The translations under genes were made by a program, and so were the position numbers. The notes beneath the pieces are model-generated. The model saw nothing but the letters and a program-made list of their open reading frames with translations. It had not been told where the DNA came from and ran no database searches. From Bacteroidetes bacterium HLUCCA01 (GTDB lineage: Bacteria; Bacteroidota; Rhodothermia; Balneolales; HLUCCA01): a stretch of 64,000 nucleotides of DNA. Each line of letters begins with the position of its first letter. Positions within the stretch are counted from its first letter, which is position 1. The stretch lies in contig LIHN01000005.1 of the NCBI GenBank assembly GCA_001314545.1, forward strand, positions 1 to 64,000. The letters are read 5' to 3'. Shown piece after piece: positions 1 through 64,000 of the stretch.

Positions 1-124
1 CAATGGCTTTGTACGGGGATGGCAGGAAGGTTTGATTATCCTTCCAACGTGCGCCGTTATGATGTAAGTCGTTCACGGCTACCTGGCGCTCGGTAACCGG
101 AAACATGAAGTCTTGAAGGTTCAT
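1..124 (-). CDS. Partial hypothetical protein (N-terminus only)
   Basis: Reading the minus strand from the ATG at 124 gives an open frame of 41 codons (starting MNLQDFMFPVTERQ) that runs off the left edge of the window. It is absent from the supplied ORF track because it is open-ended. I do not recognise the family. It lies in the AT-rich accessory end, transcribed away from the AbiE pair, so it is probably island cargo. No signal peptide or membrane segment is visible in this part. Confidence 0.45.
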   Translation of the reverse strand, partial: MNLQDFMFPVTERQVAVNDLHHNGARWKDNQTFLPSPYKAI

Positions 125-403
125 GGTATAAGAGATTTGGTGAGTATTAATGAGCAAGGCTCATTGTTCTTATACCAGAAACGGGGCGAGATTAGGGGAG
201 TGGCGAAGTGGGGAAAGTTGTAAGTCTTGTTGGAGGTTGGATGCTACTGTTTGTATTTTCTTGAAAAGACGACCGTTGCTCAGGTTATAATTTTCGCCAC
301 TTCGCCACTTTGGGGAGCTAGTGCGTGCCTCGATTGAGTTGGAATGTGCGGAAAGCAAATGATGATTATGTGATGAATAGAAATTGCTAATGTGGATAAA
401 AAC
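125..403. other. Intergenic gap, AT-rich, one inverted repeat
   Basis: This gap separates the divergent partial ORF and the AbiE operon. It holds a 12-bp inverted repeat, GTGGCGAAGTGG at 200-211 and CCACTTCGCCAC at 297-308, with an 85-nt spacer. The minus-strand 62-residue ORF across it (170-358) looks like a by-product. No other gene is supported. Confidence 0.4.
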
Positions 404-429
404 GCATACACTTATAAGTAAATGTATGC
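404..429 (+). promoter_or_regulatory. Inverted-repeat operator candidate for abiE
   Basis: GCATACA at 404-410 and TGTATGC at 423-429 form a perfect 7-bp inverted repeat around a 12-nt centre that itself contains the palindrome ACTTATAAGT. It ends 15 nt before the AbiEi start. AbiEi-family antitoxins are known to repress their own operon by binding inverted repeats in the promoter, so this is the natural candidate site. The assignment is by position and symmetry only. Confidence 0.5.
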
Positions 430-444
430 ACTTTAATCCATGTC

Positions 445-1062
445 ATGTACACTTCAAAAGAAATTATTCGGAAAGCACTTGGTGTCTTTGAAAATAGGGG
501 TGGAATTCTAAGAACGTCAGAAGCTCTATCAGCCGGTATACACCCCAGAACGCTATATAAACTCAGAGATGATGGTTATCTCACAAAATTAGACCGGGGC
601 CTTTATACACTGGCCGCAGATTTTACGCTTTCCAATCCAGATATTGCAATTGTTGCAGCCAGGGTTCCCAATGCAAAAATTTGTCTGCTATCGGCGCTCG
701 ACTTTCATGAAATGACCAAAGAGATTCCTCATAGAGTTCATATCGCCATCGCACGAACTCAAAGAAATCCAAAGATAGATTACCCACCTGTTGAGGTATA
801 TCGATTTACCGATGAAAGCTTTACCGAAGGTGTAGAAAAGCATGAAATTGACGGACAAACAATCCAGGTCTATAGTCCGGCCAAAACTATTGCAGACTGT
901 TTCAAATTCAGAAACAAGATTGGCAAACAAATTGCTCTTGAAGCGCTCCAAACGGGACTTTACCAGAAAAAAATAGCAGTAAAAGAAATTCTGAAATATG
1001 CTAAAATCTGCAGAGTTGAAAAGATTCTGAAGCCCTATCTGGAAGCAAGTGTAAATGGATAA
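445..1062 (+). CDS. abiEi: AbiEi-family antitoxin (type IV toxin-antitoxin)
   Basis: This 205-residue protein matches the AbiEi antitoxin architecture. A short winged-helix DNA-binding region occupies about residues 18-60 (GGILRTSEALSAGIHPRTLY, then a YLTKLDRGLYTL wing). It is followed by the typical C-terminal domain with HIAIAR and YSPAKTIADCFKFRNKIG. In this family the antitoxin does not bind the toxin directly; it counters it and represses the operon. The stop overlaps the start of the AbiEii gene by 8 nt, the usual bicistronic arrangement, and an inverted repeat sits just upstream. Such pairs act in phage abortive infection and in stabilising mobile elements. Identification is by family pattern and partner and is fairly secure. 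Confidence 0.88.
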   Translation: MYTSKEIIRKALGVFENRGGILRTSEALSAGIHPRTLYKLRDDGYLTKLDRGLYTLAADFTLSNPDIAIVAARVPNAKICLLSALDFHEMTKEIPHRVHIAIARTQRNPKIDYPPVEVYRFTDESFTEGVEKHEIDGQTIQVYSPAKTIADCFKFRNKIGKQIALEALQTGLYQKKIAVKEILKYAKICRVEKILKPYLEASVNG

Positions 1063-1969
1063 AGATAAAAAACGAAAAGCCGCATCCGTTCATCAAAAAC
1101 TTTTGAACAAAGCACGTGAATCAAACCGTCCGTTCAATGAACTTCTTCAGTATTACGCTATGGAGAGGTTTCTGTACAGAGTGAGCCGGTCTGAATATGT
1201 TGAACAATTCATACTGAAGGGAGCACTGCTGCTACGCATGTCAGGCATATCAGAAATACGTTCTACTCGTGATATTGATTTCCTGGGCACGAATGATTCA
1301 GGTATTGAAAAAATGAAAAGGGTAGTAGCGAATTGCTGTACTGTTCAGGTAGCAGAGGATGGTCTGGAATTTCATTCCAATGATATCGAAGCCGATGAAA
1401 TCAGAGAAAATAATGTGTATCAGGGCTATCGATTCAGGATAAGAGGAAATCTTGGTAATGCGAAGATCTATATTCAGATTGATATGGGTTTTGGTGACAT
1501 CGTCACACCAGATCCGATTTGGGTTGAGTTTCCGACCGTGTTGGATGAGGAAAATCCAATTATTCGAGCTTATACACTGGAAACGGCTATAGCTGAGAAG
1601 TATCAGGCTATGATCGACCTTGACCTTCTTAACAGTCGTATGAAAGATTTTTATGATATCTGGTTTTTGAGTAGTAACCTAAGTTTTGATGGTACTATAC
1701 TGCAAGAAGCGATAAAACAGACTTTTGACAGAAGAAAGACCGATGTCCCTACGGAGAAACCATTCGTCTTTAAAGAGCTTTTTTATGCAGATAAAAATAA
1801 AGTCACTCAATGGCGAGCCTTTATAAAGAAAATAGGCCAGGAAGATTTGCCATCCGACTTTCGAACTGTTATGGAGCGGTTGGATAAGTTTTTATGGTCA
1901 CCGACAGAGTGCTTGGTACGAGGAGAACACTTTGCGAGGGTATGGTTTCCGAATGAGGGATGGGAATAG
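1055..1969 (+). CDS. abiEii: AbiEii-family nucleotidyltransferase toxin (type IV TA)
   Basis: This 304-residue protein is the partner of the upstream AbiEi. The nucleotidyltransferase signature is visible: FILKGALLLRMSG at about residues 52-64 and RSTRDIDFLG at 69-78, carrying the acidic metal-binding pair. The later conserved Lys/Asp region lies near 185-210 (AEKYQAM, SRMKDFYDIW). Members of this DUF1814 family transfer nucleotides to acceptors; in characterised homologues the target is tRNA, which stops growth. Length fits the family at roughly 290-320. The start ATG overlaps the antitoxin stop (ATGGATAA), implying translational coupling. No truncation or frameshift is seen, so the pair looks functional. 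Confidence 0.9.
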   Translation: MDKDKKRKAASVHQKLLNKARESNRPFNELLQYYAMERFLYRVSRSEYVEQFILKGALLLRMSGISEIRSTRDIDFLGTNDSGIEKMKRVVANCCTVQVAEDGLEFHSNDIEADEIRENNVYQGYRFRIRGNLGNAKIYIQIDMGFGDIVTPDPIWVEFPTVLDEENPIIRAYTLETAIAEKYQAMIDLDLLNSRMKDFYDIWFLSSNLSFDGTILQEAIKQTFDRRKTDVPTEKPFVFKELFYADKNKVTQWRAFIKKIGQEDLPSDFRTVMERLDKFLWSPTECLVRGEHFARVWFPNEGWE

Positions 1970-2058
1970 TGAATTCCCGTTTTTTATTTATCTGGTAGTC
2001 GATTTGGTAGTCAGTATTTTTAAAATGCCCTTAATGAAGTATTTAAGCTTGATTTTCA

Positions 2059-2108
2059 TCTGACTACGGATCAGAAGGTATGGGGTTCGAATCCCTACGG
2101 GTGTACCA
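2059..2108 (+). other. tRNA-Arg(ACG) 3' half: attachment-site scar
   Basis: These 50 nt correspond to tRNA positions 27-76. The anticodon stem TCTGA/TCAGA pairs around loop CTACGGA, giving anticodon ACG. The T arm has loop TTCGAAT, and the 3' acceptor strand CGGGTGT is followed by A and an encoded CCA. The upstream bases (GATTTTCA) contain neither a D arm nor a matching 5' acceptor ACACCCG, so this is not a functional gene. A tRNA cut at the anticodon stem with its 3' end and terminator intact is the expected displaced half of a tyrosine-recombinase integration site. Confidence 0.8.
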
Positions 2109-2115
2109 GCAACAT

Positions 2116-2156
2116 AGCCCTGAATTGCCCAACAACGCGGTTCAGGGCTATTTTTT
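2116..2156 (+). terminator. Rho-independent terminator of the original tRNA-Arg
   Basis: AGCCCTGAA at 2116-2124 pairs perfectly with TTCAGGGCT at 2141-2149, followed by ATTTTTT. It begins 8 nt after the tRNA CCA end, as expected for the native tRNA terminator. The 16-nt loop is repeated almost unchanged in the second scar at 3083-3123. Confidence 0.75.
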
Positions 2157-2212
2157 GTGCAAGACCTGACTCTAATTGTCAGACTTGTACAGAACTGCGA
2201 ACTCCACCGTTT

Positions 2213-2512
2213 CTACTTTCTTTTTTCAGGGTTTTGCCTGGTTCCAAATACAGAAAGAATTTGAATTGAGTCCTCTGCAATCCGATAGTATAGTGTATTG
2301 TTTTGATCAACCACCGCTTTGCGAATCTTTCTACCTGTGTTAAAGGTGGGAAAAATATCTGGATGACGGGATATGATTTCAAGAGTCTTATCGACAGCAT
2401 TTGCGAATTGAATCAATTCACTCACTGTCCAGTTTTCTTCTAAATACTTTATCGTATCCGATAATTCAGACAACGCATGGTCTGTCCACAGGATTTTAAA
2501 GCCACTTGGCAT
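2213..2512 (-). CDS. RelE/ParE-family toxin
   Basis: This 99-residue basic protein has the RelE/ParE superfamily pattern. The N-terminal part is helical (WTDHALSELSDTIKYLEENW), then HPDIFPTF, and the C-terminal strands read RKAVVDQNNTLYYRIAEDSIQILSVFGTRQNP. Family members either cleave mRNA on the ribosome or poison gyrase; the sequence alone does not separate these. It is the downstream gene of a two-gene operon and overlaps the antitoxin by 17 nt. It lies between two tRNA-derived direct repeats, consistent with an addiction module kept by a mobile segment. Confidence 0.82.
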   Translation of the reverse strand: MPSGFKILWTDHALSELSDTIKYLEENWTVSELIQFANAVDKTLEIISRHPDIFPTFNTGRKIRKAVVDQNNTLYYRIAEDSIQILSVFGTRQNPEKRK

Positions 2513-2729
2513 ATATCTTTCTGACTTGATCGTGGTCTTTCAGCTTGCCGGCATCAGCATCATCAATTCCCTTATTGATGGACTCCTTTTCAGCAGCTGA
2601 TAAACGCTCCCAGTACGCTTCTTTTTCACTGTCCCGAATGGCCAGCAGTTTCTCAATGATAGTTGGGCTATCAATGGTTGAGAGCCATTGAATCAATTCA
2701 AGTTTTGTCGTTTGCAGGTTGTTTTCCAT
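2496..2729 (-). CDS. Antitoxin partner of the RelE/ParE toxin
   Basis: The supplied ORF starts at 2870, but the first 47 codons read unlike protein. Starting at the ATG at 2729 gives a 77-residue protein beginning MENNLQTTKLELIQW. It is acidic and helical and ends in a short conserved-looking tail (DDADAGKLKDHDQVRKIYAKWL), a pattern common in small antitoxins placed directly ahead of RelE/ParE toxins in Bacteroidota. The tail would wrap the toxin, and the gene order antitoxin then toxin with a 17-nt overlap supports the pairing. I see no clear ribbon-helix-helix. Confidence in the role comes mainly from context. Confidence 0.72.
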   Translation of the reverse strand: MENNLQTTKLELIQWLSTIDSPTIIEKLLAIRDSEKEAYWERLSAAEKESINKGIDDADAGKLKDHDQVRKIYAKWL

Positions 2730-3011
2730 GGTTAAAAACTTACGGGTCGTATAAGATTCTGTGGTCAATTCTTGCCCAACTTGTAATACAGGCAATAAAT
2801 GCATGCTCTTGATGACGTCATTGGCCTGTAGCAAATGCATATAAATATCATCGAAATAACGAATCCGCATTCTGCTATAACTTGCAAATAATCATCATCT
2901 ATAATCAAATTTGATCAATTCGTTTCAGATAAACAACTTAATTGCCGCTGAATGACGTCATTTATACTTCCAGGCAGCGACGATTAAAATTCACCTTGTT
3001 TGTTCAAACGC

Positions 3012-3123
3012 TTAAAATGCACCCTTAATGCCCATTTAATGGAGACGGTAATGCCAGGAATCCCTACGGGTGTACTTTACATAGCCATGAATTGCCCAAC
3101 AACGCGGTTCAGGGCTTTTTTTG
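3012..3123 (+). repeat. Degenerate second copy of the tRNA-Arg scar and terminator
   Basis: This copy matches the 2020-2156 region in pieces: TTAAAATGC, CCTTAATG and ATTTAA upstream, then AATCCCTACGGGTGTAC (17 nt exact), then ACATAGCC.TGAATTGCCC through TTCAGGGCT and a T run. The left blocks are 992 bp apart and the right blocks 967-969 bp apart, so about 25 nt of the anticodon and T-arm part has been lost here. The terminator stem carries a mismatch. It is an eroded attachment site or duplication. Confidence 0.72.
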
Positions 3124-3384
3124 TGCCGGATCACATCCCATGTACGTATTTACAGATTATTTCAAACGATGGGGGGTGTTGTGGGGTTATATTTAGTCAA
3201 CGCCGTTCAGATGCCTGCACGCAATCCGGCACCACGTTTCGCCGGCCGTAAACGCAGGCAACATAATCAGGAACCGGTGCTTCGACTCTAATACTGTCCC
3301 TAATTTAATGTTGGTCAATTCCAGCTCTATCCACTGTAGAGCCAGGTTTTGACGCTGCTACCCCTAATTTAACCCCTTAAAACC
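3124..3384. other. Intergenic gap without recognisable gene
   Basis: This region runs from the second tRNA scar to the first chromosomal-looking gene. The ORF 3000-3251 that crosses into it overlaps the repeat and reads as a by-product. I see no promoter or RNA gene with confidence. Confidence 0.4.
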
Positions 3385-3771
3385 ATGATGGTTAACGTTT
3401 CTCTCTTCTACAGTGTGATTTTTATTGCCATTGGCGTAGTTGCCTGGGCAGTGACCGGTATGGAACAGGCTACAGCCCTGATCCCGGCCTATTTTGGTGC
3501 GCTGGTACTTGTTTTTGCTGTGATTTCCCGACTTAAAGAAGGACTTCGACGCCACCTCATGCACGCAGCCATGGCTATTGTCCTGCTCGGTCTGCTGGGA
3601 TCGGTGGGCGGACTCTTCCGCTTTATCGGCTCGCTGTTCACCGGTGCTGAGCTGGCCCGACCAGCGGCTGTTTATGCACAGAGCGTCTTCGCTGTAGCCA
3701 GCATGGGCTATCTGTATGCCGGCATCCGTTCGTTTATTGACGCCCGCAAACAACGCGAAGCACAGGCCTGA
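3385..3771 (+). CDS. Small integral membrane protein, function unknown
   Basis: This 128-residue hydrophobic protein has about four transmembrane segments (near residues 5-27, 32-50, 60-82 and 95-117) and a basic cytoplasmic tail (IDARKQREAQA). A short positively charged loop, RLKEGLRRH, lies between helices 2 and 3. I recognise no catalytic motif or named family with certainty; similar short proteins are common and uncharacterised in the group. It stands alone between the island end and a convergent secreted-protein gene. Two adjacent start codons (ATGATG) are possible. Confidence 0.7.
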   Translation: MMVNVSLFYSVIFIAIGVVAWAVTGMEQATALIPAYFGALVLVFAVISRLKEGLRRHLMHAAMAIVLLGLLGSVGGLFRFIGSLFTGAELARPAAVYAQSVFAVASMGYLYAGIRSFIDARKQREAQA

Positions 3772-3772
3772 C

Positions 3773-3857
3773 CTGCCCGAAGTGCCGGTCAAGGCCTCCG
3801 GGCAGACAGGATAATCAGGCACGGTTCACGCAATGGGTGGATAATCGCGCGAACCGT
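3773..3857. terminator. Hairpins between convergent genes
   Basis: Two stems lie in the 100-nt gap between convergent coding regions. CTGCCCG at 3773-3779 pairs with CGGGCAG at 3799-3805. ACGGTTCACGC at 3821-3831 pairs with GCGCGAACCGT at 3847-3857 with one mismatch. Neither has a good T run, so termination is inferred from position and stem strength. Confidence 0.4.
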
Positions 3858-3871
3858 CCAGTATTCCGCGT

Positions 3872-6800
3872 TTATTTCACCAGACTCATCTTGCGGGTGA
3901 GCACCGTGTTTCCGGTCTGCAGCCGGTACAGGTACACACCGCTGGCCAGCCTCGACCCGTCGAAGCGGACAACATGATACCCGGCCTGAAATCGGGTGTC
4001 GGCAACCTCGCTTACCAGTCTGCCGGTTACATCGTATACCGAAATCCGCACCTGGTCCGATTCCGGTAACCCGAAGCGAATGCTGGTCGACGGATTAAAC
4101 GGGTTGGGATAGTTTTGCGAGAGCTCAACCTGAGCCGGAAGCTCCATCCCGCCGTCCAGACTGACCGGACCGCTTACAAAGGTCTGCTCTTCGGCAAAGG
4201 CCGATCCATTATGCAGGTTGTCAATGGCCTGCACGCTCCAATAATAGGTGGTGTTGGGCTGCAGATCGCGCAGGACCACCGAGGTGGCACCACCCACATT
4301 CCCGGGCCGGGCTACCAGCCGCTTCCCGGTATCCAGCGCCAGAGCGCTGATGACGTCGTTCCCGCCGGGCTCCGTACCCACGCGCAGGTTGTAAGTCACG
4401 CCGGAAGCCGGCGTGGTGCCCGCCTCACCGCCATCCCAGCTTAAGGTTACAAACTGATCAGGATCAACGGAGAGACCGACCGGCGCACCGGCAGCTTCGT
4501 ACGGCGAGGCTGAGAAATTCCGGTAGAAGGAGGCGACGTTTTCCGCCCCGTTGCTGTCGCTGACCCGTCCACCTGCAAATACATCCGCCCGACCGCTGCC
4601 GAAGACGTCGGCCGCCGCCATCATGCCGCCCGGATAGGCCCCGATTCCCGTCACAGCTGTGAATTCCAGCGAACCGTCACCGGCATTAAGCAGCGCGCTG
4701 GCTGGATCCTGCAACGATTCCGTGCCGCCGTTGATAAGCAGATCGGCGTACCCGTTGCCGCTGATATCTGCCAGCACCGGTCGAACCGCACTGAACCCCT
4801 CGTACACCACGGCATCCCCGAAGGTGCCGTCACCCTGATTCGGGAATATGTGAATGTTGTGCACCGCCGAAGCAATTTCAGTGTCAGGACTAACCACAGC
4901 CACCACATCCGGATACCCGTTGGCGGTGAGGTCGCCCCACAGCGCGTGGTGGATGAAACCCTCGTCGAGCAGCACCACAGACTCGGTAAACGCGCCGGTA
5001 CAGTCGCCTGCGTAGACCGTGAGCTGATCGGTGGAGGTCTCCTCGTCAAGGACCTGCAGCAGCAAATCCGCACATCCATCGTTGTTGAAATCACCGGCTT
5101 CTGCCGAGAGCGCCGGAGGCAGTACGATGTCGGTCAGTTCCAGCGCCCCGTTGCCGATGTGTCGCACGACCCGGGTGCTGTCGTCATCGGTAAAGGAGCC
5201 GGAGGCCACAATGATGCCCATCTCGCCGTTGTTGTTGTAGTCGGTCACGGCCAGGTCGTTCACCCGCATAGAAATCCCGTTTTCGGTGTCGGTGGAGAAG
5301 CTTCCGTCCTGATTGTTCAGACCCACAGCAAGGTAGTCGCCGTTGACATAGGCGGCATCCGGCCATCCGTCGTTGTTGAAATCGCCCCATTCGGCACGAC
5401 TCCCCGGCACCATGTCAGGCTGCTCCACGAACTGTCCGTCGCTCAGCTCAAAAATGGAGACGCCGGCCGCGGGCGTTCCTCCAAACAGCGGTCGGAAGGC
5501 CAGGTCCAGGTTCCCATCGCGGTCGACATCCACCCAGTTCGGATGAAAAGCACCGCTGGCGATGGGTGCAATGAGGTCCTGTACGGTCGCGAACCGGCTG
5601 GCGGCGTTCCAGGAGGTGCTGGTAAACGGCGAGGCGAACCCATGGTGATTGACGGCCGATACCGAAATAACGACCTCCTGACCGGTTTCCAGGGGTGGCA
5701 GGGCGAATTGGGTGAGGAATCCGGCGTTGCCCGGTCCTTTGGTGCGCAGTACGCCGCTGGTGAAGCTCATGGACTCTGTGATGTTGTCAAGGTCTTCTTC
5801 CAGGTCCGAGGTGCTGATGCGTACGTTGTAGGTGAGGGCTTCGGAGGGGGTGATGGCATCGGTGCCGGGATCCCAGCTTGCCACCAGATTCCCTTGCTCG
5901 TTGAGGGCAACCTGCAGGTTTTCCAGTGCGTCCGGACGGGTATAAAGCTGCTGCGGTAATCCGTTGCGGTAGGCGGTGAGCACGGGGTTATTTTTATTGT
6001 CGCTGCCGAAGGCCACAAGCTCCGGTTGTCCGTCGAGGGTGATGTCACCGGCGGTGATGCCGCCCCGACGCATGGCGGGCAGGTCCGGCGTGCTGATACT
6101 GAAGCTGCGCTCGCCCTGGTTTTCGAACAGATAGGATGTGCTGGTCCGGGTGAAATCGTTATCGGCGCTGTACAGGATATCCTGCAGACCGTCATTGTTG
6201 ATGTCGGCGATTTCAATATGGAGGCCGAAACTCCCGGAGATCAGCGTGCTTCGGAAGAAGGTGCGCGAAAAAGTGCCATCCCCGTTGTTCCACCAGATTC
6301 CGATGGGGCTTTCCGCAGTGCCGGACCAGCCGCCGATAACCAGATCCATATGCCCGTCATTGTCCAGATCGCCCATGGCGACGGTTTCCATGAGGGTGCT
6401 GGACGATACCACACTGAGGGGACTGTCGGGATCGGCTTCAAAGGCGCCGTTGCCCAGATTGCGGATCAGCAGATTTTCCGTGCCGCCGCCTGATGCCTGC
6501 AGCCCCACCAGCAGGATGTCTTTGAGGCCGCGGTTGAAGAAGTCGAAGATGAGTACGGCGTTGGCATTGCGCGAGGCAATTTCCGGCAGATCGACCGGCT
6601 CAAACTGCATGTCACCCTGGTTGAGCAGGATGCGGGTGGCCCGGTTGTTATCAAAATAACTGCCTTCCAGTCCGGATAGGACCACGTCCAGCAGACCGTC
6701 GCCGTCGAGGTCGGACCAGGCCGCGGTTCCGCCGATGTCGGGCAGGTTGGAGGGAATCTCCGTGACCGTGCTGCCTACGTCAAAGAAGGCAGCGCGATTG

Positions 6801-8350
6801 GGATCGGCCAGGTCTTCGGGGTACCCGCTGATGAAGAAATACGGCCCGGCGTTACGGTCGGGTCGCACCCAGTGCAGGCCTCCCTGGGGAGCGTACAAGT
6901 CGGCAATGAGCTGGCTGTCATCGGTGAACTGATTGGGTCGGTCGGCGTTGGGAGCGGTCACCAGACGGGTTTGCGGAACCCCCTGCTGGTTGCGGCCCGA
7001 CATCGCAAAGGACATCCCGACGGTGTTGAAGGGCAGGCTCCGGAACCAGGTGAAGGTGGGGAACCAGACCGGGTCGCCGGACAGGGCGCCGTTGAAGTAG
7101 GCGAGGGGTTCAAAGTCGGTATCGATTTCAAAGAGGTAGGACTCCCCGTCCAGGCTGCTGGTGATCCCGCTGAGCAGGATGTTATTTTGCATCGCCACGG
7201 CCGGCTGGTTGTTGGTGAGTCGTTTCAGGCTGCTCATCTCGCCATGGATATCGGTCAGGTGCGACCAGGTGCGGTTGGTTTCGCGCCGGTACAGGTGGGC
7301 TTTGTTCTCCCCGTAGTTCCCGATCAGCAGTCGATCGCCGCTGAGGTGCAGGGAGGTGCCGAAGGTGGTGTTTTCAACAGTGTCTGGTGCACGCAGGGTA
7401 TCCATCGGTGCCCAGGTCTGGTTGGGCATACGGTCGAACAGGTAGACAGCGCCGGTGCTCGCGAAGGTGCCGGAGTCGTTGAGGTTGCTCAGGGCGAAGG
7501 CTGCTCCGGAGCTGGCGATACGTACGTTGCGAATGTTGGTGATCTCCGGTGCGGGAATGGCGATGCGCTGGGATTCGGTGAATTCGGTGCCGCTGATGCG
7601 CAGGATGTGGACATCGGTTTCGGTGAGGACGGCGAAGGTCTGGTGGTCGAGGATGGCGGGGTAGGGGGCGAGGGTGGCGTCAACGCCGGGGACTTCCACG
7701 CGGGTGAGGAAGTCCCAGGTGCCCGAATTCCGGATATAGAGGTAGACCCCGTCATTCAGGGTGCCGGCAATCAGGTAGTTTCCGTCGGTATCGAGGAAGC
7801 CGCCGAATTGGGAGAAGCTGTTTTCATTGGGCTTATCGATGCGCTGGCTGAGGGTCCAGGTGTCGTTGTCATCCAGTTCGAAGACGTAGATCGCCTCGTT
7901 ACGGTCGCCGGAGGCGCCCACGATCAGGGTGTTTCCGTGGAAACGCAGGCTGTTGCCGAAACCGCGACTCAGTTCCAGGTTTCCGGGGGCCAGTTCCTGT
8001 TTCAGGGTGGTGGTGCCGTCCGGGAGGCGTTCGTAGATGAACACCATGCCGGTGCGGTTGGAGGTGCCGGAGGGCGACTGGTTGCCGGCCCCCACGGCGA
8101 TCCATTTTCCGTTGATGGCGTGGGCCGAGCCGACCGCGTTTTGAAACGAGCCTTCCCGCAGCAGGGTTCGCTCGGGTTCGGTTGACAGGGTTGAGGCAGA
8201 TTGGGCGGTGATCGACTGACTGGTGAAGGGGTTGAACCCGTCTATGCGTTGGCGATCGGGTTGGTCTTGTCCGTTTGCAGTTTGGGTTGCCGTCAGTCCG
8301 ACCAGGACCAACAGTGCGAGGGTAATTGAAAAGAGTCGGTTCGTGTGCAT
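3872..8350 (-). CDS. Large secreted FG-GAP/VCBS-repeat protein with type-A sorting domain
   Basis: This 1492-residue protein starts with a Sec signal peptide (residues 1-28, ending TQTANGQ). An N-terminal beta-propeller-like section (about 70-420) is built of repeats such as FHGNTLIVGASGDRNEAIYVFE. A second section (about 540-810) and a third (about 950-1290) carry integrin-like FG-GAP/VCBS calcium motifs of the type WSDLDGDGLLDVVLSG and WGDFNNDGWPDAAYVNGD. Fibronectin-III-like segments separate them (near 820-920 and 1310-1400). The end, NYPNPFNPSTSIRFGLPE followed by SGVYLYRLQTG and KMSLVK, is a type IX secretion sorting domain. No catalytic domain is seen; an adhesive or scaffold role at the cell surface is inferred. 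The gene is monocistronic and convergent with its neighbour. Confidence 0.85.
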   Translation of the reverse strand: MHTNRLFSITLALLVLVGLTATQTANGQDQPDRQRIDGFNPFTSQSITAQSASTLSTEPERTLLREGSFQNAVGSAHAINGKWIAVGAGNQSPSGTSNRTGMVFIYERLPDGTTTLKQELAPGNLELSRGFGNSLRFHGNTLIVGASGDRNEAIYVFELDDNDTWTLSQRIDKPNENSFSQFGGFLDTDGNYLIAGTLNDGVYLYIRNSGTWDFLTRVEVPGVDATLAPYPAILDHQTFAVLTETDVHILRISGTEFTESQRIAIPAPEITNIRNVRIASSGAAFALSNLNDSGTFASTGAVYLFDRMPNQTWAPMDTLRAPDTVENTTFGTSLHLSGDRLLIGNYGENKAHLYRRETNRTWSHLTDIHGEMSSLKRLTNNQPAVAMQNNILLSGITSSLDGESYLFEIDTDFEPLAYFNGALSGDPVWFPTFTWFRSLPFNTVGMSFAMSGRNQQGVPQTRLVTAPNADRPNQFTDDSQLIADLYAPQGGLHWVRPDRNAGPYFFISGYPEDLADPNRAAFFDVGSTVTEIPSNLPDIGGTAAWSDLDGDGLLDVVLSGLEGSYFDNNRATRILLNQGDMQFEPVDLPEIASRNANAVLIFDFFNRGLKDILLVGLQASGGGTENLLIRNLGNGAFEADPDSPLSVVSSSTLMETVAMGDLDNDGHMDLVIGGWSGTAESPIGIWWNNGDGTFSRTFFRSTLISGSFGLHIEIADINNDGLQDILYSADNDFTRTSTSYLFENQGERSFSISTPDLPAMRRGGITAGDITLDGQPELVAFGSDNKNNPVLTAYRNGLPQQLYTRPDALENLQVALNEQGNLVASWDPGTDAITPSEALTYNVRISTSDLEEDLDNITESMSFTSGVLRTKGPGNAGFLTQFALPPLETGQEVVISVSAVNHHGFASPFTSTSWNAASRFATVQDLIAPIASGAFHPNWVDVDRDGNLDLAFRPLFGGTPAAGVSIFELSDGQFVEQPDMVPGSRAEWGDFNNDGWPDAAYVNGDYLAVGLNNQDGSFSTDTENGISMRVNDLAVTDYNNNGEMGIIVASGSFTDDDSTRVVRHIGNGALELTDIVLPPALSAEAGDFNNDGCADLLLQVLDEETSTDQLTVYAGDCTGAFTESVVLLDEGFIHHALWGDLTANGYPDVVAVVSPDTEIASAVHNIHIFPNQGDGTFGDAVVYEGFSAVRPVLADISGNGYADLLINGGTESLQDPASALLNAGDGSLEFTAVTGIGAYPGGMMAAADVFGSGRADVFAGGRVSDSNGAENVASFYRNFSASPYEAAGAPVGLSVDPDQFVTLSWDGGEAGTTPASGVTYNLRVGTEPGGNDVISALALDTGKRLVARPGNVGGATSVVLRDLQPNTTYYWSVQAIDNLHNGSAFAEEQTFVSGPVSLDGGMELPAQVELSQNYPNPFNPSTSIRFGLPESDQVRISVYDVTGRLVSEVADTRFQAGYHVVRFDGSRLASGVYLYRLQTGNTVLTRKMSLVK

Positions 8351-8504
8351 GAATATGAGCTTGGATTCAGGGTTTTTCCTTCTATCCTCTCAAGCGCATA
8401 ATCTGTTCGGGGAGCGACATGGCTCTTGTCGGCACCTAGATTTTATGGTCCGGTGCAGGACTCAGGGCCGGGGCACGGATTGGTCTCGTACTCGCATCCC
8501 CGGC

Positions 8505-8798
8505 TCACCATCGCTCCCGGACGCCGAGCTCTTTGGGCGATGCCAGCAGGCTGAAATGGGTGTGGGCGGTGCTGTACAGGACATCTGGCAGGATGATTGC
8601 CAGCACGGCACCGGCAGCAATGGCATTGGGCCCGATGAAATTGGTGCCGAATTTGCGGTCCGGATTGTGGCGGGTGGCATAGGCGAAGTTGTACCAGGAC
8701 AGCGCGGCTATACCCGTGGTCACTGCCAGCAGTTCAGGCTGGTCGTTCAGCGCCGCAGGAATGCTGCCCAGGGCGGTGAGTGCGTAGAATCCACACAT
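8505..8798 (-). CDS. Small membrane protein, function unknown
   Basis: The track ORF begins at 8909 inside the upstream hydrolase gene. The reading becomes protein-like only from the ATG at 8798 (MCGFYALTALGSIPAAL), giving about 97 residues. Three hydrophobic segments are visible (near 2-17, 22-40 and 57-76), with a polar linker, ATRHNPDRKFGTNFIGPNA. It lies 37 nt downstream of the serine hydrolase stop on the same strand, so co-transcription is possible. The family is not recognised. It could be a C-terminal remnant of a longer protein, but no upstream frame supports that. Confidence 0.5.
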   Translation of the reverse strand: MCGFYALTALGSIPAALNDQPELLAVTTGIAALSWYNFAYATRHNPDRKFGTNFIGPNAIAAGAVLAIILPDVLYSTAHTHFSLLASPKELGVRERW

Positions 8799-8835
8799 CG
8801 GATGATACGGAATCCGGTGTGCTATTGAAAACCAT

Positions 8836-10128
8836 CTACTCCTTAACGGTCTCCAGCAGCTGAAAAACCGCCTCCTCGACCTGATAAAAGGAGGTTTCTC
8901 CATAGGCAAAGGGCTGCTTGCTGCCGTTGGTCATGAAAATAACCCCAGTGCCGGTAGCCGGATCAACATATACATCGCTGAGTAGTCCATAGGCAATGCC
9001 CGGGTGGCCGGTCATGGGCACGCCCACGAAAATCACATCCTTGCCGGGCTCTCCGGTAAGCCGGTGCAGCCCCAGTCCGAAGGAGCGCCAGAAGTCGTCC
9101 CAGGTATCACCGTTGCTCCCATCGTACCGCCAGTTTTCAGCCATCATCTCGCGGAGGGTTTCGGCCTGCAGGATGCGCACGGGCTGAGGGGTGGAGAAAG
9201 TGGTCTGCCCCTGGTTGAGCAGAACATCGGCCAGGGTGATAAGCCCACGAGTGCTGATTCGAAGTCCGCCCTGGGGTGCGTAGATGAGACCGTTGTGGCC
9301 GGGTTCGTACCCTTCATACCCCCGGTCAGCAGGGGGCGCATCGGCGTAGAAATCGATCTGCGGGGTCCAGGCATCGTTTTGGAAGCGGTACAGTGCGGCG
9401 ATGTGTTCCGGACGGATATCGGTGATGTTGAAGGAGGCCTCGACCCCGAGGGGCTCAAACAGGTGCGACCGGGCGTAGAGATCAAATCGCTGTCCGGAGA
9501 CGCGTTCGATGACGCTGGCGATGAGGCCCCAGGCGGCGTTGCTGTAGGAGAAGTACGTGCCGGGACAGTGTTCGGAGAAGATGTCCGGACTGTAGCCCGA
9601 CCAGCGCCGGGTGCCGTCGGTGCCGGTGAAGAGCATGCGAAGGGGGAGGCGCTCGGCTATCATGGTGCGGGCGAAGGCACTATAGGTGGGACCGTCGGCA
9701 ATGCCGGAGGTGTGTCCGAGGAGCATGCGCAGGGTCACGGGCTCATCGGGCCAGTGCGGGCTGCGAAGCTCCCAGCCGAGGTACCGGCTGACATCGGCGT
9801 CCAGGTCAACCAGCCCCTGCTCATACAGCTGCATGAGGGCCATGGCCGTGAGTGATTTGCTGGGAGAGGCGATGCGGACTACGCTGTTGGCATCGAGCGG
9901 TGTTTGGGTTTCGCGAACGGCCAGGCCGGTGTACCCCTCGTAGGCTACCTGAAAGTCCTGAATGTACACCACAGCCAGTCCCATAAGTTCAAAATCGGCA
10001 GCAATCTGTTCAAGTCCCCGGTCCAGGGTCGTGGTTTGGTCGGGTGTGAGCGGTTGAGAAGGATCCGCCGGTGTGCAGGCGGTCAGCTGCAGGGTTAGCA
10101 GGATGAACAGGCAGCAGGTGATTTTCAT
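8836..10128 (-). CDS. Beta-lactamase-family serine hydrolase, lipoprotein
   Basis: I start this at the ATG at 10128 rather than the upstream TTG, giving 430 residues with a lipoprotein signal (MKITCCLFILLTLQLTAC, lipid Cys18). The class-C beta-lactamase/PBP fold is indicated by the nucleophile motif SPSK at about residues 88-91, the tyrosine motif YSN (in FSYSNAAW), and HPG near the end in the KTG position. Family members include D-amino-acid peptidases, esterases and beta-lactamase-like enzymes, and the substrate cannot be read from sequence. It would be anchored in the envelope facing the periplasm or surface. Length is normal for the family. The start of a small membrane protein follows within 40 nt. 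Confidence 0.86.
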   Translation of the reverse strand: MKITCCLFILLTLQLTACTPADPSQPLTPDQTTTLDRGLEQIAADFELMGLAVVYIQDFQVAYEGYTGLAVRETQTPLDANSVVRIASPSKSLTAMALMQLYEQGLVDLDADVSRYLGWELRSPHWPDEPVTLRMLLGHTSGIADGPTYSAFARTMIAERLPLRMLFTGTDGTRRWSGYSPDIFSEHCPGTYFSYSNAAWGLIASVIERVSGQRFDLYARSHLFEPLGVEASFNITDIRPEHIAALYRFQNDAWTPQIDFYADAPPADRGYEGYEPGHNGLIYAPQGGLRISTRGLITLADVLLNQGQTTFSTPQPVRILQAETLREMMAENWRYDGSNGDTWDDFWRSFGLGLHRLTGEPGKDVIFVGVPMTGHPGIAYGLLSDVYVDPATGTGVIFMTNGSKQPFAYGETSFYQVEEAVFQLLETVKE

Positions 10129-10299
10129 GAGCAACAGCAATAGGTGCGAGGGTTTCAGATTAGTGTGGGGAGGTTTTCAACCGTGATGTGTTCTACGTGT
10201 TGTTTGTGTGTGCGAGGGTTTCCGGGTTGGCGTGCGGAGTGGGCGCAGCACGGGTTGAATGTACCGAAAAGTTGGTTGTTTCAACGGGACTATCGTGTG

Positions 10300-11502
10300 T
10301 TACTCCAAATCCAGACGGTCGGTCTTGCGCACAATGGTGTGGATTACCGTATCAATTTCGTGGATGGACTGCTCGATGTGGCTGAGCATTTCGCGGGTTT
10401 CTCCATCGCACCCTTCATGGTCTTTCATATTGATAAGGATGGTTGACATCCGGCACAGAGGACCTCGCAGCTCGTGCGACTGCAGCCAGGCAATTTCCCG
10501 CAGTTTCTCGTTTTGCTGCTCAATTTCGCCGACCTGCTGTTTGACCAGTTGATTCAGCCTTCGGTTTAGTCCCAAAAACATAGCCAGAGCAACGATAATT
10601 AGTGCAAATGCACCGATGACCAGTTTGTAATGGAGCTCCCAGAATCCCGGGGCCTCACTCAGGGTGATTTCCATGGGCGACTGCAGCAGCATCTGGTCGT
10701 AATCGTCGGGCAGGGCATCCACGTAGCTGCTCAGGACGTCAAATAACTCCGGTTCCGACTTGACCACACCAATGGCCAGTTTCCATTCAAAATCGGATTC
10801 CGGTCCGAGCACCAGGTTTTGAATGCCGTAACGGCGGATCAGGTATCCGGCTGTGAGTACGTCGGTCATCATGGCATCGGCCTGGCCGTAAGCGGTTTGG
10901 ATCATGGCGGAGAGTTCGTCTTCAACCGGAATCCATGTTGCATCGGGCAGTGTCTGCATCAGATACTCGGTCGATGCGTAATTGCGGACTACGGCCACGG
11001 TGCTGTTGTTCAACTCGGTTTTGGTACGGATGGGGGCACTACGCCTGGTCAGGATGACCATGGGGATGGTCAGAAAGGGATCGGTAAAGTTGAGGTAGGT
11101 TTCACGCGCTGGGGTTGGGTGGATTCCGATGGACAGATGCGCACCGCCGGTTTGCAGGGAGTCCAGGATTTCGGTCCAGGTGTTCAGCTGGATCCGCTGA
11201 ATCTGCAGGCCGGTCTGAAGCTCCATCTGCGATACGAAATCGGCCAGAATGCCGGTATGTTCATCGCGGAAGTTGAAATAATCCAGGGGCTCCCAGTCGG
11301 GCGAGGGGGCGTAGATATAGGTGCGGGTGTCGGGCTGGGCTACGGTGGTATGAACGCAAAGGAAGGTTGCCAAAACCATGGTACACAACACGAACAGTCG
11401 GAATCGGGCGGACCGTAGCGAGGTATGGGGTGCCGGTGTTGCTATTGGCGGGGGGATGGTGCCCATGAGGTGAAATTGGTTTGATGGGTAAAAGATAGGC
11501 AT
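10300..11502 (-). CDS. Solute-binding sensor with orphan histidine-kinase dimerization domain
   Basis: This 400-residue protein has a signal-type segment near 33-56. A periplasmic family-3 solute-binding domain follows at about 60-285 (YLNFTDPFLTIPMVILTRR, and later QADAMMTDVLTAGYLIRRYG). A transmembrane helix occupies about 292-313. A cytoplasmic coiled segment leads to an H-box, AWLQSHELRGPLCRMS, with His343. The chain ends about 50 residues later, at the close of the dimerization domain, and no N, G1 or G2 box of a HATPase domain is present or encoded downstream. It resembles BvgS/HisJ-type sensors but lacks the kinase core. Either it is phosphorylated or engaged by another kinase or phosphotransfer protein, or it is a truncated gene. 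Two start codons (11502, 11466) are possible. Confidence 0.78.
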   Translation of the reverse strand: MPIFYPSNQFHLMGTIPPPIATPAPHTSLRSARFRLFVLCTMVLATFLCVHTTVAQPDTRTYIYAPSPDWEPLDYFNFRDEHTGILADFVSQMELQTGLQIQRIQLNTWTEILDSLQTGGAHLSIGIHPTPARETYLNFTDPFLTIPMVILTRRSAPIRTKTELNNSTVAVVRNYASTEYLMQTLPDATWIPVEDELSAMIQTAYGQADAMMTDVLTAGYLIRRYGIQNLVLGPESDFEWKLAIGVVKSEPELFDVLSSYVDALPDDYDQMLLQSPMEITLSEAPGFWELHYKLVIGAFALIIVALAMFLGLNRRLNQLVKQQVGEIEQQNEKLREIAWLQSHELRGPLCRMSTILINMKDHEGCDGETREMLSHIEQSIHEIDTVIHTIVRKTDRLDLE

Positions 11503-11722
11503 TTATTCAGTTAGATATGGATTTCGTACTAAATCCGCCATTTGACTGCTGGGAAGATTTTTTTGGTGCGGCGCGGCAACCGGCGCGAAATATTCCACAT
11601 ATACATTGCACAACACCAAACTTTGTTACATTTTGCGGTAGGTGAAAAAAAGGTTCACGTTCAGTCGATTTTCAGTGCTTACTGTCTGTTCCGGCTTTTC
11701 TGCGTTTTATCAGCTCTAACCC

Positions 11723-12283
11723 ATGTTTCTGTTCGCACATCTTATGGAGTCGGATTGGATTGAAGGCACCCGAAACGGTGATGAAGGGGCTTATCGCGGG
11801 CTGTTCAACCATTTCTATGCGCCGCTTGCTGCATTTGCCGCTGAGCAGGTGGGCTCGTACGATGCGGGCCGTGAAATTACCCAGGAGGTTTTCATCCGAA
11901 TCTGGCAGTCGCGCGCGGAGTGGAATCCATCGGCCGGCGGACTGAAAACGTACATGTACAGGGCGGTTTACAACCAATGTCTGAATTACATCAAGAAAGA
12001 GAAAACCCGGAAAAAATATGAGGACCGTTCTGTTGAAGGGATGAATTTTACGGATGTTGCCTCGGATTCAACCGCACTGGAGCGGGAGCTGATGGTGATG
12101 CTGGATCGCGCTATTGAGCAGCTCCCTGAGCGCAGGCGCATGGTGTTTGTGCTGCATCGACAGCATGATATGTCGGTGCGCGAGGTAGCCGAGGTCCTGG
12201 CTATATCGCCCAAAACCGTCGAGAATCAGATGGGACTGGCATTGCGGGATTTGCGGGAGGCCCTGGGCGACTATCTTAAGTAG
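11723..12283 (+). CDS. ECF RNA polymerase sigma factor (FecI/SusC-linked type)
   Basis: This 186-residue sigma-70 family protein has region 2 at about 10-85 (YRGLFNHFYAPLAAFA, ITQEVFIRIWQSR, KTYMYRAVYNQCLNYIKKEK) and region 4 at about 125-180 (LPERRRMVFVLHRQHDMSVREVAEVLAISPKTVENQM). Region 3 is lacking, as in ECF sigmas. It heads a FecR, SusC and SusD series. The expected logic is that substrate binding at the STN-bearing outer-membrane protein is relayed through FecR to release this sigma, which then transcribes the uptake genes. The start may be ATG 11723 or ATG 11744. The functional link comes from gene order and is strong for this phylum. Confidence 0.92.
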   Translation: MFLFAHLMESDWIEGTRNGDEGAYRGLFNHFYAPLAAFAAEQVGSYDAGREITQEVFIRIWQSRAEWNPSAGGLKTYMYRAVYNQCLNYIKKEKTRKKYEDRSVEGMNFTDVASDSTALERELMVMLDRAIEQLPERRRMVFVLHRQHDMSVREVAEVLAISPKTVENQMGLALRDLREALGDYLK

Positions 12284-12454
12284 TGCAGTGCAAAGGGTCT
12301 GCGGCGTTCAGTTCCAAGGCACAGACAGCGTGAAGAGCTGGTTCAGCCGGGGCAGCAGCTTCAGTTTTACCCTGTCTGCAGGCCATCTGTGTAAACCTGA
12401 AATCCCGGCTCACCCAAAATTTTTTTGAAAAAAAATCACAGGTCTTTGGGGGAA

Positions 12455-12469
12455 AGCGCTTCCAGCGCT
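12455..12469 (+). promoter_or_regulatory. AGCGCT repeat next to fecR start
   Basis: AGCGCT at 12455-12460 and 12464-12469 flank TCC, within GGAAAGCGCTTCCAGCGCTG. The core AAGCGCTT is the same as in the two operators upstream of the amylase gene at 47.8 kb. It lies 13 nt before the FecR ATG, after an A/T tract (TTTTTTTGAAAAAAAAT). It could be an operator, part of a promoter or a leader hairpin; the sequence alone does not decide. Confidence 0.3.
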
Positions 12470-12482
12470 GTCTTAGTACCAT

Positions 12483-13556
12483 ATGAAAGAACACCAATCT
12501 GCATACAATGAAGAAGCGTGGCGCCTGATCGTCCGGTATCTTGACGGAAGTCTGACCGACGTGGAGCAGGTGGATGTAAGCGAAAGGCTTGCCTCAGACC
12601 CGCATTTCGCCCATTTGATGGAGCATGCCCGTACGCTATGGTCGGCCTCGCGTTACCGGTCCGGCGCCTCACCCATGCTGGGTGAAGACATCCGGCGCGA
12701 CTGGGAAAAGGTTGCGGAAGCCATCCAGCGAGATACCCGTTCAACGCAGCGCAATCCGCGCGGCTTGTCGCGCTACGTACACCGACGGCATATTCAGGTC
12801 ATCCGTCTGGCCGCCATTCTGCTGGTAACCATACTCAGCAGCGTGTTTATCACCTACATGGCCCTCAAGCCTGATCCGGCGCCGGTTCAGGAGATGGTGT
12901 TTCGCGAGATTCAGACCGATCGCAATCAGCGTGTGAATCTGATGCTCAGCGATGGAACCGGAGTAAGCCTTTCGGTGGAGAGTCGACTGATCATCCCGGA
13001 TAAATTCGCCCCGGATGTCCGACAAGTAGAGCTGACCGGCGAGGCTCGTTTCGATGTGGCTCATGCCCCAAACCGTCCTTTTCTCATCCGCAGCGGGGAT
13101 GTTACCGTTCAGGTTCTGGGTACCGATTTCGGTGTACGGGCCTATGAGAACGAGAATCGGGTAGATGTCGTTGTGAAGAGCGGCAGCGTGGCCGTTGAAC
13201 GAAATGGCGTTTCAGACCCTGAGCGGGTTGTACTCTCGCCCGGCCAACTGGTGAGCGTGAGGGCCGGAAATCAGCCGATGGTTACCCGCGATGTCAACGC
13301 CGATGATTACCTGGGCTGGATGAATGGTCGCATGAAGTTTCATGAAACGCCGTTTTCCGAGGTTATTTCCCAGCTGGAGCGGTGGTATGATATCCAAATT
13401 GTAACGCGCGATCAGGAAATTAATGAATTTGTACTGACTGCACTGCTGGATGTGCGGTCTATGGAGCACGTGTTTGAGGTTATTTCACAGTCGCTCAAAC
13501 TGAATTACTGGATTGAGGAAGATCGCGTGGAGCTGACGGTCCGACCGGTACGCTGA
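12483..13556 (+). CDS. FecR-family anti-sigma factor / transmembrane signal relay
   Basis: This 357-residue protein has a cytoplasmic N-terminal helical anti-sigma region (about 8-55, EAWRLIVRYLDGSLTDVE), one transmembrane helix at about 106-127 (IRLAAILLVTILSSVFITYMAL), a periplasmic FecR domain (about 140-245, VELTGEARFDVAHAPNRPFLIRS and VLGTDFGVRAYE) and a C-terminal secretin/TonB-N-like module (about 285-355, MKFHETPFSEVISQLERWYDI). This is the standard Bacteroidota FecR layout. It would hold the ECF sigma inactive until signalled by the periplasmic STN domain of the SusC-like receptor encoded next. It is one gene downstream of the sigma with a 200-nt gap, so it may have its own promoter. 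Confidence 0.92.
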   Translation: MKEHQSAYNEEAWRLIVRYLDGSLTDVEQVDVSERLASDPHFAHLMEHARTLWSASRYRSGASPMLGEDIRRDWEKVAEAIQRDTRSTQRNPRGLSRYVHRRHIQVIRLAAILLVTILSSVFITYMALKPDPAPVQEMVFREIQTDRNQRVNLMLSDGTGVSLSVESRLIIPDKFAPDVRQVELTGEARFDVAHAPNRPFLIRSGDVTVQVLGTDFGVRAYENENRVDVVVKSGSVAVERNGVSDPERVVLSPGQLVSVRAGNQPMVTRDVNADDYLGWMNGRMKFHETPFSEVISQLERWYDIQIVTRDQEINEFVLTALLDVRSMEHVFEVISQSLKLNYWIEEDRVELTVRPVR

Positions 13557-13795
13557 CACGATAGATTACCTGCTGGTGCATCGAACCCACCGCAGGCAGA
13601 AACAGACAACCGGGACGGCACTTTCCGAACCGGTTTAACATTGGATTTTTGAATCTTGGAAACTGATTGATGGGCGGAGTGTCCCAGGGCGCATCCGTCA
13701 TATGGCAGTTTCCCAATCTTGGATACACGAGGAAAAGGGCACGGTTGCCGTAAGGTGGCTGCTGCTGTAAGGGTCAACAAAACAAAGGTACGTCA

Positions 13796-16700
13796 ATGAT
13801 ACATAGATGCTTTACAATATGTCTGATGATGTCTGTGCTGATTCCGCTTGCGGGTTTCAGTCAGCGCGCGGATCTGCCCGTTAATGCGCTGGCAGCCAAC
13901 GCACTGATGATGCAGACCGAGAACACGGTATTTTATACGGTACGGGAGTACGGTAATGATATTGCTGAACTTCAGCGCCGGGTAGATGCTTCGTTCGTGG
14001 ATCAGCCCAGAAAACAGGTGCTGCTCGAGATTGCCCGACAGGGGAACCTGGGACTGGCCATCAACGCCGAAATGCCGGTGATGAACGAGTCGGTCACACT
14101 GGAATTTGCCAATACAACGGTTGCCGATGCATTGCATCAAACCCTGGCAACAACGCCGTTCGAGGCCGCTATTTCACGACATCGTGAAATCCTGATTGTA
14201 AATCGCCCGTTGCCTACCCGCTCGCAAACCCGCACGCAGGCCCAGCAACGCCGCACCATCACCGGTAACATTGTGGATGCCGTCACCGATGAGCCGCTTA
14301 TCGGGGTCAGTATTCTGGTCGAGGGTACCGCTTCCGGCACCACCACCGATTTTGATGGCAATTACTCCCTGGTTTTGCCCGAGGGCGGACAGGTTCTGGT
14401 GGTTTCCTACATCGGCTACCGTACCCAGAATGTTGAAATCGGGGATCGCAGCGAGATTGACATCCGACTTGAGCCCGATGTTCTCGGACTGGATGACCTG
14501 GTCGTAGTTGGATACGGGGTGCAGCAACGACGTGAAGTCACCGGATCCATCGCATCGGTATCTATGGAACAGATTCGCGAGATTCCATCGGCCAGCTTTG
14601 AAAATGCGATTTTGGGTCGACTGGCGGGTGTGCAGGTTCAGGAGCCTTCCGGTGTTCCCGGTGCCGGTCCTGAAATCCGTATCCGTGGGGTAGCTACTGT
14701 AACCGCCGGAACCGATCCGCTCTACGTTATAGATGGCTTCCCTTTCACCCGAAACCCATCGCTTCAGGGTCGGAACCTGCGACTTGGCGGGAACTTCACC
14801 GAGCCGGCCATCAACCCCATGGCCACCATCAACCAGAACGATATTCAGTCGATTGAAATTCTCAAAGATGCCTCCGCGGCCGCCATTTACGGTTCCCGGG
14901 GTTCCAATGGTGTTGTACTGGTGACTACCAACCGCGGACTTCGGGGAGGCGGCGCACCACGAATCAGTTACAACAGTTTCGTCGGTGTTCAGGAGGTGGG
15001 TCGACGCGTAGACCTGATGAACGCCGAGGAGCTTATTGACTTCGTCATCGATGCCCGTAACAACAACTTCCGTCAGAAATATCCGAATCTGCCGCTGGTT
15101 AATCCGCGGACCAACGAAGGTCGGCCGAATGACGGCAACGTATTGATACCGGAGAGTTTCATAAACTGGGACGGCACCGATACCGACTGGCAGAGCGAGA
15201 TGTTCCAGCGCGCCCTTACCAGCTCGCACAACGTATCTATCGCCGGCGGCAACAGCGATGTGGGCTATTACATTTCAACCGGTGTGTTTTCACAGGATGG
15301 TATTGTTGACCGCACCGGGTTCGACCGCTACACGCTCATGAGTAACGTAGAAGCCCGCGTCAATGACAAGCTTGAAGTTGGCGTAACCTTTAATCCATCC
15401 TACGCCCAGCATCAGCGTCTGCCGGTCAATAACCCGTACTTCTCACAGCCTCCGGGCGTGATTTACTCAGGTATTGTGACCTCGCCGACCGTTTCGCCAC
15501 GGAATCCGGACGGAACACTCAACCAGACCAATAACCAGGCACACATCGGCAACGGTATGACCGATGCGAGCAATGCCCTGGCCATTATTGAATATGTAGA
15601 TGATGAAATCCGTCATATCCGCGCTTTCGGTACGATGTATGCCAACTATGAAATTCTTCCGAACTTCGTGTACCGGGCCTATTTTGGTGCCGACGTAAAC
15701 GACTTCAAGCGTGATTTTTATCTGGCGCGTGACTTCCGTTTCCGTACGCAGACCACCGGGAACCCGTACGCACAGGCAAACGCGTCACGATCGCTGAACT
15801 GGATTACCGAGCATACCTTCAACTACAGCAACGAAGTGGGTGATCACCGCTATAACATGCTGGCCGGTGTTACAGCCCAGCGTGAGGATGTTTCTCAGAA
15901 CATGGTTTTTGCCGTGAACTTCCCGGATGACCTGGTCCGTACCCTGAATGCCGGGCAGATTGCCGGCGGATTCAGCCAGGCGGAGGAGTGGTCGCTGCTG
16001 TCGTATCTGTCGCGATTGAACTATACCTTCCGCGACAAGTATTTCACCACGCTGACCATCCGCGCCGACCGCTCATCGCGTTTTGGTACCGATAATCAGT
16101 GGGGGGTATTCCCGTCGGTATCAGCCGGCTGGCTCATGTCAGAGGAAGGATTTATCCGTGATCTTCCGCAGATTAATTACCTGCGGTTGCGTGCCAGTAT
16201 TGGTCAGACCGGTAACTTCCTGATTCCCAACTACGGTGCCATCGGCTTATTGGGTGCTGAAAACTATCCCTACGGAACCGGTGTATTTGGCGGTGTTTCA
16301 CCCAGTACCATCAGTAACCGTCAGCTAAGCTGGGAGACTACTACCCAGAGTGGTGCGGGTATTGATCTGGGACTGCTGGAAGACCGGGTAACCATGACCT
16401 TTGATTACTACTATGCCATAACCAACGATTTGCTGCTGAATGTTAACATTCCGTCGGCTTTCGGATACACCACGGCACTCACCAATATCGGTGAAGTACT
16501 CAACCGCGGTTACGAAGTAGCCCTTACCACACGTAATCTGGTAGGGTCGTTTCAGTGGTCAACCGACTTCAACTACTCAACCAACCATAACGAAGTGCTG
16601 AAGCTGGGTCCTGAAGGGGATCCAATTCTCTCGCCGGGCGGTGCAGGTATCCGTCACATCACCATGGTGGGTCAGCCAATCGGCAGTTATTACGGTTTCG

Positions 16701-17371
16701 TGACCGACGGGCTCTACCTCACCGCAGAAGACCTTGCCAATCGTCTGCCGGATGCCTTCGCTCCGAATCCCGGTCTTGGCGACTTCAAATACAAGGATAT
16801 CAACGGTGACGGCGTCATCGATTCGAATGACCGGACCGTAACCGGTAACTACATGCCGGATTTCATTTTCGGTATCACCAACCGGTTCTCTTACGGTGGA
16901 TTTGACGCCAGTATCTTCTTCCAGGGTGTAGTTGGCGGCGAGGTGCTGAACCTCACCTCACGTCACCTGAAAAACGGTGAAGGTAACTTCAACAGCTACG
17001 CAGCCTTCAATGATCGATGGCGATCACCCGAAGATCCGGGCAATGGTAAATTCCCCCGTGCTGACCGTCAGACCGGTGCCTTTGGTGGCGGAAATGACCG
17101 GCCGTCTGATTTCCAGGTGGAAGATGCTACCTACTTCCGCATCCGGAATATCACCATGGGCTATAATGTTCCGGGTCGTTTCCTGGGCAGCTCCATAGCC
17201 AGTGCGAGGCTGTATGCCTCCGTGAACAACGTGTACACCTGGACCAAGTACCTGGGCTTCAACCCGGAGGTCAACAACTGGTCAGGTGCCAGCATGCTCA
17301 CTCAGGGTGAGGATTACGGCGCCTACCCGATGATCCGGACCTTCACGTTCGGTATTAATCTGTCACTTTAA
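13796..17371 (+). CDS. SusC/RagA-family TonB-linked outer-membrane receptor with STN domain
   Basis: This 1191-residue protein has a signal peptide (1-22), then an STN-like periplasmic signalling domain at about 44-137 (QVLLEIARQGNLGLAINAEM, VADALHQTLATTPFE). A carboxypeptidase-regulatory-like domain follows (about 149-230, ITGNIVDAVTDEPLIGVSI and TDFDGNYSL). The TonB box/SusC motif LDDLVVVGYGVQQRREVTGS and plug domain (about 240-370, IEILKDASAAAIYGSRGSNG) lead to a 22-strand-type barrel ending in FTFGINLSL with a terminal aromatic-rich strand. It imports an oligosaccharide or other large nutrient with the SusD lipoprotein, powered by TonB. The STN domain fits regulation through the adjacent FecR and sigma factor. 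Length is typical for STN-bearing members. Confidence 0.95.
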   Translation: MIHRCFTICLMMSVLIPLAGFSQRADLPVNALAANALMMQTENTVFYTVREYGNDIAELQRRVDASFVDQPRKQVLLEIARQGNLGLAINAEMPVMNESVTLEFANTTVADALHQTLATTPFEAAISRHREILIVNRPLPTRSQTRTQAQQRRTITGNIVDAVTDEPLIGVSILVEGTASGTTTDFDGNYSLVLPEGGQVLVVSYIGYRTQNVEIGDRSEIDIRLEPDVLGLDDLVVVGYGVQQRREVTGSIASVSMEQIREIPSASFENAILGRLAGVQVQEPSGVPGAGPEIRIRGVATVTAGTDPLYVIDGFPFTRNPSLQGRNLRLGGNFTEPAINPMATINQNDIQSIEILKDASAAAIYGSRGSNGVVLVTTNRGLRGGGAPRISYNSFVGVQEVGRRVDLMNAEELIDFVIDARNNNFRQKYPNLPLVNPRTNEGRPNDGNVLIPESFINWDGTDTDWQSEMFQRALTSSHNVSIAGGNSDVGYYISTGVFSQDGIVDRTGFDRYTLMSNVEARVNDKLEVGVTFNPSYAQHQRLPVNNPYFSQPPGVIYSGIVTSPTVSPRNPDGTLNQTNNQAHIGNGMTDASNALAIIEYVDDEIRHIRAFGTMYANYEILPNFVYRAYFGADVNDFKRDFYLARDFRFRTQTTGNPYAQANASRSLNWITEHTFNYSNEVGDHRYNMLAGVTAQREDVSQNMVFAVNFPDDLVRTLNAGQIAGGFSQAEEWSLLSYLSRLNYTFRDKYFTTLTIRADRSSRFGTDNQWGVFPSVSAGWLMSEEGFIRDLPQINYLRLRASIGQTGNFLIPNYGAIGLLGAENYPYGTGVFGGVSPSTISNRQLSWETTTQSGAGIDLGLLEDRVTMTFDYYYAITNDLLLNVNIPSAFGYTTALTNIGEVLNRGYEVALTTRNLVGSFQWSTDFNYSTNHNEVLKLGPEGDPILSPGGAGIRHITMVGQPIGSYYGFVTDGLYLTAEDLANRLPDAFAPNPGLGDFKYKDINGDGVIDSNDRTVTGNYMPDFIFGITNRFSYGGFDASIFFQGVVGGEVLNLTSRHLKNGEGNFNSYAAFNDRWRSPEDPGNGKFPRADRQTGAFGGGNDRPSDFQVEDATYFRIRNITMGYNVPGRFLGSSIASARLYASVNNVYTWTKYLGFNPEVNNWSGASMLTQGEDYGAYPMIRTFTFGINLSL

Positions 17372-17397
17372 GGTCAAGGTATAACGAGGTAAATATT

Positions 17398-18777
17398 ATG
17401 AAAGCAAAACTCACAGTTGTCATCCTTGCCTTTTTGGTAATGTCCTGCGGGGATGACTTCACCAATCTGGCACCGATATCGCAACGGAACGTTGACAACT
17501 TCTTTACGAATGCCAACGATTTCGAGCTGGCTGTAAATGGAGCCTACTCGGCGTTGCATCTGGATGGAATGTATTCTCAGAGTCTCTGGGTCATGTTTGA
17601 AATGCGTTCAGACAACACCGATCAGGGGCCTGATGTAACCGGTCTGGCCAATGAGCTGGCCGTGATTCACATTTTCAATGAAAATTCGCTGAACCAGTTC
17701 CTCGGCGACATGTACCGTGATCATTACGTACTGATCAGTCGAACCAACGTGATTCTGGATCGTCTTGGCGAGGTGACCATGAGCGATGCGCAGCGGGATC
17801 AGATTCAGGGGCAAGCCTTGTTCCTGCGCTCCCTGGCTTACTACAACCTGGCTATCGCTTTTGCCAATGTTCCGCTGATACTCAATGAAGTAACCGACAT
17901 TAACCAGTCGATTACCCAGAGTAACCGTCAGGCCATTCTGGAGCAGATTGCCGGGGACCTCTCCGCTGCCGAGGGGCTGCTGCCTGACTCCTGGCCTGCA
18001 TCACAGCAGGGCCGGGCTACCCGTGGTGCCGCGCTGGCACTGCTTGGCAAGGTGCACCTGATGCTGGGCAACAATGGTCAGGCAGAGACTGCGCTAAGAG
18101 CAGTCACCACCCTGGGTTACAGCCTGGTACCCGATTACGCCGACCTCTGGGGAGCTGGAAATGAAAACAACAGTGAGTCCATTTTTGAGGTACAATACCG
18201 CGCCGGCGGATTGGGTACCGGCTCGCCGTTTACCAACTACTTCTCACCGAGTCCGTTTCTGCAGAATGGTTTGGGCAATGCCCGTAACCGTCCTACCGAA
18301 AGCATGTGGGAGGCTTACGAGGCGGGTGATCTGCGACGTGACATTTCCATGGCCCGTACCTATGTGAATCCGAACACCAATGAAGTGGTTGAAGCCCTCC
18401 ACATTCTGAAATACCGAAGCGAGCCATTCCAGAACAATGATTCTGACGTCAACTGGCCCGTTCTTCGTTATGCCGATGTACTGCTGATGCTGGCCGAAGC
18501 CATCGGGGAGTCGCCCGAAGCCTATGGCTACATCAACCAGGTGCGTCAGCGCGCCGGTCTGCCCGATATTGATGCAAATACCCCCGGTACCTTTGCCGAC
18601 AAACTGCTGCAGGAGCGCCGGGTTGAACTGGCGTTTGAAAACCATCGATGGCCGGATCTGATCCGGTTCGACCGTGCTGAGCAGGCTATGCAGCAACTCG
18701 GGCTTACGGCCAGAATGCTGTTCCCGATTCCGCAGCGTGAAATTGACGTAACTCCGGGCTTCACCCAAAATCCCTGA
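17398..18777 (+). CDS. SusD/RagB-family nutrient-binding outer-membrane lipoprotein
   Basis: This 459-residue protein begins with a lipoprotein signal (MKAKLTVVILAFLVMSC, lipid Cys17) and carries the SusD pattern: NVDNFFTNANDFELAVNGAYSAL near the N-terminus, TPR-like helices (QGQALFLRSLAYYNLAIAFANVPLIL), RYADVLLMLAEA, and the C-terminal QERRVELAFENHRWPDLIRF and MLFPIPQREIDVTPGFTQNP. It forms the lid of the SusC transporter and captures substrate at the surface. It sits 26 nt after SusC in the same operon. Compared with many homologues it lacks the last GY of the usual QNPGY ending, a minor change. Confidence 0.95.
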   Translation: MKAKLTVVILAFLVMSCGDDFTNLAPISQRNVDNFFTNANDFELAVNGAYSALHLDGMYSQSLWVMFEMRSDNTDQGPDVTGLANELAVIHIFNENSLNQFLGDMYRDHYVLISRTNVILDRLGEVTMSDAQRDQIQGQALFLRSLAYYNLAIAFANVPLILNEVTDINQSITQSNRQAILEQIAGDLSAAEGLLPDSWPASQQGRATRGAALALLGKVHLMLGNNGQAETALRAVTTLGYSLVPDYADLWGAGNENNSESIFEVQYRAGGLGTGSPFTNYFSPSPFLQNGLGNARNRPTESMWEAYEAGDLRRDISMARTYVNPNTNEVVEALHILKYRSEPFQNNDSDVNWPVLRYADVLLMLAEAIGESPEAYGYINQVRQRAGLPDIDANTPGTFADKLLQERRVELAFENHRWPDLIRFDRAEQAMQQLGLTARMLFPIPQREIDVTPGFTQNP

Positions 18778-18802
18778 TCATCTTTCCCGCTCTGACTGAG
18801 CT

Positions 18803-18844
18803 CCGGAGGTCTGGACGTACCCGGTTCGGGCCTCCGGTTTTTTT
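18803..18844 (+). terminator. Rho-independent terminator after SusD
   Basis: CCGGAGG at 18803-18809 pairs with CCTCCGG at 18831-18837, followed directly by seven T residues. It lies 26 nt past the SusD stop and 25 nt before the PIG-L start, so it may tune expression of the downstream enzymes rather than isolate them fully. Confidence 0.75.
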
Positions 18845-18868
18845 AACCCCATAAAACCACTGCCAATC

Positions 18869-19777
18869 ATGAAGATAAACCTCTCCATAAGCTTGTTTGC
18901 TGCGATGCTGCTGCTTGCCTCGGCCTTCATGCCGAAGACGGTATCGGCTCAGGAAGACCGACCGCTGCGAATCATTGCCATTTTTGCCCACCCTGATGAT
19001 GCCGAAGCCAAGATGGGCGGAACCACCGCGCTCTGGGCTGCCATGGGCCACGAAATCAAGTATGTATCCCTTACAAACGGGGATCATGGTCACCATGAAA
19101 TGGGTGGCGGACCCCTGGCCAATCGCCGACGCGGCGAAGCCGTTGAAGCTGCCCGTCGACTGGGTGTGATGGAATACATCGTCTATGACAATCATGACGC
19201 TGAACTTATGCCCGAACTGCATATCCGTCAGAATATCATTCGTGAGATTCGTCGCTGGAACGCTGATATTGTTCTGGGTCTTCGCTCCAATGACTATCAC
19301 CCGGATCACCGGAATGCCGGGCTGCTGGTGATGGATACCGCCTATATGGTTATGGTACCCAACGTAGCACCCGATACACCACCACTGAAGCAAAATCCGG
19401 TCTATCTGTACATGCAGGATCGTTTTCAACGACCGTACCCGTTTCAGAATGACATCGTTGTAGCCATCGATGAGGTCATCGACCAAAAAATTGACGGTCT
19501 GGACGCTCACGATTCACAGATGTACGAGTGGCTCCCCTGGATTTCAGGGAACCTGGATGATGTACCTGAATCTGCCGAGGCCCGACGTGAGTGGCTCAGA
19601 CAACGCTGGGCACGGCCTAACGTAACGGCCTTGCACATGCCGGCTCTGGAGAAGTATTACGGTCCGGAAGTAGCCCGGGAAATTCGCTACGTTGAAGGTT
19701 TTGAAATCGCCGAGTACGGTCGACAGCCTTCCGAAGATGAAATTAGACGGTTGTTCCCCATGCTGGGTAACTTCTAA
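18869..19777 (+). CDS. PIG-L/LmbE-family deacetylase, secreted
   Basis: This 302-residue protein has a Sec signal (1-28, ASAFMPKTVSAQ). It carries the PIG-L metal site: IFAHPDDAEAKMGG (HPDD with catalytic Asp) near 41-54 and NDYHPDHRNAG near 148-158 supplying the second histidine. The family removes acetyl groups from N-acetylated sugars or related amides using zinc. It is encoded between SusD and a PcRGLX-like protein, so its target is probably an acetylated sugar taken up or processed at this locus; the specific substrate is inference. Terminators sit on both sides, suggesting graded or independent expression. Confidence 0.9.
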   Translation: MKINLSISLFAAMLLLASAFMPKTVSAQEDRPLRIIAIFAHPDDAEAKMGGTTALWAAMGHEIKYVSLTNGDHGHHEMGGGPLANRRRGEAVEAARRLGVMEYIVYDNHDAELMPELHIRQNIIREIRRWNADIVLGLRSNDYHPDHRNAGLLVMDTAYMVMVPNVAPDTPPLKQNPVYLYMQDRFQRPYPFQNDIVVAIDEVIDQKIDGLDAHDSQMYEWLPWISGNLDDVPESAEARREWLRQRWARPNVTALHMPALEKYYGPEVAREIRYVEGFEIAEYGRQPSEDEIRRLFPMLGNF

Positions 19778-19786
19778 ACTCCACAG

Positions 19787-19837
19787 GGTACCCGGTGCAT
19801 GAGCTGAAAGGCTGTGCCGGGTACCTTCTTATTTTTT
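19787..19837 (+). terminator. Rho-independent terminator after PIG-L gene
   Basis: GGTACCCGG at 19787-19795 pairs with CCGGGTACC at 19817-19825, followed by TTCTTATTTTTT. The hairpin covers the upstream ATG at 19814 in the ORF track, which argues for the later start at 19850 for the next gene. Confidence 0.72.
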
Positions 19838-19849
19838 AATTCAGGCTTC

Positions 19850-22693
19850 ATGACCCCAACCTCATCCCAATCCGCGGATCACATGGCTGATTCAATACCT
19901 TCCGGCCGTGTTTCACATCCCCACAACGCAGTCTGGCTCCCGGCATTCCTTCCAGCTTCACGGCCAGCATCGCGACCAAGCTCACGGTCAGCATCGGGGT
20001 CAACCCCGCGCCCGACCCCGCGGAATTATCGCAGCATATCCCTGTATCTGATCGGTTTATTCACTGTTCTAAGTCTGGTAGCCGCTGTGACGGCACCCGC
20101 TTTAGCACAGGAATCCGGCAGCGTGCCCCTCCACGTTGATGCGGTTCCGGGGAGTCCGGTCGTGCTTGGAGTTCCCTTTCCAAAGGGAGCACTCCACTCA
20201 CCGGATCATGTTCGGGTTGTTGGCTCCAACGGCGCTGAAATCCCATCGCAGATTACCGAAGTGTCAACCTGGGAGCCGTCTGACCGGAGCATCAAGTGGG
20301 TTTGGGTTTTCTTTTTTGCCGATGCGGCCGATGGGTATCGCCTTGAGTACGGTCCGGATGTTCGCCGTGAGGCCGCCTATGCCCACGGGATTATCATCAA
20401 AAACAACCAGCGACCGGCAGGCGGCATTGAAGTTACCACAGGACCGCTGCGAATTACGGTTGACAAGCGAACGGCCGGCGGATTTCTGGACCGTGTTGAG
20501 GTCAATCCCGATGCAGACGGATTTGGGGACGAACACCTGCTTGCCACCAGTCCGCTGGGACGGGGTTCCTTCCTGGATATGATTGATGATAACGGTCCGG
20601 ACTCGTCCCGCGCCGTCATCCAGCAGATTTTTGTAGACAAAGGAAGCGGTCCGCTGCATACCATCATCCGCATTGAAGGAGAGTACCAGTACAACCGCGC
20701 GGATAACCCCTCCTCGCCCTTTGTAACCCGCGTTCATGCCTATGCCGGCAGGAGCTACATCCGGGTATATCACAGCATTGTCTACACCGGAACTCCGGAT
20801 CGGAGTGAACCGCTGGGCGACCGCCAGCATCCTGCTGTGGCCACCCGCCTCGGACCGCTGGTTGACGAGCAGGCCCGCCTGGAAGATACCGGCATGACCG
20901 AACCGCTGGATATGATCATGGCTACCGGCTTTACCCTTTCACCGGCCTTTCGCGCAACCCAGATTGAAACAGGCTATTACGGTGGATCCTGGTGGAATCC
21001 CGGCGATGAGCAGGTTTACGCGGGAAATGCGGCCGCACGGGGTATAACATCCGTATTTCAGACCGGTCCGAAACCAACGGGTATCCCGCCGGTTCCCAAT
21101 GCCACAGCCGATGAGCGAATTGACGGCTTCCTGGGCACTATAACGGCCGGTTCCGGGGAGGTGCTGCAGGCGGAGCGACTCTCAGGATGGATGCACGTTA
21201 CCGATGGGGAGCGTGGAATCAGCATGGCTATCCGCAATTTTGTGGAGGAGTATCCCAAGGAGATTCAGGTGAACGCCGAAGACAGCCTGTTTACCGGCTA
21301 TTTCTGGTCGCCGGAGGCCGGTCCGATGAGCTTTGAGCGTGCCAATACCCGTCGCGATGGCGACATGGTAGGCAATTTTGCCACAGGCATTGCCAAGACC
21401 ACCGAACTGAGTTACTATTTTCATACCGCCGAACCGAATCGCGATGCGTTAGACCAGGCTCATGCACTGGTTCTCGATGCACCCGCTGCCCACGCAGAAC
21501 CCTCGTGGTACGGAACATCCGGTGTATTTGGACCGATGGCTCCGGCCAGCGAAAAATACGCGGCCTACGAACGGGGGCTCTCCTACAAATTCGACTGGTT
21601 TCTGTTTAATCAGAAGTGGGAGCCCTGGTATGGCATGTTTTATTTCGGCGATGGGATGACCAATTATTACAACGACGACTGGTTCATGTGGGGCATCAAC
21701 GAGCCCGCACAGGATGCGATGTGGTGGTATCAGTTCATCCGAACCGGTGATTCCAGATTCTACCATGCAGCCCAGCATATGAGTCGGCACTCCATGGACG
21801 TCGGTAACATACACTGGCCCGTTAAACCACGGTACCGGGGCGACACCAACCTGACCATCGACTGGTTTGAGCATGAAGCCCTCCCGGAAACCAGTCCCTA
21901 TGTGGGTATGGGCCGGCGGCACGGTTCCCAACCCTGGGTCTCCGTCCTGTCAGCCCACGTCTGGACGCCCGGCTGGGTTATGTCGTACTATCTGGACGGC
22001 TACCACCGCGGGTTGGACATCGCCCGATTGACCGCAGATCACATCTCCGGAAGACACTGGGGAGAGCACGATTACCGCGGAAGGCGTTTGTACCTGGGGA
22101 TTTTCAACATGGCGGCTGTGTACGATGCTACCAAAGACCCGCGCTATTATGACGAATTGCGCTACCGCATTGATAAGGCCCTTGCGCTGCAGGCAACCGA
22201 CGGATGGTCGCTGAACATCGATCGTTATGGGTATTCCCAGATCTACAATTCCCACGGCCTGATGCAGTACTACTCCATCACCGGTGATGAAAATGTTGCC
22301 CGGGCGATGGTTCGCCATGCCCGCAGAGTGCGTGATGTGCAACCCTACGATCATGATTACGAGTCGTATCTGGCCAGTATCCACAGTTTGCTCATGGGTT
22401 ATGAGCTGAGTGGTGAGCGAAGTCTGCTGGACAGAGCGCTTGAACGCGCTCAATATTTGAAAACCGGACAGCTTGGACCGGTTGATCCGATGCAAATCAC
22501 GCAACGCTCGTACGCTGCTATGCTTGAAGAAGCCAGCAATCTGCCCGGATTTGACGAAGGCCGGGTTCACCCGTTTTTTGGCACGCGACCTATCTGGTCT
22601 ATTACCAATGGGTTACGGGTTTTTGGCTGGACCCATGCCTACAACGTGCCCTGGCTGGTGCACTACCTCGAGAAATACAACATCGATCCCTGA
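19850..22693 (+). CDS. PcRGLX/YetA-like protein (putative PL26-type exo-rhamnogalacturonan lyase)
   Basis: I begin at ATG 19850 (947 residues) because 19814 lies inside a terminator. Residues 1-60 are Ser/Arg/Pro-rich and repetitive, then a signal-anchor-like hydrophobic stretch ends ALAQES near 88. The mature part opens with a RIFT-barrel-like domain (VVLGVPFPKGAL, IPSQITEVSTWE, RSIKWVWVFFFA). A beta-rich middle domain follows, then an alpha/alpha-toroid region with WYGMFYFGDGMTNYYNDDW, GINEPAQDAMWWYQFIRTGD and RHSMDVGNIHW. This order matches PcRGLX/YetA-type exo-rhamnogalacturonan lyases (PL26), which cleave rhamnogalacturonan from its end. Family-level similarity is my recognition; the substrate is not proved. 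Alternative starts exist at 19883 and nearer the hydrophobic segment. Confidence 0.72.
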   Translation: MTPTSSQSADHMADSIPSGRVSHPHNAVWLPAFLPASRPASRPSSRSASGSTPRPTPRNYRSISLYLIGLFTVLSLVAAVTAPALAQESGSVPLHVDAVPGSPVVLGVPFPKGALHSPDHVRVVGSNGAEIPSQITEVSTWEPSDRSIKWVWVFFFADAADGYRLEYGPDVRREAAYAHGIIIKNNQRPAGGIEVTTGPLRITVDKRTAGGFLDRVEVNPDADGFGDEHLLATSPLGRGSFLDMIDDNGPDSSRAVIQQIFVDKGSGPLHTIIRIEGEYQYNRADNPSSPFVTRVHAYAGRSYIRVYHSIVYTGTPDRSEPLGDRQHPAVATRLGPLVDEQARLEDTGMTEPLDMIMATGFTLSPAFRATQIETGYYGGSWWNPGDEQVYAGNAAARGITSVFQTGPKPTGIPPVPNATADERIDGFLGTITAGSGEVLQAERLSGWMHVTDGERGISMAIRNFVEEYPKEIQVNAEDSLFTGYFWSPEAGPMSFERANTRRDGDMVGNFATGIAKTTELSYYFHTAEPNRDALDQAHALVLDAPAAHAEPSWYGTSGVFGPMAPASEKYAAYERGLSYKFDWFLFNQKWEPWYGMFYFGDGMTNYYNDDWFMWGINEPAQDAMWWYQFIRTGDSRFYHAAQHMSRHSMDVGNIHWPVKPRYRGDTNLTIDWFEHEALPETSPYVGMGRRHGSQPWVSVLSAHVWTPGWVMSYYLDGYHRGLDIARLTADHISGRHWGEHDYRGRRLYLGIFNMAAVYDATKDPRYYDELRYRIDKALALQATDGWSLNIDRYGYSQIYNSHGLMQYYSITGDENVARAMVRHARRVRDVQPYDHDYESYLASIHSLLMGYELSGERSLLDRALERAQYLKTGQLGPVDPMQITQRSYAAMLEEASNLPGFDEGRVHPFFGTRPIWSITNGLRVFGWTHAYNVPWLVHYLEKYNIDP

Positions 22694-22757
22694 CCGGGGT
22701 CGATGTACCGCGATTCAAACCAGGTGATTATCGGGGATGGGTATCCTTTTCGGGTGT

Positions 22758-22785
22758 ACCTTACCGGTGGGAACACCGGTAAGGT
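22758..22785. terminator. Perfect 12-bp hairpin between convergent genes
   Basis: ACCTTACCGGTG and CACCGGTAAGGT form a perfect 12-bp stem with loop GGAA. It is centred in the 110-nt gap between the convergent PL26-like gene and the DASS transporter gene. The T runs are weak, so a bidirectional terminator role is inferred from stem strength and location. Confidence 0.55.
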
Positions 22786-22803
22786 CAAGGGTAGGATTTC
22801 AGG

Positions 22804-24321
22804 TCAGGGGTTCCCGGCGGCCGATTCCACTGCCTCCAGCCATTCCGGAAGTACAGACAGGTCGATATCCCAAATCAGCGGCAGCAGGAAGTAGGTTAGC
22901 AGCACGATGACGATTACACCGATAATATTCAGCCACAATCCGGCCCGTGCCATTTGGGGAATGGTTACGAAACTGCTGCCAAAAACTACTGCATTTGGAG
23001 GAGTAGCTACCGGCAGCATGAAAGCAAAGGAAGCGGCAATGGTGGCGGCAATCATCAATCCATACGGATGAACGCTCATTGCCAGGGCCATACTTCCAAG
23101 AATGGGCATCATCATGGTGGCCGTTGCGGTGTTGGAGGTGACCTCCGTGAGCAATATGGTCAGCAGGGCAACGGCAAAGATCAAAATGATCAGATTGTAG
23201 CCCGATAAAAACAGGAGCGCATTGGCAATCCAGGCTGCAAGTCCGGTCTGACTGAATCCATGGGCAAGAGCAAGACCACCTCCAAACAGTACTACAATAC
23301 CCCATGGAATTTTAACCGCCGTCTTCCAGTCGAGCAGAAATGCACCTTTGGCATAGTTGCTGGGGAGCATGAACAAGGCAAGCGAGCCGGTAATGGCAAT
23401 AGCGGCATCGTTGAAATTGCCAAAATCCGTGAACCCGCGCACAATCCATAGGGCAGCTACAAGGGCAAAAACGACGGAAATCATGATTTCCTCCCGGGTT
23501 ATCCGACCCAGTTTGGAAAGTTCTTCGCGGATAAAGGCTTCACCTCCGGGTAATTCCTTCAGACGAAGCGGAAATGCGAATTTTACCAGGTAAATCCAGC
23601 AGAGAACCAACATAATAATAGCCATCGGTACACCGTAGGCCATCCACAAAGCGTAGCTGATCTGCTGATTGAACAGGGTTTCAACGGTTCCCACAAAAAC
23701 GGCGTTGGGCGGGGTTCCCAGAATGGTGGCTACGCCCCCGATGGAACAGGCATAGGCAATACCCAGCATGAGAGCAATGGCAAAATGAAAATGCTCCGGC
23801 CGGGTATCGATGTCTTGAATCTGATTTTGTTTGACCAGGTCGATGGCCTGTTTGATTACGGCCAGTCCGATGGGTACCATCATCATGGCCGTTGCGGTAT
23901 TACTTACAAACATGGACAATAAACCGGAAGCAATCATGAACCCCAGAATGATACGTGCCGGAGCCGTACCGACCAGCCGGATGATGTTCAGGGCAATACG
24001 TCGGTGAAGGTTCCATCGCTCCATAGTTATTGCAATAAAAAATCCACCAATAAATAGGTAAATAATCTGATTTCCGTATTGCGCAGTTACAGCACCCGTG
24101 GGCATGACACCCAGCAGGGGGAAAAGACTGATAGGCACGAAGGCAACCGCAGCGATAGGAAGAGCTTCGGTGACCCACCAGACCGCCATTAATATGGCGA
24201 TGGCTCCGACGGCATGTCCTTCAGGGGATAATCCTTCTGGAGTGGGAAGTAAATAGGCAATTAAAAATAAAACTGGACCAAGGATAAAACCCAGTCGGGA
24301 GCGGGTGGTGTAGTTTGGCAT
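22804..24321 (-). CDS. DASS-family (SLC13-type) sodium/dicarboxylate transporter
   Basis: This 505-residue protein has about 12-14 hydrophobic segments and both inverted-repeat SNT signatures of the divalent anion:sodium symporter family: VSNTATAMMMVPI near residue 138 and EVTSNTATATMMMPILG near 410. The middle loop has GGVATILGTPPNAV and the end has PVATPPNAVVFGS, the paired substrate-site motifs. Family members import C4-dicarboxylates, citrate or sulfate with sodium. C4-dicarboxylate uptake is likeliest, but the substrate is inferred. The gene is divergent from the MFS gene across a 650-nt gap. Confidence 0.92.
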   Translation of the reverse strand: MPNYTTRSRLGFILGPVLFLIAYLLPTPEGLSPEGHAVGAIAILMAVWWVTEALPIAAVAFVPISLFPLLGVMPTGAVTAQYGNQIIYLFIGGFFIAITMERWNLHRRIALNIIRLVGTAPARIILGFMIASGLLSMFVSNTATAMMMVPIGLAVIKQAIDLVKQNQIQDIDTRPEHFHFAIALMLGIAYACSIGGVATILGTPPNAVFVGTVETLFNQQISYALWMAYGVPMAIIMLVLCWIYLVKFAFPLRLKELPGGEAFIREELSKLGRITREEIMISVVFALVAALWIVRGFTDFGNFNDAAIAITGSLALFMLPSNYAKGAFLLDWKTAVKIPWGIVVLFGGGLALAHGFSQTGLAAWIANALLFLSGYNLIILIFAVALLTILLTEVTSNTATATMMMPILGSMALAMSVHPYGLMIAATIAASFAFMLPVATPPNAVVFGSSFVTIPQMARAGLWLNIIGVIVIVLLTYFLLPLIWDIDLSVLPEWLEAVESAAGNP

Positions 24322-24975
24322 GATGTTGAATTTCAGATGGGTTGCCGGAGGGTGAATCGCGATGTAACAACATCATAAAATTGCTATTGAAAATAGATGT
24401 TGTCACCAGGGCCATGTCGCGCGTTGACATAGCCGAATAATCGCAAAAAAATCGCTTACATGCACCCGATTCTTCCATTTAATTTATTGTAAATCAGCAT
24501 GTTGTGTCAATTATTGTAGAGTGAATAGAGTTGCGGTTCAAGTCCGTGCGTTCCGCAGGATATAGCTGGTGTAAACGCGACTCCGGATGTGGTGCCTCCT
24601 CCCATATTTAACAAAAATAAATTTTGCAAAAATTGCAGGGTTCTTTCATTAACGTATAGTTACTTTTCGTCTGTAAGATACTTTACTGAAATGCCGGAGT
24701 TGCAGCCCATAAGGCGGGTTAAGAAAGTCCGCCATAAATATCAAAAATAATGGCGACGTATACGTACGTTTTGATGCGCCTGAATAATTTTTAATTAGTT
24801 CATTAAATAACTTGTATCTGTCGGGCTATTTTAGCATTCTTAGTGCTTAGTTTATAACGCATAGGTTTTGCAGTGAAAAGGCAGATAACGGCTTTCTACG
24901 CAGTTACACAGCCCCCTTTGCAGCAACAATGATTAACCCGAATACTGTACCTTAAATTTCAGGAGAAAATACACG
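24322..24975. other. Long AT-rich divergent intergenic region
   Basis: These 654 nt separate two divergent transporter genes. They are AT-rich and hold a perfect 10-bp palindrome, ACGTATACGT, at 24756-24765 and a TAGGTTTTG stretch at about 24862-24870 resembling a Bacteroidota -7 box. The start of the MFS gene has AGGAG 11 nt upstream. I find no ORF of convincing composition and no complete RNA gene. Promoters for both genes and possibly a regulator site must lie here. Confidence 0.45.
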
Positions 24976-26421
24976 ATGAACAGTACACATAGTGGTCCGT
25001 TAAGTTCACCGCAGGATCATACATTCCGTATCATTTTATTGTCGTCCGTAGCCGCAATCGGCGGATTTCTGTTCGGGTTTGACAGTGGGGTTATCAATGG
25101 TACGGTAGATGCCCTGCGCGGCGCTTTTGATTCGGATGCCGTGGGAACCGGCTTCAATGTGGCTTCCATGTTGCTGGGTTGTGCGGCCGGCGCTTTTTTT
25201 GCCGGAACCCTGGCCGATCAGTATGGTCGGCGTACCATCATGTTTGCGGCAGCCTTATTTTTTATGGTGAGTGCCTGGGGATCCGGCATTGCCGCTACAT
25301 CGGCGCAGTTTGTCCTGTTCCGTATCATCGGTGGCTTTGCCGTTGGCGCGGCCAGTATCCTTACTCCGGCCTATATCTCTGAAATTGCACCATCCCGCAT
25401 GCGGGGTCGGCTGGCCACCTTGCAGCAGCTGGCCATCGTCATCGGTCTTTTTGTTGCTTTTCTGAGTAACTACCTGATTGCCAATGCCTCCGGAGGCGCC
25501 TCGGAACCATTCTGGGGTGGATTTCAGGCCTGGCAATGGATGTTCTGGATGGAAATTTTTCCTGCAGCCCTGTTTTTCGTATTACTCTTCCTCATTCCGG
25601 AGTCGCCCCGGTATCTGGTTTCAGCAGGACGGATCGATGAAGCCACAGCCGTGCTGAAAAGCCTTTCACACGCCGATGATGCCGATAAAAAAGTGGCTGA
25701 TATTCTCACAACGGTTACGGCCGACCGTAAGCCAAGGCTCTCCGACATCATGAATCGGGTCAAAGGCGGGGTGCATCCCATTGTCTGGGTTGGGGTTGCC
25801 CTGGCTATTTTGCAGCAGTTCACCGGTATCAACGTGGTCTTCTACTACGGTGCAACCCTGTGGCAGGCCGCTGGATTCACCGAAGGCGATGCCCTTCTGG
25901 TCAATGTAATCAGCGGAGCGGTGAACATATCCTTCACCTTCGTAGCCATTGCCCTGGTCGATAAAATAGGCCGCAAACCCCTGCTTCTGGTGGGGTCGCT
26001 CGGTCAGGCCGTCATGCTGGGTATTCTGGCCTTGTTTTTCGGGACAGCAACCCTCGGGGAGTCGGGCAATCTTATTCTGGAAGGCAACAACGGAATTTAT
26101 GCCCTGTTGGCCGCCAATGCCTACATCGCCTTTTTTGCCTTTTCCTGGGGACCGGTAATGTGGGTTATGCTCGGCGAGATGTTCCCGAACCAGTTCCGTG
26201 GCGCCGCTCTGGCCGTCTGCGGAATTGCCCAATGGGGCGCCAATTTTGCCATTACCATGAGCTTCCCGGTGCTGCTGGCCTCCATAGGACTCGGATTTTC
26301 CTACGGAATCTATGCTTTCTTCGGCGTTATCGCCTATTTCTTCGTGAAACGCTTTGTGGATGAAACCCGCGGGAAGACGCTGGAAGAGCTTTCCAGGGAT
26401 ATCATGGGGAAGGTCGAATAA
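24976..26421 (+). CDS. MFS sugar porter family transporter
   Basis: This 481-residue protein has 12 predicted membrane helices and the sugar-porter signatures: GGFLFGFDSGVINGT in helix 1, DQYGRRT in loop 2-3, PESPRYLV after helix 6, QQFTGINVVFYYGATLW in helix 7, DKIGRKPLLLVGS in loop 8-9 and RGAALAV late in the protein. It resembles XylE/GlcP/AraE proton or sodium-coupled monosaccharide transporters. An AGGAG sequence lies upstream of the ATG. It is followed on the same strand, 48 nt on, by the glycosyltransferase and phosphorylase genes, so it may supply or recycle sugar for the osmolyte cluster. Confidence 0.93.
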   Translation: MNSTHSGPLSSPQDHTFRIILLSSVAAIGGFLFGFDSGVINGTVDALRGAFDSDAVGTGFNVASMLLGCAAGAFFAGTLADQYGRRTIMFAAALFFMVSAWGSGIAATSAQFVLFRIIGGFAVGAASILTPAYISEIAPSRMRGRLATLQQLAIVIGLFVAFLSNYLIANASGGASEPFWGGFQAWQWMFWMEIFPAALFFVLLFLIPESPRYLVSAGRIDEATAVLKSLSHADDADKKVADILTTVTADRKPRLSDIMNRVKGGVHPIVWVGVALAILQQFTGINVVFYYGATLWQAAGFTEGDALLVNVISGAVNISFTFVAIALVDKIGRKPLLLVGSLGQAVMLGILALFFGTATLGESGNLILEGNNGIYALLAANAYIAFFAFSWGPVMWVMLGEMFPNQFRGAALAVCGIAQWGANFAITMSFPVLLASIGLGFSYGIYAFFGVIAYFFVKRFVDETRGKTLEELSRDIMGKVE

Positions 26422-26433
26422 ATTTATTATGTT

Positions 26434-26463
26434 AGGTTAACAAAAAAAACGGGATGTTAACCT
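26434..26463 (+). promoter_or_regulatory. Inverted repeat before the GT4 start
   Basis: AGGTTAAC at 26434-26441 and GTTAACCT at 26456-26463 form an 8-bp inverted repeat around an A-rich spacer. It ends 6 nt before the glycosyltransferase ATG. It could be a regulator-binding site or a leader hairpin covering the start; no regulator in the window is known to bind it. Confidence 0.4.
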
Positions 26464-26469
26464 GATAGT

Positions 26470-27738
26470 ATGGTTTTAGAGAACGAACGAATCGGATTTG
26501 TCTCCACGCGATTCGCCGGTACAGACGGCGTATCGCTGGAGGCAGCCAAATGGGCTGAAGTCCTTGAATCAGACGGGCACGAGATCTTCTGGTATGCCGG
26601 TCGGCTCAACCGGCCGCGCGAGAACAGCATGTGTATACCCATCGCACACTTTGAGCATCCGGAAATTGAATGGCTGAACCGACAAATCTGGGGGCATACC
26701 AAGCGCTCACCGGCGGTTTCCAAACGTATCCGGAGCATATCGGATTATCTGAAGGAAACGCTGCACGACTTTGTGCGGCAATTTGATATCACCCTGCTGA
26801 TTATTGAGAACGCCGTCACCATTCCCATGAACCTGCCACTGGGTGTGGCGTTGACCGAATTTCTACTGGAATCGGAGATCCCGGCTATTGCCCATCACCA
26901 CGATTTCTACTGGGAGCGCAGCCGGTTTTCCGTCAACTGCGTGGGCGATTACCTCGCTATGGCCTTCCCCCCGCGTGATCCCGAATTGCAGCACGTGGTT
27001 ATCAACAAAAACGCCGCAGATGCCCTGGCCTGGCGTAAGGGAGCATCCTCCATTTTAATTCCCAATGTGCTGGATTTCGATAACGCTCCGGATCCGGCCG
27101 GCGATACCTACACCGAGGGACTCAAGGAAGCGCTGGGATTTGAACCTGATGACATCATTTTTCTGCAACCCACCCGCGTTGTCCCCCGCAAGGGCATCGA
27201 ACACGCCATCCGGCTGGTCAATATGCTGGGGAACCCCAAAATCAAGCTGTGTGTCTCCCACGATTCCGGCGACGAAGGCTTTGCCTACGAAAAAATGCTG
27301 CGGGAATCGGCCGAGCATGAGGGGGTAGACCTGCGCTTTGTAAGTACCCGGGTGGGCGATGAGCGCCAGGTTGACGATGACGGTATCAAGATTTACTCCC
27401 TCTGGGACATGTACCCCATCACCGACCTCGTAACCTATCCGAGTCTGTACGAGGGCTTCGGCAATGCGTTTCTGGAGGCGGTCTATTACCGCAAACCCCT
27501 GTTGGTCAACCGGTACGATATTTATATGCGTGATATTGAACCCAAAGGGTTTCAGACGGTGACCATTCAGGGATATGTAGCCCCCGAAACCGTCCGCGAT
27601 GTCAAAAAACTTCTGGATAACCCCGATTTAATCGACGCCATGACGGAGCGCAACTACGAGCTGGCCAAACAATATTTCAGCTATACCGTGCTGCGCAAAA
27701 AGCTGCGCTTCATCCTGAACACCATCCGCGGTTACTAA
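26470..27738 (+). CDS. GT4-type glycosyltransferase, likely mannosylglucosylglycerate pathway
   Basis: This 422-residue protein has the GT-B two-domain form. The N-terminal half begins with IGFVSTRFAGTDGVSLEAAKWAE and contains AIAHHHDFYWER. The C-terminal nucleotide-sugar domain has FLQPTRVVPRKGIEHAIRL and the EX7E region YPSLYEGFGNAFLEAVYYRKP. It lies 94 nt ahead of a GH13_18 phosphorylase and faces a convergent operon with glucosyl-3-phosphoglycerate synthase. In organisms that make mannosylglucosylglycerate, a GT4-like enzyme adds a sugar to glucosylglycerate or its phosphate. That role is inferred from context; donor and acceptor are not visible in the sequence. Confidence 0.8.
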   Translation: MVLENERIGFVSTRFAGTDGVSLEAAKWAEVLESDGHEIFWYAGRLNRPRENSMCIPIAHFEHPEIEWLNRQIWGHTKRSPAVSKRIRSISDYLKETLHDFVRQFDITLLIIENAVTIPMNLPLGVALTEFLLESEIPAIAHHHDFYWERSRFSVNCVGDYLAMAFPPRDPELQHVVINKNAADALAWRKGASSILIPNVLDFDNAPDPAGDTYTEGLKEALGFEPDDIIFLQPTRVVPRKGIEHAIRLVNMLGNPKIKLCVSHDSGDEGFAYEKMLRESAEHEGVDLRFVSTRVGDERQVDDDGIKIYSLWDMYPITDLVTYPSLYEGFGNAFLEAVYYRKPLLVNRYDIYMRDIEPKGFQTVTIQGYVAPETVRDVKKLLDNPDLIDAMTERNYELAKQYFSYTVLRKKLRFILNTIRGY

Positions 27739-27832
27739 GCCGCCGTGTACTCCCGATTATTGCCCCCGACGCACATGGTCGGGGCGCATCCATCCGTCAT
27801 TACATACCATTTTCAACCCTGAACAATCTGTT

Positions 27833-29590
27833 ATGACCGTTCCAAACATCACCAACATCATGCTCCAGCTGCACTCCCGCTTTGAATACCTCTACGGTTC
27901 GCAAGCCGACGCCTGCATGAAACGCTTCCAAATGATGATTGGCCGATACGGCATCGACACCTCCTACCAATCCACATTTCAGGTACTCGCAGACGGAACC
28001 CAGCCCGCCCGTGGCTGGTCGTCTGCCGACAGTATCCTGATCACCTACGGCGACTCCATCGTGCAGGAAGGCGAAGCCCCCCTGGAAACCCTGCGCTCGT
28101 TCATGATGCAACGGGTGGGCAAAACCATCACCGGCATCCACATATTGCCGTTTTTCCCCTACACCTCCGATGACGGCTTCTCCGTTCAGAATTACCACGA
28201 AGTTCGTGAAGACCTCGGCGGGTGGATGCATATTCGCAGACTCGCACGGGAATACCGTGTCATGGGCGATGTGGTCATCAATCACGTATCTGCCCAAAGC
28301 AACTGGTTCCGTGATTTCAAAAAAGGGATAGCTCCCGCGCGCGATTACTTTCACGTGACGGAGCCCTCGCCCGCGCTCGACCAGGTAACCCGTCCGCGGA
28401 ACCTGCCCCTGCTCACCCCGGTGAAAACCCCGATGGGTCCGGTCCACGTCTGGACCACCTTCAGTCCTGATCAGATCGATCTGAACTTCGCCAACCCCGA
28501 CGTGCTTTTTGAATTTCTGGACATCATCCTGCTGTATATCTCCCAGGGTGTGAGCGTACTGCGACTAGACGCCATCGCCTACCTCTGGAAACGCGTCGGT
28601 ACCAACTGCATCCACCTTCCGGAGACCCACGAAGTGGTCAAACTCATCCGCAATGTACTGGATCTGCTGGCCCCTCACGTGACCATTATCACCGAAACGA
28701 ACGTTCCGCATGCCGAGAATGTCAGCTATTTCGGTACCGGGGATGAAGCCCACATGGTGTATCAATTCAGCCTCCCTCCGCTGCTGCTGCATGCCCTGCT
28801 GCGCGGCAATGCGCGGTGGCTGACGCAATGGGCAGCAGGACTGCAGCCTGCCCCGGATGGGTGTGCGTATTTCAATTTTACCTCCTCCCATGACGGTGTG
28901 GGAGTACGACCGCTCGAGGGACTGGTGCCCACTGAAGAATTCGAGTACCTGGTCAACGCCGTACTCCGCCGCAACGGTCGGGTCTCCAATAAGAAAAATC
29001 CGGACGGATCGGAGAGTCCGTACGAACTCAACATAACCTACTACGACGCTCTGGCCTGCGAAGGCGGCACCGATGATGGGCATCAGACCGACCGGTTTCT
29101 GTGCTCTCAGGCCATCATGCTCAGTCTCCAGGGAGTTCCCGGTATCTACATCCACGCCCTGACCGGCAGTAAAAATGACCTTGAAGGCCTCGCCTGTAAG
29201 GGCTATAATCGTGCCATCAACCGTAAACAGTGGCAGCGTCGACATCTGGAGCATGCCCTTGATGATGAAAACACCTCCACCGGACAGGTGTTCGACCGGT
29301 ACCTGCATCTGCTTAAAATCCGATCAGCCCAGCCGGCTTTTGATCCAGCCGCTGAGCAGAAGGTATTGGATCTGGGCGATGCACTTTTTGCCCATATCCG
29401 GTCTTCCGAGGAAGGAACCTTGCTTTGTTTGTTCAATGTGACCGATGCCCGGGTGGATGTACATGTGCATGCCGCCCTGCCCGAAGCGCACCGTAAAGAG
29501 GCCTATCGTGATGTGATATCCGGCGATATCCGCGGTCGCGACGGACATGTAACGCTGGCTCCGTACGATGTGGTCTGGCTGAAGGTGTGA
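27833..29590 (+). CDS. GH13_18 sugar phosphorylase (sucrose-phosphorylase-like, probably glucosylglycerate phosphorylase)
   Basis: This 585-residue cytoplasmic enzyme shows all GH13 regions: GDVVINHVSAQSNWF (region I), VSVLRLDAIAYLWK (nucleophile Asp, region II), TIITETNVPHAEN (acid/base Glu, region III) and NFTSSHDGVGVRP (region IV). RLDAIAYLWK and SDDGFSVQNYHEV are typical of the sucrose-phosphorylase subfamily 18, which reversibly releases glucose-1-phosphate. This subfamily contains sucrose, sucrose-6-phosphate and glucosylglycerate phosphorylases. The convergent glucosyl-3-phosphoglycerate synthase operon makes glucosylglycerate phosphorylase the best guess, used to recover carbon and lower osmolyte on salt downshift. 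Substrate choice is inference; the fold call is firm. Confidence 0.87.
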   Translation: MTVPNITNIMLQLHSRFEYLYGSQADACMKRFQMMIGRYGIDTSYQSTFQVLADGTQPARGWSSADSILITYGDSIVQEGEAPLETLRSFMMQRVGKTITGIHILPFFPYTSDDGFSVQNYHEVREDLGGWMHIRRLAREYRVMGDVVINHVSAQSNWFRDFKKGIAPARDYFHVTEPSPALDQVTRPRNLPLLTPVKTPMGPVHVWTTFSPDQIDLNFANPDVLFEFLDIILLYISQGVSVLRLDAIAYLWKRVGTNCIHLPETHEVVKLIRNVLDLLAPHVTIITETNVPHAENVSYFGTGDEAHMVYQFSLPPLLLHALLRGNARWLTQWAAGLQPAPDGCAYFNFTSSHDGVGVRPLEGLVPTEEFEYLVNAVLRRNGRVSNKKNPDGSESPYELNITYYDALACEGGTDDGHQTDRFLCSQAIMLSLQGVPGIYIHALTGSKNDLEGLACKGYNRAINRKQWQRRHLEHALDDENTSTGQVFDRYLHLLKIRSAQPAFDPAAEQKVLDLGDALFAHIRSSEEGTLLCLFNVTDARVDVHVHAALPEAHRKEAYRDVISGDIRGRDGHVTLAPYDVVWLKV

Positions 29591-29609
29591 CCCCACGCGG
29601 AAATCTGCC

Positions 29610-29755
29610 TTGCAGCCCTGACCGCAATACGCATATTCAGCAATCAGGAAAACCAGCTTAACCATTGCGCCGCCGCAGGCCTTGTAGCCCTGACCGCAAT
29701 ACGCATCTTCGGCTATCTGGAAAACCAGCTTAACCATTGTGCCGCCACAAGCCGT
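29610..29755. repeat. 72-bp tandem duplication in gene gap
   Basis: Two copies of a 72-bp unit (with AGCCCTGACCGCAATACGCAT at 29614 and again at 29686) lie directly downstream of the phosphorylase gene, with a few substitutions and a partial third start near 29754. The shared GGAAAACCAGCTTAACCATTG closes each unit. No coding function is apparent, and it sits between convergent operons. Confidence 0.8.
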
Positions 29756-29820
29756 GCAGCCGGATTGAGATGCCGGGCAGCATCGACAGCCATCCGTCAG
29801 GAGATCAGGGCCTCAGTCGC

Positions 29821-30717
29821 TCACAAAATGCCCAGGCATTGAATAGCCTGGGTGAGATGGGTGAAAACCGCGTCTGGTCGATGGTCACGGATAGCAGCAT
29901 TGTCTTCGTGCAGGCGCAACGACTGCTGGTCGCCGGCAAAAAGTGCGGCATTAAAACCGACCAGCATCGCCGCATGTACATCCTTGAGCAGGTCGTTGCC
30001 GATGTACAATACCTGAGAGGGCGCAATGCCCCGTTTGGCCAAACCTTCGGCCGCCATGGTATACAGATAGTGAGAGGGTTTGGCCGCCTTGCATTCGTAG
30101 GAGTAGAAGCAAAGGTCGGGATCAAACCCCATTTCCGGAACCGATTTACCCGACAGAGCCTCTAGCGTCAGCGGGGTGTAAAACTGGGAGTTGGAGATAA
30201 TTCCAAGGGCGATGTCGGTGTCGTTGAGTGTCTCCAGCAGCTCATCCAGACCGGGCATGAGCCAGGGCTGTTCCACCCGCGTCACGAATTCGACAATCAG
30301 CCGGGGAATCAGGTCCGGATCAATATCCTGAAGGGTGGGCAAGTTCTTCCAGATTTCGATGATATCCACCTCCGGAAAATCGATTTCCCGGGTTTTGCGT
30401 TGCTCCAGATGATCAGTGCGGATGTTTCTGTACAGGTCTGACATGGTCCGACTCGCATTCACCGAGGCCGGATGAAACCCGATGCTTTTTAGGGCATCAA
30501 CGAGGGATTGCCGTTCATGGGCGGTGTTGCTGGTCAGCCCCGGCTCGTTGCCGGTAATCAGAATGGTACCGTACACGTCCACCATTACCGCTTTGATTTG
30601 CTTTGCGATGGGTATAATGGGCGTCATACCGGTGGGGATGGGTTGCCGGGGCGACGTGAGTTTACGTATGCGTTCAATCAGAAATGCGTTGTCTTCAGGC
30701 GATATTGGGGTAGACAT
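29821..30717 (-). CDS. HAD-superfamily hydrolase, candidate glucosyl-3-phosphoglycerate phosphatase
   Basis: The track ORF begins at 31173 inside the upstream gene; ATG 30717 gives a sensible 298-residue protein (MSTPISPEDNAFLIERIRKL). HAD motif I is KAVMVDVYGTIL with nucleophile Asp47. Motif II is GIISNSQF, then CKAAKPSHYLY (motif III Lys), and motif IV is VLYIGNDLLKDVHAAM. Position 49 is Tyr rather than the usual phosphatase Asp, a pattern shared with haloacid dehalogenase-type members. It is the last gene of the operon with glucosyl-3-phosphoglycerate synthase, which needs a phosphatase to yield glucosylglycerate. That role is a context inference, tempered by the Tyr. Confidence 0.78.
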   Translation of the reverse strand: MSTPISPEDNAFLIERIRKLTSPRQPIPTGMTPIIPIAKQIKAVMVDVYGTILITGNEPGLTSNTAHERQSLVDALKSIGFHPASVNASRTMSDLYRNIRTDHLEQRKTREIDFPEVDIIEIWKNLPTLQDIDPDLIPRLIVEFVTRVEQPWLMPGLDELLETLNDTDIALGIISNSQFYTPLTLEALSGKSVPEMGFDPDLCFYSYECKAAKPSHYLYTMAAEGLAKRGIAPSQVLYIGNDLLKDVHAAMLVGFNAALFAGDQQSLRLHEDNAAIRDHRPDAVFTHLTQAIQCLGIL

Positions 30718-30886
30718 TACGTGCTTTTTTAGATGAATTTCGGCTTTAAGGGTACGTAAGGCGTGTCTTTCGGAGGTGGATTTGACGCAGGAGTGTGCCA
30801 GGCAGGGAACCGGCCCGCAGCAGGACTCCTCTTTCCGCCAAAGCCCGGAGCAGCGACTTCCCGGATGGGTTGCTGACGGGAACCGT

Positions 30887-32812
30887 TCAAACCGACACCC
30901 GCTGTAGGGTGAACTGTTCCGGTTTGAGAAACTGCCCCAAAAGATCAGCCCCCGAAATGTAGTGAACTTCCTGAACCGGCGCGAGTACAACAGCGCGATA
31001 CAGTTCCTGAATTTTTTGGAGGTGGGTATCGGGCGAATACGCCTGCAGCACCACCGATCGGTTGGATGCGATGATGTCAGCTGCAGGGTGTACCTTGTCG
31101 GACCGGTTGACACCGCTGAAATCCGCACCCTCCTTAACGATTTCATGGGAGGGTTCGACGATGCGTATGCCAACGGACTCCCCGTCGATACGGTCCTTTT
31201 CGGTGCGGGTGGGCCCCTCAGGTTCTTCCAGCCAGGGTATTGGCAGGGGAGTGTTTTTGACTGTTTCGGGGTGGGTTAAAACATAGGTAATGACTTCGCG
31301 CTGACTGTCATCGTCAAGTACGCCGAAATCGATGGTATCTCCGGTGAAGAGGGTCTGCATCCACCTGGAGGTCGCCGCCGCTGCATCCTGCCGGGAGAAC
31401 CCGTAGTCGCGAAGCAGCTTGTTGATGGCCGACTCCAGCTTCCTGCCCAGCCGTTCGGTGTCCAGCCAGTGCAGCGGAACCATGGCGCGGGTATACATGC
31501 CCGGAAACTGCACCCCGCTGTCACTGAAATCGCGGGTGATATCGGGCAGTAACCGACCTGCGAGGGGTTTTCCGGCCAGCCAGGGTTCCAGATAAACCAT
31601 GCCGAAACCCTCGGCCATGCTGCTGGTAAACACGCAGGTTGCGGTCTGAACCAGTTCTGGGAAGCTGCGTCCGAGATGCACGCCGGCCTCAAACAAGACC
31701 GGTAAGCGGTGGTCGGCGCAGAAGGTGGTCCAGCGGGAATAATGCTCGCGATAAGCCGGGTTTTTGGGCGGGAGGGTGGCGGCCCAGAGGGTTTTGCCGG
31801 GCGACTGCAGCTGGGATATGGCCGACCATAGCACCATTTCGCCGATGTTCTTGCGGGGGATTACCCGCACGGGGTACAGAATCAGATGCTCTGGCAGGCT
31901 GGTGGAGCGGGTCGGAGCGGCGGTCGCACCGGCCCCGGCTGCTTGAACCATTGCAGAGCGGGCGGTCGAAGCAGCCTCATGGGTGCCGGTACCGGGCTGC
32001 GGATCGGAATGCTGCCCGGCCCCCGGAACGGGATGTGGCCCGGGTCCCGGTTTGAGCCCAGAGTCGGCCCCGGATTTGGCACCGGCAGCGTCCGCGGCCG
32101 GATTCTCGACCGGATTGGGGAGCAGCTGCAGTTGGGCAGCGGGAAAGCCGGCGCCTTTCAGGTTGGCGTAATCGCGTCCGTTCAACACGGCGTAGTGTAC
32201 ATGGGGGCCGGTCGGATAACACAGTTCATGCAACGGGCGATTGCTGATGCGTAACCCCGATTGCTGAATTCCCCGGTAGTTGTGGGGTCGGTTGTCTTCG
32301 GCAAAATCGTGAATATGCAGCAGCAGCTTCCTGCCCTGCTCCGCCATCATCGCCACCATAGCCGTTACAACCGGGTTTTTCCCCAGCGCGTGGTTATGAA
32401 TATGCCAGACGGCGGGTCTTCCGCCCATGGCCCGTTCAGCGGCGTCGTCCAGCCGGGACAGCAGGGTCTGCGGGTCGTTATGGGCTGTCAGCTCCCTGCC
32501 CCCGAAATGAGCCGAACCCGACTTTTCAGCCGCATCTGAAAGGCGGGGGGCTGGCTGCTTTAAGGAGGTGTTCGCCGCAGAATCAGGCGTATGGTTTACA
32601 TCGCGCTTGCCTGGTGTGGTATCGGAAGCATAGCCCAGACCCGGAACGCAGACCACCTCCGCCGGAAAGTCGTCCGGACCCTCCTCGCCCGAAAAAACCG
32701 TTACCGCTATTCCCGCCCGACCGAGCAGCACGCACTGCTGGCGGATGATCTGGGTGACCCCGCCACCGCGCAGATGGTGGTGCACCATGGCTACAGACAA
32801 GGTCATCGGCAT
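30887..32812 (-). CDS. Second GT4-type glycosyltransferase, with long low-complexity inserts
   Basis: This 641-residue GT-B protein starts MPMTLSVAMVHHHLRGGGVTQI (the ATG six nt further in is an alternative). N-terminal domain signs are WHIHNHALGKNPVV and LLLHIHDFAEDNRPHNYRG; C-terminal signs are LYPVRVIPRKNIGEMVL and FTSSMAEGFGMVYLEPWLAGKP. Two segments, about 62-110 and 240-312, are Ala/Gly/Pro/Ser-rich and look inserted. A C-terminal extension of about 120 residues follows the catalytic part. The start overlaps the GpgS stop by one base (TGATG), implying coupling. It probably acts on glucosyl-3-phosphoglycerate or its product; the exact reaction is unknown. Confidence 0.78.
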   Translation of the reverse strand: MPMTLSVAMVHHHLRGGGVTQIIRQQCVLLGRAGIAVTVFSGEEGPDDFPAEVVCVPGLGYASDTTPGKRDVNHTPDSAANTSLKQPAPRLSDAAEKSGSAHFGGRELTAHNDPQTLLSRLDDAAERAMGGRPAVWHIHNHALGKNPVVTAMVAMMAEQGRKLLLHIHDFAEDNRPHNYRGIQQSGLRISNRPLHELCYPTGPHVHYAVLNGRDYANLKGAGFPAAQLQLLPNPVENPAADAAGAKSGADSGLKPGPGPHPVPGAGQHSDPQPGTGTHEAASTARSAMVQAAGAGATAAPTRSTSLPEHLILYPVRVIPRKNIGEMVLWSAISQLQSPGKTLWAATLPPKNPAYREHYSRWTTFCADHRLPVLFEAGVHLGRSFPELVQTATCVFTSSMAEGFGMVYLEPWLAGKPLAGRLLPDITRDFSDSGVQFPGMYTRAMVPLHWLDTERLGRKLESAINKLLRDYGFSRQDAAAATSRWMQTLFTGDTIDFGVLDDDSQREVITYVLTHPETVKNTPLPIPWLEEPEGPTRTEKDRIDGESVGIRIVEPSHEIVKEGADFSGVNRSDKVHPAADIIASNRSVVLQAYSPDTHLQKIQELYRAVVLAPVQEVHYISGADLLGQFLKPEQFTLQRVSV

Positions 32813-33801
32813 CAGCTCAACCCGAATTTCTCCCGGTATTCCGGTATGGTAATCATCGGCGGACGTTCATCTTCCACTATGAAATGCTCTACCTGCTCGA
32901 AGGAGCCTTTGCTTACCTGAAACTGCCGCAGGTAATGGTTCAGTTCGGTTTGTACCAGCAGTTTTTCATGGTCGCCGGCCCTGCGCAGGAAGGTCTGCAG
33001 GATACCGAAGGCCATGCGACCGAGGGCCTGGGTGGGTTGGTTGCGATGTACCCGCTTGTCAAGATCGGTCTGGGCAAAAGCTTCCATCCCGTATTTTTTG
33101 TAGATGTCGATGAGGTGGCTGGTTTCCACACCGTACCCGATGGGGAAGGGGATGTCATGCAGGATATGGCGCCGCACGGCGTACTCGCCGGACAAGGGCT
33201 GAATGACGGCGGCCAGCTCCGGATAGAACAGGGAGAAAATGGGCCGGGTAAGGATTTCGGTAACCCGACCTCCGCCGGAAGGACGTACGATGCCGGTGTC
33301 TGACAGGGGCCGGTCATAGAAGGCCTTCACATAGCCTACTTCCGGCCGGTAAATCATCGGACCAATCAGCCCGTAGATGAACCGGGGGTGGATGTTGGTG
33401 ATGTCGGCATCTACATATACGATGATATCGCCTTTCAGCTGATAGATGGCCTTCCACAGGTTTTCGCCTTTGCCGCGTTTAGACTCCAGGTGGGGCAGGA
33501 TATCGCTGGCCAGGTAGGTGTCGGCACCGAACTCGGCGGCAACCTCGAGGGTTCGGTCTTCCGAGCCGGAGTCTATGACCGCGATTTCATCGATCAGCGG
33601 GTAGCGGTCTATGAGTTCCGAGCGGAAGAGCACCACTTCCTTGGCGATGTTGTTTTCTTCATTCAGGGTAGGAATGCACAGGGAGATGGTCAGACCGTGC
33701 CGTTCTTTTTCCTCTACCATTTTGCGAAGGTCCCAGAAATCGCTGTGGTGGTAGGTGTTTTTTTTGAGCCAGGTTTCAATGTTCTTCACAATGTCCTCCA
33801 T
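32812..33801 (-). CDS. gpgS: Glucosyl-3-phosphoglycerate synthase (GT81)
   Basis: This 329-residue protein matches GpgS along its length. The GT-A nucleotide-binding start is ISLCIPTLNEENNIA (about 39-53) and the strand-end motif is AVIDSGSEDRT (74-84). The metal-binding motif DAD is at 131-133 in IVYVDADI. The family-specific segments are SGGGRVTEILTRP near 176-188, LSGEYAVRR and PFPIGYGVETSHLID, with a late HRNQP. It transfers glucose from a nucleotide sugar to 3-phosphoglycerate, the first step to glucosylglycerate, an osmolyte (and a methylglucose polysaccharide precursor in mycobacteria). It overlaps the M20-like gene upstream by 26 nt and the GT4 gene downstream by 1 nt, so they form one operon. 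Confidence 0.92.
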   Translation of the reverse strand: MEDIVKNIETWLKKNTYHHSDFWDLRKMVEEKERHGLTISLCIPTLNEENNIAKEVVLFRSELIDRYPLIDEIAVIDSGSEDRTLEVAAEFGADTYLASDILPHLESKRGKGENLWKAIYQLKGDIIVYVDADITNIHPRFIYGLIGPMIYRPEVGYVKAFYDRPLSDTGIVRPSGGGRVTEILTRPIFSLFYPELAAVIQPLSGEYAVRRHILHDIPFPIGYGVETSHLIDIYKKYGMEAFAQTDLDKRVHRNQPTQALGRMAFGILQTFLRRAGDHEKLLVQTELNHYLRQFQVSKGSFEQVEHFIVEDERPPMITIPEYREKFGLS

Positions 33802-34969
33802 CTATTGCCATGAGTACAGACAGCAGTTTGGCCAGTCCGAGGTGAATTTTTCCGGGGTCAATGGTTTCATCGTCCATCTGCAGGTTGCTGCCGGTGGTCA
33901 TGCCCAGGGTCAGTGCCGGGATGCCGCGGTCAATAAAGGCGGCCAGATCGGAGGTGCTGGGTTCGTAGCGGGGCTTGATCTGCAGGGCATCGAAGATATC
34001 GCGGGAGGCACGAACCAGGGGATGTCCGAAGGAGATGCCGCCGGGCTGCCGGGTGGAGAATATGTCGATGGTGATATCATCGCCGGTTTTTGAGGCGACT
34101 TCAGATACGGCTTCTTTGAGGCGAAGCTCAATTTCGCGCACAATCCCGGCCGACTCCGAGCGTGCTTCGAAGCCCAGTCTGGCTTTGGTGGCGCGTTTGT
34201 TCATGGCCGCACCGGCACGAACCTGTCCCAGTATGATGCTGGAGCGGGGTCGGCGTGGCAGCGGAATGTCGGTAATCTTGTTGATGATTTCATTGAGGGT
34301 CAGAATGGCGCTGGTATTGCCGAATCCGTTCCAGTCCAGCTCCTCCGGAGTCCGTACTAGTACTTCACCCCGGATGATACCGATGGAGGCATGGCTGAGC
34401 CGGTCGAGCTGCACGCCTTCGACGCAGACCCCGGCATGCACGGGCAGTTTGTAGTTGCTCAGGAAGGAGCGGAGTCCTTCGGAGTTGCCCCTGCCCAGAC
34501 TCCGGGCGGTGCCAATCAGGATGAGGTTGTTTTTCAGGCGGATGTTCAGGCGGTTGAGCAGGTCGGGCAGGGAGGCGACCACCGCCAGACCAAGGCTGTT
34601 GTCGGCAACGCCTGCGCCGGTGACCAGGCCCGGCTGCACGGAGATGGTATGGTCGGTACTGTCGGGGTAGACCGTGTCCATGTGTGCCGATACGGCAATA
34701 TTGCGTTTGCCCTCGCTTCCATGCAAAACACCGAAAATATTCGATTTATCGTCGTTTTCAACATTCTGCAGACCGACTTCACTGAACCGGTTGATCAGCA
34801 GCTGCATGCGGCGTTCTTCCCCGAACGTGGGCGCGGGTGTTTCGCCCAGCAGGATGAGATTCGCCAAAACGAACTGCTGCAGCGGTTTTAGCTCCTCGGC
34901 CAGTCCGACCGCTCCGTTGAGAATATCCTGGAAATTTTCCCAGCTTCTAGTTCCTAATACATCGTTCAT
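33776..34969 (-). CDS. M20-family peptidase homologue with lost catalytic residues
   Basis: The reading becomes protein-like from ATG 34969 (MNDVLGTRSWENF), giving 397 residues. The M20/M42 fold is visible: AVSAHMDTVYP with His96 and Asp98, TGAGVADNSLG with bridging Asp123, and a possible ligand Glu in CVEG. However, the segment that normally reads EE-x-G has become IGTARSLGRGNSEG, so the catalytic glutamate pair is absent. The final HxxxE histidine is also replaced (TTGSNLQMDDETID). It is the first gene of the GpgS operon. A non-peptidase role, such as a regulatory or scaffolding partner or an altered hydrolase, is likely, but nothing in the sequence says which. Confidence 0.78.
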   Translation of the reverse strand: MNDVLGTRSWENFQDILNGAVGLAEELKPLQQFVLANLILLGETPAPTFGEERRMQLLINRFSEVGLQNVENDDKSNIFGVLHGSEGKRNIAVSAHMDTVYPDSTDHTISVQPGLVTGAGVADNSLGLAVVASLPDLLNRLNIRLKNNLILIGTARSLGRGNSEGLRSFLSNYKLPVHAGVCVEGVQLDRLSHASIGIIRGEVLVRTPEELDWNGFGNTSAILTLNEIINKITDIPLPRRPRSSIILGQVRAGAAMNKRATKARLGFEARSESAGIVREIELRLKEAVSEVASKTGDDITIDIFSTRQPGGISFGHPLVRASRDIFDALQIKPRYEPSTSDLAAFIDRGIPALTLGMTTGSNLQMDDETIDPGKIHLGLAKLLSVLMAIDGGHCEEH

Positions 34970-35099
34970 AATGACCCAACCTTGCGATGCACTATGCGCT
35001 GCAAGGACTTGTTTAGTTTCAGATTTCCCTAATACACAAAGCTTGTTCCGTGCAGACTTCGGGAGGGGTTCCCTGAAAAAAATGTCTGCCGGGTGTAGA

Positions 35100-35134
35100 T
35101 TTGCACAGCTCTCGGTTGCAATATAGTATATTTG
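35100..35134 (+). promoter_or_regulatory. Bacteroidota-type promoter candidate for the ATP-grasp gene
   Basis: TATATTTG at 35127-35134 matches the -7 consensus TAnnTTTG, and TTTG at 35100-35103 could be the -33 element, though the 23-nt spacing is a few bases longer than usual. It lies about 50 nt upstream of the ATP-grasp start in the divergent gap. Confidence 0.4.
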
Positions 35135-35185
35135 AGGCATTCTTGCCCCAGATAACGCTCAAATCCTTGAAGACTTCACCCGATT

Positions 35186-36085
35186 ATGCCGCACATCGCC
35201 CTGCTGACTGATTCCCGCTATGTAGCTGCCACGGCCGCTGCAGACGATTGGTACCATGCCAATATCCTTCACGATGACGCGCTTTTGCAGCAGGCCCTGC
35301 TGCGTCACAACGTTTCCTGCACCCGGGTAGACTGGGCCGATCCTGCCGTAGACTGGTCCGCATTCGATCTGGCTGTTTTTCGCACTACCTGGGACTACTA
35401 CGAAAAATTCGAGGCATTCTCCGCCTGGCTGCATCGTACCGAAAAGCTCCTGCCGCTGTGCAACCTGCCCGAAATCATCCGCTGGAATATGGATAAACAT
35501 TATTTGCGGGACCTTCACGATGGCGGTGTTCCGGTGGTGCCGTTTCGGTTTATTGAAAAAGGAACATCACCTGACCTCGGAAAACTGCTGGAGGAAACCG
35601 GCTGGAAGCAGGCGGTTATCAAACCCTGTGTTTCCGGCGGTGCGCGACTCACCTACCGGGTGGATGCGGGCTCCAGTGCCGCTGTTGCCCAAAAGGTAGC
35701 GCCATGGCTGGAAAAAGAGGCCTTCATCCTGCAACCGTATATCGCATCGGTAGAAACCACCGGCGAGGATTCGCTCATGGTTTTGGGTGGCACGTACAGT
35801 CACGCCGTACGGAAGATTCCCCGGCAGGGCGATTTCCGGGTGCAGGACGACCATGGAGGGACGGTGCATCCGCGTCAACCGGATGATAGGCAGAAAGTAC
35901 TGGCGGAGCGAGCGATGGTCGCCTGCACGGCAACACCGGTGTATGGTCGCGCTGATATGGTGCAGATGCCTGACGGGTCCTGGGCCATCATGGAACTCGA
36001 ACTGCTGGAGCCGGAGTTGTGGATACGGTATCATCCTGAAAGCGCCCTTCTTTTTGCTGAAGCTATGCGTAAGTTCTTTTTTTAG
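35186..36085 (+). CDS. ATP-grasp (RimK-like) ligase
   Basis: This 299-residue protein has an N-terminal pre-ATP-grasp region (IALLTDSRYVAATAAADDW, FDLAVFRTTWDYYEKFEAFSAWL) and an ATP-grasp domain. The domain has AVIKPCVSGGARLTY (phosphate loop and Lys), EKEAFILQPYI, the arginine/metal strand GGTYSHAVRKIP, and PDGSWAIMELELLEPELWI as metal-binding Glu. It is close to a group of stand-alone ATP-grasp proteins that includes DcsG-like enzymes, which join an amino or hydroxy group to a carboxylate with ATP. The substrate is not known. It is divergent from the M20-like gene and 38 nt ahead of a response regulator on the same strand, which may be a chance neighbour. Confidence 0.85.
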   Translation: MPHIALLTDSRYVAATAAADDWYHANILHDDALLQQALLRHNVSCTRVDWADPAVDWSAFDLAVFRTTWDYYEKFEAFSAWLHRTEKLLPLCNLPEIIRWNMDKHYLRDLHDGGVPVVPFRFIEKGTSPDLGKLLEETGWKQAVIKPCVSGGARLTYRVDAGSSAAVAQKVAPWLEKEAFILQPYIASVETTGEDSLMVLGGTYSHAVRKIPRQGDFRVQDDHGGTVHPRQPDDRQKVLAERAMVACTATPVYGRADMVQMPDGSWAIMELELLEPELWIRYHPESALLFAEAMRKFFF

Positions 36086-36123
36086 CATTATTTGGCTATA
36101 CTTGAGCAACTAAACTTGTTGCT

Positions 36124-36747
36124 ATGGCTCGTGTCGTATATCTGTGTGAGGACCACGAAATTGTTATTGACGGTGTGACGCGCATCTTGCTTTCCGATGC
36201 CCGATACGATCAGATTGTTTCCTTCAAAAATGCCGCCGACCTTTCCGGGGCGTTGCAGCATTGCCTGCCCGATATCCTCATTCTTGATCTGAACCTGCCG
36301 GATATCTCGGGGGTGGAACTCATGCCGGATTTACGGAGGCGTTATCCGCACCTTCCGGTACTGGTGCTGACCATGCATAAAGATCAGTTGCTTGCCGCAA
36401 AGTTACTCCGCGCCGGCGCCAATGGCTATTTATCAAAGGATTTTGGCGAAGACGAACTGCTTGCTGCCATGGAAAAGGTGGTTTCCGGTGCTAATTATGA
36501 AAATCCTGATTTCGGTGAACCCATTCTTTCATCCGGCAACGGGTACGACAAAACCTATTTTTTGTCGAAGCGGGAAAAGGAAATTGTCCAGCTGACGGTT
36601 GACGGACTGTCGTCTAATGACATTGCCGCCAAGCTTTTTGTGAGTCCCCACACGGTGAACACGCACCGGCGTAATATCTATAAAAAGCTGGGACTGCAGA
36701 ATGTGAAGGAGCTCATTACCTTTGCCCACACCCATGATATCGCCTGA
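36124..36747 (+). CDS. NarL/FixJ-family response regulator
   Basis: This 207-residue two-domain regulator has a receiver domain (about 3-120) with phosphoacceptor Asp55 in [12 protein letters not shown], the acidic pocket ED at 9-10, and the conserved Lys region near 104. The C-terminal LuxR-type helix-turn-helix is at about 140-200 ([44 protein letters not shown]). It binds DNA as a dimer when phosphorylated. Its stop overlaps the start of the partner kinase gene by 14 nt, so the pair is translationally coupled. Target genes are not evident from the sequence. Confidence 0.93.
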
Positions 36748-38656
36748 TCCTCCAGCGGCACCCGGACCGGTTTTTTCCGGCCTCATCGCGACACTATTGC
36801 TGCTTTTTGGCGGGTGTGGCGTACTTTTTGCCGCCAATCCGGCGCAGGATGTCCTATCCGGATTACAGGCAGCTCATCCGACAGCACGTATTTCCCTGAA
36901 TCCATCGGCTGACGGAAGCCGGGTCAACGATATCATCAAAGTGGATACATCCACGGCCATGCTCACGCCCGATCAGGTCTGGGAGCGCATGCACGATGTG
37001 GATATTACCGGCGGGTATTATGAAGGGTTTACTCAGGAGTTTCACTGGCTGGCCTTCACGCTGGATAATAATTCGGAGTCTGACATTTGGTTGCTCGAGA
37101 TAACCAATCCGCATCTTAACGGGGTGAAAATGTGGATCCGGCCTGCCGAAACCGTACACTGGCAACTCACCGACAGTACGGGTCGCAACGCCGATTTTTA
37201 CAGTCGGCGGGTTTCGCACTATAACTACGCTATGCGACTCGACCTGCCGTTGGAATCGTCAACGGACGTAGTTCTCATGCTTGACAAGCGGGGGTCATCT
37301 ATCAGCTATCCTATACGCGTTTGGAGTATCAGTGCCTTTAACCGGGCCCAGCAGAAAAACTACATCCTTTACGGAGTGTATTTCGGCGTCTTTGCCATCA
37401 TCCTGCTGGTCATTGCCTCAACCTACGTTTTTTCTCAACGCATCGTCTTCTTGTGGTACTTTCTGTATGCAGCCAGCGTGGCGGTGTTTGTTTTCAATGA
37501 TATTGGTCTGGCTCACCAGTATCTGTATCCCGGCTCCGATAGTATTGGCAGCCTCATGCGGGTGGGAATGACCTATTTAATGGTACTCTCGTTCAATTTG
37601 TTCACCATTTCCTATTTTCAGACGAAGACGCTTTTCAGGAAGTCGCACTGGATTTTGTCAGGAGTCTGCGCGGGCGTAATGCTGCATGCCGGGCTGTATC
37701 TGATTATTGCAAGCTGGTTTCGTACCAACATTACCCCTTTGCTGTTCGTGCTCTACGCCATGGTGATTATTTCCATCCTCACGGCCCTGGTTGTGGCGTT
37801 CCTGTATGTAAAACGCGATCGTTACCCGGCGTATTTTTTTATTGCCGCCTTCGGGTTCATTTTCCTGGCTTCGTTTGTGTTCCTGCTGGGAGAATTTGGG
37901 GTGGTCGATCAGTTTGGGTACCTGTTCACCCCCATCCAGCTGGGGTATGCCGCTGAAATCATCTTCCTGAGCGGGGGACTTGCCTGGCAGGTTCGCTCGG
38001 TTGAAAAGAGTAAAATCGCTCTGAATGAGCGCATCGCCCGACTGGAAACGGAGAATCTCCGGGCCTTTATTGACGGCACGGAGGAGGAGCGTAATCGGGT
38101 GGCGATGGATTTACATGACAGTATTGGGAACCGGTTGGCTCAGCTCAAGCGAAGTATGGAAAAAGAGCGGATGAATCCCCTGCAGCAACAGCACGAAATC
38201 AGCGGTATCATCGCAGCTGTTCGACAGCTGTCCCATCGTCTCACACCGCCCGGGGTGGAGTTTTTCTCCCTGGAGGAGCAAATTCAGCAGCTGGTGGAGG
38301 CAGCCCGCAAGGATAGCAAAGTTACGTATGAATTCCAGGCGGTTGATGTTCCCGATGAGCTTCCCAAAGACATACGGCTTCAGCTAAGCCGAATCGTTCA
38401 GGAAGGGATTCAGAATATTGAAAAGCATAGTAATGCAACCCGTGCTGAAATTCAGCTGATCGGGCATCCCGATGAGCTGGTGCTCACCCTGGAAGATGAC
38501 GGGGTGGGTGTGCAGGGCGAGATTCCCTCCGGCAAGGGCATCGGGATGGAAAATATCCGACGCCGGGCTGTGTTTATGGATGCCCTGGTTGCCTTTACGT
38601 CCCAACCGGGACAGGGAATGCAGCTTATGGTAACGGTTCCGTTGAAAAAGCAGTGA
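36734..38656 (+). CDS. Sensor histidine kinase, 7TMR-DISM type with HisKA_3
   Basis: I choose ATG 36734 over the TTG at 36722; it gives 640 residues. A signal/anchor (about 13-33) precedes a periplasmic 7TMR-DISM extracellular domain (about 60-210, [22 protein letters not shown]), then seven membrane helices (about 215-420). A coiled linker (about 425-455) leads to the HisKA_3 dimerization domain with phosphoacceptor His461 in [17 protein letters not shown]. The HATPase domain has N-box [18 protein letters not shown] and G boxes LEDDGVGV and GKGIGMENI. It phosphorylates the overlapping NarL-type regulator. The DISM extracellular domain suggests a carbohydrate-like ligand, but no ligand can be named. 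Confidence 0.92.
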
Positions 38657-38740
38657 GCCAGACAGGCCTGCGGGCGGGAGCCGGCTCGCGGGTCGCCAGG
38701 CCGATTCTGAGGTTTCAGGCTCCTTCTATGCTTCAGGCCG

Positions 38741-39949
38741 CTATTGCGGTACCGGCAGACCCGCCGGACGGCTGAGAAATTCGATAGCATCTGCTGCGGT
38801 CGGTCCGGGAATTTCCTCCATGGGAACGTGACCGGCATCGGGGTAGGTAATGAACTCCGAACCGGGCATGCGCTCATGCAGAGCCCGGCCAAGCTCAACG
38901 CGGATCCAGGTGTCGGCCTCACCCCACATGATCAGCACGGGCAGCTCCATGCGTGTAACGGGTCGTGGATTTTCCGGCAGCGCCGGCAGGTGTGAACGGT
39001 CGCCGGTGGCACCTTCATTTCGGGTCAGAAAAGCAGCCCGGTTACCCTCGCGCCGAAGCAGCTCGAAGTAGCGCTGTACGATGTCAGGATCTACCAGCTC
39101 TTCGGTGGCGTACACTTCCTTGAGTGTCAGCTGAATGACCGCCCGGGGCGTCAGTACGGTCAGCAGGTTTCGCGTGCGGGGATGGTTGATGAGGCGGAGT
39201 CCGGGAGGCGGAGTATCGTTTTGGGCGCGGGTTATGGTCTGGACTGTGTCGGATGCTGCAGGCGCAGAGGATTCATCTGGCTGCTGAGCCGCTGGTGCGT
39301 TGGTGTTGGTTTGCTGCTGAGCCGCTGGTGCGTTGCTGAAAAGCCGCCCGTCATCCGGCGCCTCATTTTCTGCCCCGCCCGGGGCGGGTGTTGCCGGTGC
39401 GGGGGTGTCCGCGCGAACCGATGTGCTTGCGGTGGTATCAGGTTCCGGGAGTCGACCAACCGCGGCGTTGAGCAGAATAAGACGTTCGGTTTGTTCGGGA
39501 TAGTACCGGGCATAGTCCAGGGCGATGCGTGCGCCCAGGGAGTTGCCGGCAAGCGACCATCGCTCAATACCGAGCTCCTTTCGCAGGGTTTCCAGTACAT
39601 GAAGGCTGGCCCGGGTGGAGTAGTCGTTATCCGGCTGCGGACCGGTAAGCCCAAAACCGGGAAGGTCAAGCCGAACTACCCGGAAGCTGTCGCGCATGGC
39701 CTGTGTCCAGCCGTCCCAGGTGTGCAGTGAGGCGAAGGTGCCGTGTATGAGCAGCACCGCGGGTCCTTCACCCTCATCGCGGTAATGAACGCGCATGCCG
39801 TCAACCTCCAGAAAGGCCGAGGTTTCATCGGTATAGGTCTCCAGGAGGCGGTCCAGCGGGATATCCGGTCGCATCAGCGAGGCAATGGTCATCAGGAACA
39901 TCAGGCCGATGCCCAGCAGGAAGAGCAAGGTGTTGCGAAGTACTTTCAT
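38741..39949 (-). CDS. Alpha/beta hydrolase with low-complexity lid insert
   Basis: ATG 39949 gives 402 residues starting with a membrane anchor (MKVLRNTLLFLLGIGLMFLM); the longer track ORF adds unlikely sequence. The fold is clear: VLLIHGTFASLHTWDGW (oxyanion HG), LAGNSLGARIAL (nucleophile Ser in GNSLG), VLIMWGEADTWI (acid Asp) and YPDAGHVPMEE (His). In the cap region (about 190-250) there is an Ala/Gln/Pro-rich insert with a tandem NAPAAQQ repeat. It could be an esterase, epoxide hydrolase-like or haloperoxidase-like enzyme; substrate unknown. It is probably envelope-attached, and it is convergent with the kinase gene. Confidence 0.87.
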   Translation of the reverse strand: MKVLRNTLLFLLGIGLMFLMTIASLMRPDIPLDRLLETYTDETSAFLEVDGMRVHYRDEGEGPAVLLIHGTFASLHTWDGWTQAMRDSFRVVRLDLPGFGLTGPQPDNDYSTRASLHVLETLRKELGIERWSLAGNSLGARIALDYARYYPEQTERLILLNAAVGRLPEPDTTASTSVRADTPAPATPAPGGAENEAPDDGRLFSNAPAAQQQTNTNAPAAQQPDESSAPAASDTVQTITRAQNDTPPPGLRLINHPRTRNLLTVLTPRAVIQLTLKEVYATEELVDPDIVQRYFELLRREGNRAAFLTRNEGATGDRSHLPALPENPRPVTRMELPVLIMWGEADTWIRVELGRALHERMPGSEFITYPDAGHVPMEEIPGPTAADAIEFLSRPAGLPVPQ

Positions 39950-40052
39950 GCGATTGTGCAGATGATGTTGGGGGTATCGGAGCAGGGTATCAGGAGGTGG
40001 AATCGAACGGCTATGCGATGTTTTTGAACCGTCATGGCAGGCAGACAGCTTC

Positions 40053-41333
40053 TCAGGTGGTTCCCCATCGATCGAAAATGGCCTTATCAAGGGTTTCGCG
40101 GTGGTCGGGATGGGCAATATCGCGCAACATCCGGGCGCGCTGAAGCAGGCTCCGCCCGTAGAGGTTAACTACACCGAACTCGGTTACCACGTACTGAACA
40201 TGGGCTCGGGTTGTTACCACGCCGGCGCCTTCCTTCAGGTAGGGCACAATTTTACTAACGCCACGCGGCGTGAGCGACTGCAGGGCTACGATGGGTTTTC
40301 CGCCTTCCGACAGGGACGCACCCCGTATAAAATCCATTTGTCCGCCGACCCCCGAAAAGTGCATGGTGCCGATGGAATCAGCACAGACTTGTCCGGTCAG
40401 ATCGATTTCAATGGCACTGTTGATGGCGGTGACTTTGGGGTGCTGACGGATGACCGAGGTGTCATTCACGTAAGCTGCCTCCAGAAAGGCGAACAGGGGA
40501 TTGTCATCAACGAAGTCGTACAACCGACGGGTTCCGGTTGCGAAGGAGGTAACCACCTTGCCGGGGTGCTTGCGCTTGTTCTTGTTGTTCACCACGCCCG
40601 ACTCAATCAGCGGAATCAGTCCTTCAGAGAACATTTCGGTATGAACCCCCAGGTTTTTATGGTCGTCAAGGCAACGCAATACGGCATCGGGTATGGATCC
40701 GATACCCATTTGCAGTGTGGCTCCATCCTCAATGATTTCCGCTATATATTTGCCAATGCGCATATCCGCATCAGATAGATTTTCGCCATAGTTTAATTCT
40801 GGCAGAGGTGTATCGTGGGCAACCAGGGCGTCGATTTCGCTGACATGCACAATGCCATCGCCGTGGGTTCGGGGGATGTACTTATTTACCTGGGCGACCA
40901 CATAGCGCGCCGATCGCACAGCGGAACGCGCTACATCCACCGACGTTCCCAGGCTGCAGAATCCGTGCGCATCCGGCGGACTCACCTGCAGGAAAGCGGC
41001 GTCCAGGGGGAGGTAGCCCCGTTCAAACAGTCGGGAAATTTCGCTGAGGAATACCGGCACGTAGTCGCCCCGTCCTTCACGGATGATGCCACGCAGATTT
41101 GCAGAAACAAAGAGGGCATTGAAAAAAAAGCTGTCTTTATACTCGGGTTTAAACAGGTCTGACTGACCCATGGTAGTGATATTGACCAGTTCCACATCCC
41201 GGAGTTCACCGGCACGGCGGGCCAGTGCATCCATAAGATAGACCGGCGTAGAAGCGCTGCCATGCAAAAATATCCGCTGATTTGATCCGATGGGTTTTAC
41301 GGCTTCATCGGCGCTCATCCACTTTTCTTTCAT
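40053..41333 (-). CDS. Acetyl-CoA hydrolase/transferase family (CoA-transferase)
   Basis: This 426-residue protein matches the 4-hydroxybutyrate/acetate CoA-transferase group. It contains LGTSVDVARSAVRSARYVVAQVNKYIPRTHG in the N-terminal half, GATLQMGIGSIPDAVLRCLDDHKNLGVHTEMFSEG, and the catalytic glutamate region VTAINSAIEIDLTGQVCADSIG. A glycine-rich loop, FSGVGGQMDFIRGA, and ITEFGVVNL-like VTEFGVVNLYGRS are also typical. It exchanges CoA between acyl-CoA and a free acid such as acetate; the acyl substrate is not determined. It is a cytoplasmic enzyme of carboxylate metabolism. The bile-acid-symporter-family gene is divergent from it across about 250 nt, which could reflect joint use of organic acids. 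Confidence 0.92.
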   Translation of the reverse strand: MKEKWMSADEAVKPIGSNQRIFLHGSASTPVYLMDALARRAGELRDVELVNITTMGQSDLFKPEYKDSFFFNALFVSANLRGIIREGRGDYVPVFLSEISRLFERGYLPLDAAFLQVSPPDAHGFCSLGTSVDVARSAVRSARYVVAQVNKYIPRTHGDGIVHVSEIDALVAHDTPLPELNYGENLSDADMRIGKYIAEIIEDGATLQMGIGSIPDAVLRCLDDHKNLGVHTEMFSEGLIPLIESGVVNNKNKRKHPGKVVTSFATGTRRLYDFVDDNPLFAFLEAAYVNDTSVIRQHPKVTAINSAIEIDLTGQVCADSIGTMHFSGVGGQMDFIRGASLSEGGKPIVALQSLTPRGVSKIVPYLKEGAGVVTTRAHVQYVVTEFGVVNLYGRSLLQRARMLRDIAHPDHRETLDKAIFDRWGTT

Positions 41334-41581
41334 CCTTCTTTCCGTTAGTTAATGACCATTAATGTGCAAGCCGCCCGGGGTGTGCCGGCTGCCGGGGGCA
41401 ATGACGTGTTGCTTTCGGCCCTGCTTTATTCCAACGCATATCAGGTATCGTGCCCTCATACATCGGTTTATGCATCTACCGCACAGGGGTTGGTTATCCA
41501 CCCAACAGATTTCGGCAAAAAACACTATTATCTGTCGGGCAGTACCGGCCGCTGAACACCCTCGTAAAAAACGGAAATTTT

Positions 41582-42454
41582 ATGGAAGAAAGTATTCTCA
41601 CCGCAGTTTTTTTGCCGCTGGCTTTGGCCTTTATTATGCTTGGAATGGGGCTCACCCTTACCCCGGCCGACTTCCGGCGGATTCTGATTGCACCCAAAGC
41701 CATCGTTCTGGGTCTGGTGGCACAGCTGGTACTTCTTCCGCTACTTGGTTTTGCCCTGGTCTACCTTTTTGGACTCACCGGTGCCCTGGCCGTTGGCGTA
41801 ATGATACTGGCCGCCTGTCCGGGCGGACCAACATCCAATCTGGTATCCCATCTGGCAAAGGGAGACCTGGCCCTGTCGATCAGTCTGACCGCAATCAGCT
41901 CTGTAGTAACGGTGGCCACCATCCCACTGATCGTCAACTTCGCCATCCTGCATTTCGGGGAGGAGGGAAGTGTAACATTACCGGTGTTGCAAACTATTAT
42001 CCAGATTATGGGCGTGACCCTGGTACCCGTAGCGCTGGGAATGTACATCCGCAGCAGGAGGCCTGCCTGGTCTGATCGGGCAGAAAAGCCTTTCAAGATG
42101 GCATCGGCCGTGTTTTTTGTACTCATCATTCTGGCCGCCATACTCAAGGAGCGCGAAAATCTGATCGAATTTTTCATTCTTACCGGACCGATTGCCCTTA
42201 CCCTGAATGTAGTGACGATGGGACTCGGGTATGCATTGGCGCGATGGTTGCTGCTGCCGATTAGGCAACGTATTGCGATATCCATCGAATCCGGAATTCA
42301 GAACGGAACACTCGGAATTATGATAGCCGCAACCCTGCTGCAAAATTCCGAAATGACGATTCCCGTAGCCATATACAGCCTGCTCATGTTCTTTACGGTA
42401 ATGGTTGTCATTTATGCAGGAAACCGTTTGGTTAAAGACGTCCCAACCGTGTGA
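41582..42454 (+). CDS. Bile acid:sodium symporter family protein
   Basis: Starting at ATG 41582 (MEESILTAVFLPLALAFIMLG) gives 290 residues; the track ORF adds an unconvincing N-terminus. About nine to ten helices are visible. Family motifs include LGMGLTLTPADFRRI, ILAACPGGPTSNLVSHLAKGDLALSISLTAISS (sodium-binding helix region) and ESGIQNGTLGIMIAATLL late in the protein. Bacterial members (ASBT-like) carry organic anions such as bile acids, pantoate-like acids or 2-keto acids with sodium. The substrate is unknown. It appears monocistronic with a 250-nt leader. Confidence 0.92.
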   Translation: MEESILTAVFLPLALAFIMLGMGLTLTPADFRRILIAPKAIVLGLVAQLVLLPLLGFALVYLFGLTGALAVGVMILAACPGGPTSNLVSHLAKGDLALSISLTAISSVVTVATIPLIVNFAILHFGEEGSVTLPVLQTIIQIMGVTLVPVALGMYIRSRRPAWSDRAEKPFKMASAVFFVLIILAAILKERENLIEFFILTGPIALTLNVVTMGLGYALARWLLLPIRQRIAISIESGIQNGTLGIMIAATLLQNSEMTIPVAIYSLLMFFTVMVVIYAGNRLVKDVPTV

Positions 42455-42703
42455 TTTATCCATAGCCTTCAACGGAAAAATGCATTCCACCGGGCGAGGT
42501 ATGTTCTTGTGGGTGGTTTGTTTTGCAAAAAAGTGTTAAACTCCGGTCAAGGGTGCAGGGATGGTACAGTGTGTAGTCAACGCACCGCAGTATAATTGAT
42601 TTTTCAAAACTTATAACCTTACCGGTCTGTTTACATCAATGGTAGTCAGGACCTTCCGGGGTTCACGAATAACAACGCAATCAGTCTAACCGAAACAACG
42701 CCT

Positions 42704-43042
42704 ATGGATAGTCAGAAAGCCGACATGTTCCTCATGTCAAATGCCAAATATTTCCCGACGGAAATGATGCCTCAAATTAAGTCGGCGCTTGAAAAAACAG
42801 ACCCGGGTCGCGACAGCCTCATCATGATGCAGTCGTACCGTGACCCGATGATCATGCTGGTGGTATCCCTTTTTGCCGGCAGCCTGGGGGTAGATCGTTT
42901 CATGCTGGGACAGACCGGAATGGGTATCCTCAAGCTGGTTACCTGCGGTGGACTGGGCGTGTGGACCATCGTTGACTGGTTTCTGATTATGGGGCTTTCG
43001 CGCGATCAAAACGTGGAAAAACTCAGGTCTACGCTGCGTTGA
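42704..43042 (+). CDS. TM2 domain-containing protein
   Basis: This 112-residue protein has a polar N-terminal segment of about 45 residues, followed by the TM2 domain: SLFAGSLGVDRFMLGQTGMGILKLVTCGGLGVWTIVDWFLIM, two helices joined by a short turn with the DRFMLGQ motif. TM2 proteins are small inner-membrane proteins with no settled function. The stop overlaps the TTG start of the DUF2752 gene, and the next two genes are also membrane proteins, so they form a co-expressed membrane group. Confidence 0.9.
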   Translation: MDSQKADMFLMSNAKYFPTEMMPQIKSALEKTDPGRDSLIMMQSYRDPMIMLVVSLFAGSLGVDRFMLGQTGMGILKLVTCGGLGVWTIVDWFLIMGLSRDQNVEKLRSTLR

Positions 43043-43455
43043 ATTCACGTTTTACCCGGATCAGACGACGGATTCAGCAGGTGCAGCCGGTCTGGTGGGT
43101 CTGGGGAGGCGCTGCCGCAGCCGTGGCCTTTGTGCTTTCTATCGATCTCCAGCACCCGGGGGAGAGCCTGTGTTATTCCAAACAACTGTTGGATCTTGCC
43201 TGTCCTGCCTGTGGTATGGGAAGGGCGTTCAACGCGCTGCTGCACGTACACCTGACCCGGGCACTGGCTTTCAACCCACTGGTTTTGCCGGCTGCATTCT
43301 ATGTGGCCAGTCTCATGGTTGTTTCCATGTTTGATGCGCTCAAAGGAACCCGATACACACACAAGCTTCTTCATATCCAATTCTCCAGAGTGGCCGCGCT
43401 ACTGGCCATACTCGTGCTGGTACTGGTCTGGATCCGCAATCTCAGTCTTTACTAG
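43039..43455 (+). CDS. DUF2752 domain membrane protein
   Basis: This 138-residue protein with three helices contains the DUF2752 signature CYSKQLLDLACPACGMGRAFNALLHVHLTRALAFNP, including the CPACG pair. No ATG exists near the beginning; the frame opens with a TTG at 43039 that overlaps the TM2 stop (TTGA), so coupled re-initiation is the likely start. The family is widespread and uncharacterised. Confidence 0.87.
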   Translation: MNSRFTRIRRRIQQVQPVWWVWGGAAAAVAFVLSIDLQHPGESLCYSKQLLDLACPACGMGRAFNALLHVHLTRALAFNPLVLPAAFYVASLMVVSMFDALKGTRYTHKLLHIQFSRVAALLAILVLVLVWIRNLSLY

Positions 43456-43493
43456 CCGCTAATAACTACTGAATATTTTATCTTTACGCTGCT

Positions 43494-43964
43494 ATGCTAA
43501 CCTCAACCCAGGACTACGAATTTCCCGACCCGGAATCGCTCTATGAGCGGCAACTGGAGGAGGCATCCTTCGCCTACCTCATTCCCTTCGTTACTATCAT
43601 CGGCGGACTCCCTCTACCCATCATCAACCTGCTGGTTTGCCTGCTGTACTGGCGCTACGTCCGCAAAAAGCCGCCCTTCGTCCGTTTTCACGCGCTGCAA
43701 TCCCTCTTCACGACCATCCCCATTGTGCTGATCAACGCCGTTGTGGTGTTTTTACTGGTTAGGATGTTCCTGGGCGATCTGGACTATGCCAGCTGGATGG
43801 GTGGCTATTTTGCCGCCGCCGTGATGTTCAACCTCATCGAATTTGTGTTCAATATCTATGCCGCCATCAACGCCCGGAAAGGACGCGCCTTCATGTTCAT
43901 TGGTTTCGGTCCGCTGGCGTATAATCTGACCGACTGGCAGGAGGTACCCGATGAAACTTTTTAA
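43494..43964 (+). CDS. DUF4870-family membrane protein
   Basis: This 156-residue protein has a short acidic N-terminal part (DYEFPDPESLYERQLEEASF) and then four helices carrying the DUF4870/Tic20-like pattern: YLIPFVTIIGGLPLPIINLLVCLLYWR, KKPPFVRFHALQSLFTTIPIVLIN, NLIEFVFNIYAAINARKGRAF and FGPLAYNLT. The function is unknown. It overlaps the M48 protease gene by 14 nt, so both are probably made together. Confidence 0.87.
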   Translation: MLTSTQDYEFPDPESLYERQLEEASFAYLIPFVTIIGGLPLPIINLLVCLLYWRYVRKKPPFVRFHALQSLFTTIPIVLINAVVVFLLVRMFLGDLDYASWMGGYFAAAVMFNLIEFVFNIYAAINARKGRAFMFIGFGPLAYNLTDWQEVPDETF

Positions 43965-44739
43965 GCATTTACTGCTGTATTTCGGCTCATTTGCCGTACT
44001 TGTGTTTCTTTTTACACAACTTGATCTGTTCCGGGCCGACCGTGTGCAGGAATTTTCCAGGGATCAGGAAGAACGGTTGTCTGATTATCTCACGGAGGTC
44101 TTTGTAACCTCACGAACTCTGGTTGACGATGAGACCATAACTGCTGCGGTCGACACGATGACCCGGCGGCTGCTATCCACCATGGATGAGCCCCGGTATG
44201 ACTACACGGTTTTTGTGGTACGGAACAGCTCTGTCAACGCGTTCGCACTGCCCGGTGGAAACATCGTACTGCATACCGGTCTTTTTGCCTTCGCGGAATC
44301 GCCCGAGGAGGTTGTTGCCGTCCTCGCCCATGAAATCGGTCACAGCGAGAAGGGGCATATCATGCATAAACTCGTCAAGGAAATCGGTTTCGGGGTTGTG
44401 TTTGCCGCCCTGACCGGGGGTGATACCGGTGCCATGAGCGAGATTGGTCGCAGACTCATTACCACGCGGTTCGACCGTGCGTACGAGGTGGAGGCTGATG
44501 CATTTGCCCTGGAGATGATGGAACAGGCCGGACTGGATCCCCGCTACCTCGCCCTGTTTTTTCACCGGCTCAGTGAGTCCGACGGGGATGTGATGGACCG
44601 GCTTGATTTTATATCAACACACCCGTCCAACAACGAACGGCGACAGGCCGCCCTGGCCTACGAGACGGATCCGGGCTTTGAACCGGTTCCACTGACCGGA
44701 CTCAACTGGGAGCTGGTTAAAGGGCTGGCGGACCGGTGA
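43951..44739 (+). CDS. M48-family zinc metalloprotease
   Basis: This 262-residue protein has an N-terminal hydrophobic anchor (about 5-24) and the M48 catalytic motif VLAHEIGHSEKGH, with the third zinc ligand Glu in RAYEVEADAFALEMM. Family features FALPGGNIVLHTGLFAFAESPEEVV and STHPSNNERRQAAL are present, so it looks active. It is a periplasmic or membrane-facing protease of the BepA/HtpX-like clan, acting in envelope protein quality control. The overlapping DUF4870 gene and nearby TM2 and DUF2752 genes suggest an envelope function for the whole group, which is inference. Confidence 0.92.
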   Translation: MKLFKHLLLYFGSFAVLVFLFTQLDLFRADRVQEFSRDQEERLSDYLTEVFVTSRTLVDDETITAAVDTMTRRLLSTMDEPRYDYTVFVVRNSSVNAFALPGGNIVLHTGLFAFAESPEEVVAVLAHEIGHSEKGHIMHKLVKEIGFGVVFAALTGGDTGAMSEIGRRLITTRFDRAYEVEADAFALEMMEQAGLDPRYLALFFHRLSESDGDVMDRLDFISTHPSNNERRQAALAYETDPGFEPVPLTGLNWELVKGLADR

Positions 44740-44786
44740 GGTGGTCGGCAGGTAATTCCTCATTATTTGATGCACCCCCGGCCTTC

Positions 44787-44950
44787 GCCGGTAACCCACC
44801 CGGATGCCGACGAATCTGTTGGTCGCCGGCGATGCTGCATTCCAGGACTCACCGGTAACCCATCCGGATGCCGACGAATCTGTTGGTCGCCGGCGATGCT
44901 GCATTCCAGGACTCACCGGTAACCCATCCGGCAACCGACGCACCCGTTGG
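44787..44950. repeat. 64-bp tandem repeat downstream of the M48 gene
   Basis: The unit starts near CCGGTAACCCATCCGGATGCC and contains TCTGTTGGTCGCCGGCGATGCTGCATTCCAGGACTCA. Its GTAACCCA block recurs at 44791, 44855 and 44919, exactly 64 bp apart. The first two copies differ at one or two positions and the third is partial and diverged. There are no spacers, so it is not a CRISPR array. Confidence 0.85.
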
Positions 44951-44966
44951 CAACTGTGACACGTTC

Positions 44967-44995
44967 GGTTTTCCGGGGTATCACCCCGGAAAACC
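44967..44995. terminator. Perfect 12-bp hairpin between convergent genes
   Basis: GGTTTTCCGGGG and CCCCGGAAAACC pair perfectly around TATCA. It lies 19 nt from the 3' end of the amylase gene and after the repeat block behind the M48 gene. A bidirectional terminator is the likely role. Confidence 0.6.
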
Positions 44996-45014
44996 AATCC
45001 AATCTGAATCCCTG

Positions 45015-47768
45015 CTACTTGATTAAGGTCATTTTTCCGGTTTGAAGCATGCCTCCGAACTCAATGCGGTACAGGTACATTCCGGAGGGCAGGTTCCCGG
45101 CCGTGAAGGGCAGCGCGAAGGTACCCGCACCCGGGAAAAATCCATCCCTCTGATCTACCAGCCGACCCGCCGTATCAAATACCTGCAACTGAACCCGACC
45201 TCCTTCCGGCAGGGTGAAGCTCACGCTGGTTGAAGGATTGAAGGGATTCGGGTAGTTGCCAAGCAACTCAAATCCGCCGGGCTGATCTGTGGCAGTAAGT
45301 GAGGTCGATGTAGACACGCTGAAGCTATAGTCCTGTCCGCTGTTATTGTCCCAGGTTCCGGCCCCGTTATTGAACACGAAATTGATTTCGGTGGCATCCG
45401 ATGGAGCCTGAATCGTGAGTGTCCATTGGTCGTCCCGGCGGGTCATGGCTGTTGTGGTCACATTGCTCCATCCGTTGTAGCCCCAGTGCAGGTTCACCTG
45501 CGAGGCACCGGCAAGACTTCCGGCGTAGGTGAGCGTGAATTCCTGACCGGCAATCACGGGATCAGGTTCAACGGTGAAGACCGGCGGCGGCTCATTGCCT
45601 TCGCTATCCGTTACCGTCACGTTGTAATCGTTATCATTGTTGTTGTCCCAGGTATCGGCCCCGTTATTGAACACCATATTCAGCTCGCGACCGGCCTCCG
45701 ACGGGACGGTCATCGTCAGCGTCCAGACGTCGCCCTGTTTGCTCATAGCGGTGGTAGTTACGCTGGTCCAGCCGTCGTAGCCCCAGTGCATATTCACCTG
45801 AGACGCGTCATTCAGAAATCCATCGTATGTCACGGTCAGTGATTCACCGGATATGGCCGGATTGGGGTTGAATCCGAGGGTTGCCGGTTCAGCCGGCGGA
45901 TCCTGCGTGCCCCCGTCATCGCCCCCATCGCCCTGGGAACCGCTGGCGTCGGTCTGGAAGAATCCCGCACCCAGATCGCCGATCATGCCCGGGCCGTCCA
46001 GCACGTAAATCCCCGCCGAGGAGGGCGCCACCGTGAATCGGATAGAGCCGTTGGAAACGCTGATTTCGTGACCGGTGACGGCATCCCGGTACACACCGTT
46101 GCGGATACCGCTGAAATTGAACTCCACCTGCCCGTCTTTGGCAAGACCCACCACTGCATAGCTTTCCCCGTTGTTGTAATCGCGTACGATACCCACGCCG
46201 TTACCCCCGCCGTTGCCGCCCCATCGCCAGCTGCCTTTCTGAAGGGCCGGTATAGCCCGTCGGATGGCATTCAGCTTGCGGATGTGCTGGTAGACGGTGT
46301 GATTGGGTGCATCGGCAAACTGATCGCCGAAGTAGGCCCGACCGGTTTCGTCAATGGAGCGCTGATGGCCGCCGTACTGAATATCGGCATACTCCCCGCG
46401 CTTGAACTGGATTTCGGTGCCGTAGTACAAAGAGGGGATGCCTCGCCAGGTCCACATAAAATTCAAGGCTGCGGTGAGATTTCGGGCGTCACCCCCGTAG
46501 CGACGGTTCCAGTCGTTGTTGGGACCAAAATCATGGTTGTCCAGAAAGGTTACCAATTCATCGGGATTGGCGTAGAGATGGTCGTATCGGGCCGCTGCCA
46601 TCACGTTGCTGAAGCTTTCACCCTTTTCAAACATGTGGAAGGTGGCCATGGCGTAGAAATCGAGCACGGCCATGCCGGAAGGTTCGGAGTTACCCACCGC
46701 GCCCCGCCAGGTGTACCAGTGCGGATTAATTTCCTCCACATTATGCAGTTCGTGACGTTTCTGGGCGACCTCGCCGAAGATGAACAGGTCGGGATTGATT
46801 TTTTTGAACTCATCCAGGAACCATTGAACGTCTTCTTTGCTCATGTGCTTGATGGTATCCCATCGGAAGCCGTCTACTCCCATTTCGATGTAGGTACGGT
46901 AGGCGTCCAGCATGTACTGACGCAGCACCGGTGATCCGGTATTCAGATCGGGCGTGTCTTCATGCAGGGCCCGGTTGTACAGGTTTTCGGTGTCATCGTA
47001 GCCCTGAGCGAAACCGTTTCCGGAGTGATGATACCAGTCGTTGGAGGTGGTATTGATGTAACTGACGGTGTTGGGCCAGTTGTAGGCAGCCAGGTTCTCA
47101 TTGTAGGGTGCCGGCAGGCGGGCTACGTTGGCCCGACTCCAGATTTTGCCGTCATCGGGATTGGGCGTGAGGCCGTCATACTCCCAGTCAGGATTGTCAG
47201 GGAGGGGATTTCCGTTGAGGTCTTGTCCCCAGGGCTGGTCGGGGTCGGTGTTATAGCGAATCTCCGCGTGGTCTTTGATGCCGAACCGGCCGGAATGGTT
47301 GGTGACGATGTCCAGCACGATTTTCATGTCCCGGGCATGCACTTCGTTTATGAGATCCTGAAACGTAGCCCCGGGCGACTCCAGTCGTGGATCAACGCGG
47401 GTGAAGTCCCAGGCATGGTACCCGTGGTAGTCCAGCGGACTGCGATTGTGTACGATAGGCGTGATCCAGATTGCGGTAAAACCCAGGTCCTGAATGTAAT
47501 CCAGCTTCTCGATGAGCCCCTTGAAATCGCCCCGCCAGGTTACATCCTGAGGATCGGTTATGGCGGGATTGATATTGGGATCCGGGTTGTAACTGGACCA
47601 CTCGTTGGGCACATTGTTGGAGGGGTCGCCGTCAAAAAAACGGGTAGTAAGCAGGAAATAGATACTTTCCTCCCGGAAATCGACCTGGGCCACGGCCGTG
47701 GCCGACAACCCGATGGTGATAAACATACTCAGCAGAAGTGCCTTGACGGCTATGTAAGAAACTTTCAT
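45015..47768 (-). CDS. Secreted GH13 alpha-amylase with two starch-binding modules and sorting domain
   Basis: This 917-residue protein starts with a signal peptide (1-28, SATAVAQ). A GH13 catalytic domain occupies about 30-590, with DIVTNHSG (region I), GVDGFRWDTIKHM (nucleophile Asp), IFGEVAQKR (acid/base Glu) and TFLDNHDFGP (region IV). Two similar CBM25-like modules follow (about 640-730 and 740-825), each with VNMHWGYDGW or VNLHWGYNGW and NFVFNNGAGTWDNN. The C-terminus, LLGNYPNPFNPSTSVSFTLPEGG to SGMYLYRIEFGG, is a type IX secretion sorting domain. It would hydrolyse starch or glycogen outside the cell. LacI-type operators bracket its leader. The second CBM is probably a duplication of the first. 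Confidence 0.93.
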   Translation of the reverse strand: MKVSYIAVKALLLSMFITIGLSATAVAQVDFREESIYFLLTTRFFDGDPSNNVPNEWSSYNPDPNINPAITDPQDVTWRGDFKGLIEKLDYIQDLGFTAIWITPIVHNRSPLDYHGYHAWDFTRVDPRLESPGATFQDLINEVHARDMKIVLDIVTNHSGRFGIKDHAEIRYNTDPDQPWGQDLNGNPLPDNPDWEYDGLTPNPDDGKIWSRANVARLPAPYNENLAAYNWPNTVSYINTTSNDWYHHSGNGFAQGYDDTENLYNRALHEDTPDLNTGSPVLRQYMLDAYRTYIEMGVDGFRWDTIKHMSKEDVQWFLDEFKKINPDLFIFGEVAQKRHELHNVEEINPHWYTWRGAVGNSEPSGMAVLDFYAMATFHMFEKGESFSNVMAAARYDHLYANPDELVTFLDNHDFGPNNDWNRRYGGDARNLTAALNFMWTWRGIPSLYYGTEIQFKRGEYADIQYGGHQRSIDETGRAYFGDQFADAPNHTVYQHIRKLNAIRRAIPALQKGSWRWGGNGGGNGVGIVRDYNNGESYAVVGLAKDGQVEFNFSGIRNGVYRDAVTGHEISVSNGSIRFTVAPSSAGIYVLDGPGMIGDLGAGFFQTDASGSQGDGGDDGGTQDPPAEPATLGFNPNPAISGESLTVTYDGFLNDASQVNMHWGYDGWTSVTTTAMSKQGDVWTLTMTVPSEAGRELNMVFNNGADTWDNNNDNDYNVTVTDSEGNEPPPVFTVEPDPVIAGQEFTLTYAGSLAGASQVNLHWGYNGWSNVTTTAMTRRDDQWTLTIQAPSDATEINFVFNNGAGTWDNNSGQDYSFSVSTSTSLTATDQPGGFELLGNYPNPFNPSTSVSFTLPEGGRVQLQVFDTAGRLVDQRDGFFPGAGTFALPFTAGNLPSGMYLYRIEFGGMLQTGKMTLIK

Positions 47769-47780
47769 GTAAGCGCTTTC
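47769..47780 (-). promoter_or_regulatory. LacI-type operator copy 1 at the amylase start
   Basis: GTAAGCGCTTTC sits immediately before the amylase ATG and differs from the perfect palindrome GTAAGCGCTTAC at 47857 at one position. The AAGCGCTT core is typical of LacI/GalR-family operators. A repressor bound here would overlap translation initiation or the transcription unit start. Confidence 0.6.
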
Positions 47781-47793
47781 ATAAAGGTGCGAT

Positions 47794-47814
47794 AAAAAAG
47801 CCGCTGACAGCGGC
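47794..47814 (-). terminator. Hairpin with T run in the amylase leader (attenuator or terminator)
   Basis: On the minus strand GCCGCT-GTC-AGCGGC is followed at once by TTTTTT, a short terminator-like hairpin 26 nt before the ATG. It may stop read-through from the upstream queA and DUF1343 genes or attenuate amylase transcripts. Confidence 0.5.
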
Positions 47815-47856
47815 CGAATCTCCTGTCAACCTATTTTTATTTTTTGTAAAATTCAA

Positions 47857-47868
47857 GTAAGCGCTTAC
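47857..47868 (-). promoter_or_regulatory. LacI-type operator copy 2 upstream of amylase promoter region
   Basis: GTAAGCGCTTAC is a perfect 12-bp palindrome, 88 bp upstream of the first copy, with a strongly AT-rich stretch (TTTTACAAAAAATAAAAATAG on the minus strand) between. Two sites at this distance fit repression by DNA looping. No LacI-family gene is in the window. Confidence 0.68.
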
Positions 47869-47906
47869 AGATTCCGCAGCGAAATGATTTGCACAGCTGC
47901 AATGGG

Positions 47907-48062
47907 GTTATGCACGGGCCCATCTCTGTCTGTCCGGTAACGGAGGTTTTACTGCGACCGGGAAATGCGCGTGCCCGGCTCTGCCCGATCGGTTACAGAG
48001 GTTTAGCTGCGGCCGGGTTATGCACGAGGCCCGACTCTGCCCGATCGGTTACGGAGGTTTTA
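47907..48062. repeat. 55-56-bp tandem repeat between amylase and DUF1343 genes
   Basis: The block GGTAACGGAGGTTTT / GGTTACAGAGGTTT / GGTTACGGAGGTTTT recurs near 47936, 47991 and 48047, each with following TGCGRCCGGG and GCCCGRCTCTGCCCGATC. Three diverged copies are visible. No coding frame is plausible. Confidence 0.75.
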
Positions 48063-48137
48063 ATGGGTGAATATGCTGCCTGCGGGGAGGTCCCGCCTTC
48101 CGTGGGGGAACGGACCTTTTTCCGTGGTGGAGTGGGT

Positions 48138-49328
48138 TCAGGTGTACAGCAGTATAGCGCTTCGTTGCTGCAAAAATTCCTCCCTGCCGGAATTTTCGAT
48201 CTCCGTGAGTTCCTGCGTGCTGCCATTTCGCTCAATCCACAATCGCAGCGTATCGGTGCCATTGAGTATATCAATGGGCATGGCATCATTTTCGTATTCA
48301 AACGGAGGCGGTCTCCAGCCAAAATCAGTCCCCATACGATGATATAATTCCCGAAGTACAATCTGCGCGGCCTTCCAGCTGCCCGATGTCGGTTCCCCGG
48401 CGGAACTTGCAACATGTACCTGATATCCGTGACAATTCTGCCCCTGCCATTTCTCGAAGGTCGGGACAAAGGTGTGCGGCCTAAGCCGGAAGAGTTCACA
48501 GCCGCCCTGCTGCAAAGCCTGATTGATCGCTCTGACATGGGTATGCGCCAGCAGTCGGGGGTGACCGAAGAGTTCGAAAGGCCTGACCGTACCCCGACCT
48601 TCACTCAATACGGTCCCTTCCATCAGTACAAATCCCGGGTAGACCGACAGGGTGTGGAGGGTTGCCAGATTGGGCGATGGCAGTACCCACGGCAGTCCGG
48701 TTTCCGTGAATCCGGACCGGCGATTCCAACCGGTGCAGCCTATTACCACCGGCTCATCGCCGGCATCCAAGTACCGGCTGGCGTAACGGGCCACCTCGCC
48801 CGCAGTCATTCCGTGTCGCATGGGCAGCGGATGAAGCCCGACAAACGAGGAAAACGCAGGTTGAAGGAGGTTTCCCTCGATGGTTACGCCATCCAGCGGA
48901 TTGGGCCGGTCCAGAATTACAACCCTGACGCCATGCTGATGGCAGGCTTTCATGGCCAGTATCATGGTCCAGATGTAGGTGTATACCCGCACGCCGATAT
49001 CACTTAGGTCGATGACCAGGGTGTCAATATGCTGCAGCATTTCAGCGGTGGGTTCGCGGGTTTCCGAGTAGAGGCTGAAAACCGGGATACCATATACGGT
49101 GTGCTCCTGATGGGGCGACTCAATCATGTTGTCCTGCGCATCGGTGTTGAAACCGTGCTGGGGACCAAAAAGTGCGGTCAGCCTGGAACCCAGCAGGCGG
49201 TGCAGGATGTCGGCTCCGTGCTGCAGGTTGCGGTCTACCGAGGCGCTGTGCCCCAGGTAGCCTACCCTTCCGTGAAGGTGTTCGAGGAGTTCGGGTTCGT
49301 GTTGTAGTCGGTCAAGTCCGGTAAGCAT
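48138..49328 (-). CDS. DUF1343 protein, NamZ-like exo-muramidase family (GH171)
   Basis: This 396-residue protein shows the DUF1343 pattern. The N-terminal Rossmann-like part has LGSRLTALFGPQHGFNTDAQDNMIES and YGIPVFSLYSETREPTAEML, then TLVIDLSDIGVRVYTYIWTMILAMKACHQHG, VILDRPNPLDGVTIEGNLL and the Gly/His stretch LHPLPMRHGMTAGEVARYA. The C-terminal part has LSEGRGTVRPFELFG. Characterised members are exo-beta-N-acetylmuramidases used in cell-wall recycling. No signal peptide is visible, so cytoplasmic action on imported wall fragments is likely, unlike secreted homologues. It is 7 nt downstream of queA on the same strand. Confidence 0.9.
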   Translation of the reverse strand: MLTGLDRLQHEPELLEHLHGRVGYLGHSASVDRNLQHGADILHRLLGSRLTALFGPQHGFNTDAQDNMIESPHQEHTVYGIPVFSLYSETREPTAEMLQHIDTLVIDLSDIGVRVYTYIWTMILAMKACHQHGVRVVILDRPNPLDGVTIEGNLLQPAFSSFVGLHPLPMRHGMTAGEVARYASRYLDAGDEPVVIGCTGWNRRSGFTETGLPWVLPSPNLATLHTLSVYPGFVLMEGTVLSEGRGTVRPFELFGHPRLLAHTHVRAINQALQQGGCELFRLRPHTFVPTFEKWQGQNCHGYQVHVASSAGEPTSGSWKAAQIVLRELYHRMGTDFGWRPPPFEYENDAMPIDILNGTDTLRLWIERNGSTQELTEIENSGREEFLQQRSAILLYT

Positions 49329-49335
49329 GGGTCTG

Positions 49336-50337
49336 TCATAGTATCAGCATCGCATCCCCGAAGCTGTAGAAGCGGTACTTTTCGGCGATGGCGTGCGCGT
49401 AGATACGGTGCATTTCGTCCAGTCCGGTAAGTGCGGCAACCAGCATGAGCAGGGTGCTTTTGGGCAGGTGAAAGTTGGTAATCAGGGCATCCAGTCCGCG
49501 GTAGGTGTAGCCCGGCGTGATGAAAATATCGGTGCTGCCCGAGCCGGCGGCAAAAATCCGCTTATGAGGCTCACCATCGGCTATGGATTCCAGCGTCCGG
49601 GCGCTGGTAGTACCCACGGCTGTGATATGTTTCGAACGCTCAAGCATGCCGGCATTTTGCGCGTCAATACTGTACCATTCGCTGTGCATGACATGATCTT
49701 CAATCTGCTCGACTTTAACCGGCGCGAAGGTGCCCATACCTACGTGGAGGGTGAGTTCAACGATGGACCGGCCTGAGTCTTGCAGCTGGTCCAGCAGCTC
49801 CGTGGTGAAATGAAGTCCTGCCGTGGGCGCGGCTTTGCTCCCCTCGTCTTTGGCGTACACCGTCTGGTATTCATCGGCAAGCGACTCATCCTGGGCAATG
49901 TAGGGGGGGAATGGGGTTAGCCGATGGGGTTCCCATGCCGGCTCGGTGAGTGGGGGGTGCAGTTTCAGAGTACGCACTCCATCTTCCTGCATTTCCAGGG
50001 TTTCGGCAGTGAGTCCCGGAGCCAGTTCGGTAATTTTTCCCGGACGAAATTTCTTGCCCGGTCTGACCAGCGCTTCGGCCGTGGTATCATTGATTTGGCG
50101 GAGTACAAAGATTTCCAGTCCTCCGAAAACCATGCGTGCTTTTTCAACTTTGCTGTTGTTGACTACGATGGTTGTGTCTTTGGGAAGCCAGTTGCCGATG
50201 TTGTAAAACACATCGTCTGTGATTGCGCGGGTTTTACGGTCATAGACCAACAGCCGGGCGTGGTCGCGCGGGGAGGCGGGGCGTTGGGCGATGAGCGCCT
50301 CCGGCAGGGTGAAGTCGAAGTCGTTGATGGTATACAT
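49336..50337 (-). CDS. queA: S-adenosylmethionine:tRNA ribosyltransferase-isomerase
   Basis: ATG 50337 (MYTINDFDFTLPEALIAQRP) gives 333 residues; the longer ORF to 50388 adds an unlikely start. QueA features run throughout: FDFTLPEALIAQRPASPRDHARLLVYDR, PKDTTIVVNNSKV, KDEGSKAAPTAGLHFTTELLDQL, VELTLHVGMGTFAPVK, DHVMHSEWYSI, AVGTTSARTLES and TDIFITPGYTYRGLDALITNFHLPKSTLLMLVAAL. It adds the ribosyl moiety of SAM to 7-aminomethyl-7-deazaguanine in tRNA during queuosine synthesis. It is a little shorter than average but complete. It shares an operon with the DUF1343 gene, an association that may be only co-transcription. Confidence 0.96.
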   Translation of the reverse strand: MYTINDFDFTLPEALIAQRPASPRDHARLLVYDRKTRAITDDVFYNIGNWLPKDTTIVVNNSKVEKARMVFGGLEIFVLRQINDTTAEALVRPGKKFRPGKITELAPGLTAETLEMQEDGVRTLKLHPPLTEPAWEPHRLTPFPPYIAQDESLADEYQTVYAKDEGSKAAPTAGLHFTTELLDQLQDSGRSIVELTLHVGMGTFAPVKVEQIEDHVMHSEWYSIDAQNAGMLERSKHITAVGTTSARTLESIADGEPHKRIFAAGSGSTDIFITPGYTYRGLDALITNFHLPKSTLLMLVAALTGLDEMHRIYAHAIAEKYRFYSFGDAMLIL

Positions 50338-50656
50338 GGACGGAAAAATACGCAGATTTTTGATGTAGCGGGGTTGAAGCCCGGACATTCGGGTTGTTTT
50401 TTAGTGTCGCACTTTTGGTTGTGGTTGCTTAGCTTGCAAATCGGCGTTGTTGCTGGCTGGTGTGCGTATGTCCCGGCTGTCGGCGTTGTTGCTGGCTGGT
50501 GCGCTTGTGCCCCTGCACCCGCCCTGTTGCACCCACAGACGGCACCCGCCCGACCTGCAAACCGCATCGCAGCCCCGCCGAAATTCGTCGTACTGTTATT
50601 CCCGCTGAACAGACCTGCATGCAGGTCCGGTATCTGTAACCATCCCGACAAACCCC
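50338..50656. other. Divergent intergenic region with 39-bp repeat
   Basis: The 319-nt gap between queA and the amidohydrolase holds CGGCGTTGTTGCTGGCTGGTG at 50442-50462 and again at 50481-50501, a 39-bp-period duplication. Promoters for both divergent genes should lie here, but I cannot assign them. ORFs through the gap look spurious. Confidence 0.5.
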
Positions 50657-52246
50657 ATGAAACTTTTCCTCGTACTCGCCCTGCTGACCTTGATTTCCTG
50701 CTCACGTGACGTCCTGCCGCCAACCGACGTTACCTACGATGTGCTCATTGAAAACGCCCGGATTATCGACGGTACCGGTGCTCCGGCCTTCCACGGATCG
50801 GTGCTGGTGCGGGATGGTCTCATAGCGTATGCCGGACCGGCTTCGTTGGCAGACTACCAGGCTGCGCACAGAATAGATGCTGCCGGCAGGGTGGTGGCCC
50901 CCGGATTTATTGACGCCCACGCCCATGGAAACGCCGAAATGAACCCGGTGTTTCGCAATTTCTGGTCGCAGGGCGTGACCTCCATCGCACTGGGAATGGA
51001 TGGCCGGAGTCCGGGAATGGATGATCTTCCGGCATGGATGCAGCGTGTAGAGGAAGCCCGACCAGGGGTGAATATCATTCATTTTGCAGGACACGGCACC
51101 GCTCGGGAGTATGCCGGACTGCCCCTCGAACAGGGTGCCGCAACCGATGAACAGCTGGATGCACTTGTGCAGGTAATTGGTTCACAGCTTGCCGCAGGAT
51201 CGTTCGGGGTGTCTACCGGCATCGAGTACATCCCGGGTGTCTTCGCCGACCGGAGGGAGCTGGCCAGGGTTGCGCAGACGGTTGCCCGTTATGACGGATT
51301 GGTAACGTCCCATGTGCGTAGTGAAGACGATGATGCGGTCAAGGCTTCGGTGCGGGAGCTGATTACGATGGGGGCCGACGGCGGAGCGCGGGTGAATGTT
51401 TCCCATATTAAAATTGTGTATGCCAACGATACCTCCGAGGCAGAGGGTGTGCTGGCGGTGATGGACAGTGCCCGTGCGGCGGGTGTGGAGATTACGGCCG
51501 ATGTCTACCCATACACGGCCAGTTATACCGGAATCGGGATACTCTACCCGGACTGGGCCCTGCCTCCGAATAATTTCGAGGAGGTGCGCCAGGAGCAACG
51601 CGTGGAGCTGGCCGGGTACCTGCGTAACCGCGTAAATCGCCGTAATGGTCCGGAAGCTACCTTGCTAGGCACAGCGCCCTGGTCCGGCCGGACCCTGGCT
51701 GAGATTGCCGACAGCCTGGATAAACCCTTCGAAGAGGTGCTCATCGACCATATTCCGCCGGGTTCAGCCAGTGCAGCTTACTTTGTCATGAACCTGGATG
51801 TGATGCGACGATTTCTGACGGATCCCATGGTTTCTGTGTCGAGTGACGGGTCGCCTACGATGCTGCATCCACGGGGGTACGGCAGTTTTTCGCGTATCAT
51901 CCGGCAGTTTGTTCAGGAGGAAGACACCCTTTCTCTGGAGGAGGCCGTCTACAAAATGAGCCTGATGACGGCAGAAATTATGCGGCTGGACCGCCGACGG
52001 GATGGGGAGGCTCTGGCCGGGGGCGAGCCGCTGACGGATATCCGTTATGCTCCACGCGGTGCGCTCAGGGAAGGTTTTGCAGCGGACATCGTGGTGTTTA
52101 ATCCGGAAAATGTGCAGGATACGGCTACGTTTGAGCGGCCGCACCAGTTCGCACTGGGGATGGATTATGTGATGGTCAACGGGATTCTGGTGCAGCAGGA
52201 CGGTGTGCCGACCGAGGTGCGGCCGGGCCTGGTGCTGCGCCGGTAA
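50657..52246 (+). CDS. N-acyl-D-amino-acid deacylase family amidohydrolase, lipoprotein
   Basis: This 529-residue protein has a lipoprotein signal (MKLFLVLALLTLISC, lipid Cys15) and the amidohydrolase fold. VVAPGFIDAHAHGNAE gives the first metal histidines. SFGVSTGIEYIPGVFADRRELARVA, LVTSHVRSEDD, VNVSHIKIVYANDTSEA and EITADVYPYTASYTGIG supply further conserved ligand regions, VSVSSDGSPTMLHPRGYGSF supplies the late Asp, and GFAADIVVFNP is the C-terminal strand. This is the D-aminoacylase pattern, with removal of acyl groups from N-acyl-D-amino acids or related dipeptides. The envelope location suggests wall-derived or environmental substrates. It is divergent from queA. Confidence 0.9.
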   Translation: MKLFLVLALLTLISCSRDVLPPTDVTYDVLIENARIIDGTGAPAFHGSVLVRDGLIAYAGPASLADYQAAHRIDAAGRVVAPGFIDAHAHGNAEMNPVFRNFWSQGVTSIALGMDGRSPGMDDLPAWMQRVEEARPGVNIIHFAGHGTAREYAGLPLEQGAATDEQLDALVQVIGSQLAAGSFGVSTGIEYIPGVFADRRELARVAQTVARYDGLVTSHVRSEDDDAVKASVRELITMGADGGARVNVSHIKIVYANDTSEAEGVLAVMDSARAAGVEITADVYPYTASYTGIGILYPDWALPPNNFEEVRQEQRVELAGYLRNRVNRRNGPEATLLGTAPWSGRTLAEIADSLDKPFEEVLIDHIPPGSASAAYFVMNLDVMRRFLTDPMVSVSSDGSPTMLHPRGYGSFSRIIRQFVQEEDTLSLEEAVYKMSLMTAEIMRLDRRRDGEALAGGEPLTDIRYAPRGALREGFAADIVVFNPENVQDTATFERPHQFALGMDYVMVNGILVQQDGVPTEVRPGLVLRR

Positions 52247-52281
52247 AACTTTTTTCAGCGGAGTTGACCTGTACGTTGCCC

Positions 52282-52367
52282 GACCGCTGCATCCTGCAAG
52301 CAGGCAGCATCATAGCCATGATAAGACCGCTGTATCCGGCAAGCGGGCAGCATCATACCCATGATAA
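52282..52367. repeat. 43-bp tandem duplication between convergent genes
   Basis: GACCGCTG.ATCC.GCAAGC.GGCAGCATCATA.CCATGATAA occurs at 52282-52324 and again at 52325-52367, with four differences. A partial third GACCGC follows. It fills the gap between the amidohydrolase and the convergent phosphoesterase. Confidence 0.82.
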
Positions 52368-52433
52368 GACCGCCCGGTGATGGCAGCGGAAGGACCCGGG
52401 AGGACTTCCTATGCGAACCCCTCCCGGCGTGCA

Positions 52434-53627
52434 TCAGCGTTGGCGTCTGCCAATCTCGATTTCATAAAGCCGGCGTTGTTCCCGCTCGAAATCCGCCCGC
52501 TCGGCCATACGCTCCCTTTCCAGGGTATCGCCGGGCTCCAGCTGGTGCTCCCACTCAAATTCCTGTCGCCACCAGTTCAGCGAGCCGTCTTTGCCGGCCG
52601 CCAGCACGGTGTAGCCGGGCTTGAATCCCCGCCAGTTACCACCCCACCAGGCCGCGCTCACGCTTTGCGAGGTGATGTACCAGATTCCGTTGTAGTAGTA
52701 ATCTTCAATCTGGTGGGAATGACCCTGCAGCACAGCTTTCACACCGTGGCGCTCCAGAATTTCCCGTAGTGCACGGTTGTCGTCTACCACCATGTGGTTC
52801 ATGGCCCGGGCTTCGGGGTCGCCGCTGATCTGGCCGGTGTTGCAAAACGCCGCGATGTGCATGACACAAACGGTGGGCATCCCAGCATGGGCGCCCAGAT
52901 CAAACCGAAGCCATTCCAGCTGTTCTTCCCCTATCCGGCCTACATAGCCGGGACCGTGTTCGGCCTGTACCTGATGGATGGTGTCCAATACTACAAAATG
53001 CCAGCCATTGTGATTAAAGCTGTAGTAGGGCGAGGGCATTCCGGTAGCTTCCATAATCATGCCTTTGCCGATATCCGGGTCGTCAGCCGGAACTTTACGA
53101 CGTGCCGACAATCCCAGCACATCGTGGTTGCCAATGCATCCGTACCAGGGCATATTGAGCTGGTTGGAGGCAGAAGTAAACAAATCGATCATGTCGATGA
53201 AGTCGTCTTTTTCATTGTACAGGCCGTCAAAGGCCATATCGCCTCCCATGAGTACCAGCTCGGGCGCGGGATCAAGCGCGTTTACACTGGCAATACATTG
53301 CGCATACCCTTCGTGACCCTTCCGGAGCCTGCGAACGTGCATATCCGTGAGGTGCGCAAAGTGAAATGCCGTGTTTTCATCGGTAATGGTTGCATTTCCG
53401 GCCGGCATCACGGGCTGTTTGCGGGCAATAACCGGATTGGCAGCTCCGCCCAGCAGACCGAGTCCGCCGGCGCCCAGCGCCAGTTTTTTTAGAAAATCGC
53501 GACGTGAGTTGCCGTCGGCTTGCGGGTTGGTCTGCACTGCACCATCCCGGACAACTGAATCCGGTTTTTCCTGCGCTGAGGATGAGGCATTTGGTTCTGT
53601 AGGGGTATTCGAGGTGTTTGATTTCAT
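52434..53627 (-). CDS. Tat-exported metallophosphoesterase
   Basis: This 397-residue calcineurin-like enzyme has a twin-arginine signal at about 41-70 (NSRRDFLKKLALGAGGLGLLGGAA) after a Ser/Pro-rich N-terminal stretch. The binuclear metal site is complete: FAHLTDMHVRR (DxH), VLMGGDMAF (GD), YGCIGNHDV (GNHD), TVCVMHIAAF and LQGHSHQIEDYYYNG (GHSH). It acts outside the cytoplasm, probably as a phosphodiesterase or phosphatase; the substrate is not visible. It is the last gene before the convergent amidohydrolase and is 48 nt downstream of the class-A-like hydrolase gene on the same strand. Confidence 0.93.
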   Translation of the reverse strand: MKSNTSNTPTEPNASSSAQEKPDSVVRDGAVQTNPQADGNSRRDFLKKLALGAGGLGLLGGAANPVIARKQPVMPAGNATITDENTAFHFAHLTDMHVRRLRKGHEGYAQCIASVNALDPAPELVLMGGDMAFDGLYNEKDDFIDMIDLFTSASNQLNMPWYGCIGNHDVLGLSARRKVPADDPDIGKGMIMEATGMPSPYYSFNHNGWHFVVLDTIHQVQAEHGPGYVGRIGEEQLEWLRFDLGAHAGMPTVCVMHIAAFCNTGQISGDPEARAMNHMVVDDNRALREILERHGVKAVLQGHSHQIEDYYYNGIWYITSQSVSAAWWGGNWRGFKPGYTVLAAGKDGSLNWWRQEFEWEHQLEPGDTLERERMAERADFEREQRRLYEIEIGRRQR

Positions 53628-53674
53628 GGTATTGTACTGTAGATGATAGCGTTACCTCCGGTTGCCGCCGGAGC

Positions 53675-54511
53675 CTATGGGGTCAATGTACGTATTGTAT
53701 CGTTTATGATGAAATCGGCAGCCCGCGCAATGGCAAGCAATCCCGGATGCTGAATGGTTAAATCGGGAACGGTCAAACCGTGTACGAATATACCCAGCAG
53801 CCACATTCTGCCGTCCGGTGCCGATACCATAGCGGCTTCACCGCGGGTTGAGGTGACCCGACCCGTTTTACCGGCGTATGTCCAGGCGTCCGGAACAATG
53901 CGGGCTACCCCAACGCGATCCTGCTGAAGGTCGAGCATTGTTTTGCAAAATTCCACGGCACGCTCATCGGGCAACGACACCCCTTCACCCAGTGTATGTG
54001 GTGCATACAGTAGCTGCATTATTCGCAGCATATCGGCGGCGGTTGTCACGCCCAAGCCAAATTCCATGGATTCAGGAGTGTCAGGATGGAATACCTTCCT
54101 ATATAACCGGGTATTCGCACACCCAAATATATTAAGCGATTCATTAACCGGTTCAATACCGGTCTGATCCAGCACCAGGTTCGTAGCCGTATTGTCTGAT
54201 AGGGACGTCATCAGATAGCAGGCGTCGTCCAATCGAACCGTACCCGGAGTATGCATGTGTCTGAGAACCCCCATTCCACCAACTAAATCGTCTTTTTGCA
54301 CAGGTATTTGTGAGTCCCAGGCAAGCTCGCCATTACCTGCCTGCATGGCGGTATGGATGAGTATCGGCAGTTTGATAGTACTTGCCGTGGATACCGGGGT
54401 ATCGCTTTGGTACGACCAGGTTTTTCCGCTCTGCACCTCGATGGCGGCAACGTGCAGTGTGCCCTCAGGTAGCAGCGACTCAATGTTACGGAACGCAGGC
54501 TGGTGTGTCAT
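53675..54511 (-). CDS. Class-A-beta-lactamase-like serine hydrolase without signal peptide
   Basis: This 278-residue protein carries the penicilloyl-serine transferase motifs: STASTIKLPIL with nucleophile Ser44 and Lys47, MTSLSDNTATN (SDN at about 105-107) and TYAGKTGRVTS (KTG at about 214-216). No Sec, Tat or lipoprotein signal precedes them, and the ExxLN loop of true class-A beta-lactamases is not evident. It therefore looks like a cytoplasmic or non-classically exported peptidase or esterase of the PF13354 group rather than an antibiotic-resistance enzyme. Length fits the mature fold. It ends 48 nt before the metallophosphoesterase start. Confidence 0.85.
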   Translation of the reverse strand: MTHQPAFRNIESLLPEGTLHVAAIEVQSGKTWSYQSDTPVSTASTIKLPILIHTAMQAGNGELAWDSQIPVQKDDLVGGMGVLRHMHTPGTVRLDDACYLMTSLSDNTATNLVLDQTGIEPVNESLNIFGCANTRLYRKVFHPDTPESMEFGLGVTTAADMLRIMQLLYAPHTLGEGVSLPDERAVEFCKTMLDLQQDRVGVARIVPDAWTYAGKTGRVTSTRGEAAMVSAPDGRMWLLGIFVHGLTVPDLTIQHPGLLAIARAADFIINDTIRTLTP

Positions 54512-54531
54512 GGGTTTTTGGCAGGGAATAT

Positions 54532-54565
54532 AAAAAACCTCCGGAACAGGTCAGTGCTTCGGAGG
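54532..54565 (-). terminator. Rho-independent terminator of the efflux operon
   Basis: On the minus strand CTCCG at the start pairs with CGGAG (CCTCCG at 54538-54543 with CGGAGG at 54560-54565), followed by TTTTTT. It lies about 200 nt past the RND stop and just ahead of the class-A-like gene. Confidence 0.65.
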
Positions 54566-54572
54566 TTAAAGA

Positions 54573-54601
54573 GTCCGGACCGGTATAATGCCGGTCCGGA
54601 C
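54573..54601. repeat. Perfect 11-bp inverted repeat
   Basis: GTCCGGACCGG at 54573-54583 and CCGGTCCGGAC at 54591-54601 pair perfectly around TATAATG. It stands between the RND operon end and its terminator. It could be an operator for the downstream hydrolase gene or a second terminator stem. Confidence 0.6.
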
Positions 54602-54771
54602 GGGGTTTGGTAATGTTTTGACGCTTTTCGGCGCCGGCATCCGGGTGAAACTCTGTCTGTACAATTCACATGGATTCGCTTATGTGCCGTGGGTAAATGG
54701 ACCATGATGGTTACCCAAAACCACATACGGCTCACAGGCCATGGTAATTCGCCCGGGACAATCATACCGGT

Positions 54772-57700
54772 TTACCCGCCGATGTAATCCTCATCTATAA
54801 CCTGATCGTTTTTGCCGCTGAGTGCCTTCATGCGATCGGTTAGTGAGTCAAAGGCAGAGAACATAACCGGAACCACAATTAAGGTCAGGAACGTGGCAAA
54901 GGTCAGTCCGCTGATAATGGCCACGCCCATCGGACCCCAGAATGCGGTGTTATCCGAGCCAATCTGAAATCCGGGATCGGCATTGACCAGCAACCCCACA
55001 AAGTCGATGTTGATACCAAAAGTCAGCGGCACCAACCCGAGTATGGTGGTGAATGCGGTCAGCAGAACCGGTCGTAAACGGGTAGACCCCGCCTGAATGA
55101 TGGCGTCTTTGCGTGCCGTGCCTTCATCGAGCAGCTGTTTGAGATAATCCACCAATACGATGTTGTTCACCGTGACAATCCCCGCAAGGGAAATCACCCC
55201 GATAAAGGTCATCAGTCCGAAGGGGGTCTGGGTGAGTATGAGACCGAGAATCACACCGATCAGACTCAATCCAACCACAATCATGATAATCATCGGGGCT
55301 ACGAAAGAGTTGAACTTGATGAGCATCACAAAGAAAATCAGGGCGAAACTGATCAGCAGGGCGGTGGTCAGGAAGGTGAACGATGCGTTGAAATCCTCAT
55401 TCTCACCGGTATAGCTCACACTGTAGCCTACCGGGATGGTCTCCAGGTAGTCGTCCAGGTATTCCTGAGTTGCAGCCAATACTTCCGGACCGTTGAATCC
55501 GGGCGCCGCCTGACCTTCAATGATGGCCGTACGTTTCAGGTCAAGTCGGGTAATAGACCCCAGTCCGCGGGTTTCCTCAAATGAGGCAACCGAGGAGAGC
55601 GGAATCTGCTGGCCGCGGGAAAATATGGTCAGATTGTCCAGACTCTGCAGGCTGGAACGGTCTTCCTCGCGTAGCCGGACCGTAATGTCATATTCATCGT
55701 CTCCATCGCGATATTTGCTGGCTTCCAGCCCGTTCATAGCAATCCGAACCGTCTGGGCGATGTCTGCAATGCTCAGACCATACTGCCCGGCACGATCGGT
55801 GTCTACGCGAACGGCATACTCCGGAACGGCCCCGCTGATATTGTCTTTCACATCCACCAGCCCGGGGATGCTCCCGTCCCGGGAGGCCTCGTCGAGCCGG
55901 GCCCGGATTTCACCGGATATGCGCGATATCACCTCAAAGTCTTCTCCGGTTACCTCAATATTGACCGGTGAACCGGTTGGCGGACCTTCCTGCTGGACCT
56001 CCACCAGAATCGAGATATCGGGTATCGGCGTCATGTACTCCCGCAGGCGATTCAACGTCACCGTACTGGGTTCGCTGCGGTCGCCATAATCCACCATATT
56101 CAACCGGATCTGGGAAAGTTCAGCGCGAGGCTGTCCGCCACCAAACACATCGCCGCCGGCAACCCCGACGTTAATTACAATATTCTCCACATTATCGCGC
56201 GATGACGGGTGTTCCTGCAACATCAGGTCGATGCGCTCCTGAACACGGCGTGCTGCATCATCAGACGCCTCCACATTCATCCCGATTGGTCCTTCAATGT
56301 TGATGATGATGGCAGCGGGATCGGTTTGCGGGAAGAACTGAACACCGGTAGGTGCCGCTGAAAACGCCGCAAAGATACTGATCAGCAGTCCCAGTACACC
56401 GTTGAGAAGCAGAGAACGGTTATCCGTGAGAATCAGCGGTCGATTCAGCTTGAGCGCCGTCCCGATGCCTCCAAAAAGAATCAGAACAATGGGAAGACCC
56501 AGCAGGACCGCCATCGCGGCGCTATCCATCCCGCCGTTGAATACATAGGCAGTACCAATGATAGCCCCGACAAAGAGCAGGAGCCCCAGACCGGTAAGCA
56601 GCACTGCACGACCACCGCGGAGGAGTCCTTCAACGGTGTGTATGAAGATTCCGCCAACCCCTGCCGCCAGTAAAATTCCGCCCAGAATCTGCGGGAGAAC
56701 CGCCGCCTGAGGTGCTATGGAATTGGTCAGGGCGAACAGCAGCATAAAAATCACACCCAGGGTAAGACTCACCAGTGCGGTGATGTTCCGGGGCCAGGCC
56801 CATTTTACGCTGTAATCGCGCTCAAGCATGGTATTGAGCAGACCCTGGTAGCGGTCGATGACGGCAGGAACCAGATGGTGGGTAAACCGGTAGGCCAGCG
56901 GCTTGACCAGAAACCGGAAGGATACTACAAAGAATATCGTGACGCCTACCAGTACCACAAAGGTAATCCAGTTGGCCGCCAGAATAACCAGTCCGCCAAA
57001 TCCAAGCAGGGCGTATTTGACTATGTTTGCAAATACCGTGCTCTTTACGCGAACATCCTTATCGATTTTCACAAAAATTACGGTGAGCGTAGGATAGAGC
57101 ACCAGTGCTACAAACAGTGAGCTGAGCAATACAATAATGAGCGTTTTGGGCAGGAAGCTCATAAACTGCCCGATGATGCCCGGCCAGAAAGTCAGCGGGA
57201 AGAAGGCTGCAACCAGGGTTGTGGTGGCCGCCAGCAGGGCACCGCCCACCTCCGTAGCGCCCTTGATGGCCGCATCAAATCGACCGAGGCCGGCCTCGCG
57301 ATACCGGAAGATGTTCTCCACAATAACCACGGCGTTGTCAACCAGCAGCCCGAGGGCAATAATCAGGGAGAACAGAATCACAAAGTTCACGGTAAACCCG
57401 CCCAGGTTCAGCACCAGAAAGCCCACAAAGATGGAGATGGGCACGGCCGCACCTACCAGCAGGGCGTTGCGGATTCCCAGAAAGAATACCAGCACCAATA
57501 CCACAAAGAGCATTCCGCTGATGATGCTGTTCTCAAGATCGGCAATCAGTTTGCGGATGTTCTCACTTTCGTCACCGGTAATGAGGACCTGGGTTCCTGC
57601 CGGGAAGTTAAAGTTGTCGATGGTGGAGAAGATATCGCTGGAGGTGTCCAGAATGTTGCTTCCGGGCCTGCGCTTGACCGACAGACTGATCACCTGGAGT

Positions 57701-58602
57701 TCTTCAATATCGGCCTCGTCTACGCGCTGCATCATCCCGTTTTCGTCTTCCAGCTCATAGGCTTTCAGCCGGGCAAAACTTTCCCTTTCCTCAAAATCAT
57801 AGACCACTTCGGCTACATCCCGCAGGTAAACCAGTCCCGGTGCAGGCTGGCCTTCCACAGGTTCCGGACTGGCAATCACGATGTCTTCCAGCTCGGCGGG
57901 ATCCCGGATTTCACCGCTGACACGCAGCAGGTAGCTGAGTCGGTTTACATCCACTGTACCGCCGGGTATGGTCAGATTCTGATTCTGAATGGCGCCCACA
58001 AGCTGTCCCAAAGCCAGGTTATAGCTGGTCAGGGCTGTCAGGTCTACATTTACCTGCACCTCGCGCACAATGCCGCCCACCAGGTCCACCTCACGGATGC
58101 CGGAAATGGATTCCAGTTCGTCTTGCAGTCGCTCACCCAGCCGGGTAAGGTTCACCAGGGAGTAATCAGCGGCCAGATTGACGGTCATAATGGGGAAGTC
58201 GTCAACGCTGGCTTCAATGATGATGGGCTCTTCCGCGTCCGGGGGGAGATCGGCTTTGGCCAGATCTACCCGCTCGCGCAGGTTCTGACTGGCTTCATTA
58301 TTGGGAACCGACAGTTCGAATTCCACAACCACAATGCTCACACTTTCCTGGGTGGTGGAGCGTATTTCCTTCACCCCATTGATGCCCTGAAGCTGGCGTT
58401 CCAGGGGTTGGGTAATCAACGACTCCATATCGGCCGGACCAATGCCCGGGTACAGGGTGGTGATGAAGAAGAAGGGTACGTCCACCGAGGGAGCCGACTC
58501 CTTCGGAATGATGATATACGAGAATATTCCGGCCACACTCAAAATGAGCGTGAGCATCAGAATGGCCGTTCTGTTTTTTAGGGTAAATCGGGTAAAATTC
58601 AT
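54772..58602 (-). CDS. RND efflux permease with extra membrane helices
   Basis: This 1276-residue protein is an HAE/AcrB-type RND permease. Typical parts are NRTAILMLTLILSVAGIFSYIIIPKESAPSVDVPF, GVKEIRSTTQESVS, the helix-4 region ALGLLVDNAVVIVENIFRYRE with its conserved Asp, and the late EGQAAPGFNGPEVL and LGLILTQTPFGLMTFIGVISLAGIVTVNNIVLVDYL. Usual members have about 1030 residues. Here some 200 extra residues between helix 6 and the second periplasmic domain add roughly five or six hydrophobic segments (about residues 530-790). It exports hydrophobic compounds with the adjacent fusion protein and TolC. It is the last gene of the TetR-led operon, 26 nt after the fusion protein. Confidence 0.92.
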   Translation of the reverse strand: MNFTRFTLKNRTAILMLTLILSVAGIFSYIIIPKESAPSVDVPFFFITTLYPGIGPADMESLITQPLERQLQGINGVKEIRSTTQESVSIVVVEFELSVPNNEASQNLRERVDLAKADLPPDAEEPIIIEASVDDFPIMTVNLAADYSLVNLTRLGERLQDELESISGIREVDLVGGIVREVQVNVDLTALTSYNLALGQLVGAIQNQNLTIPGGTVDVNRLSYLLRVSGEIRDPAELEDIVIASPEPVEGQPAPGLVYLRDVAEVVYDFEERESFARLKAYELEDENGMMQRVDEADIEELQVISLSVKRRPGSNILDTSSDIFSTIDNFNFPAGTQVLITGDESENIRKLIADLENSIISGMLFVVLVLVFFLGIRNALLVGAAVPISIFVGFLVLNLGGFTVNFVILFSLIIALGLLVDNAVVIVENIFRYREAGLGRFDAAIKGATEVGGALLAATTTLVAAFFPLTFWPGIIGQFMSFLPKTLIIVLLSSLFVALVLYPTLTVIFVKIDKDVRVKSTVFANIVKYALLGFGGLVILAANWITFVVLVGVTIFFVVSFRFLVKPLAYRFTHHLVPAVIDRYQGLLNTMLERDYSVKWAWPRNITALVSLTLGVIFMLLFALTNSIAPQAAVLPQILGGILLAAGVGGIFIHTVEGLLRGGRAVLLTGLGLLLFVGAIIGTAYVFNGGMDSAAMAVLLGLPIVLILFGGIGTALKLNRPLILTDNRSLLLNGVLGLLISIFAAFSAAPTGVQFFPQTDPAAIIINIEGPIGMNVEASDDAARRVQERIDLMLQEHPSSRDNVENIVINVGVAGGDVFGGGQPRAELSQIRLNMVDYGDRSEPSTVTLNRLREYMTPIPDISILVEVQQEGPPTGSPVNIEVTGEDFEVISRISGEIRARLDEASRDGSIPGLVDVKDNISGAVPEYAVRVDTDRAGQYGLSIADIAQTVRIAMNGLEASKYRDGDDEYDITVRLREEDRSSLQSLDNLTIFSRGQQIPLSSVASFEETRGLGSITRLDLKRTAIIEGQAAPGFNGPEVLAATQEYLDDYLETIPVGYSVSYTGENEDFNASFTFLTTALLISFALIFFVMLIKFNSFVAPMIIMIVVGLSLIGVILGLILTQTPFGLMTFIGVISLAGIVTVNNIVLVDYLKQLLDEGTARKDAIIQAGSTRLRPVLLTAFTTILGLVPLTFGINIDFVGLLVNADPGFQIGSDNTAFWGPMGVAIISGLTFATFLTLIVVPVMFSAFDSLTDRMKALSGKNDQVIDEDYIGG

Positions 58603-58628
58603 GCCTTTGGCGTGTTAAAAATCGGGTG

Positions 58629-59717
58629 TTACCGTGAGTGAATCGTTTCCGAATCGGTGGTGTCAACAATGTTGAGCAGGTCACCTTCGCCAATGGCGCT
58701 CAGACCGGTTACAATCAGCTCATCGCCTTCCTGCAGACCGGATGCAATGACTACAAAATCACCGGATGACAGTTCGATGTCCACTGAGCGTTGGGTGGCG
58801 CGTGCACCTTCATCGCTGTTCTGCACTACAAAGACCGTGTTGCCGGACTCATCACGGATAACAGCCGTTCTGGGGATGACAATTTTTCCTTCAATTTTTT
58901 GGCGCAGCACGTGCAGATCAGCTACCATGAGGGGTTTGATCCGGCCATCAGGGTTGCGCAGTTTGACTTCAACCGGGAAGGTTCGGCTGTCAGGATTCAC
59001 CAGACTGCTTGCGAAGCTGACCTCGGCGGAGGCGGGGGGAATGTCGTAGTTCCGGAAGTCAATATCTACCGGTGTTCCTTGTCCGATCATCCCGGCAAAT
59101 CGCTCGGGAATTCCGCCGCTGATGCGGATTTCATCGGTATTGACCAGGCGCAGGACCGGTACACCGGGACTGGCAAACTGTCCGACGGAGGTGAACCGTT
59201 CTTCAATGCGTCCGGAAAACGGAGCCCGGAGGGTTGCATCGCCCAGTTGTTTCTCTATGGCGGCCAGCTGAGCGGCGGCCTGATCACGCTGTGAACGACT
59301 CTGCAGGTATTGCACGGTGCTGATCACCGAGTCGGCATGCAGTGCCGCCTGTCGTTGGTAAACATCCTCAGCCAGATCGTAACCCGATTGGGCCGCGGCG
59401 TAATTGGCCTGCAGGAGACGGTCGTCCAGCCGCATGATTACATCGCCCCGGTTCACGCGGGTTCCGCGCTCGGCTATAAACTGAATCTGTCCCGGGGTTT
59501 CAACGGCAATCATGGCATCATCGTGGGCGGTCACGTTACCGTTTATGCGGATGCGGTCTTCGAAGGAAACCGGCTGCAGGGTCATGGTTTCCACGGCAAC
59601 TACACGCTCACGGGTCTGGCTGGTGGTCTCCGGCTCCGTGGTGTCCGCGTTTTCAGCCCCGCAGGCAGCTATAAACGTGGCAAAAGCAAGAATGAGAAGG
59701 GTATGGGTTGTTTTCAT
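58629..59717 (-). CDS. RND periplasmic adaptor (membrane fusion protein), lipoprotein
   Basis: ATG 59717 gives 362 residues with a lipoprotein signal (MKTTHTLLILAFATFIAAC, Cys19). The order is hairpin and lipoyl parts (IRINGNVTAHDDAMIAVETPGQIQFI, RGDVIMRLDDRLLQANYAAAQSG, GDATLRAPFSGRIEERFTSVGQFASPGVPVLRLV), then beta-barrel and membrane-proximal domains (PDGRIKPLMVADLHV, IPRTAVIRDESGNTVFVV, GLQEGDELIVTGLSAIGEGDLL). It links the RND permease to the TolC channel. A GTG at 59729 could also start translation. It lies 23 nt after tolC in the operon. Confidence 0.94.
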   Translation of the reverse strand: MKTTHTLLILAFATFIAACGAENADTTEPETTSQTRERVVAVETMTLQPVSFEDRIRINGNVTAHDDAMIAVETPGQIQFIAERGTRVNRGDVIMRLDDRLLQANYAAAQSGYDLAEDVYQRQAALHADSVISTVQYLQSRSQRDQAAAQLAAIEKQLGDATLRAPFSGRIEERFTSVGQFASPGVPVLRLVNTDEIRISGGIPERFAGMIGQGTPVDIDFRNYDIPPASAEVSFASSLVNPDSRTFPVEVKLRNPDGRIKPLMVADLHVLRQKIEGKIVIPRTAVIRDESGNTVFVVQNSDEGARATQRSVDIELSSGDFVVIASGLQEGDELIVTGLSAIGEGDLLNIVDTTDSETIHSR

Positions 59718-59740
59718 AAGTAATTTCACAGCAAAGTTGA

Positions 59741-61342
59741 TCAGTCGTTAATTTCAATGACTACGGCGCGTTTGCCCATAGCCGTTTCCAGTTCGCCCCG
59801 GGCAATGAGATAGTCGTGCAGGGCCGTCATGTAATTGAGCCGGCTCTGGTCCAGCAAACTGGCCGCCTGGCGCTCTTCCAGTCGGGTACCCACCCCTTCA
59901 CGGTAGCGGTTGCGGGCCTCCTGATAATTCAATTCGGCCAGCTCAATATTGCGCTGCTGGCTCTCTATGCGCTGCCAGGAGGATTCTACATTTCTGAGAG
60001 CGGCATCCAGTTCCAGATAAATGGACTCCCGAAGCAGGAGTGCATCCAGTTCGGCCCGCTTGACATTAACAGCAACCTGGTTAACACGGGCCCTGCGTTG
60101 AAATCCGTCAAATATGCTCCACTGAACCCTCAGGCCTACCGCAAAAGAGGTGTTCCAGTATGAGCCATCAAAAAAACTGTTGGTTTCGCGGGAGAAACTG
60201 AACGGATCGTCGGGGTCCGTAAGGGTCCGGTCACGATTATCCGGAACGTTACCCAGGTAGGCGTAGTCGGCAAAGGCGCTAACCACAGGGAAGTAGGCCG
60301 AACGCGCGAGGTTACGCTCTTCCTCACGAAGCCGGATGTTGCTTTCTACCAGCCGCAGGTCGGGTCGCATAGCCCGGGCCGCATCCAGTGCATCGCTCAG
60401 GTTCATCACTTCGGGAAGCTCAGCCCGGTAATCGGCCAGACGATCCGTGAGCACCAGATATCGTTCTACCGGGATACCCAGCATAATATTCAGACTGCGG
60501 GTTGCCAGTGCGGCTCCGTTCCGGGCACTGATCAGACTGGTTTCCAGATTTACGACCTCCACAGCGATGCTGTTACGGTCGAACCGCGGGGCCAGACCCT
60601 GCTCAACCAGGGCACGCACATCGCGTTCGGTGGCACGAAGCTGTTCCAGGCTGCTTTCCAGTAAGGCTACCTGCTCCTGGGCCAGCAGGGCGTTAAGATA
60701 GGCCGTTCGAATTTGCTGAACCAGCGTCTGGGTATCGCGTTCCAGCTGCTCGCGGACTATGCTCTTCAGGTGCTCCGCTCCGCGGATAGCGGCAAAGGCG
60801 GCTCCGTTGTAAATCGCCTGGGTTGCACTGATACCCAGCACAAACTGATTTTCAATTTCGAAGGGATTTCCACCGGTACTCTGTACGATGCCGGCATTTT
60901 CAAGTCCCTGCTGGCGTCGATCCAGATAATCCTGAAAGGTCAGGGTCGGGTTGCCCTCAATACGTTGCTGTTCGTTATAAAACAACCAGTCAATTGCTCC
61001 GAATGATGTGAACAGGTCGGCGGCATCGCTTCCGGCAAAGGGGTTCGGTGTGCGCACATTCCGGGTATAGCTTGCTGCTCCGCCGATCTGTGGATAGACA
61101 CTGCCCCAGGCCTGCCGGATTTGCTCATCCGCTTCTTCAACACTCAGTCGTGAGCGTTGCAGGACGTAGCTGTTGACCAATGCTATTTCAATGGCTTCGT
61201 TCAGCGATATCCGGGCAGTGTCCGGTTCAGTTGCGGGGGGTGATGGCGCCTGTGCCTGTGCGGATAGGGTAATGCTCAGACTCAGTAGTATCCAGAGCAT
61301 ACAGACCCGGACCCATGCCGGGTGCTCCTGCGTTGGTATCAT
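59741..61342 (-). CDS. TolC-family outer-membrane efflux channel
   Basis: This 533-residue protein has a signal peptide (about 10-32, LLSLSITLSAQAQ) and the TolC repeats: ISLNEAIEIALVNSYVLQRSRLSVEEADEQIRQAWGSVYPQIGGAASYTRN in the first half and MNLSDALDAARAMRPDLRLVESNIRLREEERNLARSAYFPVVSAFADY in the second, with long coiled helices between. A loop with FAGSDAADLFTSFG to NAGIVQSTGGNPFEIENQF is an extra extracellular or barrel insertion. It forms the outer-membrane exit duct for the RND complex. It lies 39 nt after the TetR gene on the same strand. Confidence 0.94.
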   Translation of the reverse strand: MIPTQEHPAWVRVCMLWILLSLSITLSAQAQAPSPPATEPDTARISLNEAIEIALVNSYVLQRSRLSVEEADEQIRQAWGSVYPQIGGAASYTRNVRTPNPFAGSDAADLFTSFGAIDWLFYNEQQRIEGNPTLTFQDYLDRRQQGLENAGIVQSTGGNPFEIENQFVLGISATQAIYNGAAFAAIRGAEHLKSIVREQLERDTQTLVQQIRTAYLNALLAQEQVALLESSLEQLRATERDVRALVEQGLAPRFDRNSIAVEVVNLETSLISARNGAALATRSLNIMLGIPVERYLVLTDRLADYRAELPEVMNLSDALDAARAMRPDLRLVESNIRLREEERNLARSAYFPVVSAFADYAYLGNVPDNRDRTLTDPDDPFSFSRETNSFFDGSYWNTSFAVGLRVQWSIFDGFQRRARVNQVAVNVKRAELDALLLRESIYLELDAALRNVESSWQRIESQQRNIELAELNYQEARNRYREGVGTRLEERQAASLLDQSRLNYMTALHDYLIARGELETAMGKRAVVIEIND

Positions 61343-61381
61343 AGTAGTTTATCAGTTATTGTTGAGTGATATGCAGATGAT

Positions 61382-62014
61382 TCAGTGTTTTTTCAGATAC
61401 GATTCCGTCAAATCCCATAAAATCTCTTCTATTTGCCGTCGTGCCTGTAAGGTGTCGGTTCCCGGAAGTCCATAAACGCTGCCGTCGATGTTCAGGTTGG
61501 CCAGTACATGAAGCTGATTGACAATATGATCGTACATCCCGGCTACTACGAACATGAACAACGGAAGATTTACATTTCTGAAAATTCCGGAGGCTACACC
61601 CTCATTGATGCACGTTTGTATCATATCCCGGATTTCCGTGAATATCGCCTGAATAGATTCATGCATGTCAGGCCGTAACCGTATCCCGACTTCACGGTGT
61701 GCAATTACAATCGGTCCAGGCCGGGAAAACGCATATTCCAGATAGGCCGATGTCAGCTTTTTCAGGCGATCATCCGGAGGCAGGCCCGCATCGTATTCAT
61801 CGCGCAGCAGAGCCAGGGCCTGTTCACCATAACGTTCGATGATGGCTTTGAGCAGGTTCTCCTTCGACCCAAAATAATAGGCAATCATAGCTGCGTTCAC
61901 CTCCGCAGTCTCGGCAATTTCACGGGTGGAAGTGGAGTCGTACCCGTTCTGGGCAAACAACTGCTCTGCAGCGTTCAGTATATGTTGTTTCTTGTCCGGA
62001 GCAGGGTTTTTCAT
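61382..62014 (-). CDS. TetR-family repressor of the efflux operon
   Basis: This 210-residue protein has an N-terminal helix-turn-helix (about 8-55, QHILNAAEQLFAQNGYDSTSTREIAETAEVNAAMIAYYFGSKENLL) and a helical ligand-binding half. It is the first gene of a four-gene operon with TolC, adaptor and RND permease. An imperfect palindrome sits 17 nt upstream of its start, so autoregulation and ligand-induced release are expected. The inducing ligand is not identifiable. HMM-like details such as the C-terminal TFR dimer region (LMFVVAGMYDHIVNQL) fit the family. Confidence 0.93.
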   Translation of the reverse strand: MKNPAPDKKQHILNAAEQLFAQNGYDSTSTREIAETAEVNAAMIAYYFGSKENLLKAIIERYGEQALALLRDEYDAGLPPDDRLKKLTSAYLEYAFSRPGPIVIAHREVGIRLRPDMHESIQAIFTEIRDMIQTCINEGVASGIFRNVNLPLFMFVVAGMYDHIVNQLHVLANLNIDGSVYGLPGTDTLQARRQIEEILWDLTESYLKKH

Positions 62015-62030
62015 GGGGTGTAAATTTACT

Positions 62031-62046
62031 AATCAAACGGTTAATT
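62031..62046 (-). promoter_or_regulatory. TetR operator candidate
   Basis: AATCAAACGGTTAATT matches its own reverse complement at 12 of 16 positions and lies 17 nt before the TetR ATG. Centre CAAACGGTTA resembles operators of many small TetR repressors. The assignment is by symmetry and position. Confidence 0.5.
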
Positions 62047-62155
62047 AACATCAATAGTTTCAATTTCCTTATAAATTCTCAGCCATGTTATTTAATTGTT
62101 ATATTGTGCCCTATTGTATCATTTACGGCATAACTTTTGTGTCTTTTGCACTCTT

Positions 62156-62920
62156 ATGAACGACAGTAAACTCCAGCGGCAGCGCTTTGAATTCAAATAT
62201 CGTATCACCGAGCAGAAAGCCCTGGCGATGCGTTTTTTTGTGCAGTCTTATCTGGACCTGGACATTTACGGGGCTATGCAACCGGATCTCAGCTATCCGG
62301 TTCACAGCATTTACCTTGACAGTCCGTCACTGAAAACCTATAATGACACGCTTAACGGGAACCGAAACCGGTATAAAATGCGTGTTCGTTACTATGAAAA
62401 CGGTGCAGATGCGCCGGTCTATCTGGAAGTCAAGCGCCGCGAAGACAAAATCATCACCAAGAAAAGGGCTATAGTACACCGTTGGGCCGCCCAGGAAGTT
62501 CTCGATGGCGGCATAGCAGACAGCCGTTACCTTACCGACCCTACCCCCGAACAGCAGGAGGCGCTGGCTTATTTCTGTTCCCTGCGCAACCGGCTCAATG
62601 CCCGGGCTAAAACGCATATATCCTACCGTCGTGAGGCCTATGAATCCCGGGGCAGTCATGCCGCACGAATCACCTTCGACCGTCACGTTGTTTCAGGAAT
62701 TGTCCCCGACGGACCACTGCGTTTCAACACCGAAATTGAAAACCCTGTTACCGTATTTGGTCCGGAGGTTATTCTCGAGCTCAAGTTTACCAATCGCTTT
62801 CCGGAATTTTTCAAAACGGCTGTAGAAGTGTACGGTCTGCGACAAGCCTCGGCTGCCAAATACGTAGATGGCCTCATTGAGCTGCACCGAAACCGAAAAG
62901 TACACCTAACCCACTGGTAA
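62156..62920 (+). CDS. VTC-domain (polyphosphate polymerase-like) protein
   Basis: ATG 62156 (MNDSKLQRQRFEFKYRIT) gives 254 residues; the track start at 62096 adds an unlikely stretch. The CYTH/VTC fold is shown by RFEFKYRITEQKA, YPVHSIYLDSPSLKTYNDT, NRNRYKMRVRYYE, YLEVKRREDKIITKKRAIV and ILELKFTNRFPEFF, with paired Glu-x-Lys motifs for metal and phosphate. In yeast this domain makes polyphosphate from ATP. In bacteria it is often next to a DUF4956 membrane protein, as here (7-nt gap), and its product is not settled. No transmembrane part is present, so it would act at the membrane via its partner. Confidence 0.9.
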   Translation: MNDSKLQRQRFEFKYRITEQKALAMRFFVQSYLDLDIYGAMQPDLSYPVHSIYLDSPSLKTYNDTLNGNRNRYKMRVRYYENGADAPVYLEVKRREDKIITKKRAIVHRWAAQEVLDGGIADSRYLTDPTPEQQEALAYFCSLRNRLNARAKTHISYRREAYESRGSHAARITFDRHVVSGIVPDGPLRFNTEIENPVTVFGPEVILELKFTNRFPEFFKTAVEVYGLRQASAAKYVDGLIELHRNRKVHLTHW

Positions 62921-62927
62921 GTCTTTC

Positions 62928-63614
62928 ATGAATGAATGGCTGCGCTATGGTGACATAGCCCCGATTCCTACCGATCTCAATACCATTTTACTGGGGTTGT
63001 TCCTGGCTTTTCTGAGCGGACAATTCATTGCGTGGATTTATATGTTCACGCACTCCGGCCTGTCGTACTCACGCTCATTCGTAAACTCCCTGATCATTAT
63101 TCCCATCACGGTAACCCTGGTCATGCTGGTGCTGGATAACAACATCGTCACCGCCTTCAGCCTGCTTGCCGTCTTTGCCATTGTTCGTTTCCGGAACATC
63201 CTTCGGGATACGCTTGATACAGTCTACATTCTGGCCCTCATCGTGGTAGGCCTTGCCTTGGGTACACAGAAATTTACCACGGCTATTACCGGGGTGGGGG
63301 TTATGTCTCTGGCGTTTATGTACCTGTGGTTCACCAGTTTCGGCACCCGCCACCGCTTTGATATTATCGTGAATCTGGAATGGACCCGACCGCTGGAGTC
63401 CCTGCCTGATCTTGAAGCGTTGCTTGAGCGCCATGCTTCCTCGGTGGTTCGGGCCTCCCAGCGAACTCAGGAGGGTCGCGACGGAGCATTCATGTCGTAC
63501 CGGTTGCTGTTGCGGAATCCCGAGGGGTCACCGCTGCTGATAACCGAACTCAAACAACTGGAAGGGGTGCAGGGCCTGAGCACCCTGAATGCCGAAGATG
63601 AGTCGGAGGCCTGA
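62928..63614 (+). CDS. DUF4956 membrane protein
   Basis: This 228-residue protein has about four helices in residues 18-140 (ILLGLFLAFLSGQFIAWIYMF, NSLIIIPITVTLVMLVL, AFSLLAVFAIVRFRNILRDTLDTVYILALIVVGLALGTQ). The conserved RFRNILRDT loop is DUF4956-specific. A cytoplasmic C-terminal tail of about 80 residues follows. It sits between the VTC-domain gene and an HlyD-like gene, all within a few nt, forming one operon. The family is uncharacterised and repeatedly found with VTC proteins. Confidence 0.9.
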   Translation: MNEWLRYGDIAPIPTDLNTILLGLFLAFLSGQFIAWIYMFTHSGLSYSRSFVNSLIIIPITVTLVMLVLDNNIVTAFSLLAVFAIVRFRNILRDTLDTVYILALIVVGLALGTQKFTTAITGVGVMSLAFMYLWFTSFGTRHRFDIIVNLEWTRPLESLPDLEALLERHASSVVRASQRTQEGRDGAFMSYRLLLRNPEGSPLLITELKQLEGVQGLSTLNAEDESEA

Positions 63615-63616
63615 GT

Positions 63617-64000
63617 ATGAACAAACCCGTGTACGAACCCGTCAAAACCCCGCTTTCCCGAAAACTGGAATATTTCCGCCTGCGGTACCTGCCCGTAATT
63701 GTCTTTCTGGTGATTTTGGGTATTGTGATTTCCCTGTGGAACATCCGCGTGTACAACCCTACTTTTGTTGGGAAGGTGGAAGGGGATATGGCCTGGCTTG
63801 CTGCACCGGAGACCGGTGTTCTCACCTTGCTGGCTGCCGATCAGTTCGATCGTATGCAGCAGGGCGATACCCTGCTGGTTATACAGATTGCCGATACCAT
63901 GCAGATTCAGACGCAGCTGGAGGTCCTCAGGGCCCAGATTGATTTGCTCCGCTCAGGACAGGATCCGGTGAACAACTGGCAGCGTAACCGTATCAACTAC
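63617..64000 (+). CDS. HlyD-like membrane-anchored protein, partial
   Basis: An open frame from ATG 63617 (2 nt after the DUF4956 stop) runs to the window edge, 128 codons, and is missing from the ORF track because it has no stop. Residues 23-43 form one membrane helix (LRYLPVIVFLVILGIVISLW). After it, VGKVEGDMAWLAAPETGVLTLLAADQFDRMQQGDTLLVIQIAD resembles the biotinyl-lipoyl-like hinge of HlyD-type fusion proteins, followed by a helical start (QTQLEVLRAQIDLLRSGQ). This suggests a periplasmic adaptor for export of a product of the VTC/DUF4956 pair, but more than half the gene is not visible. Confidence 0.78.
   Translation, partial: MNKPVYEPVKTPLSRKLEYFRLRYLPVIVFLVILGIVISLWNIRVYNPTFVGKVEGDMAWLAAPETGVLTLLAADQFDRMQQGDTLLVIQIADTMQIQTQLEVLRAQIDLLRSGQDPVNNWQRNRINY

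What the first reader, a model, noticed from the sequence alone, without database searches (positions are those of the whole stretch)
2020..3123. Two tRNA-Arg(ACG) attachment-site scars 968 bp apart bracket a TA module
The 50-nt 3' half of a tRNA-Arg with its terminator lies at 2059-2156, and an eroded copy, including upstream non-tRNA blocks, lies at 3012-3123. The repeated left-hand blocks are not tRNA sequence. This implies that two related elements used the same integrase site, rather than one simple duplication of the chromosome.
Basis: partly seen in the sequence, partly recalled or inferred. Interest (0 to 1): 0.62.

Follow-up and report, generated by a model that had tools for sequence, protein, structure and literature searches.

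The report
Stacked tRNA-Arg island scars with toxin-antitoxin genes
The start of this window is the right-hand end of mobile DNA that entered one arginine tRNA gene, apparently at least twice, leaving two broken copies of the tRNA end and two toxin-antitoxin gene pairs behind; this is a well-known kind of event, here seen in a little-studied Balneola-like bacterium.

Summary
Window 2057-2156 is the 3' half of a tRNA-Arg plus terminator. Window 3058-3126 is a second, decayed copy, and a shared non-tRNA block lies before each. The intact gene is tRNA-Arg(TCG), not ACG, on another contig (C11:2883-2959). Beside it lie a degenerate tyrosine-integrase gene and TGGTAGTC arm repeats that recur beside the first scar. 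A sister species carries the same tRNA with no island, and its next genes are those found at window 3385 and 26461-54550. Everything left of about 3126 is therefore island, and the island spans the assembly gap. The DNA between the scars is 39% GC, below all 528 chromosomal windows sampled (minimum 44.7%). In the sister species a related element (same DUF932 end, 92.5% identical; intact integrase) sits in tRNA-Arg(ACG), with the same layout of arms, tRNA scar and terminator. Best reading: tandem accretion. An older element was reduced to a ParE-type toxin-antitoxin pair and its outer scar. A later, DUF932-type element carrying an AbiE pair then integrated at the restored tRNA. The number of events is inferred, not proven. 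Known kind of system; low to moderate interest.

The parts
1..124 (-). N-terminal 41 codons of a DUF932 gene, cut by the contig start; core gene of the later island
   Evidence: 95% identical to the sister species' DUF932 protein; a second copy starts contig C5; bases 1-184 are 98.4% identical to C5:1-184; window 3-349 is 92.5% identical to the sister element's end
445..1062 (+). AbiEi antitoxin/regulator (cargo of the later island, next to its right end)
   Evidence: Pfam AbiEi_4 2.8e-11; PADLOC AbiEi 1.2e-73
1055..1969 (+). AbiEii nucleotidyltransferase toxin, overlapping AbiEi by 8 bp
   Evidence: Pfam AbiEii 3.3e-44; PADLOC AbiEii 1.4e-92; PDB 9hlo AbiGII 6.9e-39
1993..2012 (+). Two TGGTAGTC direct repeats 12 bp apart, proposed integrase arm-type sites at attR
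   Evidence: The same octamer occurs twice between the intact tRNA and the integrase remnant on C11; the sister element has GTGTGGTCA with the same 12-bp spacing at both ends
2020..2036 (+). Non-tRNA block TTAAAATGCCCTTAATG of the element arm, repeated at 3012-3030
   Evidence: Local alignment exceeds 99.8-100% of dinucleotide shuffles
2057..2106 (+). Scar 1 (attR): 3' half of tRNA-Arg, TCG-type body with anticodon T->A and one further T->A change
2108..2157 (+). Intrinsic terminator of scar 1
   Evidence: Hairpin -26.1 kcal/mol, z -6.2
2213..2512 (-). ParE/RelE-superfamily toxin gene (99 aa)
   Evidence: Pfam ParE_toxin 8e-7; PDB ParE chains 4e-4 to 1e-3
2496..2729 (-). Probable cognate antitoxin, 77 aa from the ATG at 2729 (the mechanical ORF runs to 2870); overlaps the toxin gene
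   Evidence: Upstream and overlapping in the same operon; no family match in Pfam, NCBIfam, PADLOC or PHROGs; inferred from position
3012..3030 (+). Second copy of the non-tRNA arm block (TTAAAATGCACCCTTAATG)
3058..3126 (+). Scar 2 (older attR): last 18 nt of tRNA-Arg plus decayed terminator; right-hand end of foreign DNA
   Evidence: 65/72 aligned positions identical to scar 1; stem mismatch, -18.1 kcal/mol; GC rises from 39% to 55-60% just beyond it
3385..3771 (+). First chromosomal gene right of the island (128-aa membrane protein), not part of the element
   Evidence: 86% identical protein 1.8 kb after the unoccupied tRNA-Arg(TCG) in the sister species

Best explanation
The first 3.1 kb of the window is the right end of a composite genomic island at tRNA-Arg(TCG), built by tandem accretion. 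An earlier element inserted by tyrosine-integrase recombination between its attP, which carries a tRNA 3' part and terminator, and the tRNA gene. The gene was restored on the left and a displaced fragment was left on the right (scar 2, 3058-3126). A later element of the Balneola DUF932/YqaJ type then used the restored tRNA as attB. It displaced the earlier element together with a second tRNA fragment (scar 1, 2057-2156) and brought the AbiE pair. The earlier element has shrunk to a ParE-type toxin-antitoxin pair (2213-2729) and its outer scar. The later element's integrase is now a pseudogene, so the array is probably immobile by itself. Shown by sequence: the scars, the intact tRNA, the integrase remnant, matching arm repeats at both ends, the unoccupied site in a sister species, foreign composition up to scar 2, and an equivalent element in another tRNA-Arg of the sister species. 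Inferred: the number and order of integrations, that the TA pairs work and favoured retention, and the island's full length across the assembly gap.
For: Intact tRNA-Arg(TCG) with terminator at C11:2883-2959 and integrase pieces matching residues 1-54 and 163-208 of an intact relative. TGGTAGTC repeats beside both the tRNA and scar 1. In sister genome G002 the tRNA-Arg(TCG) is free and followed by orthologues of window 3385-3771 and 26461-54550 in order, while C11's other flank matches the other side of it. In G002 a related element lies in tRNA-Arg(ACG): an intact 376-395-aa integrase, GTGTGGTCA arms at both ends, a displaced tRNA fragment, and a DUF932 end 92.5% identical to window 3-349. 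The DNA between the scars is 39.2% GC, below all 528 chromosomal 850-bp windows sampled. The two scar regions match only over arm block, tRNA end and terminator, not over a 968-bp unit. Scar 2 is the more decayed copy.
Against: No integrase or left arm of the earlier element remains between the scars, so it fails the usual test for a tandem array (own integrase plus own tRNA fragment). Both scars share the same terminator loop, which a native terminator plus an element terminator need not do. The island crosses an assembly gap, and C11-C18 adjacency rests on synteny with one sister genome. The non-tRNA part of scar 2 beyond the 17-19-nt block is not alignable to scar 1 above chance.
Confidence: 0.72

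Rival explanations
1. Only one element integrated. Scar 2 is a partial duplication of the attR region, made by aberrant excision, replication slippage or a small rearrangement, with the TA pair trapped or inserted between the copies.
For: The two terminators have the same loop (CCCAACAA), unlike the terminator at the intact tRNA (GTTAAAA). No second integrase is present between the scars.
Against: The rest of the 968-bp unit is not repeated. The block before the tRNA fragment matches only in part and the two copies have diverged unequally. Homology confined to arm, core and terminator is what two related attR sites give.
Confidence: 0.17
2. The scar 2 element was unrelated to the later one: its integrase cut in the T-loop and not in the anticodon region, so its displaced fragment starts at GAATCCC by design and is not eroded.
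For: Scar 2's tRNA sequence starts in the T-loop, as does the displaced fragment of the 26-kb BREX island in this genome's tRNA-Arg(ACG). Anticodon- and T-loop-centred sites are both common in tRNA islands (PMC4383910).
Against: The shared TTAAAATG..CCCTTAATG block before both scars points to a related arm.
Confidence: 0.08
3. The scars are chance or convergent terminator-like sequence, with no integration.
For: Terminator hairpins recur widely (general knowledge); no tool result supports this reading.
Against: E 1e-20 to 1e-36 matches, tRNA 3' end included; unoccupied site in the sister species; composition break at scar 2.
Confidence: 0.01

Closest known systems
Tandem-accretion composite genomic islands at tRNA genes (ICESt1/CIME302; Klebsiella asn-tDNA islands, PMC4891358; Shewanella CGI48, PMC8978831)
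   Same: Elements are stacked at one attachment site and leave displaced fragments in a row; integrase at one end; in Shewanella GI21 a TA pair lies beside attR, as the AbiE pair does here
   Different: Here the older element keeps no integrase and under 1 kb; the host is a Balneola-like bacterium; nothing tested experimentally
tRNA-targeted islands catalogued in Islander (PMC4383910)
   Same: Intact tRNA gene at one end, displaced 3' fragment at the other, tyrosine integrase next to an end
   Different: The integrase is a pseudogene and the island is split over contigs, so an automatic caller would probably reject it
The G002 (JAFIEZ01, 'Bacteroidetes bacterium coassembly_bin.10') DUF932-YqaJ-RadC element in tRNA-Arg(ACG)
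   Same: Homologous DUF932 end, same kind of integrase N-terminus, same tRNA/terminator/arm layout with 12-bp arm spacing
   Different: Different tRNA-Arg gene, different arm sequence (GTGTGGTCA against TGGTAGTC), intact integrase, no AbiE pair between DUF932 and attR
CIME-type relics (att sites kept, integrase lost)
   Same: The segment 2157-3126 is att-flanked DNA with no integrase of its own
   Different: Mobilisation in trans not shown; one of its two att sites is decayed

Membership tests
tRNA-integrated genomic island (tyrosine integrase) | Intact tRNA gene at one end and displaced 3' fragment in the same orientation at the other | tested here: met
   tRNA-Arg(TCG) C11:2883-2959 and window 2057-2106; the two ends lie on different contigs, ordered by synteny
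tRNA-integrated genomic island (tyrosine integrase) | Tyrosine integrase gene beside an attachment site | tested here: met
   Met by a degenerate gene: pieces of residues 1-54 and 163-208 at C11:2460-2734; intact relative in G002 with Pfam Phage_integrase 9.5e-32
tRNA-integrated genomic island (tyrosine integrase) | Unoccupied site in a relative | tested here: met
   G002:C3 tRNA-Arg(TCG) followed by orthologues of the window's chromosomal genes
Tandem array of islands (accretion) | Each member has its own tRNA fragment | tested here: met
   Scar 1 and scar 2
Tandem array of islands (accretion) | Each member has its own integrase gene | tested here: not met
   No integrase between 2157 and 3011; only ParE-type TA genes, so the older member is at best a relic
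AbiE type IV toxin-antitoxin | AbiEi-AbiEii operon | tested here: met
ParDE/RelBE type II toxin-antitoxin | ParE/RelE-fold toxin with upstream small antitoxin gene | tested here: inconclusive
   Toxin matches ParE_toxin and ParE structures; antitoxin has no family match; activity not testable here

The most novel reading that the evidence does not exclude
The 0.97-kb att-TA-att segment is not decay but a minimal addiction cassette: a TA pair between two related attachment sites that persists at the tRNA and can be moved in trans by integrases of related elements, with TA pairs as a recurring right-end module of this Balneola element family.
Probability: 0.07. Interest if true: 0.4.

Novelty: new member of a known kind. 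Interest (0 to 1): 0.22.

Why it matters
It documents, in Balneolota, a family of DUF932/YqaJ integrative elements that target different tRNA-Arg genes with matching changes in their arm repeats. It also gives a case in which a toxin-antitoxin pair appears to be all that remains of an older island at the same site. This adds a data point to the idea that TA pairs outlast the element that brought them. It does not change the general picture.

Tried and rejected
ACG identity: rejected. The genome's tRNA-Arg(ACG) at C11:177575-177649 has a different 3' half and is occupied by another island. A native terminator to tell the first from the later insertion could not be settled: G002's free TCG site has an unrelated terminator and G001 has no tRNA-Arg(TCG) hit. 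Mapping the crossover to anticodon or T-loop from substitutions: too few changes to decide. Close homologues of the ParE toxin in the two same-genus genomes: none found in G001 or G002; homologues elsewhere in the order are at most 41% identical. The AbiEii homologue in G002 (C11:158210-158651) is broken and elsewhere. Plasmids hold only distant DUF932 relatives and viral contigs only distant YqaJ relatives. Contig C22 probably lies inside this island, because it begins inside a beta-helix surface-protein ORF like the one running off C11:1 and ends in a YqaJ fragment, but C5 is an alternative neighbour and reads would be needed.

Full report
What is in the sequence. The repeats are real. Window 2057-2156 matches 100 bp of the genome's own tRNA-Arg and its terminator at 92%, and window 3058-3126 is a second copy at 90%. 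No complete tRNA lies in the window. The two copies start 967-969 bp apart. Before the tRNA part of each lies a block that is not tRNA, TTAAAATG(CA)CCCTTAATG, which dinucleotide shuffles reach in 0 to 0.2% of cases. Between this block and the T-loop the two scars cannot be aligned above chance. The terminator hairpin is sound in scar 1 (-26.1 kcal/mol) and mismatched in scar 2 (-18.1), so scar 2 looks older.

The intact gene. The window starts at base 1 of contig C18. The genome's only intact matching tRNA is tRNA-Arg(TCG) at C11:2883-2959, itself 2.9 kb from a contig end and pointing towards that end. The scar's ACG is best read as a substitution in a dead fragment: the true tRNA-Arg(ACG), C11:177575-177649, has a quite different 3' half. 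Downstream of the intact tRNA come three TTGGTAG(T/C)C-type repeats and an integrase start (MATLRKRGDRYQV...) that is broken: only pieces matching residues 1-54 and 163-208 of an intact relative remain. TGGTAGTC also occurs twice, 12 bp apart, just before scar 1 (1993, 2005) and only four other times on either strand of the 64-kb window. These are best read as integrase arm sites, so the C11 end and scar 1 belong to one element (inference).

The unoccupied site. In the same-genus genome G002, tRNA-Arg(TCG) at C3:138903-138977 is followed after 1.8 kb by an 86% identical copy of the window's 3385-3771 protein. After it come orthologues of window 26461-54550 in the same order, while C11's far flank is collinear with the other side of the G002 tRNA. 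C11 and C18 therefore flank one tRNA, and the island fills the assembly gap. GC content is about 39-41% from 445 to 3011 and rises to 55-60% beyond scar 2. The 851 bp between the scars (39.2%) are below all 528 chromosomal 850-bp windows sampled (minimum 44.7%).

The element family. G002 holds a related element in its tRNA-Arg(ACG): tRNA, terminator, GTGTGGTCA repeats 12 bp apart, an intact integrase and a RadC gene at the C20 end; and on C7 a DUF932-YqaJ end, the same GTGTGGTCA repeats, and a displaced tRNA-Arg(ACG) fragment with terminator. Window 3-349 is 92.5% identical to the DUF932 end of that element. The AbiE operon (445-1969) sits between this end and the scar only in the window's genome. 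Relatives of the DUF932-YqaJ core, mostly with RadC, occur in several Balneola and Balneolaceae genomes. The first 184 bases of C18 recur at 98.4% at the start of contig C5, which probably explains why the assembly broke here.

How it most likely arose. An element with a related right arm entered tRNA-Arg(TCG) and left scar 2. The tRNA was restored by the element's own copy of the 3' end. A later DUF932-type element used that restored gene, leaving scar 1 and pushing the first element outwards. The first element lost everything except a ParE-type toxin gene and its probable antitoxin gene. This is tandem accretion as described for other tRNA islands (PMC4891358; PMC8978831). In the Shewanella case a TA pair also lies beside attR and was shown to stabilise the island, which makes retention by the TA pairs plausible here but unproven. 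The formal test of a tandem array, own integrase for each member (PMC4383910), is not met for the older member.

What remains open. Both scars have the same terminator loop, so either the older element carried a copy of the native terminator, or there was still another integration, or scar 2 is a partial duplicate of scar 1. Scar 2's tRNA part starts in the T-loop, as does the displaced fragment of the BREX island in tRNA-Arg(ACG) of the same genome, so a T-loop type integrase is also possible. The chain C11-C22-C18 is likely but rests on gene content.

Verdict. Observation confirmed, interpretation partly supported, tRNA identity corrected from ACG to TCG. A new example of a known kind of event.

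Noticed in passing
G000:C11:177575-203715 (L063, L100, L091): A second island, about 26 kb at 46% GC, in this genome's tRNA-Arg(ACG), complete on one contig: BREX genes (BrxA, BrxB, BrxC, PglX part, PglZ, BrxL), an integrase beside the displaced fragment, and the 29-bp arm sequence with two GGTACCAAC repeats identical at both ends.
   Followed up: partly
G000:C5:1-4000 (L087): A second copy of the DUF932 end followed by RadC, a SocA/Panacea-like gene and a Fic-like gene (read by eye, no family search done), and tandem TGTAACCCCA repeats; possibly the end of yet another element of the family.
   Followed up: no
L047:11908-12825: In G002 an ORF joins about 25 residues of a type I restriction HsdM start to the C-terminal part of glutaminyl-tRNA synthetase, apparently a deletion fusion beside its element.
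   Followed up: no
window 3872-26460: 22.6 kb with a 1492-aa secreted FG-GAP/T9SS-like protein at its left has almost no counterpart at the collinear place in G002, yet has chromosomal GC (55.4%).
   Followed up: no
L047:6097-7098: In G002 an AbiEi_2-family gene (Pfam 1.1e-24) lies just outside the tRNA-Arg(ACG) scar, again TA-like DNA next to an attachment scar.
   Followed up: no

Follow-up and report, generated by a model that had tools for sequence, protein, structure and literature searches.

A six-gene, two-operon cassette of a Balneolales bacterium with a likely role in a glucosylglycerate-derived solute and a pseudo-peptidase gene adjoining gpgS

The stretch of DNA analysed here (the window, 64,000 nucleotides of contig LIHN01000005.1 from Bacteroidetes bacterium HLUCCA01) contains two convergent operons. 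The plus strand carries the genes for GT4a and a GH13_18 enzyme, the minus strand those for an M20-like protein, GpgS, GT4b and a HAD protein. Together with a neighbouring transporter gene, the features are as follows.

24976..26421, plus strand: MFS sugar porter (TIGR00879, 394 bits), 48 bp upstream of GT4a
26470..27738, plus strand: GT4a, a retaining GT4 glycosyltransferase and MggS homologue (NF041101 match over the full length)
27833..29590, plus strand: GH13_18 phosphorylase of predicted glucosylglycerate phosphorylase (GGaP) type (P0003), with TETN at beta-5 and loop A SPYELN
29821..30717, minus strand: HAD family IA protein (P0004) with DxYGT instead of DxDGT, presumed to be the pathway's phosphatase (Pfam HAD matches)
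30887..32812, minus strand: GT4b, a GT-B/GT4 glycosyltransferase (AlphaFold model and Foldseek; no family above cut-off)
32812..33801, minus strand: GpgS, predicted glucosyl-3-phosphoglycerate synthase of GT81 type (NF010496 above cut-off)
33776..34969, minus strand: pseudo-M20, a protein of M20/M28 fold without the catalytic Glu pair (AF2 and Foldseek)

The M20, GpgS and GT4b genes overlap, the M20 gene and gpgS by 26 bp, and position 34969 is likely the ATG start of the pseudo-M20 gene. A preliminary description of this DNA had placed GpgS, a HAD protein, two GT4 enzymes and a GH13_18 phosphorylase here in convergent operons, and all of them are present where it put them. It named five of the six genes, and the M20-like gene lying inside its coordinates was passed over. 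It also linked an MFS sugar porter to the system. The porter gene indeed lies on the same strand directly before GT4a, but outside the range described, and the link is not conserved, since no such gene stands beside the cassette in the genomes G002 and G053. We therefore regard the porter as a lineage-specific neighbour and not as a cassette member.

Two of the encoded proteins can be placed by established signatures. GpgS scores 383 bits on NF010496/PRK13915, against a curated cut-off of 262, and can be aligned with mycobacterial GpgS structures across the DxD motif and the substrate motifs (VDADI and HRNQP compared with 4Y6N and 3F1Y). It is a predicted glucosyl-3-phosphoglycerate synthase of family GT81, and shares with the actinobacterial enzymes (4Y6N, 4DDZ, 3F1Y) about 270 aligned residues, GKGE, DxD and an HRN(Q/R)P-type motif; it differs from them in that its gene is overlapped by that of the pseudo-M20 protein. 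Glucosylglycerate phosphorylases are recognized by (T/S)ETN at the tip of beta-5 and a Glu in loop A (PMC7178133). P0003 carries both marks, as ITETN and SPYELN, and TETN is found in 65 of 69 cassette GH13 members, nearly all of which have PYE. Its identity to E. coli YcjM is 42% over 529 amino acids. Thus, P0003 is a predicted glucosylglycerate phosphorylase type that resembles the known enzymes, YcjM and that of Meiothermus silvanus, in these features (PMC7178133), while its assignment comes from sequence and its gene adjoins GT4a wherever both are present. By the same signature and the identity to YcjM it is not a sucrose phosphorylase; the loop A sequence N(L/V)D(I/L/V)YQ is absent, and TIGR03852 gives 202 bits against a cut-off of 334.

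The two glycosyltransferases are less easily named. For GT4a the best family is mannosylglucosylglycerate synthase, the MggS of Petrotoga and Thermotoga, to which it is homologous over its full length. However, the NF041101 score is 234 bits and the equivalog cut-off 640, so that GT4a is a homologue in a separate subfamily and not a member of MggS by this model. Copies in G002, G053 and G311 are 90, 73 and 72% identical. GT4b is the fastest-evolving protein of the set, with 43% identity within the genus compared to 90% for GT4a, and has three low-complexity insertions in this genome. No family model places it above cut-off. Its AlphaFold model (pLDDT 82) has a GT-B fold that Foldseek matches to GlgM, sucrose-phosphate synthase (SPS) and MshA at about 11% identity, and an E401...E409 motif is conserved. 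These fold neighbours of the model use small phosphorylated acceptors, which is suggestive only.

The HAD protein, described before as a phosphatase candidate, bears this out in part. The superfamily features are there, with the Asp nucleophile and motifs II-IV, and D47, Y49, G50, T51, S175, K213, GND240-242 and D246 are invariant in the alignment. However, all 33 aligned members read DxYGT instead of DxDGT, and thus the canonical second Asp of motif I (DxDx(T/V)), the general acid/base, is absent in 33/33. LHPP, a weak match to the cassette protein, has a Ser at this position and is nevertheless an active phosphatase. Not every active HAD phosphatase has this Asp, so the cassette protein may still be the phosphatase of the pathway.

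A second genome of the genus, and one from another family of the same order, carry this set of six genes in an identical convergent layout. GT4a occurs in only four of 395 sampled genomes of the phylum, which implies that the cassette is sparse and has probably spread sideways. Scanning public genomes with the GT4a alignment gave at least 581 relatives, of which the best 80 loci, picked by GT4a similarity, were read; the following ratios are valid for that set only. GT4a adjoins the GH13 gene in 71/71 loci that have both, the M20 gene adjoins GpgS in 39/39, GT4b adjoins HAD in 31/32 and GpgS adjoins GT4b in 31/33. In these best 80 loci the full cassette is most often divergent, HAD-GT4b-GpgS-M20 running leftwards and GT4a-GH13 rightwards. 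All six genes share a strand in two deltaproteobacterial loci, and the convergent arrangement is seen only within the order of the window itself. Judged by record titles, a full or near-full cassette is present in Verrucomicrobiota, Kiritimatiellota, Lentisphaerae, Planctomycetota, Omnitrophota, Deltaproteobacteria and Bacteroidetes/Rhodothermia. Six named phyla or more, chiefly Verrucomicrobiota, Kiritimatiellota and Planctomycetota, thus hold the six genes in related arrangements. In the 80 loci there is no seventh conserved neighbour, and the cassette is not regularly accompanied by a transporter or an osmotic regulator. Among plasmid-borne genes we found no GT4b, and for GpgS only actinobacterial-type or weak matches. 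One might object that GT4, HAD and M20 proteins belong to common families, and that a chance set of ordinary carbohydrate genes has been over-interpreted as a pathway. Linkage of six genes across phyla, fixed pairs and gene overlaps speak against it, and recurrence in the same genus, in another family and in several phyla shows that the grouping is not due to chance, an explanation we hold to be scarcely credible.

Variation of the cassette is also informative. Twelve genomes with GT4a lack the GT81 GpgS, and 11 of them have instead a GpgS of another type (NF040724); the base rate of this type is 19/199 in a Planctomycetota sample, and the comparison is strict only for the seven planctomycetes among the twelve (6/7). 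The alternative enzymes score about 290-365 bits on NF040724, which falls short of the strict cut-off set for that family. The gene lies directly behind the GH13 gene, in the same operon, in five planctomycetes, and planctomycete relatives have GT4b-HAD-GT4a-GH13-GpgS' as one operon. What looked like a planctomycete variant of the cassette free of GpgS is explained by the NF040724-type enzyme. Since 11 of the 12 genomes have this replacement, the pathway retains the GpgS step despite the exchange of the enzyme.

The M20-like gene is the most unusual part of the cassette. The AF2 model of its product (pLDDT 91.5) has the M20 fold with catalytic and lid domain, and Foldseek finds as best match PahZ2 (7LJH, E 2.8e-34, TM 0.75). 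This poly(aspartic acid) hydrolase is also the best sequence match (177 bits). However, PahZ2 has the catalytic Glu pair and the C-terminal His, whereas the columns of the catalytic Glu and the Glu ligand hold no Glu in any of 41 cassette family members, but mostly Ser-Leu, and the C-terminal His ligand is kept in 9/41 and lost in 32/41. Across these 41 members the marks of an M20 metallopeptidase, the EE pair and the C-terminal His, are hence absent or mostly absent. At the lid His position the family mostly has Tyr or Leu. The Glu pair, which supplies the general base and one ligand of zinc, is also missing in seven further copies. The ligands of the first metal site are mostly kept (His in 35/41, Asp in 41/41, Glu/Asp in 41/41), as are most lid Asn/Arg positions.

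The distribution of this protein is telling. In genomes that are related to differing degrees, and with counts uncorrected for kinship, it is present in all seven that have a GT81 GpgS, always adjoining, even where the pair lies apart from GT4a, while it occurs in 0/5 with the other GpgS type and in 0/2 with neither. Its presence is thus tied to this type of GpgS, not to the entire pathway. Distance correlations are high throughout the cassette (0.73-0.90 between its proteins), and the M20-GpgS pair does not stand out among them. From its residues and its company we infer that the M20-like protein is a non-catalytic partner of GpgS, acting in stability, regulation or as a scaffold. More specifically, the dead M20 fold might be a dedicated subunit or regulator of soluble GpgS that is needed for, or tunes, the first committed step across phyla and is dropped when GpgS is exchanged; we put this forward tentatively, at not quite even chances. 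The mostly retained first site and lid positions could also suit a one-metal enzyme of changed chemistry that, for example, strips the product of an acyl or aminoacyl group. Such an enzyme would have to work without the catalytic Glu, the second Glu ligand and, in most members, the C-terminal and lid His, and a protein that tracks GpgS rather than the remaining cassette genes is more readily seen as a partner than as an enzyme acting further down the pathway. We consider a one-metal enzyme unlikely. This question concerns the M20-like protein only, and either answer is compatible with a solute pathway.

Taken together, we think it likely, on comparative sequence grounds, that the two operons form a single cassette which moves laterally and serves a charged compatible solute derived from glucosylglycerate. 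Mannosylglucosylglycerate (MGG), or a compound closely related to it, would be the most likely product. The proposal that the region encodes a glucosylglycerate-derived solute system thus gains support from the GpgS score, the GGaP signature, MggS as the nearest family of GT4a and the linkage across phyla. Operon A would provide a phosphorylated route, in which GpgS would join glucose and 3-phosphoglycerate with the dead M20-fold protein as its dedicated non-enzymatic partner, GT4b would glycosylate the phosphorylated intermediate and the DxYGT HAD protein would take off the phosphate. Operon B would serve an unphosphorylated route and turnover. Here glucosylglycerate or its product would receive a further sugar from GT4a, with GDP-mannose as the probable donor of a mannose, and the GH13_18 enzyme could use phosphate to split glucosylglycerate into glucose-1-phosphate and glycerate, which a glycerate 2-kinase would bring back to glycolysis. 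The genome itself has a GDP-mannose pyrophosphorylase homologue and a gene of the glycerate-2-kinase family. The comparative data show the gene content and its linkage, the family signatures, the residue losses and the co-occurrence; from these we infer every reaction of this scheme, as well as which GT4 acts first, which sugar donors are used and what the M20-like protein does. Several observations were counted against the solute reading, namely the distance of GT4a from the MggS cut-off, a GT4b of no assignable function, the HAD protein devoid of its acid/base Asp and the lack of a conserved transporter or regulator.

In Petrotoga, two GT4 enzymes, MggA and MggS, can make the same MGG via a phosphorylated and an unphosphorylated route. 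Two GT4 enzymes hence need not mean a longer product, and the suggestion in the preliminary description that they do is not established. A product longer than MGG is possible, for instance a three-sugar glycerate made by GT4b and GT4a in succession, with the GGaP-type enzyme aiding its recycling. Such a product would be in line with the co-conservation of both enzymes in many cassettes and with their dissimilarity in sequence, as only GT4a matches NF041101 strongly. We regard it as rather improbable, given the Petrotoga precedent and the case of the planctomycete R. baltica. This organism is a proven MGG accumulator, strongly so under nitrogen limitation with salt, and no longer glycoside is reported from it (PMC3694870), a comparison made by solute and not by cassette genes. 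The route of R. baltica resembles the one proposed here in its start from glucosyl-3-phosphoglycerate, a second glycosyltransferase and a phosphatase, with MggA and MggB likened by description only, and the window differs in having a GT81 GpgS with a pseudo-M20 partner. The route comprises GpgS, MggA and MggB. Its enzymes in R. baltica have reportedly been characterised by Cunha et al. (2013, Sci Rep 3:2378, cited in PMC13342039).

GpgS is also the first step towards mycobacterial methylglucose lipopolysaccharide, a GT4 enzyme would be on hand for extension, and GlgM is among the fold neighbours of GT4b. A glucosylglycerate-primed polysaccharide of this kind, in place of a free osmolyte, is nevertheless very unlikely. 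Among the linked genes of the 80 loci no methyltransferase, acyltransferase, branching enzyme or other glucan extension enzyme is conserved with the cassette, so the linked set that marks the methylglucose lipopolysaccharide pathway is missing there, and a GGaP that degrades free glucosylglycerate better fits a soluble pool.

No published account of the cassette was found in the literature searched, which did not take in Cunha 2013 and Franceus 2017. Nor does that literature appear to describe the conserved set of six genes, the association of a pseudo-peptidase with GpgS or the exchange of GpgS. The core pathway would be of a known kind, for which the cassette supplies a concrete gene set. 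With a pseudo-peptidase as partner of GpgS, a dead enzyme fold would have been put to unusual use, and this points to an unknown control of the pathway. Reports of MGG so far concern two species of Petrotoga and a single planctomycete. With the cassette, the range of glucosylglycerate-type solutes would grow to take in many Verrucomicrobiota, Kiritimatiellota and Deltaproteobacteria, and some Balneolales.

Cassette variants were seen in other genomes. In Gracilimonas mengyeensis the MggS-homologous glycosyltransferase gene GT4a and the GH13_18 phosphorylase gene form a pair (loci L022/L024) that the other operon does not adjoin, while GpgS and the M20-like gene are adjacent on a separate contig (L103, L144). 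A Verrucomicrobiia genome (L057, 9965-14276) carries a single GH13 gene with a GT4a-type gene on either side, an apparent duplication of GT4a. The second glycosyltransferase, GT4b (window 30887-32812), has 641 aa compared to about 490-540 aa in its closest relatives, because of three low-complexity, probably disordered insertions (residues 66-107, 250-303 and 557-574).

Other loci in the window are:

445-1966, AbiEi/AbiEii toxin-antitoxin pair at the start of the window
11723-22693, ECF sigma factor, FecR anti-sigma factor, SusC/SusD pair, PIG-L deacetylase and PcRGLX-like protein (959 aa)
35186-36085, ATP-grasp protein related to the D-cycloserine synthetase DcsG; its gene and the M20-like gene are divergently oriented
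45018-47768, secreted alpha-amylase carrying both CBM25/CBM53 modules and a Por secretion tail

G+C around the toxin-antitoxin pair is low (about 41%). The ATP-grasp protein scores 199 bits against DcsG, below the cut-off of 360. The gene set at 11723-22693 appears to be a polysaccharide utilisation locus, with the transporters and the cassette directly downstream of it.
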